DNA of 48,874 nt, from positions 1 through 48,874 of the forward strand of contig NZ_JAAQPH010000031.1 in the NCBI RefSeq assembly GCF_011683915.1. The letters run 5' to 3'. The notes under the pieces were generated by a model. The model was not told the DNA's origin. It ran no database searches and saw only the letters and a program-made list of their open reading frames with translations. A program made the position numbers and the translations under genes. Within the stretch, counting starts at the first letter, position 1. Each line of letters begins with the position of its first letter. Of the stretch, positions 1-48,874 are shown piece after piece. This DNA is from Pelagibius litoralis (GTDB lineage: Bacteria > Pseudomonadota > Alphaproteobacteria > Kiloniellales > Kiloniellaceae).

Positions 1-49
1 AAAAAAATCCAACACACTCCCTCCTCAAACAAAACAAAACCACCCATAA

Positions 50-126
<77 letters not shown>

Positions 127-137
127 AAACCCCGAAA

Positions 138-179
138 AAAGCCTTGCTACCTCAAGAGGTTGCAGGGCTTTAATTTTTT
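138..179 (+). terminator. Rho-independent terminator of tRNA-fMet
   Basis: The hairpin arms AAAGCCTTGC (138-147) and GCAGGGCTTT (162-171) pair with one G-T wobble. An inner ACCTC/GAGGT stem follows, and a TTTTTT tract lies at 174-179. It begins 12 bases after the tRNA, as expected for its own terminator. Confidence 0.85.
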
Positions 180-212
180 CTGTGTTTGTGCCTCAACAAA
201 ATCAATGGCTTA

Positions 213-241
213 GGTTCGTAGGTTCAAATCACCCGCAACCA
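213..241 (+). repeat. Decayed partial copy of the tRNA-fMet 3' end
   Basis: The run tcgtaggttcaaatc, identical to the tRNA T-arm, is followed by acccgcaacca. Compared with the tRNA, about five bases are missing between the T-loop and the acceptor strand. It lies about 90 bases after the real tRNA end, so it looks like a worn attachment-site scar from an earlier insertion or excision. Confidence 0.65.
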
Positions 242-576
242 ATTGCTCTTTGGCGCGCCTCCGCCCTTGTGTGACGAGATCCCTGGCGGCCAGTTTCCCC
301 AATAGCCGGGCCAGCCTCACCAAAGACTCATTCGCTTCACCTGACAATTTCAGCGTGTCGGAGGGATGTTTCGTGGACTGGTCGATAACCTCGGCAGCTA
401 CAAAGGTATTTTTCGTTCGCATTTCGTTCTTTTTCTATGGGTTTGGCAGAAATTCAGCTTATAATTGCGACAGTCGATTCTGCGTTGAGTTGGATTAAGC
501 GGACTCTCGCGGCTGCAGGACGATGCCTCACTATTGGTCTTCTGGTAAAGGCGACACACAAGAGATTTAGACAAGC
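242..576. other. Intergenic stretch, no gene recognised
   Basis: Short open frames exist on both strands (250-498 plus, 422-210 minus), but neither has a convincing ribosome site or a recognisable product. This stretch presumably holds the promoter of the gene at 577. Confidence 0.4.
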
Positions 577-1455
577 ATGGTCAGACGAGTAACGCGCTCA
601 CAGTTGAACAGCATGGTACGCCAGGCGGAGCAAAAGCACCGTCAGGCGGTCAACAAGTATAATCGTGAGGCCAGAGCACATAATCAGAAAGTCAGGCAGT
701 CGATTGACAAGTACAATCGGGACGTTCGTGCCTACAATTCGCGTGTCCGGGCGGACCGGCAACGGCTCAAGAATGAAATTGCAAGGCTCGGTCGCCAGCA
801 GGTAACAACGCGTTACGTCACATTCCGAACATCAGTCACCGCCGTTCAGACCGCGTATGACCGGTTGGAGCATATGGCAGATGCTGGTGGTCTTGATGAG
901 CGCTATAACGAAGTCCTCGATCTGTCTGAGCGGGAGGCCGCGAACAACGCAGGACTGATGAATGCCCTGCTCGGTGATGCAGATTCAGCCGGAGGCTTGC
1001 CACCGGATTCACCTGAAAGTGCGCTGACGCCGGTTTTGCGATCCATCTCCACTGAGCTTGGCGACCGCTGGCGAGGGGCATTGTTCTCACTGAGTCCGCA
1101 CAACCCTGATGCCGCACGGCATTTCTGTACGAGTGTCCGCGAGATCATCACAAGCATCCTTGAAGTCAAGGCACCAGATGGTGCCGTCTTTGAGACGATG
1201 CCCGATTGCGACCGCACGCAGCAAGGAAAGCCGACGCGCCGCGCCAAGATTAGGTACTTCCTTCATCTAAAAGGCATGAAGCGAGATGAGCTTGAAGCGT
1301 TCGTCGAAAGCGACATGAACAATGTCGTAGAGCTATTTCGGACCTTCAACGAAGGTACCCACGGTTCCGCTGGGAATTTTGACCTCACGCAGCTTCAGGC
1401 CATTCGTAAGCGGGTGGAGGATGGCATTATGTTTCTTTCGCGGCTGGTGCCCTAA
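577..1455 (+). CDS. Coiled-coil protein resembling predicted pPIWI-associated nucleases
   Basis: A 292-residue protein. Residues about 1-75 are strongly charged and repetitive (KYNREARAHNQK, then KYNRDVRAYNSR), which predicts a long coiled coil. The C-terminal 150 residues are globular and carry FRTFNEGTHGSAGNF near residue 260. From memory this layout matches proteins labelled predicted pPIWI-associating nuclease, a family inferred by others from gene neighbourhoods rather than biochemistry. No PIWI gene is visible here. It stands alone between the tRNA attachment site and the Gabija genes, which fits a defence-island passenger. The ATG at 577 is the first in frame and has only a weak ribosome site. 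Nuclease activity is not shown by the sequence, and no catalytic motif could be fixed with confidence. Confidence 0.55.
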   Translation: MVRRVTRSQLNSMVRQAEQKHRQAVNKYNREARAHNQKVRQSIDKYNRDVRAYNSRVRADRQRLKNEIARLGRQQVTTRYVTFRTSVTAVQTAYDRLEHMADAGGLDERYNEVLDLSEREAANNAGLMNALLGDADSAGGLPPDSPESALTPVLRSISTELGDRWRGALFSLSPHNPDAARHFCTSVREIITSILEVKAPDGAVFETMPDCDRTQQGKPTRRAKIRYFLHLKGMKRDELEAFVESDMNNVVELFRTFNEGTHGSAGNFDLTQLQAIRKRVEDGIMFLSRLVP

Positions 1456-1607
1456 TGTAGGTCACTGCAATGCATCCAGTCCGCACAGTGCGAAGCATCA
1501 TAGCTGGGCAATAAAAAATAATAAATTAGCCATCTGCGTGCGCCCTTTTGCTGGGTTCAACTGTTCAGGCCATGTTGATATCTTGGTTGGAGGTTCCAAA
1601 CCAAAGG

Positions 1608-1642
1608 ATTGCCCGCCAACATGTTGAGTGTTGGCGGGCAAT
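1608..1642. repeat. Perfect 14-bp inverted repeat (hairpin)
   Basis: ATTGCCCGCCAACA (1608-1621) and TGTTGGCGGGCAAT (1629-1642) are exact reverse complements around a 7-base loop. No T-tract follows, so it is not a textbook terminator on the plus strand. It may still end transcription from the gene at 577 or be a scar of a mobile element. Confidence 0.8.
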
Positions 1643-1768
1643 TAACGCTAGATCAAACGATTACTTGCTACAGATTTTGAGTACTTATACCCTAACGGCG
1701 ATGCAACCCCTTTTCTGCATCCTCGCCGTGACCTGAGTGGCGTCGTGATCGCGGTTGAGCTTTCGGCG

Positions 1769-1921
1769 CCTAGCGTTCCCCAGTGTTGGGTGGAGGGCAA
1801 CGGCATGGGCTAAGCGAGTTTCCTTAACTGACACGCCGGGGTCATATCCCGGCTGCCACGCCTGAGGGTGTACCGATGCAACCGCATAGGGAACCTAACG
1901 CTCCCCAGTGGTGGGAAGTGG
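1769..1921 (+). repeat. Two imperfect copies of a 25-28-base repeat around the small-peptide gene
   Basis: Copy A (1769-1793) begins cctagcgttccccagtgttg. Copy B (1894-1921) begins cctaacgctccccagtggtg. They share most positions. Copy B lies inside the 33-codon peptide gene and copy A about 107 bases before its start. A ten-base string cgatgcaacc also occurs upstream (about 1699) and at the peptide start (about 1874), so the region may be a partly decayed tandem duplication of one small-gene unit. Confidence 0.6.
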
Positions 1922-1977
1922 TGAAAGTTGTGCTGGAGGTAATCCGGCTCATTATAGCTATCGTCCTTAACCTCTAG
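1876..1977 (+). CDS. Candidate 33-residue hydrophobic peptide (type I toxin-like)
   Basis: ATG at 1876 to TAG at 1975-1977, preceded by gagggtg at a spacing suited to a ribosome site. The N-terminal half is polar and contains APQWWEVV. The C-terminal half, VVLEVIRLIIAIVLNL, forms a single hydrophobic helix with one Glu and one Arg. The LEVIRLI core resembles the membrane-active type I toxins DinQ (LELIRFLLQLLN) and ZorO of enterobacteria, compared from memory. A strong terminator begins ten bases after the stop, so this is a self-contained small transcription unit. Nothing proves expression. An upstream imperfect repeat of part of the coding sequence could supply an antisense regulator, as in the zor/orz and dinQ/agr loci. 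Confidence 0.5.
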   Translation: MQPHREPNAPQWWEVVKVVLEVIRLIIAIVLNL

Positions 1978-1986
1978 GGGCGTCCA

Positions 1987-2017
1987 GGGCGCGGGCTTCG
2001 GTCCGCGCCCGTTTTTT
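1987..2017 (+). terminator. Strong rho-independent terminator
   Basis: GGGCGCGG (1987-1994) pairs with CCGCGCCC (2003-2010) across a cttcgg-containing loop and is followed by TTTTTT at 2012-2017. It ends the small-peptide transcript before the AT-rich leader of the Gabija operon. Confidence 0.9.
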
Positions 2018-2199
2018 AAAAGACTAAGTAACGACAAATTTATTATTGTATTCAATTTGAAAACTGTCAATATAAATTTGTTAAAATAGAATATTCATCT
2101 GTGTTAATTCTTAATGCCAATCATATCTCACATAAATAGAGAATTGATGTATTGTAGTCGCAAATAGAGAAATTTTGAAAAGGGCGATCATAGTTTAAA
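2018..2199 (+). promoter_or_regulatory. AT-rich leader with candidate promoter of gajAB
   Basis: A markedly AT-rich stretch between the terminator and gajA. A possible sigma70-type promoter is CTGTCA (2064-2069), a 17-base spacer and TAGAAT (2087-2092). An alternative is TTGAAA (2057-2062) with TAAAAT (2082-2087), whose 19-base spacer is longer than ideal. The ribosome site of gajA is poor, and the nearest purine run, aaaaggg, is distant. Confidence 0.35.
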
Positions 2200-4509
2200 A
2201 TGAAAATCAAATACGCCGAAATTCAAAATTTCCGAAAACTTCAGTCGGTGCGTCTCGATCTGGCGTCCGAGACAACGGTATTTGTCGGCGCGAACAATAG
2301 CGGTAAGACATCGGCAATCTTAGCTTTGCGGCGATTTCTGGTTGATCCGAGACGATTTGACGTAAAGGATTTTACGCTTTCTCATTGGAAAGAAATAAAC
2401 AAGGTCGGGAAAAAATGGATTGAAGCGGTTGGACAAGAGGATCCCATTGACGGAGACGAGACCTTTTGGATCAAAGTCTGCCCATCGCTTGATGTTTGGT
2501 TGGATGTCGAGGTCAACGAAGTTCACCACGTCAGGCATCTGATACCTACACTTGATTGGGCGGGCGGACTACTTGGTGTTCGACTCGTATTTTGTCCGAA
2601 GTCAGTAAAGGACTTACGGAATGAGTTCGCCGTAGCGGGACGCAATGCCCGTAAACTGGTAACGGATGCCGGGGATGATGGAGCGGACCTTAAGATTTGG
2701 CCAACTACGCTATCGGAGTTCATTGAGCGCCGTTTGCTCAGTCAATTCGAAAGGCGTTCATATTTGCTTGATCCTGCTAATCTTCAAGACCCAGAAAAAG
2801 GCCTGGCAAGGCCACAAGAACTACTTGCAGAAAGCGAGCCTTTGGATGTCGCGCCATTCGAAGGCTTGATCCGAATAGACGATATTCCAGCCCACAGAGG
2901 GTTCTCGGACGTTGGCGATACGACGCGAACTTCCGGCGAGCACAATCCGAATGATGTGTCGGGACGGACAAATGCGTATCGGTTATCCGAGCAATTGCGT
3001 TCGTACTATTCGCGGCACCTTGATCCTACAGATGGTATTCCCGAGAGCAGCGACCTTGATGCTCTTAAAGCAATCAAAGTAGCGCAAGACCAATTTGACG
3101 AGAAGTTACGTGAAGGGTTTTCTGCCGCATTGAACGAGTTAGAGGACCTTGGATATCCGGGGGTCACAGATCCGAAGGTAACAATCTCGTCTCGAATTCG
3201 TCCGGCAGAGAGTCTGAACCACGCATCTGCCGTTCAGTATGATGTTGCGAACTCGGACGACGACAAAGATTCCGGTCTCATTCGATTACCTGAGCAATAT
3301 ATCGGGCTTGGATATCAAAATCTGATCTCGATGGTATTCCGCTTGATGAGTTTTCGTGATGCGTGGATGCAGGTGGGAAAAGCTGCGAGGACCCTCGAAA
3401 GTGGATCGCTGACTGACATTGCTCCAGAACCCATTCATCTTGTGATGGTGGAGGAACCGGAAGCGCATCTCCATGCTCAGGTCCAGCAGGTCTTTATCCG
3501 AAAGGCACACCACGTTCTGCGTAAACATGAGAACCTCGGCAAAAGCCCAATGTTCTCTACGCAGCTCGTTGTTAGTACACATTCGAGCCATATCGCACAT
3601 GAGAGTGATTTTGCATCTTTGCGCTATTTTCGCCGATTGCCTGCCGGAGAAGCGGCTCGCATCCCAATCTCTTCCGTCGTGAACTTGTCCGAAGTTTTTG
3701 GGCCGGATCGCCAGACGGCGCGGTTCGTGGCACGATACCTAAAGACGACCCATTGCGATTTGTTTTTTGCGGATGCTGCAATCCTTGTCGAGGGACCGGC
3801 GGAACGCATGTTGATCCCGCATTTTATTCGAAACTCATACCAAGACCTACACAAGCGTTATGTGACTTTGCTTGAGATTGGCGGCAGCCATGCTCATCGG
3901 CTACGTTCGCTTATCGAGAAGCTCCACCTGCCGACATTGATTGTCACCGATCTTGATCCAGCGGAGAATAAGAAGGGGCAACCAATAACCATACCAGCAA
4001 GAGGTAAGGGGCATATTACTCGAAATGCCGTGCTGCGTTACTGGCTGCCGCATATAAAGGATTTAGACAAACTGCTTGACCTCCCGTTCGAGAATAAAGT
4101 TGACCAGCTAGATAGTCTGTTTTCTGTGCGCGTCGCATATCAGGCTCCCGTCATGATTACGTTGAATGACAATGAGGCGGAGGCGATTGCAACGACGTTT
4201 GAAGACGCTTTGGTCATCGAAAATCTGGACGTTTTCAAGACTTTGAAAGGCAAGGGATTGGTCAAAAAGTTCCGAGATGCAATTACATCTTCGGACAACG
4301 TACAAACACTCTCAAAAGAACTGCGAAAGGCTCTGGCAGATGGCCAGAAAGCTGCATTCGCGCTTGATATCCTATTTATGGACCAAGCAACTGAAGTTAG
4401 GGCCCCGACCTATATTGCAGAAGGCTTGAGTTGGCTTCAGACGCATTTGGAAACCACAAAGGTGGAAAGGTTGTCGACGGAACATCTGGAAGCTGACCAT
4501 GACGGATAG
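2200..4509 (+). CDS. gajA: GajA: OLD-family ATPase-nuclease of the Gabija defence system
   Basis: A 769-residue OLD-family protein with an ABC-type ATPase domain followed by a Toprim nuclease domain. Visible motifs are Walker A GANNSGKTS (residues 30-38), Walker B VMVEEPEAH (about 414-422) and the histidine switch STHSSH (459-464). Toprim glutamate E531 lies in ILVEGPAE, and the Toprim aspartates D584 and D586 lie in IVTDLDP. The next gene is a UvrD-like helicase, the arrangement of Gabija (class 2 OLD). In Gabija the complex cleaves phage DNA when nucleotides are depleted. Family members I recall are near 580 residues. The extra length lies in the middle of the ATPase domain (about 190-350) and at the C-terminus. 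It overlaps gajB by 11 bases, so the two are translationally coupled. Confidence 0.93.
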   Translation: MKIKYAEIQNFRKLQSVRLDLASETTVFVGANNSGKTSAILALRRFLVDPRRFDVKDFTLSHWKEINKVGKKWIEAVGQEDPIDGDETFWIKVCPSLDVWLDVEVNEVHHVRHLIPTLDWAGGLLGVRLVFCPKSVKDLRNEFAVAGRNARKLVTDAGDDGADLKIWPTTLSEFIERRLLSQFERRSYLLDPANLQDPEKGLARPQELLAESEPLDVAPFEGLIRIDDIPAHRGFSDVGDTTRTSGEHNPNDVSGRTNAYRLSEQLRSYYSRHLDPTDGIPESSDLDALKAIKVAQDQFDEKLREGFSAALNELEDLGYPGVTDPKVTISSRIRPAESLNHASAVQYDVANSDDDKDSGLIRLPEQYIGLGYQNLISMVFRLMSFRDAWMQVGKAARTLESGSLTDIAPEPIHLVMVEEPEAHLHAQVQQVFIRKAHHVLRKHENLGKSPMFSTQLVVSTHSSHIAHESDFASLRYFRRLPAGEAARIPISSVVNLSEVFGPDRQTARFVARYLKTTHCDLFFADAAILVEGPAERMLIPHFIRNSYQDLHKRYVTLLEIGGSHAHRLRSLIEKLHLPTLIVTDLDPAENKKGQPITIPARGKGHITRNAVLRYWLPHIKDLDKLLDLPFENKVDQLDSLFSVRVAYQAPVMITLNDNEAEAIATTFEDALVIENLDVFKTLKGKGLVKKFRDAITSSDNVQTLSKELRKALADGQKAAFALDILFMDQATEVRAPTYIAEGLSWLQTHLETTKVERLSTEHLEADHDG

Positions 4510-6412
4510 TGGTGCGATAGATGACGACAGTGTAGATGCCGGTGCCGACGCGGAAATCGTTGAGTGCCTGAAACTCGATGCACCGAGGAGTTTCTTTCTG
4601 TTTGCCGGTGCAGGGTCCGGGAAAACGCGCTCACTCACAGAAGCGCTGAAAAAGGTGCTCCCGGAAGTGCGCAGGCATTTGAGGCTGCATAGGCAGCAGA
4701 TTGCTGTCATTACCTATACGAACGCTGCATGTGATGAGGTTCGGCATCGGACTGAATTTGACCCTTTGGTCAAGGTCTCAACAATCCATAGCTTTGTCTG
4801 GTCACAGATTGATGGATACACAGCTGATATCAAGGCGTGGCTGGAGCAAGAACTAAATAACAACATAGCCGAACTGGAAGAGAAGGAACGCAAAGGGCGT
4901 GGAGGCAAAGCATCTCTAAAACGTCAGCGGGATATACGCGCCAAATCCGAGCGATTGGCTGATCTGCCGAGCATCAAGAAATTCACCTACAATCCCGACG
5001 GCGACAACTTTGGCAGAGACTCTTTAAATCATGCCGAAGTGATTTCCATAGGTGCAAATTTCCTAACAACTAAGCCATTGATGCAGCGCATTCTGGTCAA
5101 TGCATTTCCAATAATATTAGTTGATGAAAGCCAAGATACGCATCGTCCATTCATGGAGGCTTTGTTCGACGTTCAGTGCAAGCAGAAGGATAAATTCTCG
5201 CTTGGTCTGATCGGCGACACCATGCAACGCATCTATGGTCATGGATTAGCAAGCTTGGGACAGAATGTCCCGCCGGACTGGTCGACACCGGCAAAGGCAA
5301 TGAACCACCGCTCTCCCAAACGGGTCATAGAACTCATCAATCGTATTAGAGAGCCGGTCGATGGCAGGCAGCAGCAGGCAAGGTCGGATGCTCAGGAGGG
5401 AACGGTTCGCCTCTTTATTGCCGTGAGTGGAGAGTCATCAACGGAACAAACCGAGCAAAAACTTAAGGCGCGCATGGCGGAAGTCACTGGTGATGATGAA
5501 TGGTCGAATCCCGAAGGTGATCTGAAAGTTCTGGCTCTTGAGCATCATATGACTGCTCGTCGCTTGGGTTTCTCGGAATTGTTTGAGTCTTTGGCTGTCG
5601 CAGACCGCCTGAGAACGGGTTTGCTCGATGGGACTCTTCCAGGTTTGAGGTTGTTTTCTGAACGCGTGCAGCCGGTTATCGCAAGTCGGCAATCTGGTGA
5701 TGAGTTCGCTGTCGCTGTGATCCTTCGAAAATGGTCAGATTTGCTCGGCAAGAAGACGTTGTTTGCGGCTGGTGATGATCAGACCAGAACCCTTTTAGAA
5801 GCTTCTGCTGCTGTCGACCGTCTGGTCGAGTTGTTCGGGAACGGTGCTGAACCAAGTTTTTTGGACGTGTTACATGTTGTCGCGGAGACGAACTTGTTTC
5901 CTATCCCAGAAGCACTGCAGCCATTTTCTGATCGGTCAGAAGCAGCACTATTTTATGAGGTTTCGGCGGCTCTGGCCGATGTTGAAGACGATGACCGCGA
6001 AGAGCTTTCCGAGACGACACGCGCTTGGGGGGCATTTCTACTAACTCCATATTCGCAGATTGCCGCGTATCGAGACTATGTGAATGGTCTAGCAGCTTAT
6101 GATACGCACCAAGGTGTAAAGGGAAGAGAATTTGACCGTGTATTTGTGATTGTGGATGACGCTGAAGCGAGAGGTTTTTTGTTCCCGTACGAGAAGCTCT
6201 TTGGCGCTAAAGACAAATCAGCAACAGACCTTAAGAACGAACAGGAAAACAAGGAAACGGGGATAGATCGCGCGCGCCGGCTTTTGTATGTGACATGCAG
6301 CCGGGCAATGCAAAGCCTTGCGCTGATTATTTATTCAGAAGATCCAAGAAAAGTGCGTGAGTACGTTTTGCGTGAGAGTTGGTTTGAAGAGCACGAGGTC
6401 GAGCTTCTCTGA
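4499..6412 (+). CDS. gajB: GajB: UvrD/PcrA-like superfamily 1 helicase of Gabija
   Basis: A 637-residue SF1 helicase-like protein with all main motifs visible. These are Walker A AGAGSGKT (36-43), motif Ia ITYTNAACDEVRHR, TIHSF, motif II VDESQD (208-213), motif III GDTMQRIYG (from 239), NHRSPKRVIELIN, motif V THQGVKGREF (536-545) and motif VI LLYVTCSRA with R602. It partners GajA, and the 11-base overlap with gajA supports a fixed stoichiometry. In characterised Gabija, GajB is thought to sense or respond to DNA ends and assist GajA. It is longer than the roughly 500-residue GajB I recall, in line with the longer GajA here. The acidic N-terminus (DDDSVDAGADAE) is unusual. Confidence 0.92.
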   Translation: MTDSGAIDDDSVDAGADAEIVECLKLDAPRSFFLFAGAGSGKTRSLTEALKKVLPEVRRHLRLHRQQIAVITYTNAACDEVRHRTEFDPLVKVSTIHSFVWSQIDGYTADIKAWLEQELNNNIAELEEKERKGRGGKASLKRQRDIRAKSERLADLPSIKKFTYNPDGDNFGRDSLNHAEVISIGANFLTTKPLMQRILVNAFPIILVDESQDTHRPFMEALFDVQCKQKDKFSLGLIGDTMQRIYGHGLASLGQNVPPDWSTPAKAMNHRSPKRVIELINRIREPVDGRQQQARSDAQEGTVRLFIAVSGESSTEQTEQKLKARMAEVTGDDEWSNPEGDLKVLALEHHMTARRLGFSELFESLAVADRLRTGLLDGTLPGLRLFSERVQPVIASRQSGDEFAVAVILRKWSDLLGKKTLFAAGDDQTRTLLEASAAVDRLVELFGNGAEPSFLDVLHVVAETNLFPIPEALQPFSDRSEAALFYEVSAALADVEDDDREELSETTRAWGAFLLTPYSQIAAYRDYVNGLAAYDTHQGVKGREFDRVFVIVDDAEARGFLFPYEKLFGAKDKSATDLKNEQENKETGIDRARRLLYVTCSRAMQSLALIIYSEDPRKVREYVLRESWFEEHEVELL

Positions 6413-6471
6413 GACGTGACATGGGGCGAGTCTAATTTCGCTCTAGGCTTTTGGATGTATGACGGTAGTGT

Positions 6472-8181
6472 TCATGTGACTGAACAGAAAAGTTCTCGTA
6501 AGTATCGTTGGTATCGCTCCCCCGCAACCACTGAAACCGACACTCCCGAAAATGGGGTGTCGGTTTGGTGCTTTTGGGCCCGGTTTTCTCCCATTTTTTC
6601 CCGGCTCTGCGCCGCCCAATCGAGGATGGTTCCGAGGTCGCCGTGCAGGGTCGCGTCGATCTGGCCGCGCTTTGGGCCCGGTGTGAGGGTGATCCTGCCG
6701 ACGATATCGCGAATAGCCTGGGTCGCCTCGTCGCGTTCCTGCGGGCTCTGGAGCGCCTCTGCGAGGCGTTCCACCTTGCCCCGGTAGATGCCGGCAAAGC
6801 CCGGGTGAATGTCCGGCACGTCGGCGATGGCGCTGTCGAGGCGCGCTCTCAACGCATCCTGTTCGGCCTCCAGTTTGTGCAGGCGTTCCATCAGCGCGCG
6901 GGTATAGCCGCCGTCCTCTATAACCGCGACGATCTCCTTGAGCTTGCGGTCGATCTCCGAGAGCGCCCGGCGGTCTGCGCCGGCCGTGGCGCGGCGCTCG
7001 CGTTTCAGGCGGTTGGTTTCCTCGACATAGGCCCGCATGGCCCGGGCCGCCACCTCCGGGGCCATCAGCCGGTCGCGCAAGCCCGCCAGGACGCGTTCCT
7101 CCAGGACCTTGCGGGCAATGGAGCGGCTGTTCTGGCAACTGGCGTTCATCACATGGGTGGAGCAGGCGTAGCGGCCCTGGCCGCGCATCACATAGCGTCC
7201 CCCGCAGCAGCCGCAGAAGATCAGGCCGGCGAGCAGGGCGCGGGGCCGGTGGGTCCGGTTCAGGCGTTCGGCATGACCGGCCTTGATGGCGGGGGCGTAG
7301 GTGATCGCCAGCTCGGCCTGGCGCTCCTTGACCGCCTGCCAGAGCGCGTCATCGATGATGCGCAGTTCCGGCACTTCCTTGACGATCCAACGCTCCGGCG
7401 GATTGAGCCGTGAGACGCGCTTGCCGGTCGCCGGGTCTTTCATGTAGCGCAGGCGGTTCCACACCAGCCGGCCGATGTAGAGTTCGTTGTTGATGATCCC
7501 GGTGCCGCGCCGGGCGTGGCCGCGCAGGGTGGTGTCTATCCAGAGCTTGCCGGCCGGGCCGGGGATGCTCTCGGCATTGAGGCGCCGCGCCAGGGTGCGC
7601 GGGCTGACGCCAGCGGCGAAATCCCGGAAGACGCGCCTGATGACCTTGGCCTGGGCCTTGTTGATTCTGCGTCCGCCCCGGATCGGATCGCCCGCGCTGT
7701 CGGCATCCTTCACCACGTCGTAGCCGTAGCAGAGCCCGCCGCCGGACTTGCCCTGCTCGACCCGGCCGCGCAGGCCCCGATGGGTCTTAGCGGCGAGGTC
7801 TTTCAGGAAGAGGGCGTTCATGGTGCCTTTGAGCCCCACGTGCAGTTCGCTGATCTCCCCCTCGGAGAGGGTGACGATCTCCACGCCGGCAAAGCGCAGA
7901 TGCTTGAAGAGGGTCGCCACGTCGGCCTGATCGCGGCTGACGCGGTCCAGGGCCTCGGCCAGCACCACATCGAAGCACCCCGCCTGCGCGTCCTGCAACA
8001 GCGCCTGCACGCCGGGCCGGAGGGTGACGCTCGCGCCGGAGATGGCCGCATCGTGGTAGGTCGCGGTGACCGTCCAGCCCTCGCGCTCCGCATGTTCGCG
8101 GCAGAGGCGGAACTGATCGGCAATCGATGCCGCCTTCTGATTGTCGGAGGAGTAGCGGGCATAGAGGACGGCGCGGGTCAT
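6472..8181 (-). CDS. Large serine recombinase (site-specific integrase)
   Basis: A 569-residue large serine recombinase. The N-terminal resolvase domain has YARYSSDNQ with the expected catalytic Ser11 and LDRVSRD, followed by a recombinase domain (about 160-270). A zinc-ribbon with paired cysteines comes next (FCGCCGGRY, then CSTHVMNASC), and then a coiled coil (about 370-450). It should cut and rejoin DNA at short att sites. The tRNA-derived core at 6519-6530 lies within its last codons, so roughly the final 14 residues and the stop come from DNA on the far side of the junction. That is expected if the gene abutted attP and gained a new tail on integration. A small protein gene is coupled upstream. 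Confidence 0.93.
   Translation of the reverse strand: MTRAVLYARYSSDNQKAASIADQFRLCREHAEREGWTVTATYHDAAISGASVTLRPGVQALLQDAQAGCFDVVLAEALDRVSRDQADVATLFKHLRFAGVEIVTLSEGEISELHVGLKGTMNALFLKDLAAKTHRGLRGRVEQGKSGGGLCYGYDVVKDADSAGDPIRGGRRINKAQAKVIRRVFRDFAAGVSPRTLARRLNAESIPGPAGKLWIDTTLRGHARRGTGIINNELYIGRLVWNRLRYMKDPATGKRVSRLNPPERWIVKEVPELRIIDDALWQAVKERQAELAITYAPAIKAGHAERLNRTHRPRALLAGLIFCGCCGGRYVMRGQGRYACSTHVMNASCQNSRSIARKVLEERVLAGLRDRLMAPEVAARAMRAYVEETNRLKRERRATAGADRRALSEIDRKLKEIVAVIEDGGYTRALMERLHKLEAEQDALRARLDSAIADVPDIHPGFAGIYRGKVERLAEALQSPQERDEATQAIRDIVGRITLTPGPKRGQIDATLHGDLGTILDWAAQSREKMGENRAQKHQTDTPFSGVSVSVVAGERYQRYLRELFCSVT
6519..6530 (+). other. att core copy: 3' end of tRNA-fMet (exact 12 bp)
   Basis: cccccgcaacca is identical to the last 12 bases of the tRNA gene (115-126). 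It divides the Gabija segment from the recombinase-bearing element and lies inside the 3' end of the serine recombinase reading frame. Short core identity of this kind is typical of serine-recombinase attachment sites. A hairpin follows at once. Confidence 0.75.
6534..6566. terminator. Hairpin next to the att core, terminator-like
   Basis: AAACCGACA (6534-6542) pairs exactly with TGTCGGTTT (6558-6566). CTCC/GGGG (one wobble) extends the stem to 13 pairs around CGAAAAT. A short T run (gcttttg) follows. It lies within the recombinase 3' coding region and mirrors the hairpins next to the other att copies. Confidence 0.6.
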
Positions 8182-8182
8182 C

Positions 8183-8377
8183 CTAGCGGGCCTCCCGGTC
8201 GTCGCCGGCTTGCCGGTTGTCGTTGGCGGCGCTCAAGCGCTCGAAGGCTTCGCGGGCGATCTGCCGGCCGAGCAGGCGCGCGAGGGTCAGCACCGCTGTA
8301 TCCAGTCGCGTCTCTGCCGTCCCGTTGTCGTTCGCTGCAAGGATGTCTTCCTGCGGGCGATCCTGGTCCTCGTTCAT
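8183..8377 (-). CDS. Small protein coupled to the serine recombinase
   Basis: A 64-residue protein containing ETRLDTAVLTLARLLGRQIA and AANDNR. The start is taken at ATG 8377 rather than the GTG three bases earlier, because AGGAG lies six bases upstream of the ATG. Its stop lies one base before the recombinase start, so the two form one operon. Similar small ORFs ending in a polar AANDN stretch accompany serine recombinases in alphaproteobacterial elements (recalled, not checked). Its function is unknown, and a directionality or regulatory role is only a guess. Confidence 0.7.
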   Translation of the reverse strand: MNEDQDRPQEDILAANDNGTAETRLDTAVLTLARLLGRQIAREAFERLSAANDNRQAGDDREAR

Positions 8378-8380
8378 CAC

Positions 8381-8725
8381 CGACTCCTTCCCAAGGCGAG
8401 CTTGGTGGTAAGTCAGACGTGGGCTTGATTGTGGAACAGGTCAACAGGAAAACTCCAGTAATTCCATGCAGTTAGATCAGATCATAGCAAGTAAGAGCAG
8501 GCATGAGGAAGCGCTATCCGGTGTCATCCAATCTCATCCAATGAATATTTTTTGGAGCTTGGCAAAATTCTCGCCGGGCCGAAGAAGGCGGGCTGTCAAG
8601 GGCGGCCATCAGGCCGCCGCCTCCGGCGGTCGTCAGACCCTTGACAGCCCGGCGCGGCCCGGCAGGCTTGCCGGCAAGCCCTGAAACAATCCTCTGCCGG
8701 TTCTCCGGCGTCTTGCTCCGTTGGT
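8381..8725. other. Intergenic region, structured but without a gene
   Basis: No credible coding frame. A minus-strand frame (8729-8514) exists only because it crosses the palindrome at 8590-8650. The right part holds that large palindrome. The left part presumably holds the promoter of the small protein and recombinase genes. Confidence 0.5.
8590..8650. repeat. Multi-arm palindrome (possible RNA structure, terminator or recombination site)
   Basis: GGGCTGTCAAGGG (8590-8602) is the exact reverse complement of CCCTTGACAGCCC (8638-8650). Inside are two more hairpins, CGGCC-ATCA-GGCCG (8603-8616) and CCGCC-TCC-GGCGG just after it. A single strand would fold as a closed stem carrying two arms. 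There is no T-tract. Its position between the recombinase operon and the XRE operon suits a terminator, a transfer or resolution site, or a structured RNA. Confidence 0.75.
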
Positions 8726-9115
8726 TCATATCTTCATCCTGTGGCGCTCGGGGACGGCCTCCGCGATGGCGGTGACGAGAGCCTGGGCCAGCCCCAGGTC
8801 GCCGTCGTCGAAGCTGCGGGCCAGGGCGGTGATGCTGGCGATCTGGCTGGCGCGGCGCTCGGGCTCACGCCCCCGCGTGCGGTCCTTGAGGCGCGAGGTG
8901 GGAAAGAGCGCGGATGCGGGCACCTGCAAGGCGATGGCGAGGCGCTCCAGGGTGACGAAGCTGGGGGCGGAGGCGCCGCGCTCGATGGCGCGGACCGCCG
9001 CCTCGGAGCGGCCGATGCGCTCGGCAAGATCAGCTTGGGTCAGGCCGTACCGCTTGCGCAGGGCACGGACCAGAAGACCGACTTCGCGGGCGAGGGCGAT
9101 GGTGGGCATCGGCAT
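8726..9115 (-). CDS. XRE-family helix-turn-helix regulator
   Basis: A 129-residue protein whose N-terminal half is a Cro/C1-type helix-turn-helix: LRKRYGLTQADLAERIGRSEAAVRAIERG, residues about 19-48 (given here in spaced terms, with key elements LTQADLAERIG and AVRAIERG). The C-terminal half is helical and arginine-rich, of no known family. It starts at the base following the stop of the upstream gene, so the two are translated together. It probably represses genes of the mobile element, perhaps its own operon or the recombinase. Confidence 0.85.
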   Translation of the reverse strand: MPMPTIALAREVGLLVRALRKRYGLTQADLAERIGRSEAAVRAIERGASAPSFVTLERLAIALQVPASALFPTSRLKDRTRGREPERRASQIASITALARSFDDGDLGLAQALVTAIAEAVPERHRMKI

Positions 9116-9673
9116 CTACACCAAGACGAGAGGGTCTGGCGTCCAGGGACGCACCCTGCCGATGGGCTGCCCGGGATTAGCCAAGCGCTCCAGATCGACA
9201 AGGGCGGCTTGCAGCCACTCACGGTCCTCGTACATGTAGACCCGCGCCCCGCCGCGCCGGGAGGCGATGACCCCAAGGGCGAGCTTGGCGTGGATGCCGG
9301 CGACCGTATGGGCGGGCACGGCAACGGCCTCGCGCACCGCATCGGCATAGCGTCCGTGGGTCTCCCAGCAGTGCAGCCAAGCCTCCGGATGGCTGTCCTG
9401 GAAAGGCCGGTATGGGAGATCGTGGCGCAGTTCTCTAGCCTCGCGGAGGCGGGCGCGCAGCCGCCGCGCCCGGGCGTTCTGGTTACGATAGGATTCGGCC
9501 ACGGCGATGCGGCGGAACAGCTCGGCATCGGGATTGGTGTCTGAGGCGAGCAAGGTCGGAGCCGGCAGGGCGGCCAGTGCCTGGAAAAGCGGAAATGCCA
9601 TTGCCGGGGCGGCAACACTGCCGGCCAGCATGGCCCGGCGCGAAAGTCCTGTGCTAAGGGTAGGGGTAGCCAT
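9116..9673 (-). CDS. Hypothetical protein with Tat-like signal sequence
   Basis: A 185-residue protein. SRRAMLAGSVAAPAMAFP near the N-terminus has the twin-arginine and hydrophobic stretch of a Tat-type or lipidless signal peptide. The rest is soluble, arginine-rich and tryptophan-containing (WLHCWETHGRYADAVREAV), with no domain I recognise. It sits directly upstream of, and abuts, the XRE regulator gene. The association with mobile-element regulators suggests a plasmid or ICE accessory function, but no role can be assigned. The alternative is that the apparent signal is simply a hydrophobic helix. Confidence 0.65.
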   Translation of the reverse strand: MATPTLSTGLSRRAMLAGSVAAPAMAFPLFQALAALPAPTLLASDTNPDAELFRRIAVAESYRNQNARARRLRARLREARELRHDLPYRPFQDSHPEAWLHCWETHGRYADAVREAVAVPAHTVAGIHAKLALGVIASRRGGARVYMYEDREWLQAALVDLERLANPGQPIGRVRPWTPDPLVLV

Positions 9674-9824
9674 GACCGGACTCCACTAAGTCGGGTTGTG
9701 GTCAGGCGTGGGGCGGGTGTTACGAGCACCCCCTCGCGCCGCTCTGTGCACCATTGTGGTTGCTTCGGTGTTAGCTTATCAACGTGACATCCATCCTGCG
9801 TAAAGTCAATATTAAAGTACAAAA
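9674..9824. promoter_or_regulatory. Divergent promoter region
   Basis: A 151-base gap between the divergent genes at 9673 (minus) and 9825 (plus). Both operons encode XRE-type regulators, so operators for one or both are likely here. No clear operator palindrome was identified. Confidence 0.35.
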
Positions 9825-10064
9825 ATGGACTTGATAATAATCACCCGACATCAATGCAAAGCGGCTCGGGCATTGGTGGAAATGAAGCAGGTAGACCTTG
9901 CGGAAGCCGCTGGGGTTTCAAAACAGACACTGGTTGATTTCGAACGCGGCGCCCGAACCCCGCACCGCAATCACATTGTGGCTATTCGTACCGCTCTCGA
10001 AACTGCCGGCGTTGTGTTCATCGATCCGAACGGTGGTGGACCCGGTGTACGGCTGCGGGAATGA
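9825..10064 (+). CDS. Small XRE-family transcriptional regulator
   Basis: A 79-residue protein that is almost entirely one helix-turn-helix domain. It has QVDLAEAAGVSKQTLVDFERG (key elements DLAEAAGVS and LVDFERG), followed by a short wing, TALETAGVVFIDPNGGGPGV. This form, ending in GVxF-PNG-G-GVRLR, is common for regulators beside alphaproteobacterial mobilization genes. It is transcribed divergently from the signal-peptide/XRE pair. Together they may make a switch controlling transfer or excision. Confidence 0.85.
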   Translation: MDLIIITRHQCKAARALVEMKQVDLAEAAGVSKQTLVDFERGARTPHRNHIVAIRTALETAGVVFIDPNGGGPGVRLRE

Positions 10065-10118
10065 TGTCGATCCGGCCCGCCGACATGACCGCGCCGAAAG
10101 AGCGCAATTCGCGGTATG

Positions 10119-10180
10119 GCGCCTAACGACAGAATGCAGCGGACGGCGAAGCGCGTCGACGCTGATGCTGAGCGATAGTG
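10119..10180. repeat. attC-like imperfect palindrome, left flank of the radical SAM/STAND cassette
   Basis: It starts with GCCTAAC (a perfect RYYYAAC, the R'' form of integron attC sites) and continues ACAGAATGCAGCGG. It pairs with CGCTGATGCTGAGCGATAG on the right. In the folded form one G (in ATGCAG) has no partner, like the extrahelical base of attC sites. The right simple site reads GATAGTG instead of GTTRRRY, so it is imperfect. A palindrome of the same design lies at 15780-15845. Confidence 0.5.
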
Positions 10181-10277
10181 GCACGGAAGCATAGCGTCAC
10201 AAGTTCGGGCGAGAAACACTGAGCGGCGAAACGTAATCCTTGCGAGCTGCGCGAACTGACAGGGGAGACGTAGGGTA

Positions 10278-11222
10278 GTGAAAGCTTCGATGGACAGCCA
10301 TCAGCCTGACACTTGGCAGTTGCGCGGCGGTCCGGCGGGACTCCACATATTCAACCGCAATACCGGCCTGAACGTCCTCGTCGACGAGATTCCTGTTCCC
10401 TCCTCGCTCCACTCGCGGGCGCCTCGGCAGGTATCTATCGCGCTCACGAACCGCTGCGATCTAGCGTGCGTGCACTGCTACGCGCCGAAATCGCGGGACG
10501 AGTTGCGTTTTGACGCGATCACACGGTGGCTCGCCGAGCTTGACGCGAATGGCTGTCTCGGGATCGGCTTCGGGGGTGGCGAGCCCACGCTATATCCGGA
10601 GTTCGCAAGGCTCTGTCAGCACGCCGCACGTGAGACCCGGCTTTCGGTGTCATTCACGACGCACGGCCACCACATCGATAGAGAGCTGGCTGAACGGCTG
10701 CGCGGCACCGTGAACTTCATCCGCGTGAGCATGGATGGAGTCGGCGCGACCTATGAGTCCATCCGACGGAAATCATTTCCCGAACTGATCGCCAATCTGG
10801 ACAACGTTCGGGACATCTCCCGCTTCGGCGTCAACGTCGTCATCAACAAGCGCACGCTGCCCGACCTCGATGAAGTTGTGCGTATCGCTGCCGACGCTGG
10901 GGCCTGCGAGCTGCTGCTTCTCCCACAGATGCCAGTTCGCAACGTACAGGCCATCCCCGAGGACGCGCTGCAGGACCTTTGCCGCTGGGTGAACGCGTAT
11001 AAAGGACCCCTGACGCTCTGTATCAACGAGGCGAGCGCGGACGGCTTTCCAATTTGCGATCCGTTGGCCGGGGAACGTGGTCTTCGCGCCTACGCCCATA
11101 TTGACGCGATGGGCGTACTTAAGCCGTCCTCTTACTCAAAGACCGGCGTTCAACTCGGGGAGGGAAGCGTGCTTCAAGTGCTCGACCAACTCGCGGACGA
11201 ACTCGTGGAGAACGACAGATGA
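10278..11222 (+). CDS. Radical SAM protein with a degenerate SPASM-like tail
   Basis: A 314-residue radical SAM enzyme. The iron-sulfur/SAM motif is CDLACVHC (C60, C64, C67), followed by GGGEPTLYPEF and FTTHG, typical of peptide- or protein-modifying members. The C-terminal part has the layout of a SPASM/twitch domain (PICDPLAGERGL, then DAMGVLKPSSYSKTGVQLG). The usual auxiliary-cluster cysteine after the proline is a serine here, so a second cluster is doubtful. The start is GTG 10278 (aggggag ten bases upstream), though ATG 10290 is possible. It overlaps the next gene by four bases (ATGA). No precursor peptide or SAM-modified substrate is obvious. As the first gene of a defence-like cassette, it may modify one of its two partners. 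Confidence 0.85.
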   Translation: MKASMDSHQPDTWQLRGGPAGLHIFNRNTGLNVLVDEIPVPSSLHSRAPRQVSIALTNRCDLACVHCYAPKSRDELRFDAITRWLAELDANGCLGIGFGGGEPTLYPEFARLCQHAARETRLSVSFTTHGHHIDRELAERLRGTVNFIRVSMDGVGATYESIRRKSFPELIANLDNVRDISRFGVNVVINKRTLPDLDEVVRIAADAGACELLLLPQMPVRNVQAIPEDALQDLCRWVNAYKGPLTLCINEASADGFPICDPLAGERGLRAYAHIDAMGVLKPSSYSKTGVQLGEGSVLQVLDQLADELVENDR

Positions 11223-11629
11223 AGATCTGGTACCAGCACGGCTCCGAGCACTCGGCAAACCTCGTGATGATCGGACACTTCGAAGACGCAACCGAGGCGA
11301 CGAAAGCAAAGGAGATCATCGACGCACTCACAGAGCAGGTTGCGAAGGATCAAGAGAATGGCACGCTTGTGCTCGGCACCCCCCAGAGTCGATATGGCAG
11401 CGAGATGCTCGATCTGCTCGGTCGCTTGAACGTGGCATCGATCGGACCGGGCGAGTTGGAACAATTCGCATACGAAGTCGATATCGAAGTGAAAGGCAAG
11501 TCGGTCGTCGTCACCACCGAAGAACTCGACATTGCCGTATTCCTCAAGATCCTAATCCTCCACGGTGCGCGCATTGAGGTTTACTCCGCGCATGACTATC
11601 CAGACACTGCCCACGGGCGAGGGAAATAG
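11219..11629 (+). CDS. DUF6375-like small protein
   Basis: A 136-residue acidic protein starting MKIWYQHGSEHSANLVMIGHF, quoted in part: key elements MKIWYQHGSEHS and NLVMIGHF. This resembles, from memory, the uncharacterised DUF6375 family. The alternating pattern suggests a small alpha/beta fold with no metal or catalytic motif that I can see. The start overlaps the radical SAM stop (ATGA), and the next gene begins 17 bases after its stop. The trio is therefore one transcription unit and probably one system. It could be a sensor, an adaptor, or the substrate of the radical SAM enzyme. Confidence 0.65.
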   Translation: MKIWYQHGSEHSANLVMIGHFEDATEATKAKEIIDALTEQVAKDQENGTLVLGTPQSRYGSEMLDLLGRLNVASIGPGELEQFAYEVDIEVKGKSVVVTTEELDIAVFLKILILHGARIEVYSAHDYPDTAHGRGK

Positions 11630-11646
11630 GCCCTGGTGGAGTTTCC

Positions 11647-14600
11647 ATGCCAGCACTGAACTGGGATACCTTCGCGAATCTGCCGGGTAGCGCCGAGAAG
11701 AACTTCGAGCTGCTCTGCAGAGGCCTCGTTCGCCACAATTATGGTAGCTACGGTGTCCTTCGCGCCCTCGCGAACCAGCCAGGAGTCGAGTTTCATCTGA
11801 AGTTAGACCGGCATTGTGACGCCCTGGGTGGCCCGGAACGTTGGTGGGGGTGGCAATGCAAATGGTACGACCTGCCGGAAAGCGGCACGCTGGGATCGAG
11901 GAGGCGGTCCAAGATTGTGGACGGCATTCGCAAGACAGAGGTTCATGTTCCTGGGGTCACGGACTGGGTGCTCTGGACTCGTCGCCCACTGACCAGCGGC
12001 GATCAGACGTGGTTCTATGGATTGTCGTCGAAGATGTCTTTGCACCTCTGGACCGCGGACGATATCGATAATCTCCTGGTCGGCCAGGCAAACGTGTTCC
12101 GCGGAACCTACTTCGGTGATCTGGTACTGACGCCGGACTTGTTGCGGGAACGACGCGAGCAGTCAGTCGCTTCGATTCGCGCGAGATGGCAGCCGGAAGT
12201 CCATCAAGTCGTAGACGCTGAACGTGACCTCCGACGCATGCTTGGGGAGTCAGACTCGTGGAATTCTCTCCGTGAGCTGGCCGCGGACTTGCGCTCAGCT
12301 GTGACAGCGGCGGAGTCGGCACCACAGGTGCCGGCCGCACTCGCGCCCATCGTGTCGCATGGAGTCGATACAGCAAGGCTCTTCGCTGATGGACTCGAGC
12401 GTGTTGCCGACGCGATTCGCGATGGAGACATTGACCTGTTACGAGATGAGCTCAGCTCGCAGCCGCGCAAACTGGCTGATGAAGTGGCCACGGCCCCTCG
12501 GCGACTGCGTTCAGGGAATCATCAAGCCGGGCTCTATGTGACGAACGCGATTGGCGGATGTCTTGAGACTCTGGACCTGTTCTCGGCAGTTGATGACGCC
12601 TTCTCGTCCCGCGTCGTCGCATTGGCCGCCTCGGCCGGCTGTGGCAAGACGCATCTTGCCGCCCAGCTGACAGCAGCTACAGACGGACGGCCGGACGGAA
12701 TACTCCTGCATGGCCGGGACCTGCACGCGACACATAAGCTCGACGACCTTGCGCGGCAAGTGACGATCGCGGGTCAGCCCGTTCAAACCATGGAGCTCTT
12801 GCTCGCGGCTGTGGATGCCGCTGGTCAGCGCGCTCGCCACCGGGTGCCGGTGGTCATCGACGGACTCAACGAGTCGGAAGATCCACGGACATGGAAGCCG
12901 CAGCTCGCTGCGCTGGAGACGGTCCTTGCGAAGTATCCGTACGTCCTGCTGGTCTGCACCATTCGGCCAGAATTCCAAGAAGAAGCTCTTCCCGCCGCAA
13001 CTCGGCGCGTAGAGATCGCTGACTACGGTGTGGATGTAGAAGACGCAATTCAGCTCCACTTTCGACATTGGAAGATTGACGCGACCGACGCCTCGCTACC
13101 CGGTTTCCTTCGCCACCCGTTGACCCTGAGGCTCTTCTGCGAGGTGAGTAACCCGACGCGTCATAAGATGGTTGGCATCGACGCGATGCCGGGATCACTG
13201 ACCGCGTTGTTCGATCGCTATCTCGATCAAGTCGGCGACCGAGTCGCAGAACTCGCTCCTCGAGCACAGCGTTACTACGCGCAAGACGTTCGGTCGGCGC
13301 TTACTACCATTGCGCAGTCCCTGTGGACATCGCGCACTCGTTCAATGGAGCTGTCTGAATTGCGCCACGCTCTGGGAGACGAGGGGCGCCCCTGGGACCA
13401 AAGTCTCGTGCGAGCCTTAGAGTATGAAGGCGTCTTGCTCCGCATGCCGTCGGACGGCGGCGGCGCGTACATGCCTGTGTACGACCGCCTGGGAGGGCAT
13501 ATCATCGCCAACGCTTTGCTCGCAAGCTACGGGCAGGCAGCCTTCGAGGCCTGGGTTCGTGAGGCGTCCACGATAGAACTTTTAGCCGGCGACTATGATA
13601 AACGACATCCGCTTGGCGAGGATATCCTGTATTCGCTTGTCGGGCAGGTCCCTCGACGCTTCTCCTCGAAGCAGCTGTGGCAGCTGGTTGACGAACCGCT
13701 CCGCTCTCCAGCCCTGCGATTCGCTGCGAAGCTCGAGGCGGCTTGCTTGGACGCGGCAACGGTCAACGAATTGCTCAACCGCGTACGAGGAGGAGACGCA
13801 AGGTTGCTTGAGCAACTCTGGGAAGTGCGAGGAGCGGCGAATCACCCACTGAACGCGGAAGCACTGGACGGAGTGCTTCGGCCGATCGGAGTGGCGATCC
13901 GAGACCTTGCTTGGACGGAGTGGGTGCGCAGAAACCAAGACAAGATACTTCGAGACCTGGAGCACCTCTCGCGACGTTGGAGAAACAGGGTAGCGCGGCC
14001 AGGCGATGTGCTTCGTGCTCGCTGGATCATGTGGACGCTCACGAGCACGGTTCGACGGTTGCGGGACCAGGCGACGAGCGCACTCTATTGGTTCGGTCGG
14101 GTCGATCCAGGAGGCCTTTTCGGCCTGACTGTCGACTCCCTGACCGTGAACGATGCCTATGTGGGCGAGCGCATGCTCGCCGCCTCGTACGGCGTCGTGA
14201 TGAGTCACCAACACGCAGACGCGGATTTCGCGGTCTTCTTGAAGCCGTTTCTCGGACAGCTCGCATCCGCGCTTGTCGGAGTTGCGGCAAGCGCGCCCAC
14301 GCATCACTATCTCGCGCGACTCTACGTGCGCGGCATTGCCGCGTTCGCCGCGAAATTCTACGGGTCCACTCTGCCGCACGCATTGCGTGGCACATGGGTA
14401 TTCGCGACGCCTGACCCCGTCCAGCCTCTCTCAAAAGACGATGCGAGATCCGACGAAGCAGGGCGAACGCTCCACATGGACTTCGAGAACTACACGCTGG
14501 GGAGGTTGTTTGACGATCGCCGAAACTACGACATGGACCATGCGGGGCATCAAGCTGCCGTGGCTCATGTGCGCGGCGTTGTGTGGGTCCTCGGATGGCG

Positions 14601-15747
14601 AGCAGCGAGCTTCCAGGAGCTCGACAGTAGGATCATGGAAGATGGCTATCGCGGAGGGCGTGGCGAGCGGCCACTCGCCGAACGCTACGGCAAGAAGTAC
14701 GGCTGGATCGGGTTCTACACGTACGCCGGACTACTCGAGGAGCGAGGCGAGTTTCCTCGCGAAAACCATGAGTTTTCCGACGTGGACATTGACCCGTCGT
14801 TCCCTGAAGGTCCGCCTATAGATGGAAGCGCCTCGGTTCCAGTGGCCTGGCTGTCGCCGACCGTTGAGAGTCATGAGAGTTGGATACGAGAGAACACCAC
14901 GTCGGTACCCCGCAGCCTCCTTCGTCGGGATCTGATCGGTGGCCACCGTGGGCCGTGGGTGGTCGTCCACGGCTTCGTTAAGGCTGAGGACAGGGTTCTC
15001 GGGCGAGAAGTATGGGCATTCATCTCTGCGTTGGTAACACCGAAGGAGAGCGTCGCGCGACTAGTTGCTGCGCTGAACGCCGGAGAGCGGCCTTGGGTGT
15101 CTCGTCACGTTCCGAGCGACTATTACACGTTCTCTGGCGAGATCCCTTGGCACCCACACTTTGCCTCCGGGGCACTCGCCGAGAACGCGTACTGTGAGAG
15201 CGTGCGGAACCGCGCGGGCGCAGTCGAGATGGAGGTGCTCGCGCACAGCTACGCGTGGGAGAGCTACCACAACGAAATGAACCGCGCGGGAAGCACGCTG
15301 GTGCCGTCTCAGCCCTTCTCGCATCGGTTCGACCTCCGCAGCGCCGCGCAATCCTTCGACCATTTCCTGCCTGACGGGGGCCGAGCCACGATCACGCTCA
15401 GTGGTGTCGATGGCCTCGAAGGAGACGTGCTCTACATCCACGAGGACCTACTTCGGCAGTACTTAGACGACCGCACCATCATCTGGTTTGCGTTCGGTGA
15501 GCGGGAGCTGCGACCCTATCCACCATCACCGCCGCAATGGCTCGTGGATGCTCAAGAGCAACAGGCAAGTACGTGGTGCGAGGTACTGACAGAGGCAGAC
15601 CTCAAACAGAATGGAAAGCCATCGCGAAAGAAGAAGGCAGCCAAGCGGCAGCCGGGAAAGACGAGCACAGCGAAGAAGCGGTCCGCCAAGAAGGCCCGGA
15701 AGCAGGTTGCATCCAAGGGTGCAAAACGGGCCGGAAGGAAGCCGTGA
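11647..15747 (+). CDS. Giant PD-(D/E)XK-STAND NTPase (Avs-like defence sensor/effector candidate)
   Basis: A 1366-residue protein. The N-terminus (about 15-130) looks like a restriction-type PD-(D/E)XK nuclease: FELLC, GVEF and WGWQCKWY supply the acidic and QxK positions. A P-loop NTPase follows, with Walker A ASAGCGKTHL (K334) and Walker B VVIDGLNE (D405-E409), the DGLNE form seen in STAND/NACHT-like ATPases. The long C-terminal half (about 600-1320) should be the sensor region, although no repeats are obvious. The last 45 residues are a lysine/alanine-rich tail like histone H1 (KKKAAKRQPGK, KKRSAKKARKQ). Antiviral STAND proteins bind a phage protein through such a C-terminal sensor and unleash the N-terminal nuclease. 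That role is inferred here by architecture. The start ATG has tggag six bases upstream. Confidence 0.82.
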   Translation: MPALNWDTFANLPGSAEKNFELLCRGLVRHNYGSYGVLRALANQPGVEFHLKLDRHCDALGGPERWWGWQCKWYDLPESGTLGSRRRSKIVDGIRKTEVHVPGVTDWVLWTRRPLTSGDQTWFYGLSSKMSLHLWTADDIDNLLVGQANVFRGTYFGDLVLTPDLLRERREQSVASIRARWQPEVHQVVDAERDLRRMLGESDSWNSLRELAADLRSAVTAAESAPQVPAALAPIVSHGVDTARLFADGLERVADAIRDGDIDLLRDELSSQPRKLADEVATAPRRLRSGNHQAGLYVTNAIGGCLETLDLFSAVDDAFSSRVVALAASAGCGKTHLAAQLTAATDGRPDGILLHGRDLHATHKLDDLARQVTIAGQPVQTMELLLAAVDAAGQRARHRVPVVIDGLNESEDPRTWKPQLAALETVLAKYPYVLLVCTIRPEFQEEALPAATRRVEIADYGVDVEDAIQLHFRHWKIDATDASLPGFLRHPLTLRLFCEVSNPTRHKMVGIDAMPGSLTALFDRYLDQVGDRVAELAPRAQRYYAQDVRSALTTIAQSLWTSRTRSMELSELRHALGDEGRPWDQSLVRALEYEGVLLRMPSDGGGAYMPVYDRLGGHIIANALLASYGQAAFEAWVREASTIELLAGDYDKRHPLGEDILYSLVGQVPRRFSSKQLWQLVDEPLRSPALRFAAKLEAACLDAATVNELLNRVRGGDARLLEQLWEVRGAANHPLNAEALDGVLRPIGVAIRDLAWTEWVRRNQDKILRDLEHLSRRWRNRVARPGDVLRARWIMWTLTSTVRRLRDQATSALYWFGRVDPGGLFGLTVDSLTVNDAYVGERMLAASYGVVMSHQHADADFAVFLKPFLGQLASALVGVAASAPTHHYLARLYVRGIAAFAAKFYGSTLPHALRGTWVFATPDPVQPLSKDDARSDEAGRTLHMDFENYTLGRLFDDRRNYDMDHAGHQAAVAHVRGVVWVLGWRAASFQELDSRIMEDGYRGGRGERPLAERYGKKYGWIGFYTYAGLLEERGEFPRENHEFSDVDIDPSFPEGPPIDGSASVPVAWLSPTVESHESWIRENTTSVPRSLLRRDLIGGHRGPWVVVHGFVKAEDRVLGREVWAFISALVTPKESVARLVAALNAGERPWVSRHVPSDYYTFSGEIPWHPHFASGALAENAYCESVRNRAGAVEMEVLAHSYAWESYHNEMNRAGSTLVPSQPFSHRFDLRSAAQSFDHFLPDGGRATITLSGVDGLEGDVLYIHEDLLRQYLDDRTIIWFAFGERELRPYPPSPPQWLVDAQEQQASTWCEVLTEADLKQNGKPSRKKKAAKRQPGKTSTAKKRSAKKARKQVASKGAKRAGRKP

Positions 15748-15779
15748 CCACGCCGTTCGGCAAGTGCCAGTAGAGATGG

Positions 15780-15845
15780 CCGCTAACCACCGGTTGCAGC
15801 GGACGGTCCGCTACGCGGCCCGCCACTGAACCGGAGCGCTAGCTG
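15780..15845. repeat. attC-like imperfect palindrome, right flank of the cassette
   Basis: GCTAAC-CACCGGTTGCAGCGG on the left pairs with CCACTGAACCGGAGCGCTAGC on the right, leaving a single unpaired G in GTTGCAG. CCGC-TAC-GCGG forms the tip. The shared string TGCAGCGGACGG and the position of the bulged G match the palindrome at 10119-10180. The right simple site is GCTAGCT, one base off the attC consensus GTTRRRY. It begins 33 bases after the STAND gene's stop. Confidence 0.5.
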
Positions 15846-15952
15846 CGTTTAAACGACCGCTTTGGGGCACGGACTCCGGTGCGGTGGAGTTCTGCTTCTG
15901 GCCGGACCTCAGACCTAGGCGCCGATATTATCGGGGGGACACAGCACGCACC

Positions 15953-18007
15953 CTACATCCCGATACCGGGCCCGCGCTTGCGGCCCAGTTCCCAAGAGAT
16001 GCCGCTGCCTCGGACAAAGCCGCTGACCTGCCGGCCCAGCGTCTTCTCGATGACCGGCCGCCAGGGGACGAGCGTGAACTCCTTAGAGCGCTCCACCAGC
16101 GCATATTTGCCGCTGACCAGCTGCACGGACTGCCGATAGGTGCCGCTGATGCGATCGCCGCTCTCGGCCATGCGGAAATTCAAGCCTTGCTGCTGAGCCA
16201 GTTTCTTGCCCGTTTCCTCCACTTCGCGTCGAGCCAGAGTGGCGAGCATGTCACGGCGGGTGACGAACCCCGCGTCGGTCTCGCCGGCCAGCCCCTGTGC
16301 GATAAGCCATTGCCGGCGTCGAGCGAGCGCGTCGCTAGCCTCTCGACCAAAGCCGCTGCCCCGGAGCGGGACCGGAGCGTCGGCGACCAGCTCGCGGTCA
16401 AGCCAGGTGGCGGCGTTCGCTGTCACCTGGGCGTCAAGATCGATGAGTGATAGCACCTGGACACCAAGCTGCTTGCTGCGCCCTGTGTCGTAGTCCCGTG
16501 CGCGGTCCTCGAAGTCCTGGGGGATGCACCAATTGCCATCGTCCAGGCGCTCGACGATGCCGGCCCGGCGCAACGCCTCCAACCGGCGCACATGGGCCTG
16601 GACGTAACCTTCGTAATTCCCGTCCGGCAGCCGCATGCTGTCGCGGGCGGCTAGGAGATGCATTGCCGGCTCGTAGAGGCCGCCGTTGTCGTGGGCCAGT
16701 TCGGCGATATTGCGGTCGGCGGGGCGGGCAGGGGCCTCGGCGCGGCCGATCTGGACAATGCTGCCGACCGCGATCTCGTCGCCGGCCGCCTCGCTCGCCT
16801 CGGCGTAGTGGACCCGGCCGTCCGCGCCGTCTATGACGAGGTGCAGCCGCCCGGTCAACTCGTCGCTTGCCAAACCCTTGCCGGCCACCCTGCCGACGGT
16901 GGGCGGCTGCCTGTCCACGCCCCTATGGATCACATAGCCCTGGGAGTCGCGCGCGAGACCCTGTCCGGTCATGGCCCGGTGCATGGTCTTGATGATATCG
17001 CCGCGCTCGCCCAGCTCCCGCAGCGTCTTCTCCAGGCGGCCGGAGAGGGACCAGCGCGCCGGGGCTTCTTCGCGGGCGAGACCCATGCGCTCCAGCCGCT
17101 TGAGACGGCTGATCAGAAGGGCGCGGTTGGCCCGCCCGAGATAGGACTGTTCCGCGCCGATCCGGAGATCGACGAGGCCCTGGTCGTTGACCTCCTGAAG
17201 GATGGCCCGGTCGAGCCGGGTGAAGCGGTCTTGTTCCACCTCCCGGCCGAGCTTCTGCCGCACCTCCCATTCGCTCTGTGGGCCAAGCTCCAGGGTGGCT
17301 ATCTCGCTCGCCCGGTGGCGGATGCCATGGGCGATGTAGTCGCCCGCGATATTGAGGATCTTCCCATCGTCGGTCATGCCCCGGATCACGACATGGGAAT
17401 GGGGGTGGCCGGTGTTGTGATGATCGACCGCGACCCAATCGAGCTGGGTATCGAGGTCGCGCTCCATCTGTTCCATGAGCTGACGGGTGAAGTCCCGGAG
17501 GTCGCCAAGTTCGGTCCCGTCCTCCGGCGCGACGATCAGGCGGAACTGATGGCGGTCGTCCTGGCCCCGGCCGAGGAAGGCCGCGCCGTCCGCGCGGTCC
17601 AGATTTGCCGAGTAGAGCCGGCAGCCTTCGCCGTCCAAGGTCACACCGTCGCGTTGCAGATACCGGAGGTGGGCATAGGCCGCCTGGCTCTTGCCGCCGT
17701 GCAGCTTCACGACACGGGCTTTGACGATGACGCGGCGCGCCCGGAACCGCATGCCGCCCTCGGGCCGGCTCCAGCCGCTCTGGCGCGGGAAGGTGGCGAC
17801 GATCCTGGCACCCCGGCCGCGCGCGTTGAAACGGCCGGTCCTTGACGTGCCCTTGGCGAGGCCGATGCGGCGCGGGTCACCGCCGGCCCGGGTGACCTCC
17901 CGTGTCATCCGCTGCAAGAAGGAGACCGGCTTGCGTCGGTAACCGCCGCTGCGGGCGCGGGGACGGCCCAGGCGGGGCTCGAAGCGCTTGTCGTCGTCGC
18001 GTGCCAT
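15953..18007 (-). CDS. Relaxase/mobilization nuclease with DUF3363 domain (VirD2-like)
   Basis: A 684-residue relaxase when started at ATG 18007. The ORF extends 12 codons further, but MARDDDKRFEPRLGRPRARS is the family-like N-terminus. HHNTGHPHSHVVIRG (near residue 205) is the histidine-rich metal site of HUH/MOB relaxases, and the tyrosine of YLQRDG upstream is a candidate nucleophile. The remainder is the DUF3363 region of alphaproteobacterial plasmid and ICE relaxases. It should nick the transfer origin and pilot single-stranded DNA into a conjugation channel. No type IV secretion or coupling-protein genes are visible, so the element would be mobilizable rather than self-transmissible. 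The arginine-rich N-terminus suits DNA binding. Confidence 0.9.
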   Translation of the reverse strand: MARDDDKRFEPRLGRPRARSGGYRRKPVSFLQRMTREVTRAGGDPRRIGLAKGTSRTGRFNARGRGARIVATFPRQSGWSRPEGGMRFRARRVIVKARVVKLHGGKSQAAYAHLRYLQRDGVTLDGEGCRLYSANLDRADGAAFLGRGQDDRHQFRLIVAPEDGTELGDLRDFTRQLMEQMERDLDTQLDWVAVDHHNTGHPHSHVVIRGMTDDGKILNIAGDYIAHGIRHRASEIATLELGPQSEWEVRQKLGREVEQDRFTRLDRAILQEVNDQGLVDLRIGAEQSYLGRANRALLISRLKRLERMGLAREEAPARWSLSGRLEKTLRELGERGDIIKTMHRAMTGQGLARDSQGYVIHRGVDRQPPTVGRVAGKGLASDELTGRLHLVIDGADGRVHYAEASEAAGDEIAVGSIVQIGRAEAPARPADRNIAELAHDNGGLYEPAMHLLAARDSMRLPDGNYEGYVQAHVRRLEALRRAGIVERLDDGNWCIPQDFEDRARDYDTGRSKQLGVQVLSLIDLDAQVTANAATWLDRELVADAPVPLRGSGFGREASDALARRRQWLIAQGLAGETDAGFVTRRDMLATLARREVEETGKKLAQQQGLNFRMAESGDRISGTYRQSVQLVSGKYALVERSKEFTLVPWRPVIEKTLGRQVSGFVRGSGISWELGRKRGPGIGM

Positions 18008-18554
18008 GGCTTTGCATATCAGCCTCGGGCAACGCGGAGACAAGTGGCACCAAGGCTCGAAGCTGGAAACGTGATCTAACCCAAGAGCTTGCGGAGATGC
18101 GAGCGAAAATCATGGTGCCGTGGATATTTCGATGGCGCCAAAATGGCGTTAGAAAAACAGTGTGCAGACAATCACTTAGCACTCATGGAGTGCTGCGAAC
18201 GGCGTTCGCTTTATCTTGCCCTCTTAAATGTATCCGCTTTACCAACTCTCTTCGATGAAGTCTTTGCTGTTCTCATATCCACCCCCCTTTTCGCTGATCC
18301 GTTTCCACATCATCAAGGCTTGGCGGTCCAGGCACTACTTCGTGCCGACCTGGTGCTAGCAGAAACTGTCTTCAGAGAGCAGCAAAGGCCCTAACACTGA
18401 CGTCGTATTTAGAAGCGTTTTCGCCTCTGGCGCCGGCAAGAAAATCGCGCTCATTTCCTCCCGTAAATCCCGTCATGGGATGCCTGCATGACACTGGAGT
18501 TGATCAAAACCCTGCGCTCAGCCTGCTCCTTCCGTCATCAGAATCTAGCCAATA
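18008..18554. other. No gene recognised upstream of the relaxase
   Basis: A plus-strand frame at 18089-18394 (about 100 codons, cysteine-rich start) has no recognisable domain and no clear ribosome site. The part nearest the relaxase may hold its promoter and the transfer origin, but I could not identify an oriT-type inverted repeat. Confidence 0.35.
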
Positions 18555-18764
18555 TCACGCTTTCGTCGACTCATTCTCTGGCCGTAAGAATCGGAAATTT
18601 GCTCCGTCGATCTGCATCCGATGAAGGATGACCGCGAGCACTCGGACCATCGTAACGACGGCTCTGTTGCGGCCTACACGGCGCTGAATCGACATACCTG
18701 AGCCACTGGGACCGACCTTTGGCACACGACAGAGAGCCAAACTGGCGGCCTTGAAAAGCTGCAT
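18555..18764 (-). pseudogene. Fragment of an IS110-family transposase C-terminus
   Basis: The 69 codons read MQLFKAASLALCRVPKVG, then RVGRNRAVVTMVRVLAVILHRM, then a short DGANFRF tail (quoted in pieces). This matches the C-terminal end of IS110/IS116-type transposases as I know them (RVGRNRAVVALARKLAVIMHRM-WVDGTEFRF pattern). The DEDD catalytic domain is absent, so it is a remnant. It marks an old insertion between the relaxase and the HerA operon. Confidence 0.6.
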
Positions 18765-19325
18765 TCGGACCTCCGGATGAAAGCGTTTTCGACTGCATTT
18801 TATGTCAAACGCAGTCTCGCAGCATCGTGTCTAGTAGCGATATTATGACCCGGCATTCGCTTCAGAATCATGGCCACTCGCCGGTCGACTCGTTCTTGAT
18901 CACTCAGGTTTTTAGAGGCCGCGGGAGATCACTTTCCGATCCAACAGGACGCAACGTCAATTCCCATTGTTCGCACGAGATGCTGCGTCTTTGCAGGGTT
19001 CCAAAACCAAGAGTCCCTGCTACTTGTCGTACCTCTGCATCTTGCCCTATAGCTCCGCTAGGCCGCAAACTCGGTCAAAGTGCAGCTGACGACTGTTCTA
19101 TCTTGAGAAAAGCTAGAAGCTCAACAAAGTCGGCGACTGATCGCTCCTTGGCCATGTTCTAGATTTCGAATCAGCTTGGTATCCGTCTTCGGGCGTGTCG
19201 ATCTTCGGCCGCAAGCTGAACTATAGCAATTCGTCGGATCGCAGCAGTTTGGAGTTTCGAGTCTTTTGATCTTGGATCGTTGGGCCTGCGCTGTTTTTGT
19301 ATTTGTCTGAATCCGCAACTTCGTC
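18765..19325. other. Intergenic stretch, probably decayed DNA
   Basis: No convincing gene on either strand. Short frames (18827-19162 plus, 19363-19121 minus) show no motif or ribosome site. The HerA operon converges on this region from the right, and I saw no strong terminator after its stop. Confidence 0.35.
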
Positions 19326-21179
19326 TCAGTCGACCATTCGGAGTTGACAAGGTGATGGATCAATCGTCGTCATTGTCGGGCGTGAGAGGTGCATGAACGA
19401 ACACAGAGCTTGGCCTGGGGCAAGGTTTGGCACCGACTTCCATGTTGCATCGTTCACACCCGGAACTACCTTCCGTAGGCGTTGCAGCACGCCAGTGTCA
19501 GTGAGTTTATGTAGGATCCAATTGTTTACCAAACCCAGGACTTCGTCTGGTAGATGGCTAGGAAGCTGTGTTATGAAGACGAGGCCTAAGTAACGCTTGC
19601 GTCCACGGCGCGCGATGCGCGCCACCTGATCAAAAAGATTGGGCATCTGCTTGATCCTTTGGGCCGATAAGAATTCGTGCGCCTCCTCGATGAAAATGTT
19701 GATCCGAGTTAGCGGCGTCGGCTTCTTGGACTCTCTCAAGGCAAGCTCGCGCTCTGTGTAGAGTTCATCCTGTCGAATCTGTAGGGTCCGCAGCAATTGT
19801 GCGATCACCAAGTTGCGGAGATACGGAGCATCCATGTCACTAAGATCAATGACTGCGATCTGCCCCGGGATGATAAGTTCGCCTGAATTGATGCGATCCT
19901 GATCGTTTTGGGAGAAAACCTCGGCTTTTTTCATTCGCCAGAGACGTTTGGCAATCGCCATCCAAGAGAATTTGTTTGTCTCAATGTCACGCTTTTGAAT
20001 TACCTCCACCAACCTCTTTTCATGCCCTTTGAATCCTCTCGAGCGCCCCTCGAAGCTGTCGAGCGACTTATTGATTTTCGCGATTGCCGCACTAACTGTG
20101 TCGATCATCATCTCGATGGTCATGCGTGGCCAACCACGATCGAGTTCATCGATTTCTAGTGCTAGGTTTTGTTCTTGCTCGTTCGCTGGAAAGATTCGTT
20201 CGGCTTCCATCGTCACCCGGCAGATCTCGTAGGCGTCAATCAGCCGTCGCTCCTGGGCATCGTTTAAACTGAGAATTTCGGACAGCACGTTTGGTGAAAG
20301 TTCATCAAACGCAATCTTGAACTGGCGGATGTTCGCATGTTTAGGATTGGCTGGAGTCCGACCTGCGAGTACAAACAGGCGAGTGTTGTCGGCGCCCTTT
20401 GCCCGAAGCTCTCGCTTTTTTAGTGCGGCGAGCATCTGCTGATTCTCGGTCGGTTTCTCCATCGTGGTGTATTCGCCCTCAATATCGAAGATGACAACAG
20501 CGTTTCCGGCATCTGCAAGATTCATGATTGTCCCAGAAACCGTCGTGCTCTTGCCTCCGCCGGTCGTACCAAGAATAGCCATGTGGCTGAAGAGCACTGA
20601 CTTCTTCGCTGCCGGCATTTTGATAGGTAGGGAACTGATGCCGTCCAAGAGCCCCAGACGAACGGGCTTCTCGTTTGCAGGGATGTCAAGGCCAAGCACT
20701 TCTTTGATCTCATTTTCGGTAAGAAGGAAAACAGGGCTGTTCGGGCAGGGGCGGCGCAATGGAGGGATGAGTTGGCTGTCGACGCGCTCCCCGAAAACCT
20801 CAACCTGTGCAATGCCGTGATACTTTGGCGTCAAGACAGCCCCATGGGCCGCCGCGACCACAAGGGTGGGAGCGGTGGCGCCAAGCGCATCGGGCTCAGC
20901 GAAAGGCCCCGAGGCGACAACGCCAAGATATTCCGCCTCGACTTCGCCGGTCCGAGGATGGATGCTTGGGATTCTGACAAAAGCTTCACGGGCGACCGCT
21001 CCAATCTGATGTTCCGGCACAAGTACGGTGACATTGCCATCCTCGGAACCAGGGCGATCGAACATAGTACGTGCACATGAACCGATATAGGGTTCCGGCT
21101 CCTGATATGGGCCACCGTTGTCTGTACCAGTGCGCTCAAGGCGATTGGCGGCGGTGGAAATCTTCTCTGTTGAACTCAT
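19326..21179 (-). CDS. HerA/FtsK-like ATPase (DUF87), last gene of the six-gene operon
   Basis: A 617-residue HerA-family ATPase. An N-terminal beta-barrel-like region (about 20-130) precedes the motor. Motor motifs are Walker A GTTGGGKS (204-211), FDIEGEY about 25 residues later, and the acidic IFIEEAHEFL near residue 470, followed by VARIARRGRKR and LGLVFITQLPS. HerA proteins form hexamers that pump DNA and usually pair with a nuclease. The NurA-like gene is immediately upstream with a 24-base gap. The start is set at ATG 21179 because AGGAG lies six bases upstream. The TTG 18 bases earlier (21197) is less likely. Paired HerA-nuclease units occur both in archaeal end resection and in bacterial antiphage systems. 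Confidence 0.9.
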   Translation of the reverse strand: MSSTEKISTAANRLERTGTDNGGPYQEPEPYIGSCARTMFDRPGSEDGNVTVLVPEHQIGAVAREAFVRIPSIHPRTGEVEAEYLGVVASGPFAEPDALGATAPTLVVAAAHGAVLTPKYHGIAQVEVFGERVDSQLIPPLRRPCPNSPVFLLTENEIKEVLGLDIPANEKPVRLGLLDGISSLPIKMPAAKKSVLFSHMAILGTTGGGKSTTVSGTIMNLADAGNAVVIFDIEGEYTTMEKPTENQQMLAALKKRELRAKGADNTRLFVLAGRTPANPKHANIRQFKIAFDELSPNVLSEILSLNDAQERRLIDAYEICRVTMEAERIFPANEQEQNLALEIDELDRGWPRMTIEMMIDTVSAAIAKINKSLDSFEGRSRGFKGHEKRLVEVIQKRDIETNKFSWMAIAKRLWRMKKAEVFSQNDQDRINSGELIIPGQIAVIDLSDMDAPYLRNLVIAQLLRTLQIRQDELYTERELALRESKKPTPLTRINIFIEEAHEFLSAQRIKQMPNLFDQVARIARRGRKRYLGLVFITQLPSHLPDEVLGLVNNWILHKLTDTGVLQRLRKVVPGVNDATWKSVPNLAPGQALCSFMHLSRPTMTTIDPSPCQLRMVD

Positions 21180-21203
21180 AGCAGTCTCCTGTATCAAGCG
21201 GCG

Positions 21204-22577
21204 TCAGGCCCGCGTCTTACGTTCATCGAGAAAACGGAAGGGGGAACCGCTGCGGGCTAGGCTGGCATGGACCTGGGCCGAAAGGCTGCCGGGCTCAAAC
21301 ATGCCTTTGCAGGTGCGGTCGGCGATATCGATCAGGTTTGGAAAGCCGCGCGCCTCTTGTAAAACGCTGTCCGCCATCACGATCTGCGCAGCCTCGTGAA
21401 CATGATCCTCGTGGGCGTAAAAGACGCGGCCTGGGCATAGTGCGGATGCCCGGAATACTCCGAGAACCACCTTCGAGCCTGCATCCTCCTGAAAGCTACG
21501 GACCGCTTGGTACAGGCCAGATTTCTTGTAGTGCGGGCGCTCGTAACTGCTGCCAGCAATATAGCCTTCGATGATATCTTTCGTATTGCGCAGGATGGCA
21601 TACTGCAACGGTAGGAGCGCATTGGCGATGGTGACGATAGCCTGATCACTAACCGTGCTCGGCACAAAGATGAACCTCTGGTGTTCAAGAAGAAGTTGCC
21701 GAAGTATTTCTAAGCTCGCAAATGCCATCTCGTTCCGACCTGAGCCGACGATCAACTCATGCGGCATCGGTCCTCCGTGTCCCATGCGCCATGGGCACTG
21801 TGAGCGCTCCACTAGCATGGCACGCTCGGCATAAATCATTAGGGCACGGCACAGCATGTCGCTGATATTCATCGGCCGACCATCGTCGCCAAAGTCTTGT
21901 TTGGCCACCTCCCGCTTCTTTCGGCGGGCGCGACGGGAAAGGAAATCCAGAACCTCGTCCTCGGGGTTTTCGTTCTTTCGCAATATGTCGTGGCGGTAGA
22001 GCCTATGCCCGATACAGCCGCCATCCCCGGTACCTTGATAGGACGTAAGGCAAATACCAATCTGGACTACGGATACGGGAAGGGTACTAACTGCGACGCG
22101 CGTGCCGTCGCAAGCCTCTACAAGTCCATTGAAGAGGACGTTGCTTAGTGCCCGAGTGAGGATGTCGGGAGTGAGAGTGTAGATGCCGCTCTCACGGGAG
22201 GCGTCTGGCGCAGATGGAAGACCTGCCTCCAATGCCTTTAGTACTCTAGGCGCCATATCATCCTCGAAGCGCGCTGCTGTTTCAACCTCACGCTCAAGAC
22301 GAGCAGCGAGCAGGTTCATCCGCTCCCCAGAGGTCCAGGTATCGAGGTCTAGGGCTGCCTTAAATTCGGTCTCAAGAGACTCGGACTCCAATTGATCCTC
22401 GGGTCCAAAAGCCTCCTCTCTCTCGGCATCGCGGCGACTTGCCGCGAATCCCGCGGGCTCCTCAGCTTCGGTACCAACGCCCTCATCTTCGTCGTCGGAT
22501 GAGCTTAAAGCATCCTTGACTTTGTCCAGTCCCATAATGACCTCCGATTCACTCAAATCATTTTTCGAGCGGGCCAT
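21204..22577 (-). CDS. NurA-like nuclease candidate, partner of HerA
   Basis: A 457-residue protein with a highly acidic N-terminus (SSSDDEDEGVGTEAEEP) and a C-terminal domain of about 300 residues. That domain includes ERAMLVERSQCPWRMGHGGP, PSTVSDQAIV and LRNTKDIIEGYIAG, the order and spacing expected of a NurA fold (hydroxyl/acid site, GHG-P segment, K-bearing strand). The match is by eye and moderate. The strongest support is position: it lies between an ImmA/IrrE peptidase (1-base overlap, TGATG) and a HerA ATPase. NurA degrades DNA fed by HerA. Alternatively it is an unrelated HerA-associated effector. Confidence 0.6.
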   Translation of the reverse strand: MARSKNDLSESEVIMGLDKVKDALSSSDDEDEGVGTEAEEPAGFAASRRDAEREEAFGPEDQLESESLETEFKAALDLDTWTSGERMNLLAARLEREVETAARFEDDMAPRVLKALEAGLPSAPDASRESGIYTLTPDILTRALSNVLFNGLVEACDGTRVAVSTLPVSVVQIGICLTSYQGTGDGGCIGHRLYRHDILRKNENPEDEVLDFLSRRARRKKREVAKQDFGDDGRPMNISDMLCRALMIYAERAMLVERSQCPWRMGHGGPMPHELIVGSGRNEMAFASLEILRQLLLEHQRFIFVPSTVSDQAIVTIANALLPLQYAILRNTKDIIEGYIAGSSYERPHYKKSGLYQAVRSFQEDAGSKVVLGVFRASALCPGRVFYAHEDHVHEAAQIVMADSVLQEARGFPNLIDIADRTCKGMFEPGSLSAQVHASLARSGSPFRFLDERKTRA

Positions 22578-23302
22578 CAGGACTTCGACTCCATTATTTT
22601 CCCAAACAGCGCGGTTACACCAGAAGACGTTCTTGTTGGCTGGATCATGGTGGCCAGCCGCGCAGCTGCAATTGCTGGTAGGCCGAAGTGGCGCCGTATG
22701 GAATCGGCAGAAGGATCACTCATAGATCGAACTTCGCGCCAAGGCGCGAGGAGTTCGATAGCCAAGTCATCCGCTTCATCCTCCATAGCGGCAACCCGTC
22801 CGGCTAGGTGAAGCTGACGACGATCCATGGCATGCCGGAACGGCTCAATGGGTACGTCACGTAGTGCCGCCGAGAGCTTCTCCCCATGTGTTGATGAGCG
22901 GGTGCGGTCGAGGACAGCTAAAATTTGGGGTCCGAAAGCAGCTACAGCGTCCTTCCGTGGTTTGAGGTAGTGGAGCAGCAGGTGTGCTACTTCGTGAGCG
23001 ATGGTCAGCCGCTGCTCGTCTTCGGGATCGTTCTTGTTCACCAATACTAGGGCGGCTCCCGCATCAGCGAAGAGGCAACCATGAAGCGCGCGTGGGGTAC
23101 TCTCGACCCACGGATCTGCCCCGATACGGTTGAGTACCTCGCAGATGGTGCTCGATGTGAGTCCTGGCACACGTAGAATTGCAACCGGCAGTGCCCGGCC
23201 AACTGCGCGTTCTATGTCCACCGGATTGCCAAAGAGGGAGCGGCCTCCTATTTGCCGCCAAAAAGTATCCGCTAGATCCACACTCTGCGAGCGGGCCGTC
23301 AT
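22577..23302 (-). CDS. ImmA/IrrE-family metallopeptidase
   Basis: A 241-residue zinc peptidase of the ImmA/IrrE type. The signature HEVAH lies at 103-107 (LTIAHEVAHLLLHY), and the third ligand is in EDEADDLAIELLAPW near residue 172, the usual E-x-x-A form. Family members cleave repressors or regulators in response to DNA damage or other stress (ImmA for ICEBs1, IrrE/PprI in Deinococcus). It overlaps the genes on both sides (4 bases and 1 base). In this operon a proteolytic switch acting on the neighbouring small protein or on the sigma-like protein would be plausible. That is inference only. Confidence 0.88.
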   Translation of the reverse strand: MTARSQSVDLADTFWRQIGGRSLFGNPVDIERAVGRALPVAILRVPGLTSSTICEVLNRIGADPWVESTPRALHGCLFADAGAALVLVNKNDPEDEQRLTIAHEVAHLLLHYLKPRKDAVAAFGPQILAVLDRTRSSTHGEKLSAALRDVPIEPFRHAMDRRQLHLAGRVAAMEDEADDLAIELLAPWREVRSMSDPSADSIRRHFGLPAIAAARLATMIQPTRTSSGVTALFGKIMESKS

Positions 23303-23664
23303 TCATCCTCGTCCTGGTCTCGGGCAGCGATGAGGCGTCCAGTGTGAGAGGTACTTGACTTATGAGCCATCCTAAACCGCTCGACAGCCTCCGCAGCTCT
23401 CAAGAACTTAACCAATTGATCCAAGTCTATAGCAAGGTCCTTGGCTATTTCGGAAACGTCCTCGATCCAGCGTCCTGAGCGCGGGCGTAGGCACAAAGCA
23501 AGCTCGTTCAGAACTCTATCGGAAACGGCGAGGTCTAACGCAGCATCCCCATCGAACGCTTGGCACCATTCCTCGATCAGAGAGGCGATCAATGGGGCAG
23601 GCCCACGGATTGCACGGCGGGCAGCGCGGGCAATAGCCTTATCGGCAGGAGATCTAGAGTTCAT
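23299..23664 (-). CDS. Small hypothetical protein between sigma-like and ImmA/IrrE genes
   Basis: A 121-residue, mostly helical protein with VSEIAKDLAIDLDQLVKFLRAAEAVERFR near residues 65-93 (key elements VSEIAKDLAI and LVKFLRAAE). This could be a helix-turn-helix, since the IAKDLAID-x-x-QLVKFL spacing is suggestive but not diagnostic. It overlaps the upstream sigma-like gene by 11 bases and the downstream peptidase gene by 4. ImmA/IrrE peptidases often have an adjacent DNA-binding partner, and this protein or the sigma-like one could be it. Confidence 0.65.
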   Translation of the reverse strand: MNSRSPADKAIARAARRAIRGPAPLIASLIEEWCQAFDGDAALDLAVSDRVLNELALCLRPRSGRWIEDVSEIAKDLAIDLDQLVKFLRAAEAVERFRMAHKSSTSHTGRLIAARDQDEDE

Positions 23665-24244
23665 CTCGCAACCTCCTCATCCTCAAAAGGATACGATCTT
23701 TAGTCTGTTTCACGATCTTTTCGATATCTGGAGCATCTGGATCGAGCCCAAGAGCCTTCGCGAATGCCGAAGTTTTCTTTTCATCGTTGAGGATGAGGCT
23801 AAGGACCCTTACCTCGATGTCATTCGTAGCAAGCTTGTTTCCGTAAAGTTTCATAATGTGTCGGGCGTCTATTGCGTCTTCACCTCTAAATACATCTTTC
23901 GAGCGAGAGGCCCAGAACTCGACATCGGTTCGAACGTTTTTGGCAAGAAGTGCGCCCCGGTTAGTGCGTGTGCGCAAAAGATCTATGGCGTCAGCGTTCA
24001 CGATCCGACAAAGGTAGGACCAAAGGGAACTCTTGTCAGTGTCACACTTCGCTGGTTCGGCCGAGTAGATTAGAATCGCATCAGTGGCAAGGTCATGCCG
24101 ATCTTCGGGTGATAAGCTTGGGAACTTGCGAGCGAGGAAGCCCTCCAGTGGGTCGAGAGCAGCGAGAAAGAGATCGCGAGACGCTGTGCGGCTTCCGGCG
24201 CACATTCGCTGATGGACCGTGTCAAGACGTTCCTTGAGGTCCAT
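23654..24244 (-). CDS. Sigma-70-like protein within the HerA operon
   Basis: A 196-residue protein resembling an ECF-type sigma factor. LARKFPSLSPEDRHDLATDA and SSLWSYLCRIVNADAIDLLR (about 30-95) look like region 2, with the usual run of acidic and aromatic residues. The C-terminus (KKTSAFAKALGLDP, then RILLRMRRLRDEL) resembles region 4. The start is placed at ATG 24244 (AAGG eight bases upstream) rather than the in-frame GTG nine bases earlier. It follows the methyltransferase by 11 bases. A sigma-like protein in a nuclease/methylase operon is unusual. It may switch on the operon, or have been reused as a DNA-binding subunit. Confidence 0.7.
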   Translation of the reverse strand: MDLKERLDTVHQRMCAGSRTASRDLFLAALDPLEGFLARKFPSLSPEDRHDLATDAILIYSAEPAKCDTDKSSLWSYLCRIVNADAIDLLRTRTNRGALLAKNVRTDVEFWASRSKDVFRGEDAIDARHIMKLYGNKLATNDIEVRVLSLILNDEKKTSAFAKALGLDPDAPDIEKIVKQTKDRILLRMRRLRDEL

Positions 24245-24255
24245 GGGACACACCT

Positions 24256-25245
24256 TTACCGGGTCTCTGGCTGTGCGATAAGACGCTGCTGGGCCAACTT
24301 GCAGTAGCTCGGATTGAGTTCAATGCCTATTGATGGAAGCCCTCGGGCGGCCGCAACGGCTAGGGTCGTGCCCGATCCAGTGTACGGATCAAGGACGATA
24401 CCTTTCTTGGGACACCCTGCCGCTAGGCATCGATTGACCAGCGCCTCGGGAAAGGGCGCGGCATGTCGATACTTCCGTGGTGCATTAGGCGCGGGAATGT
24501 CCCAAACGTCTTCTTGGCCATCAAGCCCTTGCCGATCGAAATAATATTTGCCGGTTTTTGACAGGATAAAGATCGTTTCAGTAGTAGTCCAAGGTCGGTC
24601 TCTTACGCTCGGCTCCGCTAGGGGCTTCGGTTTGCGCCAAATGACGGACGACCGAAGCACCCAGCCGTCGGCTTGAAGGGCGAGGGCGACGCGCCACGGT
24701 ACGCCGAGGAGGGACTTCCTTGGCAAACCGAAGCCCGGCCGATCGACCGCTCGATATTTTTGCCGGGCAACGCCCCGCCAAATTTGTTTTGGATCGCCGC
24801 CTCGGGGCTGTCCTCGGCCAGAATAATAGGTGTCGCCGAGTACAACGAAGGCCGTGCCGGTGGGTGTGAGTGTTCGTAGAATCTCGCGGAAGACTTCTGT
24901 GAGATCCTCCACATATTTTTCGACGGTCTCTTCTTGGCCAGCTTGGCCATCAATTTCATAGTCACGTTGCCAGTAATAGGGGGGGCTTGTCACCACACAG
25001 TCGATTAGATCATCTGGAAAACGTTTTAAGTTCGTGAGTGCGTCACCATTGCCTACGATCCAAGGCACTTGGCCGTCATAGTAGCCGTACTTGGAATTCT
25101 CGAGTAAGTCAGGGTTTATTAAACTGAAGTCATCGTTTTTCCGCCCTTTAAGGCTCCTGGGACAAGGCTCGGCATAGGTCTTTGGGGCATTTTGCTCTTG
25201 CCGACTAGGCAAAATATCTCCACGAGTATTGACCTGATCTGTCAC
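24256..25245 (-). CDS. Site-specific DNA methyltransferase (beta class, N4-cytosine or N6-adenine)
   Basis: A 329-residue amino-methyltransferase with the permuted beta order. The catalytic motif TSPPY (86-90) comes first and the SAM-binding motif DPYTGSGTT (286-294) last, followed by GIELNPSYCKLAQQR. SPPY is more usual for N4-cytosine enzymes than the D/NPPY of adenine enzymes, though not exclusive. It is the first gene of the six-gene minus-strand operon, with GTG start 25245 and AGGAGG upstream (25249-25254). No cognate restriction enzyme of ordinary type is nearby. Here it probably marks host DNA for the HerA/NurA-like machinery. The target sequence cannot be read from the gene. Confidence 0.92.
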   Translation of the reverse strand: MTDQVNTRGDILPSRQEQNAPKTYAEPCPRSLKGRKNDDFSLINPDLLENSKYGYYDGQVPWIVGNGDALTNLKRFPDDLIDCVVTSPPYYWQRDYEIDGQAGQEETVEKYVEDLTEVFREILRTLTPTGTAFVVLGDTYYSGRGQPRGGDPKQIWRGVARQKYRAVDRPGFGLPRKSLLGVPWRVALALQADGWVLRSSVIWRKPKPLAEPSVRDRPWTTTETIFILSKTGKYYFDRQGLDGQEDVWDIPAPNAPRKYRHAAPFPEALVNRCLAAGCPKKGIVLDPYTGSGTTLAVAAARGLPSIGIELNPSYCKLAQQRLIAQPETR

Positions 25246-25664
25246 TTTGCCTCCTGATTACTCACATAGATCATAAATAAATCATAGATTCCGGCCAATT
25301 ATTGGGGTTTATAGAGATTTGCGCGCTTAATAAAACTAATGATTTCTATCATATTTACTTTCGTATTTAAGTGCGCTACTGGAATCATCTAAGATGACAG
25401 TGTGCTTAGGTCCCCAAGAAATAACAACCTCAAATGGCAGATTTTCGGCAGCGCATCAAAGTGTCTGTGTGCTGAGATGGTTTTGAGTGGTTGTTCTGCT
25501 CAATGCCTGACTCTGCTTATGGGAGCGACCGCCCGACAGTTGGCGGGAGGATACGACCCTTCTAGAACCAGACATAGCAACATAGCTGATCTACTATAAA
25601 TTGGGACCCGATTAAGACAGTGCTGGCTGGTCAGCCAATTTTCAAGAAGGGCGTTGGCAATCGA
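25246..25664. promoter_or_regulatory. Divergent, AT-rich promoter region between the HerA operon and Kiwa
   Basis: A 419-base gap with divergent genes on each side. The first 140 bases are AT-rich and should contain the operon promoter for the minus strand. The frame at 25402-25599 has no recognisable product. A small hairpin, CCGCC-cgacagtt-GGCGG, lies near 25528-25546. Confidence 0.4.
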
Positions 25665-26180
25665 ATGAGCGGCTTCTCGAAGTCCATCTTGTTCCTCAGT
25701 TCCTACGCACCGCTGTTCGCCATCCTGGCGATCAAGTACTACCCAGTCGATTGCCAAGTCTCTTTGTTGGCCGGCATAATGACCGTAGTTTCAATACTGT
25801 TGTTCGCCGGGCTCTTTATTGGTTTGAGCAGGACCTCTGCTCCGCAAAGCATCGAGGTTAAGACCGTAGGGCGGCGTGACAGCGAATTACTTTCCTACGC
25901 GATCACTTATTTCTTGCCATTCCTCTCTCTCGACCTGAGCAACCGCTACGACCTTGCTGCCTTTCTGCTGCTCTACGCCGTGATATGGCTGACCTACGTC
26001 CGTGCGAATGCAGTGCACATCAACCCACTTTTCCACGTCTTGGGATATCGGCTGTTCGAGATTGAAGACAAGCCAAGCGGACGGCTCGTGACCGTCATAA
26101 CAAAGTCGCCGTTTATTCGCCCAAATGAAGTGATCACCGTAAAGTTGGAGACCAGCCACTCAGTTGGGATCCAGGTTTAG
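25665..26180 (+). CDS. kwaA: KwaA: membrane subunit of the Kiwa defence system
   Basis: A 171-residue inner-membrane protein with four hydrophobic segments, around residues 5-22 (ILFLSSYAPLFAILAIKYY), 29-50, 75-90 (ITYFLPFLSL) and 94-112 (FLLLYAVIWLTYV). A soluble beta-rich tail follows. This is the size and topology of KwaA. The following gene is a DUF4868/KwaB homologue 20 bases downstream, the two-gene layout of Kiwa. KwaA is thought to sense phage attachment or injection at the membrane and recruit KwaB. The start is set at ATG 25665, with aagaagg 14 bases upstream. A GTG 15 codons earlier (25620) is possible. Confidence 0.85.
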   Translation: MSGFSKSILFLSSYAPLFAILAIKYYPVDCQVSLLAGIMTVVSILLFAGLFIGLSRTSAPQSIEVKTVGRRDSELLSYAITYFLPFLSLDLSNRYDLAAFLLLYAVIWLTYVRANAVHINPLFHVLGYRLFEIEDKPSGRLVTVITKSPFIRPNEVITVKLETSHSVGIQV

Positions 26181-26200
26181 AAGCTGCTGGAGGTAGTCCT

Positions 26201-27187
26201 ATGGCCCGCCACTCTAAGAAGGCAAGGGAACTATTAGCCGAAGTTGCGGCGTTAGACGAACATGTCACCGACGAAGACACTTGCTCTATTTCGCTCTTCG
26301 CCCCTACTGGCCCAAGGTCCGGCCCGCCGTTCCGCACTGTCGCGGTCACACCGGATCTCAGCTATAGGCTTCGTGACACGACGCTTGCCTCACTGAAGAA
26401 AGCGACAGAGGCTGCTCTCAGTGATCCGGATGGCGTCGGCCCTTACGCCTTCGACGCCCTGCCGGACCATCATATTAGCTACTTGAACGTGGACGAGGCA
26501 GACTTCGTTGGTGAGTGGTTAGATGCGATTCCAGCCGCTCTGGAACAACCTGTCTTCGACGGGGATCAAGGCTACCTCAAGAAGATCAAGCACTACACCC
26601 TCAAGTTTTCCATCGCTGACAACAAGACCTTTGTCCGGTTCAGGGCTAGAACTCCGGCGATGGCGTTTAAGAAGGGCAGGATTCACGCGATCTTCGAGGC
26701 GAACAGATTCACGCATGTGGCACCCAACATCTTGGAGTTCGACGATGTCTCGGACTTGTTGCTCTTTGAGGGCTTCTTGTTCGTCTTGAACGCTACGGGC
26801 TTTGACCGTGTCGTGGACTGCGCAGCGAAGATAAAGGAAATCGCCACCGGCTACATGAATGACGTAATGCAGCAAATCGAAGTTGCCAATGCGGATGAGG
26901 TCGTAGCAAAGCTTTCTGAAGACGGAGCTTTCTCGAAGAAGGTGTTGAGCATGGAACGGCTAAACATCACCGCCCAAATCACTGGCGCGGACTTGGCGAA
27001 GGTGATTGATGATTTTGGGGTGGACATAGGGTACAAACTCGAAGGGGATCGCATCAAACTCATGCTCAATCCAGACGACAGGAGCCAGATGTGGAGGTTC
27101 CTCCGTCTCTTGTCACTTGACCATGTCGAGGCAGCGGCCACGAGGGAGAAATTCGTCACCCACGGCGCCAAGCGTCCCGTTGGTTGA
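26201..27187 (+). CDS. kwaB: KwaB: DUF4868 protein of the Kiwa defence system
   Basis: A 328-residue DUF4868-family protein. The conserved core includes AFKKGRIHAIFEANRF and LLLFEGFLFVLNATGFDRVV (about residues 155-210), which I recognise as the KwaB signature region. A good ribosome site, ggagg, lies eight bases before the ATG. In characterised Kiwa, KwaB forms dimers that associate with the KwaA membrane complex, bind DNA and block phage replication or transcription. It is the last gene before the att copy at 27360, so Kiwa sits at the right edge of the defence segment. Confidence 0.88.
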   Translation: MARHSKKARELLAEVAALDEHVTDEDTCSISLFAPTGPRSGPPFRTVAVTPDLSYRLRDTTLASLKKATEAALSDPDGVGPYAFDALPDHHISYLNVDEADFVGEWLDAIPAALEQPVFDGDQGYLKKIKHYTLKFSIADNKTFVRFRARTPAMAFKKGRIHAIFEANRFTHVAPNILEFDDVSDLLLFEGFLFVLNATGFDRVVDCAAKIKEIATGYMNDVMQQIEVANADEVVAKLSEDGAFSKKVLSMERLNITAQITGADLAKVIDDFGVDIGYKLEGDRIKLMLNPDDRSQMWRFLRLLSLDHVEAAATREKFVTHGAKRPVG

Positions 27188-27359
27188 CGTATCTCGTGGT
27201 GGATGCTTTTTGAGTTTTCCCTAAATCAGTGTGCCACAGGGTTCACCTCGGGATGATTCTCAATTTTCCAAGTGACGAGCCTATTGGAAGGCTGTGCCCT
27301 TTGATACATCCGCTATCAGATCGGCACGGCAAGCGAATGTCGGTTTCGGTGGTTGCAGG

Positions 27360-27371
27360 CCCCCGCAACCA
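27360..27371 (+). other. att core copy: 3' end of tRNA-fMet (exact 12 bp)
   Basis: cccccgcaacca is identical to 115-126 of the tRNA gene. The preceding bases ggttgcagg make GGTTGC/GCAACC a short inverted repeat around the core. It separates the defence segment from the catabolic segment. A terminator begins ten bases later. Confidence 0.75.
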
Positions 27372-27380
27372 AACGTGACA

Positions 27381-27405
27381 AAGCCACCCTCCGGGTGGCT
27401 TTTTT
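27381..27405 (+). terminator. Rho-independent terminator next to the att core
   Basis: AAGCCACCC-TCC-GGGTGGCTT followed by T residues to 27405. It is a textbook hairpin plus T-tract and ends plus-strand transcription from kwaAB. Confidence 0.93.
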
Positions 27406-27655
27406 GCGTCCCGGGCGGGGGGCTCAGAACTCGGGCTCTTTTCCCTTGAAAGCTGGAGCTGAGGGCTTGAGAGCAACCTTGGCGCCACCTAAGCGCAAAC
27501 AAGGTCCAAGAGAGCCAAAGGCGAACGAAAAGAGTGCAGATCCAAATCCTCTCTCTGAAACAAATAGAATGGCTGCGGGCAGCAATGAAGAAGTATCAAA
27601 TTGCAATGCCGCTTTATCTGCAAGATTGACTGAGCCTGTTGCGTCGAGTCTGTCG
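27406..27655. other. Intergenic stretch downstream of the catabolic operon
   Basis: No gene is recognised. Open frames on both strands (27353-27886 plus, 27843-27424 minus) are shadows without motifs. The minus-strand catabolic operon ends here, and the terminator at 27381-27405, a near-perfect palindrome, may also serve it weakly. Confidence 0.4.
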
Positions 27656-28327
27656 CTATCCCTCAATGAGCTCGGCCGCAGTTCTTGCCACGGCTGTAAT
27701 GGCGAGCACAACCGGGCGGCCTGTAGCTTTGCGGATGATGGTCTTGGTTTCCAGAGTATAGCTGACGCAATCGAGAAGAATGATATCTGGCGGGGTTTCA
27801 GCGAAGATGGCAGATGCAGCCTGCGCTTCGATTGCTGTAGCATTCGGCGACAGCGCTACCGCTGTTGTCTTGTATCCTGCAGCTGACCATCGTTTTTCGG
27901 TTGCCGGGATCTGAGATTGCAATGGCGAAAGCACGCCCAGATGCCCGCCCGATTGCAGACCATTGACGAAACTACGAATAATCCGTGAGGGCAAAAGGAT
28001 CGGCCGACTTTCCCACTCCGGAAATGCGCCAGTACAAAGAGCGACGACAGCTCTCGCTCCGGATTGTTCCAAGCAATCCAGTTGGGTAGTTCCATGGCGC
28101 ACGACTGCGGCTTTTGAAAGTGAAACGCCTTCGCCGTTGGGCAATCGCGTGAAAATGCCAATTTCGCCCTGGCCAGGTGCGAGCTCTGATATATCTTCGC
28201 GCTTCAAGCCATCCAGGCATCCGCGTTGTTCTATCTGAATGCCGGGAACAAGTCGGTGAAACTCCTGCTCGACTTCTGGCCGCGGACTTTGTCCGACAAC
28301 GAGAATGCCAAGTTTCTCTCTGGTCAT
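27656..28327 (-). CDS. AroM family protein
   Basis: A 223-residue AroM-family protein (start ATG 28327, beginning MTREKLGILVVGQSPRPEV). The N-terminal GQSPRPE and the ALCTGAFP segment are typical of the family, and the ILLDCVSYTLE/VVLAIT region forms the second half of an Asp/Glu racemase-like fold. No biochemical role is established for AroM. Homologues often lie beside DUF917, hydantoinase/oxoprolinase and dipeptide-transporter genes, exactly as here, which suggests a racemase or hydrolase step in the same pathway. It is the last gene of the minus-strand operon, 31 bases after the amidase gene. Confidence 0.85.
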   Translation of the reverse strand: MTREKLGILVVGQSPRPEVEQEFHRLVPGIQIEQRGCLDGLKREDISELAPGQGEIGIFTRLPNGEGVSLSKAAVVRHGTTQLDCLEQSGARAVVALCTGAFPEWESRPILLPSRIIRSFVNGLQSGGHLGVLSPLQSQIPATEKRWSAAGYKTTAVALSPNATAIEAQAASAIFAETPPDIILLDCVSYTLETKTIIRKATGRPVVLAITAVARTAAELIEG

Positions 28328-28358
28328 GGTTGTGTCCGTTCCGTGGTTGCGTTCACTG

Positions 28359-29780
28359 TCAAACATCAGGATTCATCCGGTAACATTCTGTCGCTTTTTC
28401 ATAGGAATGCGCGATTTGCAGAAGTTCCCAATCCTTATGCAGGCGCCCTGTGATCATCATGCCGAGCGGCAAGCCGGATGATGAAAACCCGCAGGGTACG
28501 GAAATCGAAGGGTGGCCGGTGAAATTGAAGATCGAGGTATTTTTCCAGACTTGTCGGGTGTAACCGTCGGGAAGATCCGATAGGGGCGCTGGAACAAACC
28601 GAGACGTCGGCGCGATCAGTACATCAACTTTTGAAAAGAGCGATTCGACCCGGCCTCTGAATCCCTCTCGAAAATGCTGCGCGTTGATATACCTGACCGT
28701 TTCCGTCGTCAGTCTGGCTTGCAGTGATCGGCGAACCCGGTCACTGAATTTCTCTGGATGCCTGGCAAGAGCCTCCTCATGAATGGCTGCAGCTTCAACG
28801 AATGTCGCCTCAACAGCAGCAAAGGCTTCTTCGAGATCCGGAATATCCATTTCGATGATCGTTGCGCCAAGTTCTTCCATTTTGGCTAGCGCTTCTTCAA
28901 TCCTGTCCAGGATATCTGGGGCGCATTCGAAAAAGTACCGTCTGATCACAGCAATCTTCGTTCCGCCGAGACCTGGATGTGTGGTTGGCTGAAAAATCAT
29001 CTCCGGCACATGGACTGAGTAAGGATCAGTTGGATCATGGCCAGCAATGGCTTGCAGTACGATCGCGGCATCTTCCGCAGTTCGGGTCAAAGGGCCGACG
29101 TGATCGAGTGACCACGCCAGAGGCTGGACCCCCGCTTTGCTGACAAGCCCGAATGTTGGCTTAAGCCCGACGATGCCGCAACAATGGGCGGGATGTCTGA
29201 TGGAGCATCCCGTGTCCGTCCCGATAGCGGCAAAAGCAAGACCTGCAGCAACTGCGCTTGCGGAGCCGCTGCTCGACCCACCAGTGTCATGGCCCGCCTT
29301 CCATGGATTGTCCACCGCCCCGAAAAAGGGATTCTCGCCGGTGACACCCGAGGCAAGTTCATAAAGGCCCGTTTTGCCCAAAAGAACGGAACCGGCATCC
29401 CGCAAACGCTCGACAACCGTCGCGTCGTGGTCTGGAATATGATCTCCATACAGCTGCGAGCCGGACGTTGTCCGAATACCCTGTGTCGCCAAAATGTCTT
29501 TGACCGCGACCGGAATACCGTGAAGCGCTCCACGGTCATGCCCCTTGCCGAGTTCCGCGTCGGCTTTGCGGGCCTGTTCGCGTGCAAGATCTGCGGTGAC
29601 CGTGATGAAGGCATTGAACTTTGTGTTCAGGCGATCAATGCGTGCCAGAATGTATTCGGTCAGGTCTAAGGATGTGACTTCGCCCGACCGCAGCATTCGG
29701 CCGATCTCCGAGATCGCTTTGTAATGAAGTTCCAGTGTGTCACTGCAGCCTGCCGATGCTTTCATGCTGGCAGCAGACAT
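28359..29780 (-). CDS. Amidase-signature family hydrolase
   Basis: A 473-residue amidase. The Ser-cisSer-Lys triad is visible: Lys94 in PVAVKDI, the serine cluster of DTGGSSSGSA (about 169-171), and the nucleophile in GTDTGCSIRHPA (Ser193). The usual GGSIR has become GCSIR, a minor oddity just before the nucleophile. These enzymes hydrolyse amide bonds in amides, carbamoyl compounds or cyclic-imide products. The ATG at 29780 overlaps the LysR stop by one base, and a GTG three bases earlier is an alternative. Together with the peptide-type importer, HyuA and DUF917 it suggests hydrolysis of an imported amide. The substrate cannot be told from sequence. Confidence 0.9.
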   Translation of the reverse strand: MSAASMKASAGCSDTLELHYKAISEIGRMLRSGEVTSLDLTEYILARIDRLNTKFNAFITVTADLAREQARKADAELGKGHDRGALHGIPVAVKDILATQGIRTTSGSQLYGDHIPDHDATVVERLRDAGSVLLGKTGLYELASGVTGENPFFGAVDNPWKAGHDTGGSSSGSASAVAAGLAFAAIGTDTGCSIRHPAHCCGIVGLKPTFGLVSKAGVQPLAWSLDHVGPLTRTAEDAAIVLQAIAGHDPTDPYSVHVPEMIFQPTTHPGLGGTKIAVIRRYFFECAPDILDRIEEALAKMEELGATIIEMDIPDLEEAFAAVEATFVEAAAIHEEALARHPEKFSDRVRRSLQARLTTETVRYINAQHFREGFRGRVESLFSKVDVLIAPTSRFVPAPLSDLPDGYTRQVWKNTSIFNFTGHPSISVPCGFSSSGLPLGMMITGRLHKDWELLQIAHSYEKATECYRMNPDV

Positions 29781-30724
29781 CACCGAAGGTCCAATCCATC
29801 CGAGAGAATTGCATTTCGTTCCAGAAAGGCAAGAAGTTCGCGTTCTGCATGGGTAAAGTGGCGTTCAGAATCAAGTACCGCGAAGAGATCGACCACCGGA
29901 TTGGGTTCCGGCAACGGGATCTCCCAGAGATCCGAAGCGTGTTCCCTGGCATGATGGGTCGCCATACAGCCGATTGCCGATGTGTGACGGAGCATATCGA
30001 TCAGGTCGATGATACTGCTGGTCGTGGCGACCATGGTTTCGCCGATGGAGTGGCGCGCTCTGTAGCGCACGATTTTAGCAAGAGGGCCTGTCAAAGTTTC
30101 CCCATCGAATCCGACCGTGTCGGAGGTGGCCAGGATAGCCGGGTCTGGCTGCTCTACCTGGTACGATGGATGCTCAGGTCCGCAGAAAAAGCCGAACTCC
30201 TGACCGCTCAATTTGTAAGCCCTCAACTGCGGCGCTGTTTCAAGGCGCGTGCAAAAACCCAAAGACGCCGCCCTTTGCAGCAGCGCGCGAACAACTTCCG
30301 AACATTGGGTCGATGTGATGGAAAAAGTAATGGCAGGATGCTGTTTGCGAAATTGTGCGAGTAGAGCGTTCAGGAAACTGACATCGAGATGGCTGGAACG
30401 AAAAATGACAATATTGCCGGAAAGAACCTGATCGCTGTGCTCCCCCAAGGCATTCAACCGGACCACGCCGCCATACATTTCAAGGGCTTCGCGATAGACG
30501 GTCTCACCGTCGCTGGTGATCGTAAAAACGCGACCTGATCCGCGTTCGACCAATTGAGTTCCCAAACGCTCTTCCAGTCGGCGCAACGCAGCGCTGATCG
30601 ACGGTTGGGTCACATTCAGCCTTTGTGCTGCGCCGGTGATAGAACGTTCCTGTACGATCACCATGAAAGTGCGAAGCAGGTTCCAATCGAGTTGATTGGC
30701 GAGACGATCAAGCTGAAAACTCAT
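29780..30724 (-). CDS. LysR-family transcriptional regulator
   Basis: A 314-residue LysR-type regulator. The N-terminal winged helix-turn-helix reads LLRTFMVIVQERSITGAAQRL, then QPSISAALRRLEERLG (given in pieces), followed by a type 2 periplasmic-binding-like effector domain. The start is set at ATG 30724, which overlaps the stop of the ABC ATPase gene (ATGA). An upstream extension of 19 codons is unlikely. It is unusual in being embedded within the operon rather than divergent from it. It probably senses the transported compound and activates the promoter before the binding-protein gene or the divergent DUF917/hyuA pair. Confidence 0.9.
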   Translation of the reverse strand: MSFQLDRLANQLDWNLLRTFMVIVQERSITGAAQRLNVTQPSISAALRRLEERLGTQLVERGSGRVFTITSDGETVYREALEMYGGVVRLNALGEHSDQVLSGNIVIFRSSHLDVSFLNALLAQFRKQHPAITFSITSTQCSEVVRALLQRAASLGFCTRLETAPQLRAYKLSGQEFGFFCGPEHPSYQVEQPDPAILATSDTVGFDGETLTGPLAKIVRYRARHSIGETMVATTSSIIDLIDMLRHTSAIGCMATHHAREHASDLWEIPLPEPNPVVDLFAVLDSERHFTHAERELLAFLERNAILSDGLDLR

Positions 30725-31698
30725 GCGCTGGCATGATCGAGCAAATGGCAGCGGGCGCGACTTCTGGCGGTCGCTGTCCAACCGGGGTCATCGACATTGC
30801 ATTTACCGCCGATGGCATAAGAACAGCGCGGGTGAAACGCGCATCCGGTTGGAAAATCGACCGGACTCGGCAGGTCGCCTTGTAGATGAATACGTCCATT
30901 GTTTCGCTCCGCCTGGGGTAACGGAACGGCGCTCAGCAGTGCTTGCGTGTAAGGGTGCTGCGGGTTTGCAAAAACCTGTTCAACAGGTCCCTCCTCGACA
31001 ACGCCGCCCAGATACATGACCACCACGCGTTGGCACAAAAACCGAACGACGGCGAGGTTGTGTGAGATGAACAGCGAGGTCATACGCGGCCTCTCCGCAT
31101 GAAGTTCCTTCAGAAACTCCAGGATCTGCGCCTGCACCGATACGTCCAGCGCGCTTGTCGGCTCATCAAGAATGAGCATGTCCGGATCAACCGACAAGGC
31201 CCGGGCGATCGCAACTCTTTGCTTCTGACCGCCTGACAATTCATGCGGGTATCGATGCTGGAATTGAAATGGGAGGCCAACCCGTTCGAGCAATCGGCCA
31301 ACGGTTGTTGAGAGTTCCGCTCCTCTTTGCTTCGAGTGAATACGCAACGGCTCACCAACGATGTCTCGGATTGTCATGCGCGGATTAAGCGAGGAATGCG
31401 GATCTTGAAAAATGACCTGCGCCTTGGTCCGGATTGGCTTGAGCTGTCGACGTGTTGCGTTGGTTATGTCCACTCCATCGATTAGAACGCGCCCAGCGGT
31501 TGGCTTTATCAAACGAACTGCAGCCTTGCCGACAGTCGATTTTCCCGATCCGCTCTCGCCAACAACACCGACAATCTCGCCGGAATAAAGTGTGAGCGAG
31601 ATACTGTCGACCGCGCGCACCAAGCCGCCCTTGGTCGGAAAATGGACCTGAAGGTCTTGCAGGTCCAGCATCGGTTTCTCGGTCATTGGGTCATGCAT
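30721..31698 (-). CDS. Dipeptide/oligopeptide ABC transporter ATPase (DppF/OppF type)
   Basis: About 325 residues. It has Walker A GESGSGKST, signature LSGGQKQRVAIARAL, Walker B MLILDEPTSALD and switch histidine in SHNLA. The C-terminal oligopeptide-transporter extension has cysteines (GCAFHPRCSYAIGGKC). It energises import with its DppD-type partner. The precise start is uncertain. ATG 31698 overlaps the DppD stop by eight bases, and ATG 31686 is an alternative. Its stop overlaps the LysR start. Confidence 0.92.
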   Translation of the reverse strand: MHDPMTEKPMLDLQDLQVHFPTKGGLVRAVDSISLTLYSGEIVGVVGESGSGKSTVGKAAVRLIKPTAGRVLIDGVDITNATRRQLKPIRTKAQVIFQDPHSSLNPRMTIRDIVGEPLRIHSKQRGAELSTTVGRLLERVGLPFQFQHRYPHELSGGQKQRVAIARALSVDPDMLILDEPTSALDVSVQAQILEFLKELHAERPRMTSLFISHNLAVVRFLCQRVVVMYLGGVVEEGPVEQVFANPQHPYTQALLSAVPLPQAERNNGRIHLQGDLPSPVDFPTGCAFHPRCSYAIGGKCNVDDPGWTATARSRARCHLLDHASA

Positions 31699-32680
31699 GC
31701 TGCATTGTATCTTCAACTGCGATGCAGGCCACCTTGTGCTGCTTGCCGATATATTTTTGGCCGATGCGACCCTTCAGACAGGATTCGGTTACATGAGGAC
31801 AGCGCTCGGCGAAGCGGCATCCCGGTGGCGGTGCATAGAGATTGGGCAGCGACCCGGAAATGCCTTCGAGTTTGTTTGCCGGGCGGAGCGGATGCGGTAC
31901 GGAAGCCAGAAGCCCTCGGGTATAGGGATGCAACGGATCATCAAATATCTCAGCGACCGGCGCGTCCTCCACGATCTGTCCGGCATACATCACGGCGACC
32001 CGCGAGCAGACCTGCGATACAACGCCAAGGTCATGGCTGATCATGATGAGTGAGATTCCCATGTCTTCGACAAGCTGGGCGATCAGATCAAGGATCTGTG
32101 CCTGAATGGTAACATCGAGCGCAGTGGTTGGTTCATCGGCAATCAAAAGTTTTGGCTCGGCGGCAAGCGCCATCGCAATCAGAACGCGCTGTCGCATTCC
32201 GCCCGAAAGCTGATGCGGGTAGCTTTCGAACTGGCGCAGCGGGTTTGGCAGCTGCACTTTCTCGAGCATGGTCAGAGCAAGCTCTCGCGCTCTTCTTTTG
32301 CCAAAGCCGCGCCCTTTCTGGGCGCAGATTGCATCCACCAATTGCGTGCCGATCTTGAAGACCGGATTGATGAAAGTCATCGGATCCTGGAAGATCATTG
32401 CAATGTCACGACCGCGCATGGCGCGCTGCTCTTTGGGTGAAAGCCCCAGAATCTCGCGCCCTTCGAATAAGACGGAGCCGGAACTGATCCGCGCCGGAGG
32501 CGATGGTACAAGACCGAAAGCAGCGCGGGTGAGAACCGATTTGCCGCAGCCGGTTTCCCCCACCAGTCCCAGCGCCTCACCAGGAGCGACAGCGAGCGAG
32601 ACATGATCAATGGCCTGGTACACACCATCAAAGGTATGAAACTCAAGCGCAAGATCACGAATGGCCAGAAGCGATTCCAT
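31691..32680 (-). CDS. Dipeptide/oligopeptide ABC transporter ATPase (DppD/OppD type)
   Basis: 329 residues from ATG 32680, which overlaps the permease stop by one base (TAATG). Motifs are Walker A GETGCGKS, signature LSGGMRQRVLIAMAL, Walker B LLIADEPTTALD, SHDLG, and the C-terminal PPPGCRFAERC cysteine extension of Opp/Dpp ATPases. It forms the heterodimeric motor with the DppF-type protein. Longer starts upstream would run into the permease gene and are rejected. Confidence 0.93.
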   Translation of the reverse strand: MESLLAIRDLALEFHTFDGVYQAIDHVSLAVAPGEALGLVGETGCGKSVLTRAAFGLVPSPPARISSGSVLFEGREILGLSPKEQRAMRGRDIAMIFQDPMTFINPVFKIGTQLVDAICAQKGRGFGKRRARELALTMLEKVQLPNPLRQFESYPHQLSGGMRQRVLIAMALAAEPKLLIADEPTTALDVTIQAQILDLIAQLVEDMGISLIMISHDLGVVSQVCSRVAVMYAGQIVEDAPVAEIFDDPLHPYTRGLLASVPHPLRPANKLEGISGSLPNLYAPPPGCRFAERCPHVTESCLKGRIGQKYIGKQHKVACIAVEDTMQHA

Positions 32681-33621
32681 TATGACCTCTGCCTGGGGTC
32701 GAGCATGTCTCGCAATCCGTCGCCAACGAGGTTGAAGCCCAGCACGGTCAAATAGATGGCCAATCCCGGAAACAGCGAATACCACCACCAGTCGGGCAGG
32801 TAATTCTTACCAATGGAAATCATTGCGCCCCATTCCGGGTAAGGTGGCTGCGCGCCAAGCCCCAGAAACCCTAGGCTGGCCGCGCCCAAGATTGCCATGC
32901 CCATATCCATGGAAGCCTTGACGACGATGGGCGACATGCAATTTGGAAGGACATGCACGAAGACGATCCGGAGCTCCGATGCGCCGATGGACCGCGCTGC
33001 TTCTACATAGGTTTCGTTGCGGATGGACAGCGCTTTGGATTGCACCAACCTCACGTAGCCCGGCCACCAGACAAGACTTAGCGCGATCATGGCATTCATG
33101 ATTCCCGGACCGAGCGCCCCAACAATGGCCACAGCCAGAATGAGACCCGGAACCGAAAGGAATACGTCCGTTACCCGCATGATGGCCTCGCGGACCCAGC
33201 TGTCCGAGATGCCGGCGATCAATCCCAAGGGCACACCAATCAGCATGGCGATGCCTGTAATCGTCAGGCCAATCCAAAGCGTGGTGCGGGCCCCGACAAC
33301 CACCCGCGTATAGATATCCATCCCAACCTCATCGGTGCCGAACCAGTGTATTGCACTGGGTGGCAGGAGCTTCCGGTCGAGGTTGATGGAACCCAGGGCA
33401 TCTTCGGGAAAAGGCACAATCCATGGGCCGATCGCCGCAAGGATCAGGAAGATGACGATTATCGTGAGGCCAAGCATGGCGGAATACGACCGGCGGAACG
33501 TCGACCACATACGACGATACTCGCGAAAACGGTCGATTTCCGGGGTGCCTGGGCTATCAGGCAGGCCATTTTGATCGGCAGGCCTGCCAATGACGGGTGC
33601 GGCGGTCTCCGCAACGTTCAT
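32680..33621 (-). CDS. ABC transporter permease (DppC/OppC type)
   Basis: A 313-residue inner-membrane permease with a cytoplasmic N-terminus and about six membrane segments. The first is near residues 45-70 (LGLTIIVIFLILAAIGPWIV). The EAA-type loop is seen at YVEAARSIGASELRIVFVHVLPN (quoted in parts: EAARSIGAS and HVLPN). It overlaps the DppB-type gene by four bases. It forms the channel with the other permease. Confidence 0.93.
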   Translation of the reverse strand: MNVAETAAPVIGRPADQNGLPDSPGTPEIDRFREYRRMWSTFRRSYSAMLGLTIIVIFLILAAIGPWIVPFPEDALGSINLDRKLLPPSAIHWFGTDEVGMDIYTRVVVGARTTLWIGLTITGIAMLIGVPLGLIAGISDSWVREAIMRVTDVFLSVPGLILAVAIVGALGPGIMNAMIALSLVWWPGYVRLVQSKALSIRNETYVEAARSIGASELRIVFVHVLPNCMSPIVVKASMDMGMAILGAASLGFLGLGAQPPYPEWGAMISIGKNYLPDWWWYSLFPGLAIYLTVLGFNLVGDGLRDMLDPRQRS

Positions 33622-34628
33622 ATCTGCGACCTCACCCGCGGATCGAGCAAAGCGTAGGTCAGATCGATCAGCAGGTTGACCAGCATGAAGCTTGCTCCCA
33701 GCACGAGAGTGACAGCAATGATGGGATCAAAGTCTGACGAAACGGCGGCCTTGGTGGCGTAGAGGCCGACGCCGGGATAGTCGAAGACTCCTTCCACCAG
33801 CACCGTGCCGCCGAGCATCCAGCCAAAGCGCAGTCCAATCATCGCCAGAGTTGGGAGAATGGCATTCTTCAGGGCATAGGCCGCCACGACACGAAAAGGG
33901 CCAATGCCCTGCGCCCGCGCATTTAGAATGTAATCCTTGTTTAGAGTCTCCAGCATCTCCGCACGATTGACGCGAATGATTGAAGCCAGTGCGGGTAAGC
34001 TAAGCGCGGTGGCTGGAAGAACCATGTACCAGATGGCTTCCCGAAAGGTCTTGAAATCTCCGGCGAGCAGCGTATCGACGGTCAGCATGCCCGTTATCGC
34101 CTCTGGTCGCGGCGTCATGATTCCCAATCGACCGCCCAGCGGAAACAGGTCCAGCTTTAGCGCAAGATACCACTGCAGCATCAGGCCCAGCCAGAACATC
34201 GGCAAGGCCACGCCTGAGACTGCGACAAATCGGATGGAGTGATCGGCAAACCTGTTGTGAAAAACGGCGCCCAACATGCCGAGTGGAACACCCAGAACGA
34301 TCGCGATACCGATAGAGAAAAGAACCAACTCAAAGGTGGCCGGGAAGTAGCGGGCTATGTCCGCAAGGACAGGTCGGCGTGTCAAAAGCGACGTTCCGAG
34401 GTCGCCTGATGCCAGGTTTGATAGGTAAATGCCAAAACGAACGTAGATCGGGCGGTCGAGGCCGCGCTCAATCCGTAGGGCTTCGACCATTTCGTTGGTG
34501 GCATCGGGGCCAGCCGCCAAACGCGCAGGATCGCCTGGAGCAATGTTGGAGATCGCAAAGACAATCGCCATCAGGCCGATCAGCATCACAACCATGAGCA
34601 ACAGTCGGCGAAGTATCAGATGGCCCAA
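33618..34628 (-). CDS. ABC transporter permease (DppB/OppB type)
   Basis: A 336-residue permease that begins with a hydrophobic helix (LLLMVVMLIGLMAIVFAIS) and carries the BPD-type loop NARAQGIGPFRVVAAYALKN and the long periplasmic insertion usual for DppB. The start is TTG 34628, supported by AGGAGA five bases upstream. No nearer ATG keeps the conserved N-terminus. It lies 54 bases after the binding-protein gene. Confidence 0.92.
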   Translation of the reverse strand: MGHLILRRLLLMVVMLIGLMAIVFAISNIAPGDPARLAAGPDATNEMVEALRIERGLDRPIYVRFGIYLSNLASGDLGTSLLTRRPVLADIARYFPATFELVLFSIGIAIVLGVPLGMLGAVFHNRFADHSIRFVAVSGVALPMFWLGLMLQWYLALKLDLFPLGGRLGIMTPRPEAITGMLTVDTLLAGDFKTFREAIWYMVLPATALSLPALASIIRVNRAEMLETLNKDYILNARAQGIGPFRVVAAYALKNAILPTLAMIGLRFGWMLGGTVLVEGVFDYPGVGLYATKAAVSSDFDPIIAVTLVLGASFMLVNLLIDLTYALLDPRVRSQI

Positions 34629-34682
34629 GTCTGTCTCCTGCAGGTCCGGTGGAGCACCTTGCGGTGCCCCTAGACCAGTATG

Positions 34683-36287
34683 TTACGGCTGAAGATGTAC
34701 GCGGTAAAAGTCGATCTCACCTTCCATCCGGATCGGGCTATCTGCATAGCCTTTGACCCAGGTTCGTTTCGTGGTTCCACGGTTCCGCATCATACCGAAA
34801 ATCTCAGGTTGCAGATCGGTGATCTTTTGCTGAATCGCGGCGTAGATGGGCTTGCGCTTTTCCCAATCGGTCTCCGCCCGGCCAGCCTCGATCATGGCGT
34901 TCAGTTCCGGATCGTTCAGGAAGTGCGTCCCGTAATACTTGCCATGCGACGTTGGATGATACTGGATGGCGACGGCGTCCGGGTCGGTGGACACAGGCGT
35001 GGTGAAGATGGCCATCAGGTTCGGGGAGGTTTCAGGACTGGAACCACGTGCAACCATGTTCGGCCATGTCAAGGGCACCATCTTGACCGATACGTTGATA
35101 TCCTGGAAGGAATCGACCATGGACAGGCCCATCTGGCGCTGAATGCCGAAGCCTTCGACATACACAAATTCGATCTCGAAGCCGCCATCGGGATGTTCGG
35201 TTTTCGCCAGGTATTCCTTAGCCTTGGCGATGTCGCGACGCGGCATATCCGAGACTTCGACATGGCCCAGAACCGAATCCGTAAACGGGCTGGACTGCAG
35301 CTTGGCTTCACCATTCATGATCTTGATAAAGGCGTCGTAGTCAAAGGCATGCGCCAGCGCCTTGCGAATGTTGACGTCAGACGTAATGCCCTGTGCCGTA
35401 TTCATTTTCAAGCCGAACGAAGTGAGCGAGGGGATTGTCGTTACCGAGATATCTTCATTCGATCGGATGACTGACCAGTCTTCCGGCGACAGGCCTGTCA
35501 CAATATCGGCTTCGCCCTTTATCAGGGCGGCACGCTGTGCCGAGGATTCGCGTATGAGCCGATATATCACGCCACCCATACGGTCATTTTCGTAGGGAAA
35601 GCCCTTCCAGTAGTCGGTGTTGCGTTCAAGAATGTAGGCTGTGCCGGGCTCGAAACTTTTCAACTTGTAGGGACCGGAGCCGGCCGCATTGCTGAGCAGA
35701 TATCCTTTGCCCATGTCTCCGTCTTTGGCGTTTGCCTCGACGACGGCGGGATTGACGATGTACCACCATGGGAGGAAGGACAGGAACGCCGCATAAGGTT
35801 TTTCGAGCTTGAATTCGACGGTATATTCGTCAACCGCTTTCACATTGCCCGGCGATACAAAACCATCAAGCATCCACGCCGGACCCTCATTGATCGCCAT
35901 CGTGCGCTCATAAGAATAGACGACGGCTTCAGCATTCACAGGGCTGCCATCATGAAACCTGGCGTTCTTGGCGAGATTGAATGTCCAGGTCAGGCCATCG
36001 TCTGATGTCGTCCAGTTTTCGGCCAGCCAGGGCTTTATCTCTGCCGGGTCGCCTTCGTATTTCACAAGCGCATCATAGAGCGCCTGGTTCATCATGCGTA
36101 TGGCAAGGTCGTATTTTTGCGCTGGGTCGAGATTGCTGACCTCCTGACGCCCGCCAATGACCATGTAGAGCTGACCATCGACCTGCTCGGCCGCCATTGC
36201 CCGCTGGTGCGGCAAGACAACTAGGCCGGCCGAGAGGATCACTGCCCCGGCGATCAACGTGTTTGCAATTCTTCTTGTTATTGTCAT
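34683..36287 (-). CDS. Family 5 extracellular solute-binding protein (DppA/OppA type)
   Basis: A 534-residue periplasmic binding protein from ATG 36287 (AGGAG eight bases upstream). The signal peptide runs to about residue 32 (IAGAVILSAGLVVLP, then AMAA). WTFNLAKNARFHDGSPV is the family signature, and the C-terminal part has the usual ligand-binding lobe. It delivers substrate to the permease-ATPase complex encoded just downstream. It is the first gene of the minus-strand operon. The family binds peptides but also opines, hydantoin-like compounds and metal chelates, so the ligand is open. Confidence 0.93.
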   Translation of the reverse strand: MTITRRIANTLIAGAVILSAGLVVLPHQRAMAAEQVDGQLYMVIGGRQEVSNLDPAQKYDLAIRMMNQALYDALVKYEGDPAEIKPWLAENWTTSDDGLTWTFNLAKNARFHDGSPVNAEAVVYSYERTMAINEGPAWMLDGFVSPGNVKAVDEYTVEFKLEKPYAAFLSFLPWWYIVNPAVVEANAKDGDMGKGYLLSNAAGSGPYKLKSFEPGTAYILERNTDYWKGFPYENDRMGGVIYRLIRESSAQRAALIKGEADIVTGLSPEDWSVIRSNEDISVTTIPSLTSFGLKMNTAQGITSDVNIRKALAHAFDYDAFIKIMNGEAKLQSSPFTDSVLGHVEVSDMPRRDIAKAKEYLAKTEHPDGGFEIEFVYVEGFGIQRQMGLSMVDSFQDINVSVKMVPLTWPNMVARGSSPETSPNLMAIFTTPVSTDPDAVAIQYHPTSHGKYYGTHFLNDPELNAMIEAGRAETDWEKRKPIYAAIQQKITDLQPEIFGMMRNRGTTKRTWVKGYADSPIRMEGEIDFYRVHLQP

Positions 36288-36555
36288 CTTTGCCACTCCT
36301 GATGTATCCACGAAGGTCCCGCCATGGCGGCTGAGCACGCCACTCTGGAATCTTGATCAGAACAGCGATTGGCAGGGTTGAAAACTAATCATTGTCAATG
36401 ATGCACATTGACTGTGCTTATGGCCCGCTGCTTTGCATCGCCCATAGGTGCGGATTATAAGGTGTATGAAGCATCGTTATTTGCCAAACCGGCTGTTCAA
36501 CATGTCTGGTGCCATTCACAAGACGGTATATCCTCAAGGATAGGGAGGCATGCAG
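36288..36555. promoter_or_regulatory. Divergent promoter region of the catabolic cluster
   Basis: A 268-base gap between the divergent binding-protein and DUF917 genes. The likely LysR control region lies here. The stretch around 36380-36415 (actaatcattgtcaatgatg) contains an atcattg/caatgat inverted repeat, a plausible operator. Confidence 0.45.
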
Positions 36556-37677
36556 ATGGCCGGTCTGGCACTGCGGACACCAAATCAGACACATCGGGTT
36601 CTGACTGCCGACGACATGGAAGCACTCGCCATCGGCGCGTGGATATTGGGGACCGGTGGCGGCGGCGACCCCTACCATAAGCTGCTGAACATGCGGCAGC
36701 TCTATGCCAAAGGGCATACGGTTACATTGATCGATCCCATGTCGCTGGCCGATGATGCCTGCATTGCCGTCGTGTCCAACATGGGTGCCCCCATCGTCGG
36801 TCAGGAACGCCTTTCCGACCCGGAATTCTCGGCCCGTCCCGTTCGCATGATGGAAAACTACCTTGGGCGAAAATTCGATGCGGTCATGGCGCTGGAGATT
36901 GGTGGGGGCAACGGGTTGCAACCCATGCTGATTGCAGCCTTGACCGGCTTGCCGGTCGTTGATGCCGACACAATGGGACGCGCCTATCCTGAGGCGCAGA
37001 TGACGTCTGTCGCGGTGGCCAATCTGAAATGTTTCCCCTTCGCCATGGCTGATATTCGCGACAACGAAGTCATCATACCACGCGCCGAATCCTGGACATG
37101 GATGGAACGGATCAGCCGCAAGGCATGCACCGAAATCGGTTCGGTTGCGGCCACTTGCAAAGCACCGCGAACAGGTGAAGAGGTAAAGAAACACGGAGTT
37201 CTCTATACGACCTCGAAGGCGATCAGACTTGGTGAGACCGTGTTGGAGGCCCGCAAAAATCATACCGATCCTATCGAGGCCGTTCTTGGTGCAGCGCATG
37301 GCAAGCGATTGTTTGCCGGAAAAGTAGTGGATGTGGAGCGCCGCGCGACGGAAGGATTCTTACGCGGTCAAGCGGTCATCGAAGGTCTTGAAGAGGATGT
37401 TGGCTCCACAATGGTACTGCATTTTCAGAATGAGTTTTCGGTCGCCTTCAAGGACGGCCAACCGATTGTCATGACACCTGACCTGATCTGCGCGCTCGAC
37501 ACGGTTTCCGGTGAAGGTATCGGCACCGATGTCATCCGGTTTGGCCAGCGTGTGACCGTTCTGGCCTTGCCTGCGCCGCCGGTCTTCCTGTCTCCTGATG
37601 GGCTGAAGGCTGTCGGTCCAGGCGCTTTTGGCTTCGACATCGAATTCTCCTCCGTCTTTGAAGAGGCGCAGTCGTGA
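36556..37677 (+). CDS. DUF917 family protein (hydantoinase-associated)
   Basis: A 373-residue DUF917 protein. GAWILGTGGGGDPY near residue 30 and ALEIGGGNG near 120 are the hallmark glycine-rich segments. Some DUF917 members act on S-methyl-thiohydantoin or lie next to hydantoinase/oxoprolinase genes, as here. The start is ATG 36556, since agggagg ends seven bases upstream. The ATG two codons earlier is too close to it. It overlaps hyuA by four bases (GTGA), indicating a tightly coupled pair. Confidence 0.9.
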   Translation: MAGLALRTPNQTHRVLTADDMEALAIGAWILGTGGGGDPYHKLLNMRQLYAKGHTVTLIDPMSLADDACIAVVSNMGAPIVGQERLSDPEFSARPVRMMENYLGRKFDAVMALEIGGGNGLQPMLIAALTGLPVVDADTMGRAYPEAQMTSVAVANLKCFPFAMADIRDNEVIIPRAESWTWMERISRKACTEIGSVAATCKAPRTGEEVKKHGVLYTTSKAIRLGETVLEARKNHTDPIEAVLGAAHGKRLFAGKVVDVERRATEGFLRGQAVIEGLEEDVGSTMVLHFQNEFSVAFKDGQPIVMTPDLICALDTVSGEGIGTDVIRFGQRVTVLALPAPPVFLSPDGLKAVGPGAFGFDIEFSSVFEEAQS

Positions 37678-39215
37678 AGCGTGTTGGAATCGACGTTGGC
37701 GGTACGAATACCGACGCGGTTTTAATTGACGGCGAGATTGTCATTGCCACAACGAAAACATTTACGACCGCAGACATCACGAGCGGCGTCAAAACGGCAT
37801 TGGCGAAAGTAATCGCCAATGCGGGCGACGCGGCCGAGGGTGTGGAAGCGGTCATGATCGGCACGACCCACTACACCAATGCGGTTGTCGAGCGGAGGAA
37901 TCTCGGTCGCGCGGCCGCCGTTCGAGTAAGCCTTCCAGCCTCCGCTAGTCTCATTCCCTTTTGCGATTGGCCGGCTGACCTCGCCGAGGAGGTCAATGGC
38001 GGGACCTACCTGGTTCATGGTGGACATGAGTATGATGGTCGCGCACTTGTCCCGATGGATGAGCAAGAGGTGGCGGAAGCGGCGCGCGCGATCCGTCGTG
38101 ACGGTGTGAATGCGGTGGCCATCAGTGCCACTTTCTCTCCCCTGACATCGGAATGCGAAACCCGCGCCGCCGAGATCGTAAGGAATGAACACCCGGATGC
38201 GCATGTAACTCTTTCCTCTTCATTGGGTCGGATAGGTCTGTTGGAGCGCGAGAATGTGGCGTTGATGAATGCCGCGCTGATCGGGCTTGCGTCGGAAATT
38301 ACACATGCTTTCAGCGATGCGGTGTCTGGCAGTGGTCTGGATGCGGCACTCTTCATCACCCAGAATGATGGAACTGTGGCGCGTGCCGAATTGGCTCGCG
38401 ACTTCCCGGTGTTCTCCTTCGCCTCCGGTCCGACCAATTCGATGCGTGGCGCGGCACTTTTGACGGGACGTAAGGACGCCATGGTCTGCGACGTCGGCGG
38501 AACGACAGCAGATGTTGGGTGCCTCATTAACGGGTTTCCGCGTGAGGCAAATAATGTTGTCGAGGTCGGCGGCGTTCGCACACTTTTCCGAATGCCCGAC
38601 CTACTCTCGATTGCGATTGGCGGGGGTACGATTGTTACCGATAGTGCTGAGACAATCGGCCCGGAAAGTGTCGGTTACAGGCTCGGGCACGAAGCTATTG
38701 TGTTCGGCGGGACCACACTGACCTGCACAGACATCGCCGTCGCCGCAGGCCTGCTCGATGTCGGCGACAAATCGCTGGTCAAGACTTTGGACAAGCCGCT
38801 GGTCAGCAAGGCTCTTGCGACCATCCATGCCCGCCTCGCAGAAGCTGTCGACCGCATGAAAACCGACGCGTCATCTGTCCCTCTTCTTGCGGTTGGCGGC
38901 GGCGCCATGCTGATCCCCGAAACGATGCCCGGCATCAGCGAGGTCGTGCATGTCGAACACGAGGCTGTCGCCAATGCAGTAGGGGCAGCGATTGCCCAGG
39001 TTTCAGGCGAAACCGATCGCATTTACAGGGGCATAAGCCGCGAAGAAGCGATTTTGAAAGCGAAAGAAAGCGCCATCGAGAACGCGATTGATGCTGGAGC
39101 CGATAAAGACACCATTCAGATCATCGAAGTGGAAGACCTGCCGCTGAGCTATTTGCCCGGACAGGCAATTCGCGCCCGTGTGCGTGTCGTTGGAGAAGCG
39201 GTATCGGCAAGCTAG
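37674..39215 (+). CDS. Hydantoinase/oxoprolinase family protein (HyuA-like)
   Basis: A 513-residue HyuA-type protein. The N-terminal GIDVGGTNTDAVLI and the IGTTHYTNAVVER segment are the ATP-binding motifs of this ASKHA-like family, and DVGGTTADVG (near residue 275) is the second phosphate loop. Family members use ATP to open hydantoin or 5-oxoproline rings. No HyuB partner is present; DUF917 takes its place. It starts with GTG 37674, overlapping the previous stop. It is the last gene of the plus-strand pair. Confidence 0.92.
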   Translation: MKRVGIDVGGTNTDAVLIDGEIVIATTKTFTTADITSGVKTALAKVIANAGDAAEGVEAVMIGTTHYTNAVVERRNLGRAAAVRVSLPASASLIPFCDWPADLAEEVNGGTYLVHGGHEYDGRALVPMDEQEVAEAARAIRRDGVNAVAISATFSPLTSECETRAAEIVRNEHPDAHVTLSSSLGRIGLLERENVALMNAALIGLASEITHAFSDAVSGSGLDAALFITQNDGTVARAELARDFPVFSFASGPTNSMRGAALLTGRKDAMVCDVGGTTADVGCLINGFPREANNVVEVGGVRTLFRMPDLLSIAIGGGTIVTDSAETIGPESVGYRLGHEAIVFGGTTLTCTDIAVAAGLLDVGDKSLVKTLDKPLVSKALATIHARLAEAVDRMKTDASSVPLLAVGGGAMLIPETMPGISEVVHVEHEAVANAVGAAIAQVSGETDRIYRGISREEAILKAKESAIENAIDAGADKDTIQIIEVEDLPLSYLPGQAIRARVRVVGEAVSAS

Positions 39216-39262
39216 CCACGTTTAGACTTGGAGCTCTATTGTAGGGTCTTGAATTAATCCTG

Positions 39263-39274
39263 CCCCCGCAGCCA
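39263..39274 (+). other. att-like copy with one mismatch: island right end
   Basis: cccccgcagcca matches the tRNA 3' end except one A-to-G change. Upstream, aatcctgcccccgca also matches aatcctacccccgca of the tRNA T-arm (14 of 15). Similarity therefore extends further left than at the two internal copies, as expected of the tRNA end displaced by integration. The IS element begins at or within it. Confidence 0.6.
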
Positions 39275-39285
39275 TGTGTGGACGG

Positions 39286-39312
39286 CCCTTGTATTGCAAG
39301 GGTTGTTCTTTT
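39286..39312 (+). terminator. Rho-independent terminator
   Basis: CCCTTG (39286-39291) pairs with CAAGGG (39297-39302) and is followed by TTGTTCTTTTTT. It lies at the left edge of the IS element and would stop hyuA transcription. Confidence 0.75.
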
Positions 39313-39379
39313 TTGGCACGCATTGTGGGATCGGTGCTGTCATGTGTCCGGCCTTGCAATCAGCCCTGGCGCTCGGTCT

Positions 39380-40137
39380 CTAGGCCCGAGCCGGCCTGTC
39401 CTTGTATGACTCCTGCCGGGCCATGACGGCCCAGGCGATACGGGCCCTCTTGTTGGCCAGGGCAACGGTCACCAGGCGTGGTGGCTTCTTGGCGAGCAGA
39501 GATATCGCCCAGGCATCGTTCGCTGTGCGGTTCTTGTTGACCACCCCAAGCATCGATGTGGCGCCGATGACCAGCAGTTGCCGCAGACATCGATCTCCCT
39601 GCTTTGAGATCCTACCGAGCCTTTCCTTGCCGCCGCTGGAGTTCTGCCGCGGAACCAAGCCCAGCCAGGCGGCGAGTTGCCGGCCTGACTTGAACTGAGA
39701 AGCGTCGGTGATGGTGGCGGAAAGGGCGTTGGCCAGCATGGTGCATTGGCGGACCAACAGGCTTCGGGTCCGGTGCCGCATCAAGACGCTTTGCTGTTCC
39801 GTGCCCTTGACCGGGACAAGGCGCATTGAGGGGCGACCCACCGCCTCGCAAATCGCCTCCGCATCGGCCGCATCGTTCTTGCCGCGTTTGACATAGGGTT
39901 TGACATAGTGCGGCGGCATCATGCGCACCTCACGACCCAAAAGCTTCAACTCGCGCGCCCAATGGTGGGCGGAGCCGCAGGCTTCCATGCCAATCAGGCA
40001 CGGCGGAAGCTCAACGAAAACGGCAGAACCTTGTTGCGGCCCAATTGTTTGCGAACAACAACCGCCCCGTCGCTGTCAACGGCATGTACCTGAAAGACGT
40101 TCTTTGCCAGATCAAACCCGATCGTGGCAATCGTCAT
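39380..40137 (-). pseudogene. IS110-family (IS1111-group) transposase, frameshifted and internally deleted
   Basis: Reading from ATG 40137 gives TIGFDLAKNVFQVHAVD, the first part of the DEDD domain. A run of four T residues near 40018 then shifts the frame. With one more T it would continue LPFFVELPPCLIGMEACGSAHHW. The second frame has AYVKPYVKRGK-type sequence (HYVKPYVKRGKNDAADAEAI) and ends LANKRARIAWAVMARQESY. Around 39728, TMLANAL runs directly into SATITDASQF. Compared with typical family members, about 85-90 residues of the middle are missing. Both defects make it inactive. Confidence 0.85.
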
Positions 40138-40216
40138 GGTGGATGGCCTCCTTCTAATGAAGTCGATGACAGCTCCATTATTGCGCCTAGACGCCGATCG
40201 AGGAGGCCGTCCACAC

Positions 40217-41389
40217 CATCAAATCAGATAATATCGCCTAAACCGCATCATATCAGATCAAATCAGAAGATATCTGGTGCCGGTCAGCACCCAAATTACT
40301 TGCGTAGCGAGCCTTCGCAAAAAGCGGATGCTGTGCCCATCCCAAAGCAGGTTAAGGGGCGTGGTTCTCGTTGGCGATGAGGTCCCAGCCTATGTGATCG
40401 GACGCTGCCTGCTATGACGCTCTAGCGGCACTAGCACTGCCCAGTACTCATCTTCGCCTTCCATGGCACGCCAGGGAAAACTCAAAAAAACAACGTGTAA
40501 GCTGTATCGGATCGCGTGCCGGACGGAAGAATAAAACGCGACTTGGTGCGCTGCGATCTCGGGCGGCGCCGGTCGGCCGCCCTTGGAATAGTCCATGCAT
40601 AAGCATTGTTCTGGGCCGCTTCACGCTTGAGCCACGGCTATGCGGTCGATGGAGCTTGCCGCGGTTCGGGGTATCGCGGTTGCGTGGCGATCGCTATCAA
40701 ACAGTTAGAGCAGATTCACCCGGTCGATGGATCGCCTCCGGCGATTCCATCCGACCAGGTGAATCTGCTCTAGGGTGGCATGGAAGGCGGCTAACACACT
40801 TCGATCAGGCAGGCTCAAACGGCGCGGGTTTCGCCGCGACGGTGTCGGTCTTCGCCGCCGGCTGTGACTTCGTGCACCGCTGAAGGCCCGGTTGTCCTTG
40901 GATGCTGTTACTCATCTCCCGCGTTGGTTTTTGAATCGCATTATACGAAAAGTTGTGCTACCTTCGATTGATTGGGTGGGGAATACACAAGCTGTGCCGA
41001 ATGGGGTCGCGGATGCGGTCAGCAGGCAAGATAACAACTTCTCCTGTTCTCGGTGTTGCCGCGGCATCACCGAAAACCCTCGCGTCACATTTCTCAATAC
41101 CACAATATATTGATATTTATCATATAGATAAAGGCAGCCGTACCGGCTCAGATCCCTTGTGGTCTCAATGCTGGAGGATAGGATGAAGTCTTGGCAGCCG
41201 TTCATCGGCGATGCATCGACCCATCGAAGGGTGGCAACTTCAGGTTTTCTTTGGCCTTGCCGCGCTGGGCGAGGCCCGTTGGAGCGGGTGTTTGCGCCTC
41301 CGAGACCGGTTTGGTGGCGGGGGACGTGGCGCGCAAGGCAGGCGGTGCGGCGTGAAACGGCAGCGGACTTGTAAGGAGTAGGCAGGGAT
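40217..41389. other. Long stretch without convincing genes
   Basis: Only the palindrome at 40706-40772 stands out. Just right of the IS, variants of aaatcaga and gatatc are repeated (40221-40275). Frames at 40596-40390 (minus), 40892-41113 and 41159-41374 show no domain or ribosome site. The last 150 bases presumably contain the promoter of the RTX acyltransferase gene. Confidence 0.4.
40706..40772. repeat. 67-base REP-like palindrome
   Basis: TAGAGCAGATTCACC (40706-40720) is the exact complement of GGTGAATCTGCTCTA (40758-40772). The inner part, CGGTCGATGG-ATCGCC against GGCGAT-T-CCATCCGACC, continues the pairing with a bulge, around TCC. No T-tract follows. The form suggests a dispersed intergenic palindromic repeat (REP/MITE type). 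Confidence 0.85.
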
Positions 41390-41992
41390 ATGGCGAAAGA
41401 GCGAGGCTCGGCGGCGCGGAAAGCTGCAGCGACGGCAGAAGTAGCGGCAGCCGCGACAAACAGAAAGGCGCCTCAGGAGACGAAAGATGCAGGGCAGAAG
41501 CGCTCGCCAGACCAGTTGCTGCGGGCGACTTTCGCACAGGCCTCCCAGGTTTTCGGGCAAGTGATCTCCACCATGATGCAGTCGCCCCAGCACCGTCACC
41601 TGCTGCTGAGCGATCTGGAATGGCGGGTTATTCCGCCACTCCGCCTTCAGCAATACCGTCTGGTGCAGCGCAACGGCACCGCCGCCGGCTTCGTCTCCTG
41701 GGCCCTGGTCAGCGAAGAAGTCGAGCAGCAACTGCAGCAACCCGACTTCCGCCTGAGGCCCCAGGACTGGAAATCAGGCGACCGTGTTTGGATCATTGAC
41801 GTCATTGCGCCGCCGTTGCAGGCACACGCCCTTGCGGACAAGGTGAAGATGAAGCTCTTCGCGGACCATGACGTGAGCGTCAGGAGAGGCGTCTTGCCGA
41901 GGCTCGCTAAGCCCAATTCCGCCGATGGTTCGCATGATGACAAGCAAGATGAAGGGAACTACGAGACCCCGGTAACGGGAGAGGTACTGTGA
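41390..41992 (+). CDS. RTX toxin-activating lysine acyltransferase (HlyC-like)
   Basis: A 200-residue HlyC-family acyltransferase. After an alanine/lysine-rich leader (1-40) comes the catalytic domain: MMQSPQHRHLLLSDLEW contains the catalytic histidine (H68), and VWIIDVIAP carries the aspartate (D137). These enzymes transfer a fatty acyl group from acyl carrier protein to lysines of an RTX protein. Its target is presumably the giant RTX protein encoded 800 bases downstream. Aaggag lies about 11 bases before the ATG. The alanine-rich leader is longer than in E. coli HlyC. Confidence 0.88.
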   Translation: MAKERGSAARKAAATAEVAAAATNRKAPQETKDAGQKRSPDQLLRATFAQASQVFGQVISTMMQSPQHRHLLLSDLEWRVIPPLRLQQYRLVQRNGTAAGFVSWALVSEEVEQQLQQPDFRLRPQDWKSGDRVWIIDVIAPPLQAHALADKVKMKLFADHDVSVRRGVLPRLAKPNSADGSHDDKQDEGNYETPVTGEVL

Positions 41993-42089
41993 TCCGCACC
42001 GTCTTGTCGACGGTGAGCGCTACGGAAGTTACAGGACTTTGTGTTACATCGTCAGCTTCGATTAGCACAGTTCTGAATGGTGGCCAAAC

Positions 42090-42752
42090 ATGACGCATCT
42101 CCCAACGGATGAGAAAAAACCTCAGATATTCACGCATACCTTATCGAACGTAATGCTGATGATCGTTCTCGTCTTTTTCATCTCAAACGTCTTCGTTATC
42201 CAATCATGTAAGAGCCGATATCTGCTGGATGATAGAGGCTCTGTTTGTAGCGTTGTCGAGGTGTTCGCGCCCCTTCGCCAAGTCATACCCGTAATCTACC
42301 GACCAGCTGAAGTTCTGGAAGCCCGTGGGGACCAGGACCGAGCGGATCTGGTCGTTGCTGCCTACAGTTTTTCTTGGGGTGGTTTCCTCATTTTCAGCGC
42401 GCTGATGATCGTTGTGGCCGTTGTGCGCGTCAGGCTGCTTAGCGATCAGGATCGGCGCAAATACGTTAGTTGGAGCATCCAGCATGACCGAGAACATCAG
42501 ACTGATAGCAAACATGCTGAGAGCGCGGCACTGGGTTTGAGGTTCTTCGCGTTTACAACTGTACTGGTATTTATTTGGACATTTTGGGGTTTCTTCAGTT
42601 TTGATGAGCCGAGTTTTCTAAAAAACATGGTTCATGAAAGAAACAGGGACCTGTATCAACCTGCTGTTTTCTTATCTTTTATCCTGCTTTTTCTGATTCT
42701 CTTAATAGGGAGACAGATCAAGAGGTATCTATCAAAGACGCCGACTTTGTGA
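42090..42752 (+). CDS. Hypothetical membrane protein of the RTX locus
   Basis: A 220-residue protein with four hydrophobic stretches: about 20-38 (VMLMIVLVFFISNVFVI), 96-113 (FLIFSALMIVVAVV), 150-168 (FAFTTVLVFIWTFWGFF) and 190-208 (LSFILLFLILLIG). These are separated by soluble loops. It belongs to no family I recognise. It lies between the acyltransferase and the RTX gene on the same strand (97 bases after the first, 40 before the second), so it may aid secretion, activation or immunity. Its lower GC and phenylalanine-rich helices differ from its neighbours. Confidence 0.7.
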   Translation: MTHLPTDEKKPQIFTHTLSNVMLMIVLVFFISNVFVIQSCKSRYLLDDRGSVCSVVEVFAPLRQVIPVIYRPAEVLEARGDQDRADLVVAAYSFSWGGFLIFSALMIVVAVVRVRLLSDQDRRKYVSWSIQHDREHQTDSKHAESAALGLRFFAFTTVLVFIWTFWGFFSFDEPSFLKNMVHERNRDLYQPAVFLSFILLFLILLIGRQIKRYLSKTPTL

Positions 42753-42792
42753 CGGCAGTATCCGGATAAACGCTGCGAAGAGGAGAACGTTC

Positions 42793-45700
42793 ATGAGTGA
42801 GTCCCAGGTGAACCAAAGTCAAGGCGCCGGCCCCGGAACCACCGTTCCCCTAACAGTTTTTGAGGCAATGTTCGGCGCACTCGCTGATTCTCTGCAATCC
42901 AGTAGCAGTTCTAAGGCGAAAGCAGCTGGCTTAATGGCAGGAAGCCTTGGCGCGGCGTTTGGCGGGATGGCCGCTGTGGCGCAAGAACCAACCTACGAAT
43001 CAGCAGCGAAGTTCGCGGCTGGAGCACTCACTGCCATTGCCGTAGGAACAGCCGTGCCGCTGTCGGCAGTAGCCGCTGCTGCACTGGCAGCTGCGGCTGG
43101 TGCTGGTATGGCCCCACTGGCCGCCGGTCTCTTAGCCGCGGCCGCAACCGCAGCGGCCGCATACGCCGCGGCTGCGGCAGGTGAGGCGTTATACGATGGG
43201 CTTCGCGACTTGTTCGATGGCGCGGGCAAACTTATTTCGCCACTGGCTTTGGACCTCGATGGCGATGGAATAGAGGTGACGGCCCTTGGCGAAACTTCAG
43301 CCTATTTCGATCTTGATGCCGATGGCTTCGCGGAGCTGACCGGTTGGATATCGGGCGACGACGGGATTTTGGCTTGGGATGCGAACGGCAACGGTCAGAT
43401 AGATGATATCAACGAAGTCTTCGGCAACGATGTGGCCAATGGGTTTTCGGAGTTGGCTGCGTTTGACACTGATGGAAACGGTATAATCGATGCGAACGAC
43501 GCGCAGTTTTCTGACCTGCTTGTATGGCAAGATCTCGATCAGGACGGTTTTGCGTCTGAAGATGAGCTCAAGTCACTAGCGGAACTCGGGATCATATCGC
43601 TGGATCTCAACTCGACGCCATCGGGCGAAATGATCAACGGCAACCTGATTAGTGATGTCAGCACGTTTACTTGGTCAGATGGCAGTACGGATGCGCTTGT
43701 CGACGTGTGGTTTGCTAACGACCAGATGAACACGGTTTTTAGGGCCAGTGATGTCGATATCGATCCAAGGGCCGTCCTTTTGCCCAGCTTGAAGGGTTAT
43801 GGCGAATTGCCGCCTCTTTTGTTTGCGATGAGCATGGACGAGACCCTACTCGACCAGGTTGAGAGTTTTAGCAGTCTGGATGTTTTTGCCGGTGTGGATC
43901 TCCGAGGTGAAATTGAAACAATACTGTACCGCTGGGCAGCTGTCGACAATGTGGAGTCAGGCAGCCGGGGGTACTATGTCGATGCTCAGCATCTGGCGTT
44001 TATGGAGGCTTTTTTTGGTACGGGCTTTAGCCAGTTCGGTAACCCGAATCCGCGTCCCAACGCTGGGGCGGCGCTAGAGTCTATCTGGGACCAACTCTAT
44101 GGTGAGTTAGCGGCACGCGTGCTGATCCAAGGGCCGCTGGAAGGCGCTTTTCAAGGCGTTAGCTTTGATCCTTACAATGATCGCTTCTTTCTCGAAGAGG
44201 GGGTGAATGGCGAAAGCGTTATTCTATCGGCCATAACAGCTTTAGGCGGAACCGCGCCCACGGATCCACTAGAAGCTGCCCGGCATTGGGATTTATTGAT
44301 TTCCACTATTGATATTGTTGGCCGGGAAGCTGGTTTCAGTGTTGGCGCGTTTGATGCTCAGCTGGAACAGGTTTTCGCCGACGCGGGTTACGTCTTTACG
44401 CCTGGTGCTCTGCGTGATGGCTCCGTTTCCATTGGCATTGATGATGTTACTGTAATCGTCGGTGGTTCCGGGGACGATACCTACAACTTTGGAATCGGCT
44501 CAGGAGAAGTCGTCATCAAAGAGACGGGAACCGGCACGGATAGTCTTCAGTTCGGGGCTGGTATTGCCCCCGCCGATGTCGAGTTCTATCGCTCTAACAC
44601 CGATGCGAACGACTTGGTCTTCGTGATTGCCGGCACCTCCGACAAGGTGACGTTTATCGGTCAGTTCGATGCCGGGAGTTATGGCGTTGAAGAGGTTCGT
44701 TTCGCCGATGGAAGTATCTGGACGATCGCAGATATACAACAATGGCTCCTGACGTCCACTGCTGGCGATGATGATTTATTCGGATATTCGAGTAACGACA
44801 CGCTCGATGGCGGACTTGGGGACGACTACCTTGAGGGACGGGGCGGTAGCGACACCTATATCTATAACTCTGGCGACGGTCGCGATTGGATCAATGACGC
44901 TAACTTTTCGGGTAACGATGTTATTGAGTTTGGGCCGGGGATATTACCTTCTGACATAGAGGTGTACCGCGATGGACCGGGCAATAACGATGTAGTCCTT
45001 AGATTTTCTGGCGCTGGGGATGAGCTCGTTCTACAGCAGCAGTTTTTAGGTGATCACCGTGGTGTCGAGGAACTGCGTTTTGCCGACGGAACAGTTTGGA
45101 CGAAAGACGATCTAAAACAACAATACCTCGATCAAACGATCACGGACGGCGATGATGCCGTCTACGGATTCTCGACTGGCGATACGATCGACAGCGCGGC
45201 CGGCAACGACACGATCAATGCGGGCTGGGGCAACGACCAGATTACCGGTGGTGCCGGCGACGACGTGCTGGCCGGCGGTAACAACAACGACACCTATTTC
45301 TATACGCGCGGCGATGGCAATGATTCGATCACCGAAGGTGACAACAGGTACTCCAACAGCTCGCCCGGCGGTACCGAGGACAAGCTTGTCCTTCAGGACA
45401 TTGATCCGGCGGCGGTGTCGCTGCTGCGCGATGGCAACAACGTCACGCTGGTGATTGCCGAGTCGGCGCCCGGGGCGGGTGACGGCGGCTCGATCCTGCT
45501 GGTGAACAATCTCGACGAATACTACAGCCAGGGCATCGACCAGATCCTCTTTGATGACGGCACGGTCTGGACCAGGGCTGATCTGCGGCTGGCGTTGCTG
45601 GCGCAAGCGCCGACTGCCGGCGACGATGTGATTGACGGCTTCAACACGGCGGACGTCATCACCGGCGGGGCCGGCAACGACACGATCAATGCGGGCTGGG

Positions 45701-48700
45701 GCAACGACCTGATTACCGGTGGTGCCGGCGACGACGTGCTGGCCGGCGGTAACAACAACGACACCTATTTCTATACGCGCGGCGATGGCAATGATTCGAT
45801 CACCGAAGGTGACAACAGGTACTCCAACAGCTCGCCCGGCGGTACCGAGGACAAGCTTGTCCTTCAGGACATTGATCCGGCGGCGGTGTCGCTGCTGCGC
45901 GATGGCAACAACGTCACGCTGGTGATTGCCGAGTCGGCGCCCGGGGCGGGTGACGGCGGCTCGATCCTGCTGGTGAACAATCTCGACGAATACTACAACC
46001 AGGGCATCGACCAGATCCTCTTTGATGACGGCACGGTCTGGACCAGGGCGGACCTGCGGGTGGCGTTGCTGGCACAAGCGCCGACTGCCGGTGATGACGT
46101 GATTGACGGCTTCAACACGGCGGACGTCATTACCGGCGGGGCCGGCAACGACACGATCAATGCGGGCTGGGGCAACGACCTGATTGCTGGCGGCGCCGGC
46201 GACGACGTGCTGGCCGGCAGCGACGGCAATGATACCGTGGAGGGCGGTGCCGGAAACGACGTCATCTTTGGCGGCAATGGCGATGATCAGCTCATTGGCG
46301 GTGACGGCGATGACGTGCTGCGTGGCGACGCCGGCGTCGACAGCTTCGATGGCGGGGCCGGCAACGACACCATCGACTACAGCACCAGCTCAGGCGCCCT
46401 GCTGATCGATCTTGCGACCGGGGACGTCAATGGTATCGAGAACTTCCTTTCCATCGAAAATGTGATCGCCGGCTCGGGTAACGATACTCTGCTCGGCAAC
46501 GACGGCGCGAACTACCTGGCAGGCGGTAACGGTGACGACTCTCTGGTGGGCGGCGATGGCAACGATACCTTCAACGGTGGTGGCGGTGTCGACAGCTTTG
46601 TGGGTGGCGCCGGTATCGATACTGCGGATTATCGTGAGTCGGCTAGTGACTTCGTCGCAGACCTGGATAGCGATACACTGACAACCTCTGGCGGGGCCGT
46701 GGAGCTCTTGGTTGAGATCGAAAACGTTCTCGGTTCTACCGGCGACAACATGCTCTACGGTGATGCTACGGGTAACCGTCTGGACGGTTATCTCGGCGAC
46801 GATACTCTGGCGGGGCGCGGTGGTGATGACTCTCTGCTGGGTGGCGCCGGTAGTGACGATTTCCTCTATGATATCGGAGATGGAAACGACCTGATCACGG
46901 AAGTCGCGGGTGACAGCACAGGCGACCGCCTGGTTTTTGGTGCGGGAATTCTACAAGGGAACGTAAGCTATCATCTCAGCCCCGACCAGAGCGAATTGCT
47001 GGTCTCCCTGTCGGACGGCGCTGTAATCACGCTCCAGCAACAGTTTGCCGGTGACGAGGCTGGTATTGACAGCCTCCACTTCGTCGATGGCTCCAGCCGT
47101 AGCACGCTGGATATCTACGACGAATTGACTAACGTTGCTCCCGTAGTCGATCAGGGAATAGCCGACACCGTCGTCGACGAAGATTCGCTTCTCAATCTGG
47201 TGATCGCGGCGAATACCTTCTCCGACGCCAACCTTCGTAACACATTGACCTATACGGCGCAGCTGGTATCCGGCATGGCCTTGCCTGCCTGGTTGCTGTT
47301 CGATGGTACGGCTTTCGCAGGTACGCCGGAAAATGGCGATGTTGGGGCCCTGGAGATTGAGGTGACGGCGACCGATGACTTCGGCCAGAGTGTAACCACG
47401 CAGTTTACATTGACGGTAGCGAACACCAATGACGCTCCGACGCTTGGAGACAGCCTGTCGATAGCTGAGGTCGAGGTAGGTGGTTCCCTCGCTGCTGCAA
47501 TACCCGGTACAGCTTTCGCCGATGTGGACGTCGGCGATCAGCTGACCTTGACCGCAACCCTTGTCGATGGCTCACCCCTGCCGGCTTGGCTCCAGTTCGA
47601 CGGTTCGACCTTCACGGGGATGCCCGGGGACTCTGATGTCGGATTTGTCGCAGTCACGATACAGGCCACCGACTTGGCGGGGGAGTCGGTCAGCCAGAAC
47701 ATGCAAATCAACGTTCTCCCCAGCGGGGGAGTCGCGCTGGTTCTGGGCACGGCCGGCGATGACGACCTCGCCGGCACTGTGGCTGACGAACTGATCGTCG
47801 GTGGCTTGGGTGATGACACGCTTTCCGGCGCCGGGGGCAACGATGTCTACCTCTATAACAACGGCGATGGTGCCGATCTGCTCCAGAACACCGAAGGCCG
47901 CGGGACTTATGATCTCGATGTACTGCGATTTGGTGAAGGAATCGCCGTTGCGGATGTCTCACTGATCCAAAGCGGTGATGATCTCTTGGTGTCGCTCGCG
48001 GGTGGCGGTCAGGTTTTTGTCGAGGATTACTATCACCGTGGCCAGCTGGCAGGGATCGAGTGGTTCGATGGCACGACGCTTTCCTATGCGGAGGTGCTGG
48101 CGCAGACACTTGGCGGCACCGCTGGCGACGACAGCCTTGTGGGTGACGGCGCCCATGACGTCATGGCTGGTGGAGCGGGGAACGATACAATCAAGTCCTC
48201 CACCGGTTTCGATGTTCTCATCGGCGGCGCCGGCAACGACTACATGGAGGGTTGGTGGGACGGCGATACCTACGTCTACAATCTGGGCGATGGCGACGAC
48301 ACGATCTACGAGTACAGCAGCTCCACCCAGTACTCCCGCCATCTCGGTGACAAGCTGGTGCTGGGGGCAGGGATTGCGCCGGGCGATATCATCGTCACGC
48401 GCAACGCGGCTGATTGGGAGGATGTGACCATCAGCTTCCAGGGCGCGGCCGGATCGATCCTGCTCAACGAGCAGTTCGGTGATAACCGCTACGGTGTGGA
48501 AGAGATCGTCTTTGCCGACGGTACGGTCTGGACCCAGTCTCAACTCGCCCATATCGGTTATGCCCAGGCGATGACAGCCGGTGACGACTACATCTTCGGC
48601 ATCCATGAGAACGACACCATCAATGGGGCCGAGGGGAACGACAGCCTCTACGGCTGGTTGGGCGCCGACAGTCTGACCGGCGGCGCCGGCGACGACTATC

Positions 48701-48874
48701 TGGAAGGCAGCTGGCACGCCGATACCTACGTCTACAACCTGGGTGACGGCAACGACACGATCTACGAGTACAGCAGCTCCACCCAGTACTCCCGCCACCT
48801 GGGCGATAAGCTGGTGCTGGGGCCGGGAATCGCAGTTGGCGATGTCATCGTCACGCGCAACGCGGCTGATTGGG
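42793..48874 (+). CDS. Giant RTX/calcium-binding protein, 5' part (runs off the window)
   Basis: The frame is open from ATG 42793 (aggag at 42781-42785) to the end of the window, 2027 codons without a stop. Residues about 50-135 are an alanine-rich hydrophobic stretch. Residues about 150-260 carry EF-hand/dockerin-like acidic loops (LDLDGDGIEV, DANGNGQIDD, DTDGNGIIDAND, DLDQDGFASE). From about 44,400 on, many RTX-type GGxGxDxLx nonapeptides form the calcium-binding parallel beta-roll (GGAGDDVLAG, GGNGDDQLIG). Two Ig/cadherin-like domains of the DEDSL...LPAWLLFDG type sit at about 47,140-47,720. Type I secretion is likely, but the C-terminal signal lies beyond the window. The HlyC-type gene upstream suggests an acylated toxin. 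An adhesin or surface-layer role is the alternative. Confidence 0.92.
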   Translation, partial: MSESQVNQSQGAGPGTTVPLTVFEAMFGALADSLQSSSSSKAKAAGLMAGSLGAAFGGMAAVAQEPTYESAAKFAAGALTAIAVGTAVPLSAVAAAALAAAAGAGMAPLAAGLLAAAATAAAAYAAAAAGEALYDGLRDLFDGAGKLISPLALDLDGDGIEVTALGETSAYFDLDADGFAELTGWISGDDGILAWDANGNGQIDDINEVFGNDVANGFSELAAFDTDGNGIIDANDAQFSDLLVWQDLDQDGFASEDELKSLAELGIISLDLNSTPSGEMINGNLISDVSTFTWSDGSTDALVDVWFANDQMNTVFRASDVDIDPRAVLLPSLKGYGELPPLLFAMSMDETLLDQVESFSSLDVFAGVDLRGEIETILYRWAAVDNVESGSRGYYVDAQHLAFMEAFFGTGFSQFGNPNPRPNAGAALESIWDQLYGELAARVLIQGPLEGAFQGVSFDPYNDRFFLEEGVNGESVILSAITALGGTAPTDPLEAARHWDLLISTIDIVGREAGFSVGAFDAQLEQVFADAGYVFTPGALRDGSVSIGIDDVTVIVGGSGDDTYNFGIGSGEVVIKETGTGTDSLQFGAGIAPADVEFYRSNTDANDLVFVIAGTSDKVTFIGQFDAGSYGVEEVRFADGSIWTIADIQQWLLTSTAGDDDLFGYSSNDTLDGGLGDDYLEGRGGSDTYIYNSGDGRDWINDANFSGNDVIEFGPGILPSDIEVYRDGPGNNDVVLRFSGAGDELVLQQQFLGDHRGVEELRFADGTVWTKDDLKQQYLDQTITDGDDAVYGFSTGDTIDSAAGNDTINAGWGNDQITGGAGDDVLAGGNNNDTYFYTRGDGNDSITEGDNRYSNSSPGGTEDKLVLQDIDPAAVSLLRDGNNVTLVIAESAPGAGDGGSILLVNNLDEYYSQGIDQILFDDGTVWTRADLRLALLAQAPTAGDDVIDGFNTADVITGGAGNDTINAGWGNDLITGGAGDDVLAGGNNNDTYFYTRGDGNDSITEGDNRYSNSSPGGTEDKLVLQDIDPAAVSLLRDGNNVTLVIAESAPGAGDGGSILLVNNLDEYYNQGIDQILFDDGTVWTRADLRVALLAQAPTAGDDVIDGFNTADVITGGAGNDTINAGWGNDLIAGGAGDDVLAGSDGNDTVEGGAGNDVIFGGNGDDQLIGGDGDDVLRGDAGVDSFDGGAGNDTIDYSTSSGALLIDLATGDVNGIENFLSIENVIAGSGNDTLLGNDGANYLAGGNGDDSLVGGDGNDTFNGGGGVDSFVGGAGIDTADYRESASDFVADLDSDTLTTSGGAVELLVEIENVLGSTGDNMLYGDATGNRLDGYLGDDTLAGRGGDDSLLGGAGSDDFLYDIGDGNDLITEVAGDSTGDRLVFGAGILQGNVSYHLSPDQSELLVSLSDGAVITLQQQFAGDEAGIDSLHFVDGSSRSTLDIYDELTNVAPVVDQGIADTVVDEDSLLNLVIAANTFSDANLRNTLTYTAQLVSGMALPAWLLFDGTAFAGTPENGDVGALEIEVTATDDFGQSVTTQFTLTVANTNDAPTLGDSLSIAEVEVGGSLAAAIPGTAFADVDVGDQLTLTATLVDGSPLPAWLQFDGSTFTGMPGDSDVGFVAVTIQATDLAGESVSQNMQINVLPSGGVALVLGTAGDDDLAGTVADELIVGGLGDDTLSGAGGNDVYLYNNGDGADLLQNTEGRGTYDLDVLRFGEGIAVADVSLIQSGDDLLVSLAGGGQVFVEDYYHRGQLAGIEWFDGTTLSYAEVLAQTLGGTAGDDSLVGDGAHDVMAGGAGNDTIKSSTGFDVLIGGAGNDYMEGWWDGDTYVYNLGDGDDTIYEYSSSTQYSRHLGDKLVLGAGIAPGDIIVTRNAADWEDVTISFQGAAGSILLNEQFGDNRYGVEEIVFADGTVWTQSQLAHIGYAQAMTAGDDYIFGIHENDTINGAEGNDSLYGWLGADSLTGGAGDDYLEGSWHADTYVYNLGDGNDTIYEYSSSTQYSRHLGDKLVLGPGIAVGDVIVTRNAADW
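45201..46142 (+). repeat. Nearly identical 471-bp tandem duplication inside the RTX gene
   Basis: The unit starting cggcaacgacacgatcaatg begins at 45201, 45672 and (partially) 46143. The two full units are 471 bp, 157 codons, and differ by only about ten bases by eye. The in-frame period preserves the reading frame. A second, more diverged pair about 456 bp apart occurs near 48265 and 48721. Confidence 0.9.

Follow-up and report, generated by a model that had tools for sequence, protein, structure and literature searches.

The window analysed here, a stretch of 48,874 nucleotides from Pelagibius litoralis (contig NZ_JAAQPH010000031.1), holds six closely packed genes pairing a DNA methyltransferase and a HerA-type ATPase with regulatory genes. 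Do these genes form one machine, and what might it do?

A six-gene operon in defence-rich surroundings

All six frames lie on the minus strand, each with a single terminal stop (Table 1). The gaps between them, in transcription order, are +2, −11, −4, −1 and +24 bases, in agreement with an earlier note on this DNA, which had described six genes on one strand overlapping or at most 24 bases apart. Its placement of the operon beside Kiwa and relaxase genes was also borne out: the neighbours include KwaB and KwaA, and a gene for an RlxS-type relaxase follows HerA, 1.3 kb further downstream and in the same orientation. The defence genes neighbouring the operon in the window comprise Gabija, viperin-like, Avs2-like and Kiwa genes. 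An alternative, earlier TTG start for HerA lies at 21197.

Table 1 Features of the operon in the window, in transcription order after the upstream region
Feature	Position	Strand	Details
Intergenic region, methyltransferase to divergent KwaA gene	25246..25619	.	putative promoter/operator site
Methyltransferase, type MTb	24256..25245	-	329 aa, N4/N6, TSPPY motif
ECF-like sigma factor	23654..24253	-	199 aa
X, small protein, probably helix-turn-helix	23299..23664	-	121 aa, C-terminal AAR box
ImmA/IrrE (M78) metallopeptidase	22577..23302	-	241 aa, HEXXH
Gene 5, putative HerA partner, new family	21204..22577	-	457 aa
HerA-type ATPase/DNA translocase	19326..21179	-	617 aa

The operon promoter and operator would sit in the region upstream of the methyltransferase gene. 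Scanning positions 18900–26300 gave 3 promoter-like matches against 4.6 expected from shuffles, thus no excess, and a terminator scan likewise showed no excess over shuffles. Comparing by eye the sequences ahead of the operon at four alphaproteobacterial loci demonstrated no common operator.

The gene order recurs across about ten phyla

Queried singly, neither the window HerA nor gene 5 had a close relative among plasmids, in IMG/VR or in the genomes of the class; the class genomes gave two HerA matches (26–27% identity over about 120 residues) and one 41-residue match to gene 5 (E = 0.0099). The window sigma protein matched nothing among plasmids. An ImmA/IrrE match on a Chlorohelix plasmid opened the route to relatives. 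Searching 84,980 species genomes with one short hand-made HerA motif returned 54 matches, 44 of which are this HerA. Gene 5, ImmA/IrrE and X adjoin it in 39 of these 44 cases; the other five are two HerA remnants and three loci that stop at contig ends.

Our comparison set contains 43 loci from about ten phyla, including two predicted viral contigs, one of which adjoins genes resembling a type I restriction–modification (R-M) system. In 42 of the 43 loci the genes follow one another as sigma–X–ImmA/IrrE–gene 5–HerA on a single strand, a recurrence that rules out chance clustering or mis-called genes. The core genes co-diverge, with r from 0.71 to 0.86 and the value for gene 5 with HerA at 0.86 (host ancestry uncorrected), and X was found exclusively within this unit. 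Shared order, co-divergence and the confinement of X together argue that the unit is one machine. Its spread is sporadic, gene 5 being present in 1 of 385 alphaproteobacterial genomes. In IMG/VR, 14 loci among the matches listed for the ImmA/IrrE alignment carry the peptidase without the rest of the cassette. Gene 5 of locus L083 had no match in phage and plasmid records.

A divergent HerA and a putative partner without sequence similarity to NurA

The HerA, methyltransferase and peptidase labels of the earlier note were all upheld by domain models. HerA matches Pfam DUF87 (5.3e-19; 69.6 bits, cut-off 23.2), the PADLOC HerA model (7.3e-29) and solved HerA proteins in the PDB (3e-17 and weaker). 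Together with DUF87, the intact Walker A and Walker B motifs, each found in 42 of 43 loci, identify it as a HerA. The full-length NCBIfam HerA equivalogs score far under their cut-offs, which places it, by sequence, in a divergent HerA subfamily.

Gene 5 is present in all 43 loci, with Q172, R244, E251, D403 and C423 invariant and E274 kept in 42. It had been called NurA-like, a label that we abandon. The window protein has no match in Pfam, PADLOC, NCBIfam or PHROGs; the NurA domain PF09376 was found in none of 28 members at E ≤ 1; and NurA was absent from the PDB sequence matches up to E = 10. In a profile–profile comparison with a six-member set of true NurA proteins, gene 5 reached a probability of 0.3%, no better than decoys (0.1 to 2.3%). 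Pfam and PADLOC recognised no nuclease domain in any gene of the operon. The acidic residues E251, D403 and E274 are compatible with the metal-binding site of an RNase H-like fold, as in NurA, and prove nothing. We propose that gene 5 represents a new protein family that would partner HerA in a nuclease role.

A putative switch of sigma factor, X and peptidase

The window sigma protein matches sigma-70 region 2 at 3.7e-4 (20.7 bits, under the Pfam cut-off of 24). Across the family, Sigma70_r2 is matched by 15 of 19 members (best 3.9e-10) and the profile finds the ECF factor SigE in the PDB (E = 9.6e-5), so that the initial description as sigma-like stands. The gene is present in 42 of 43 loci.

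X alone has no match in Pfam, PADLOC, NCBIfam or PHROGs. Of 19 family members, two match HTH_31 (best 3.3e-5), and the family profile reaches the helix-turn-helix (HTH) of HipB at E of about 0.4, ranked under a spurious ribosomal match at 0.012. A C-terminal AAR box is conserved in 41 of 43 loci, and X adjoins ImmA/IrrE in all 43. X is probably an HTH repressor and likely the substrate of the peptidase.

The peptidase matches Pfam M78 (4.1e-9; 36.7 bits, cut-off 22) and PADLOC capP (2.7e-9), and its family profile finds IrrE in the PDB (3.6e-4). Its HEXXH motif, the peptidase hallmark of switches of the ImmR/ImmA, DdrO/IrrE and CapH/CapP type, is kept in all 43 loci. According to the available text of PMC10904395 and PMC10233336, the ImmA/IrrE peptidases of ICEBs1, Deinococcus and CBASS each cleave a partner HTH repressor, and single-stranded DNA stimulates PprI and CapP. 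The previous designation 'stress peptidase' is right as to the M78 peptidase, but taken together with X the protein makes better sense as part of a repressor/protease switch.

Two types of methyltransferase adjoin the core

The methyltransferase matches Pfam N6_N4_Mtase (3.5e-40) and PADLOC MTase_II (1.8e-74). Next to the core, 33 of the 43 loci have one or the other of two distinct types: MTb in this window, L044 from Bradyrhizobium tropiciagri SZCCT0338, L115 and L121 (where it is split in two pieces), and MTa in 29 other loci. Such a distribution would be expected of a mark that matters and whose specificity is swapped. Neither type was found in the remaining 10 loci, 8 of which have at least 1.8 kb of upstream sequence. 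The check for a conserved six-gene order that the earlier note called for shows a conserved five-gene core, beside which a methyltransferase is frequent yet not constant. In the relative L117, a type IIG R-M gene follows downstream (PADLOC 2.5e-131).

Comparison with known systems

No model in Pfam, PADLOC, NCBIfam or PHROGs names this set of genes, consistent with the initial view that the combination matches no named system. A literature search, with most subscription papers and all preprints outside its scope, found no description of the operon.

Among precedents, the ICEth1 tdtA operon, DUF4297-HerA and CapH/CapP come nearest. The tdtA operon of Thermus thermophilus is described, in the available text, as Tth111II/TthHB27I–NurA-like–TdtA–N4/N6 methylase (PMC5365140, PMC7767461). 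Compared by description, both operons place a HerA/FtsK-family translocase right after a partner gene (a nuclease in ICEth1), contain methyltransferase genes and are tightly packed on a mobile element. The ICEth1 operon differs in serving DNA donation and in having a type IIG restriction enzyme and a NurA-family protein, and as described it has no sigma, X or ImmA/IrrE gene.

DUF4297-HerA likewise joins HerA to an adjacent effector gene, and such solved HerA proteins are among our PDB matches. It differs in having two genes, a PD-(D/E)xK-type nuclease domain and an abortive-infection mode, and the available text describes no methyltransferase or switch (PMC11291478). Gene 5 matched none of the DUF4297-HerA-type nuclease models in Pfam and PADLOC. 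CapH/CapP, ImmR/ImmA and DdrO/IrrE share with our operon a small protein, HTH-type there and probably so here, adjoining an ImmA/IrrE metallopeptidase; here, unlike there, the pair follows a sigma gene, and the HTH similarity of X is weak.

The NurA–HerA–SbcD–SbcC cassettes of L011–L016 also have a partner gene ahead of HerA. In L011 and L012, sigma, X-like and ImmA/IrrE genes stand in the same order as in the operon, and their peptidases are homologous to the operon ImmA/IrrE (2.4e-19 and 2.5e-15). The cassettes differ in encoding a true NurA (7f6d, 3.6e-37), SbcD and SbcC, with no methyltransferase at the front, and the operon HerA profile matches their HerA barely or not at all (0.003 for L011). 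An alignment of true NurA had no match in IMG/VR.

Membership of MADS, methylation-associated defence, was considered and rejected. It requires several mad genes, and HerA alone matches one (mad8, 3.6e-19, behind six HerA models in PADLOC). Gene 5, ImmA/IrrE, X and sigma match no mad model in PADLOC, and none is among the best 25 of 64 PADLOC matches of the methyltransferase. A literature search on MADS composition found nothing relevant.

HerA/FtsK capture and BREX-related capture are also presumed to act against invaders through operons with a HerA translocase, but differ in their Orc/Cdc6, D5 helicase, REase, PglZ, TGT and other components (PMC12839542, PMC10853773). In the main texts of both papers, as available, NurA and ImmA have 0 mentions and the IrrE protein is absent; the sole word-start match to IrrE, in PMC10853773, is 'irrefutably', and sigma appears in the form of domain resemblances.

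A proposed mechanism and its alternatives

We propose, at roughly even confidence, that the operon is a mobile, self-regulated, restriction-modification-like defence system. What the loci show directly is which genes they hold and in what order, the motifs, the co-divergence, a sporadic spread and surroundings rich in defence genes; each biochemical step below is a proposal. In favour of defence stand the defence genes around the operon in the window, the two predicted viral carriers and a precedent, a HerA–nuclease pair being a proven antiphage complex according to the available text of PMC11291478. In the proposed cycle, the methyltransferase would mark the host's own DNA, lineages differing in which of the two types they use, while X would hold expression of the operon low. 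The ECF-like sigma factor would be the operon's dedicated activator. Infection or DNA damage, perhaps through single-stranded DNA in the manner of CapP and PprI/IrrE, would activate ImmA/IrrE, which would cleave X, possibly near the conserved AAR box. Cleavage would allow the sigma factor to drive the operon; HerA would thread double-stranded DNA, and gene 5, with its invariant acidic residues, would degrade DNA that lacks the mark. Counting against this reading are the lack of any match between gene 5 and a nuclease in the comparisons above, the 10 loci in which neither methyltransferase type was found, and the weak HTH similarity of X.

The same genes could instead serve abortive infection, which we consider unlikely. 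HerA and gene 5 would then form a promiscuous nuclease that kills the infected cell, silenced until infection by the sigma/X/ImmA switch, with the methyltransferase as an accessory or partial immunity factor. DUF4297-HerA degrades both host and phage DNA (PMC11291478) and CapH/CapP gates a suicidal system (PMC10233336), as far as the available texts go, and the 10 loci in which neither methyltransferase type was found fit such a role. However, 33 of the 43 loci have a methyltransferase next to the core, which exceeds the expectation for an accessory.

More doubtful is a function in DNA-damage repair, whereby ImmA/IrrE would induce the operon, HerA and gene 5 would resect broken ends and the methyltransferase would be a passenger. 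The Deinococcus damage response is under IrrE control (PMC10904395, available text), and two plasmid cassettes carry sigma, X-like and ImmA/IrrE genes ahead of true NurA–HerA–SbcD–SbcC. Yet the sporadic spread of gene 5 in the Alphaproteobacteria is ill-suited to housekeeping, as are the predicted viral carriers, the defence neighbours and the frequent methyltransferase.

We rate lowest a role in DNA donation by a mobile element, in which HerA would export donor DNA that the partner and modification enzyme prepare. In ICEth1, tdtA, the nurA-like gene and the R-M gene are required for efficient transfer (PMC5365140, PMC7767461, available text); the relaxase gene near HerA and the type IIG gene of L117 are in keeping with such a role. 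Against it, the four-gene ICEth1 operon has no counterpart of sigma, X or ImmA/IrrE in its available description (PMC5365140), and neither a relaxase nor a coupling-protein family ranked in the top 25, by frequency, of the 119 Pfam families matched by flanking proteins. This flank scan covered 141 of 144 proteins picked by length (three short ones were left out) and, for PADLOC, the 25 commonest of 385 families; with no control set, it is only suggestive.

Implications

Recurrence of the five-gene order across about ten phyla, with X and gene 5 unmatched in four libraries, is a strong sign that the operon is a real machine that the catalogues have apparently overlooked. Tentatively, and with somewhat less than even confidence, we suggest that it represents restriction-modification-like immunity of a new class. 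A HerA motor with gene 5 as a new nuclease family would be gated by a dedicated ECF sigma factor together with an HTH repressor and its protease ImmA/IrrE, and would be on only at infection or DNA damage; the three-gene switch would be portable and would also serve true NurA–HerA–SbcCD machines. If the operon is defensive, methylation, a HerA pump and a protease-gated sigma switch would be combined in a single transcription unit, and X could serve as the signature gene by which to locate the system in any genome. The cousins with true NurA, SbcC and SbcD would tie bacterial end-resection machinery to the sensing of infection or damage.

Results

The earlier note described six co-directional, tightly packed genes, and the arrangement was borne out: all lie on the minus strand with intact frames, separated by gaps of +2, -11, -4, -1 and +24 bases. 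Pfam, PADLOC (the protein models of the 2023 PADLOC-DB) and NCBIfam identified a HerA/DUF87 ATPase, an ImmA/IrrE (M78) peptidase and an N4/N6 DNA methyltransferase, and weakly recognised sigma region 2 in the sigma-like protein. The small protein X (121 aa) and gene 5 (457 aa), the partner of HerA, had no match in these collections or in PHROGs. Defence genes abound in the window (see table): an Avs2-like NTPase and an RlxS-type relaxase are followed by the operon and then by divergent KwaA and KwaB. The left end of the window carries a tRNA-Met. One further frame resembles a serine recombinase by eye.

Single-sequence searches with the window HerA and gene 5 found no close relative. The peptidase matched a Candidatus Chlorohelix plasmid with the order sigma, hypothetical, ImmA/IrrE, hypothetical, ATPase, SbcD and SbcC, whose ATPase led to an Aulosira plasmid of the same gene order; these two cassettes are homologous gene by gene. 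Using the window HerA motif QLPxHLPDEV as the query, we obtained one match in IMG/VR (locus L031; L-numbers denote compared loci) and 54 in the species-genome collection, of which 44 carry a window-type HerA and 10 have no HerA match. X, ImmA/IrrE and gene 5 adjoin HerA in 39 of the 44, joined by the sigma gene in 38 of those 39. L059 and L062 hold only a C-terminal HerA remnant, with no gene 5 seen in their genomes, and L068, L073 and L084 are cut by contig ends. The 43 loci analysed comprise the window, the 39 genome loci, a second Citreicoccus copy and two predicted viral contigs; the second copy and viral contig L123 were reached via gene 5, L123 not via HerA.

The core genes (sigma, X, ImmA/IrrE, gene 5 and HerA) travel together in the same order on one strand in 42/43 loci; the exception, L105, has no recognised sigma gene. 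HerA is broken in L095, L105, L110 and L117, in pieces in L095 and L117 and by a single in-frame stop in the other two, and sigma is broken in L095. Divergence is strongly correlated between all pairs of core genes (r 0.71 to 0.86, highest for gene 5 and HerA) and more weakly between core genes and MTa, one of two methyltransferase types (0.47 to 0.56); shared host ancestry contributes to r, and none of 999 permutations reached any observed value. X is a signature gene of the cassette: across 38 genomes, 39 matches fell inside cassettes and one weak extra elsewhere (3e-4). The core is a real conserved unit, more strongly so than the earlier note could know.

By genome-record taxonomy, hosts belong to Chloroflexota, Bacteroidota, Acidobacteriota, Planctomycetota, Myxococcota (including a genome labelled Deltaproteobacteria), Nitrospirota, Actinomycetota, Bacillota, KSB1 and Pseudomonadota. 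The HerA tree, in which the window clusters with Falsiroseomonas, Methylobacterium and Bradyrhizobium, requires 15 changes between 12 host groups (minimum 11, shuffled mean 26.2); the system is thus tied in part to host lineages and has in part been transferred. The core is rare, with gene 5 in 1/385 alphaproteobacterial and X in 1/329 Pseudomonadota genomes, in both cases the window's own. One Citreicoccus genome holds two copies (L119, L120), neither with a methyltransferase of either type nearby.

HEXXH is present in ImmA/IrrE of all 43 loci, and HerA Walker A and Walker B each in 42, the misses (L076, L080) being broken genes. The sigma family profile matches ECF SigE (9.6e-5), and 15/19 members match Sigma70_r2 (E <= 0.1). 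A helix-turn-helix identity for X is weakly indicated: two of 19 members match HTH_31 (best 3.3e-5), and the profile reaches HipB at roughly 0.4, ranking behind a ribosomal match that is itself spurious. A C-terminal AAR box is found in 41/43 X proteins.

Gene 5 has five residues invariant across the 43 loci (Q172, R244, E251, D403 and C423), with E274 kept in 42/43 loci and D157 of a DG motif in 33/43. Its earlier label, NurA-like, did not hold: none of 28 members matches PF09376, NurA is absent from matches to PDB sequences, and profile-profile comparison with NurA gave 0.3%, where unrelated decoys scored 0.1 to 2.3%. A common fold is possible, because bacterial and archaeal NurA-HerA are themselves described as <20% identical (PMC9960219).

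The gene preceding the ATPase in the Chlorohelix and Aulosira cassettes is a member of a true NurA family (six-protein profile to Deinococcus NurA, 3.6e-37). In these plasmids (L011, L012), a second, distinct HerA machine lies behind a similar control triad. Because the same three control-gene kinds precede NurA-HerA-SbcD-SbcC there, in 2/6 NurA-HerA loci, sigma-X-ImmA/IrrE may be a portable control module. Clear homology to the window type is confined to the peptidases (2.4e-19, 2.5e-15); sigma matches are weak (0.009, 0.001), and the X counterparts carry LAAAR near their ends, with overall similarity to X absent or marginal. A Sphaerospermopsis plasmid (L015) has a weakly X-like frame.

A methyltransferase adjoins the core in 33/43 loci: MTa upstream on the same strand in 25 (L098 counted by gene coordinates, its sigma frame running long), MTb upstream in four (window, L044, L115 and, in two pieces, L121) and MTa downstream on the opposite strand in four (L107, L111, L122, L123). 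The types are distantly related (cross-type profile matches 4e-19 and weaker), and TSPP occurs in 29/29 MTa. The gene is cut by a contig end in L113; in L106 and L121 it is broken while the five core frames remain in order. Ten loci have neither type: the sequence ends within 331 bases upstream in L032 and L097, a type IIG restriction-modification gene lies downstream in L117, and no methyltransferase of either type was seen beside the core in L077, L090, L100, L104, L118, L119 and L120. The window methyltransferase has its four closest plasmid relatives (47-49% identical) in other cassettes (L007-L010), a three-gene arrangement distinct from the operon. Type I and N6_Mtase matches in a pooled flank scan, which names no locus, fit the surroundings of L122.

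Features of the window and of compared loci
Feature	Location	Remarks
Gabija GajA, GajB	window 2200-6409	GajA 7.5e-283, GajB 6.8e-240
Serine recombinase-like frame	window 6475-8181	
Viperin-like gene	window 10278-11219	1.5e-17
Avs2-like NTPase	window 11647-15747	PADLOC 1e-94; far under NCBIfam Avs2 cut-off
Kiwa KwaA, KwaB	window 25620-27187	KwaA divergent from operon, 4e-23
Sigma, X-like, ImmA/IrrE, NurA, HerA, SbcD, SbcC	L011:6600-15914, L012:5723-15035	plasmids, Chloroflexota, Cyanobacteriota
X-like frame, 223 aa	L015:1308-1976	E = 0.0039, 350 frames; 5.7 kb before NurA-HerA-SbcCD
HerA stop TGA	L105:6666-6668	
HerA stop TAG	L110:5397-5399	
Broken methyltransferase	L106:4869-6148	several frames
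Split methyltransferase	L121:3858-6349	pieces ~1.2 kb apart
Methyltransferase relative, AAA ATPase, hypothetical	L007:8070-12722, L008:5476-9382, L009:7995-11747, L010:5041-8921	
Cassette beside apparent type I restriction-modification genes	L122:15-5865	predicted viral contig; by eye

Discussion

We found no description of the six-gene operon in the literature searched. Compared by description, the closest operon found is tdtA of ICEth1, which encodes a type IIG enzyme, a NurA-like protein, TdtA (FtsK-HerA superfamily) and a methylase and serves DNA donation (PMC5365140, PMC7767461). HerA/FtsK capture systems (PMC10853773) and BREX-related capture (PMC12839542) are described with other parts.

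ImmA/IrrE peptidases of ICEBs1, Deinococcus and CBASS are reported to cleave a partner HTH repressor, and PprI/IrrE and CapP to be stimulated by ssDNA (PMC10904395, PMC10233336); HerA with DUF4297 is described as a proven antiphage nuclease complex (PMC11291478). The gene order, in which sigma, X and ImmA/IrrE come before gene 5 and HerA and are often themselves preceded by a methyltransferase, suggests a restriction machine in which methylation would mark DNA and repressor cleavage would release restriction. A putative role of the operon in defence is likely.
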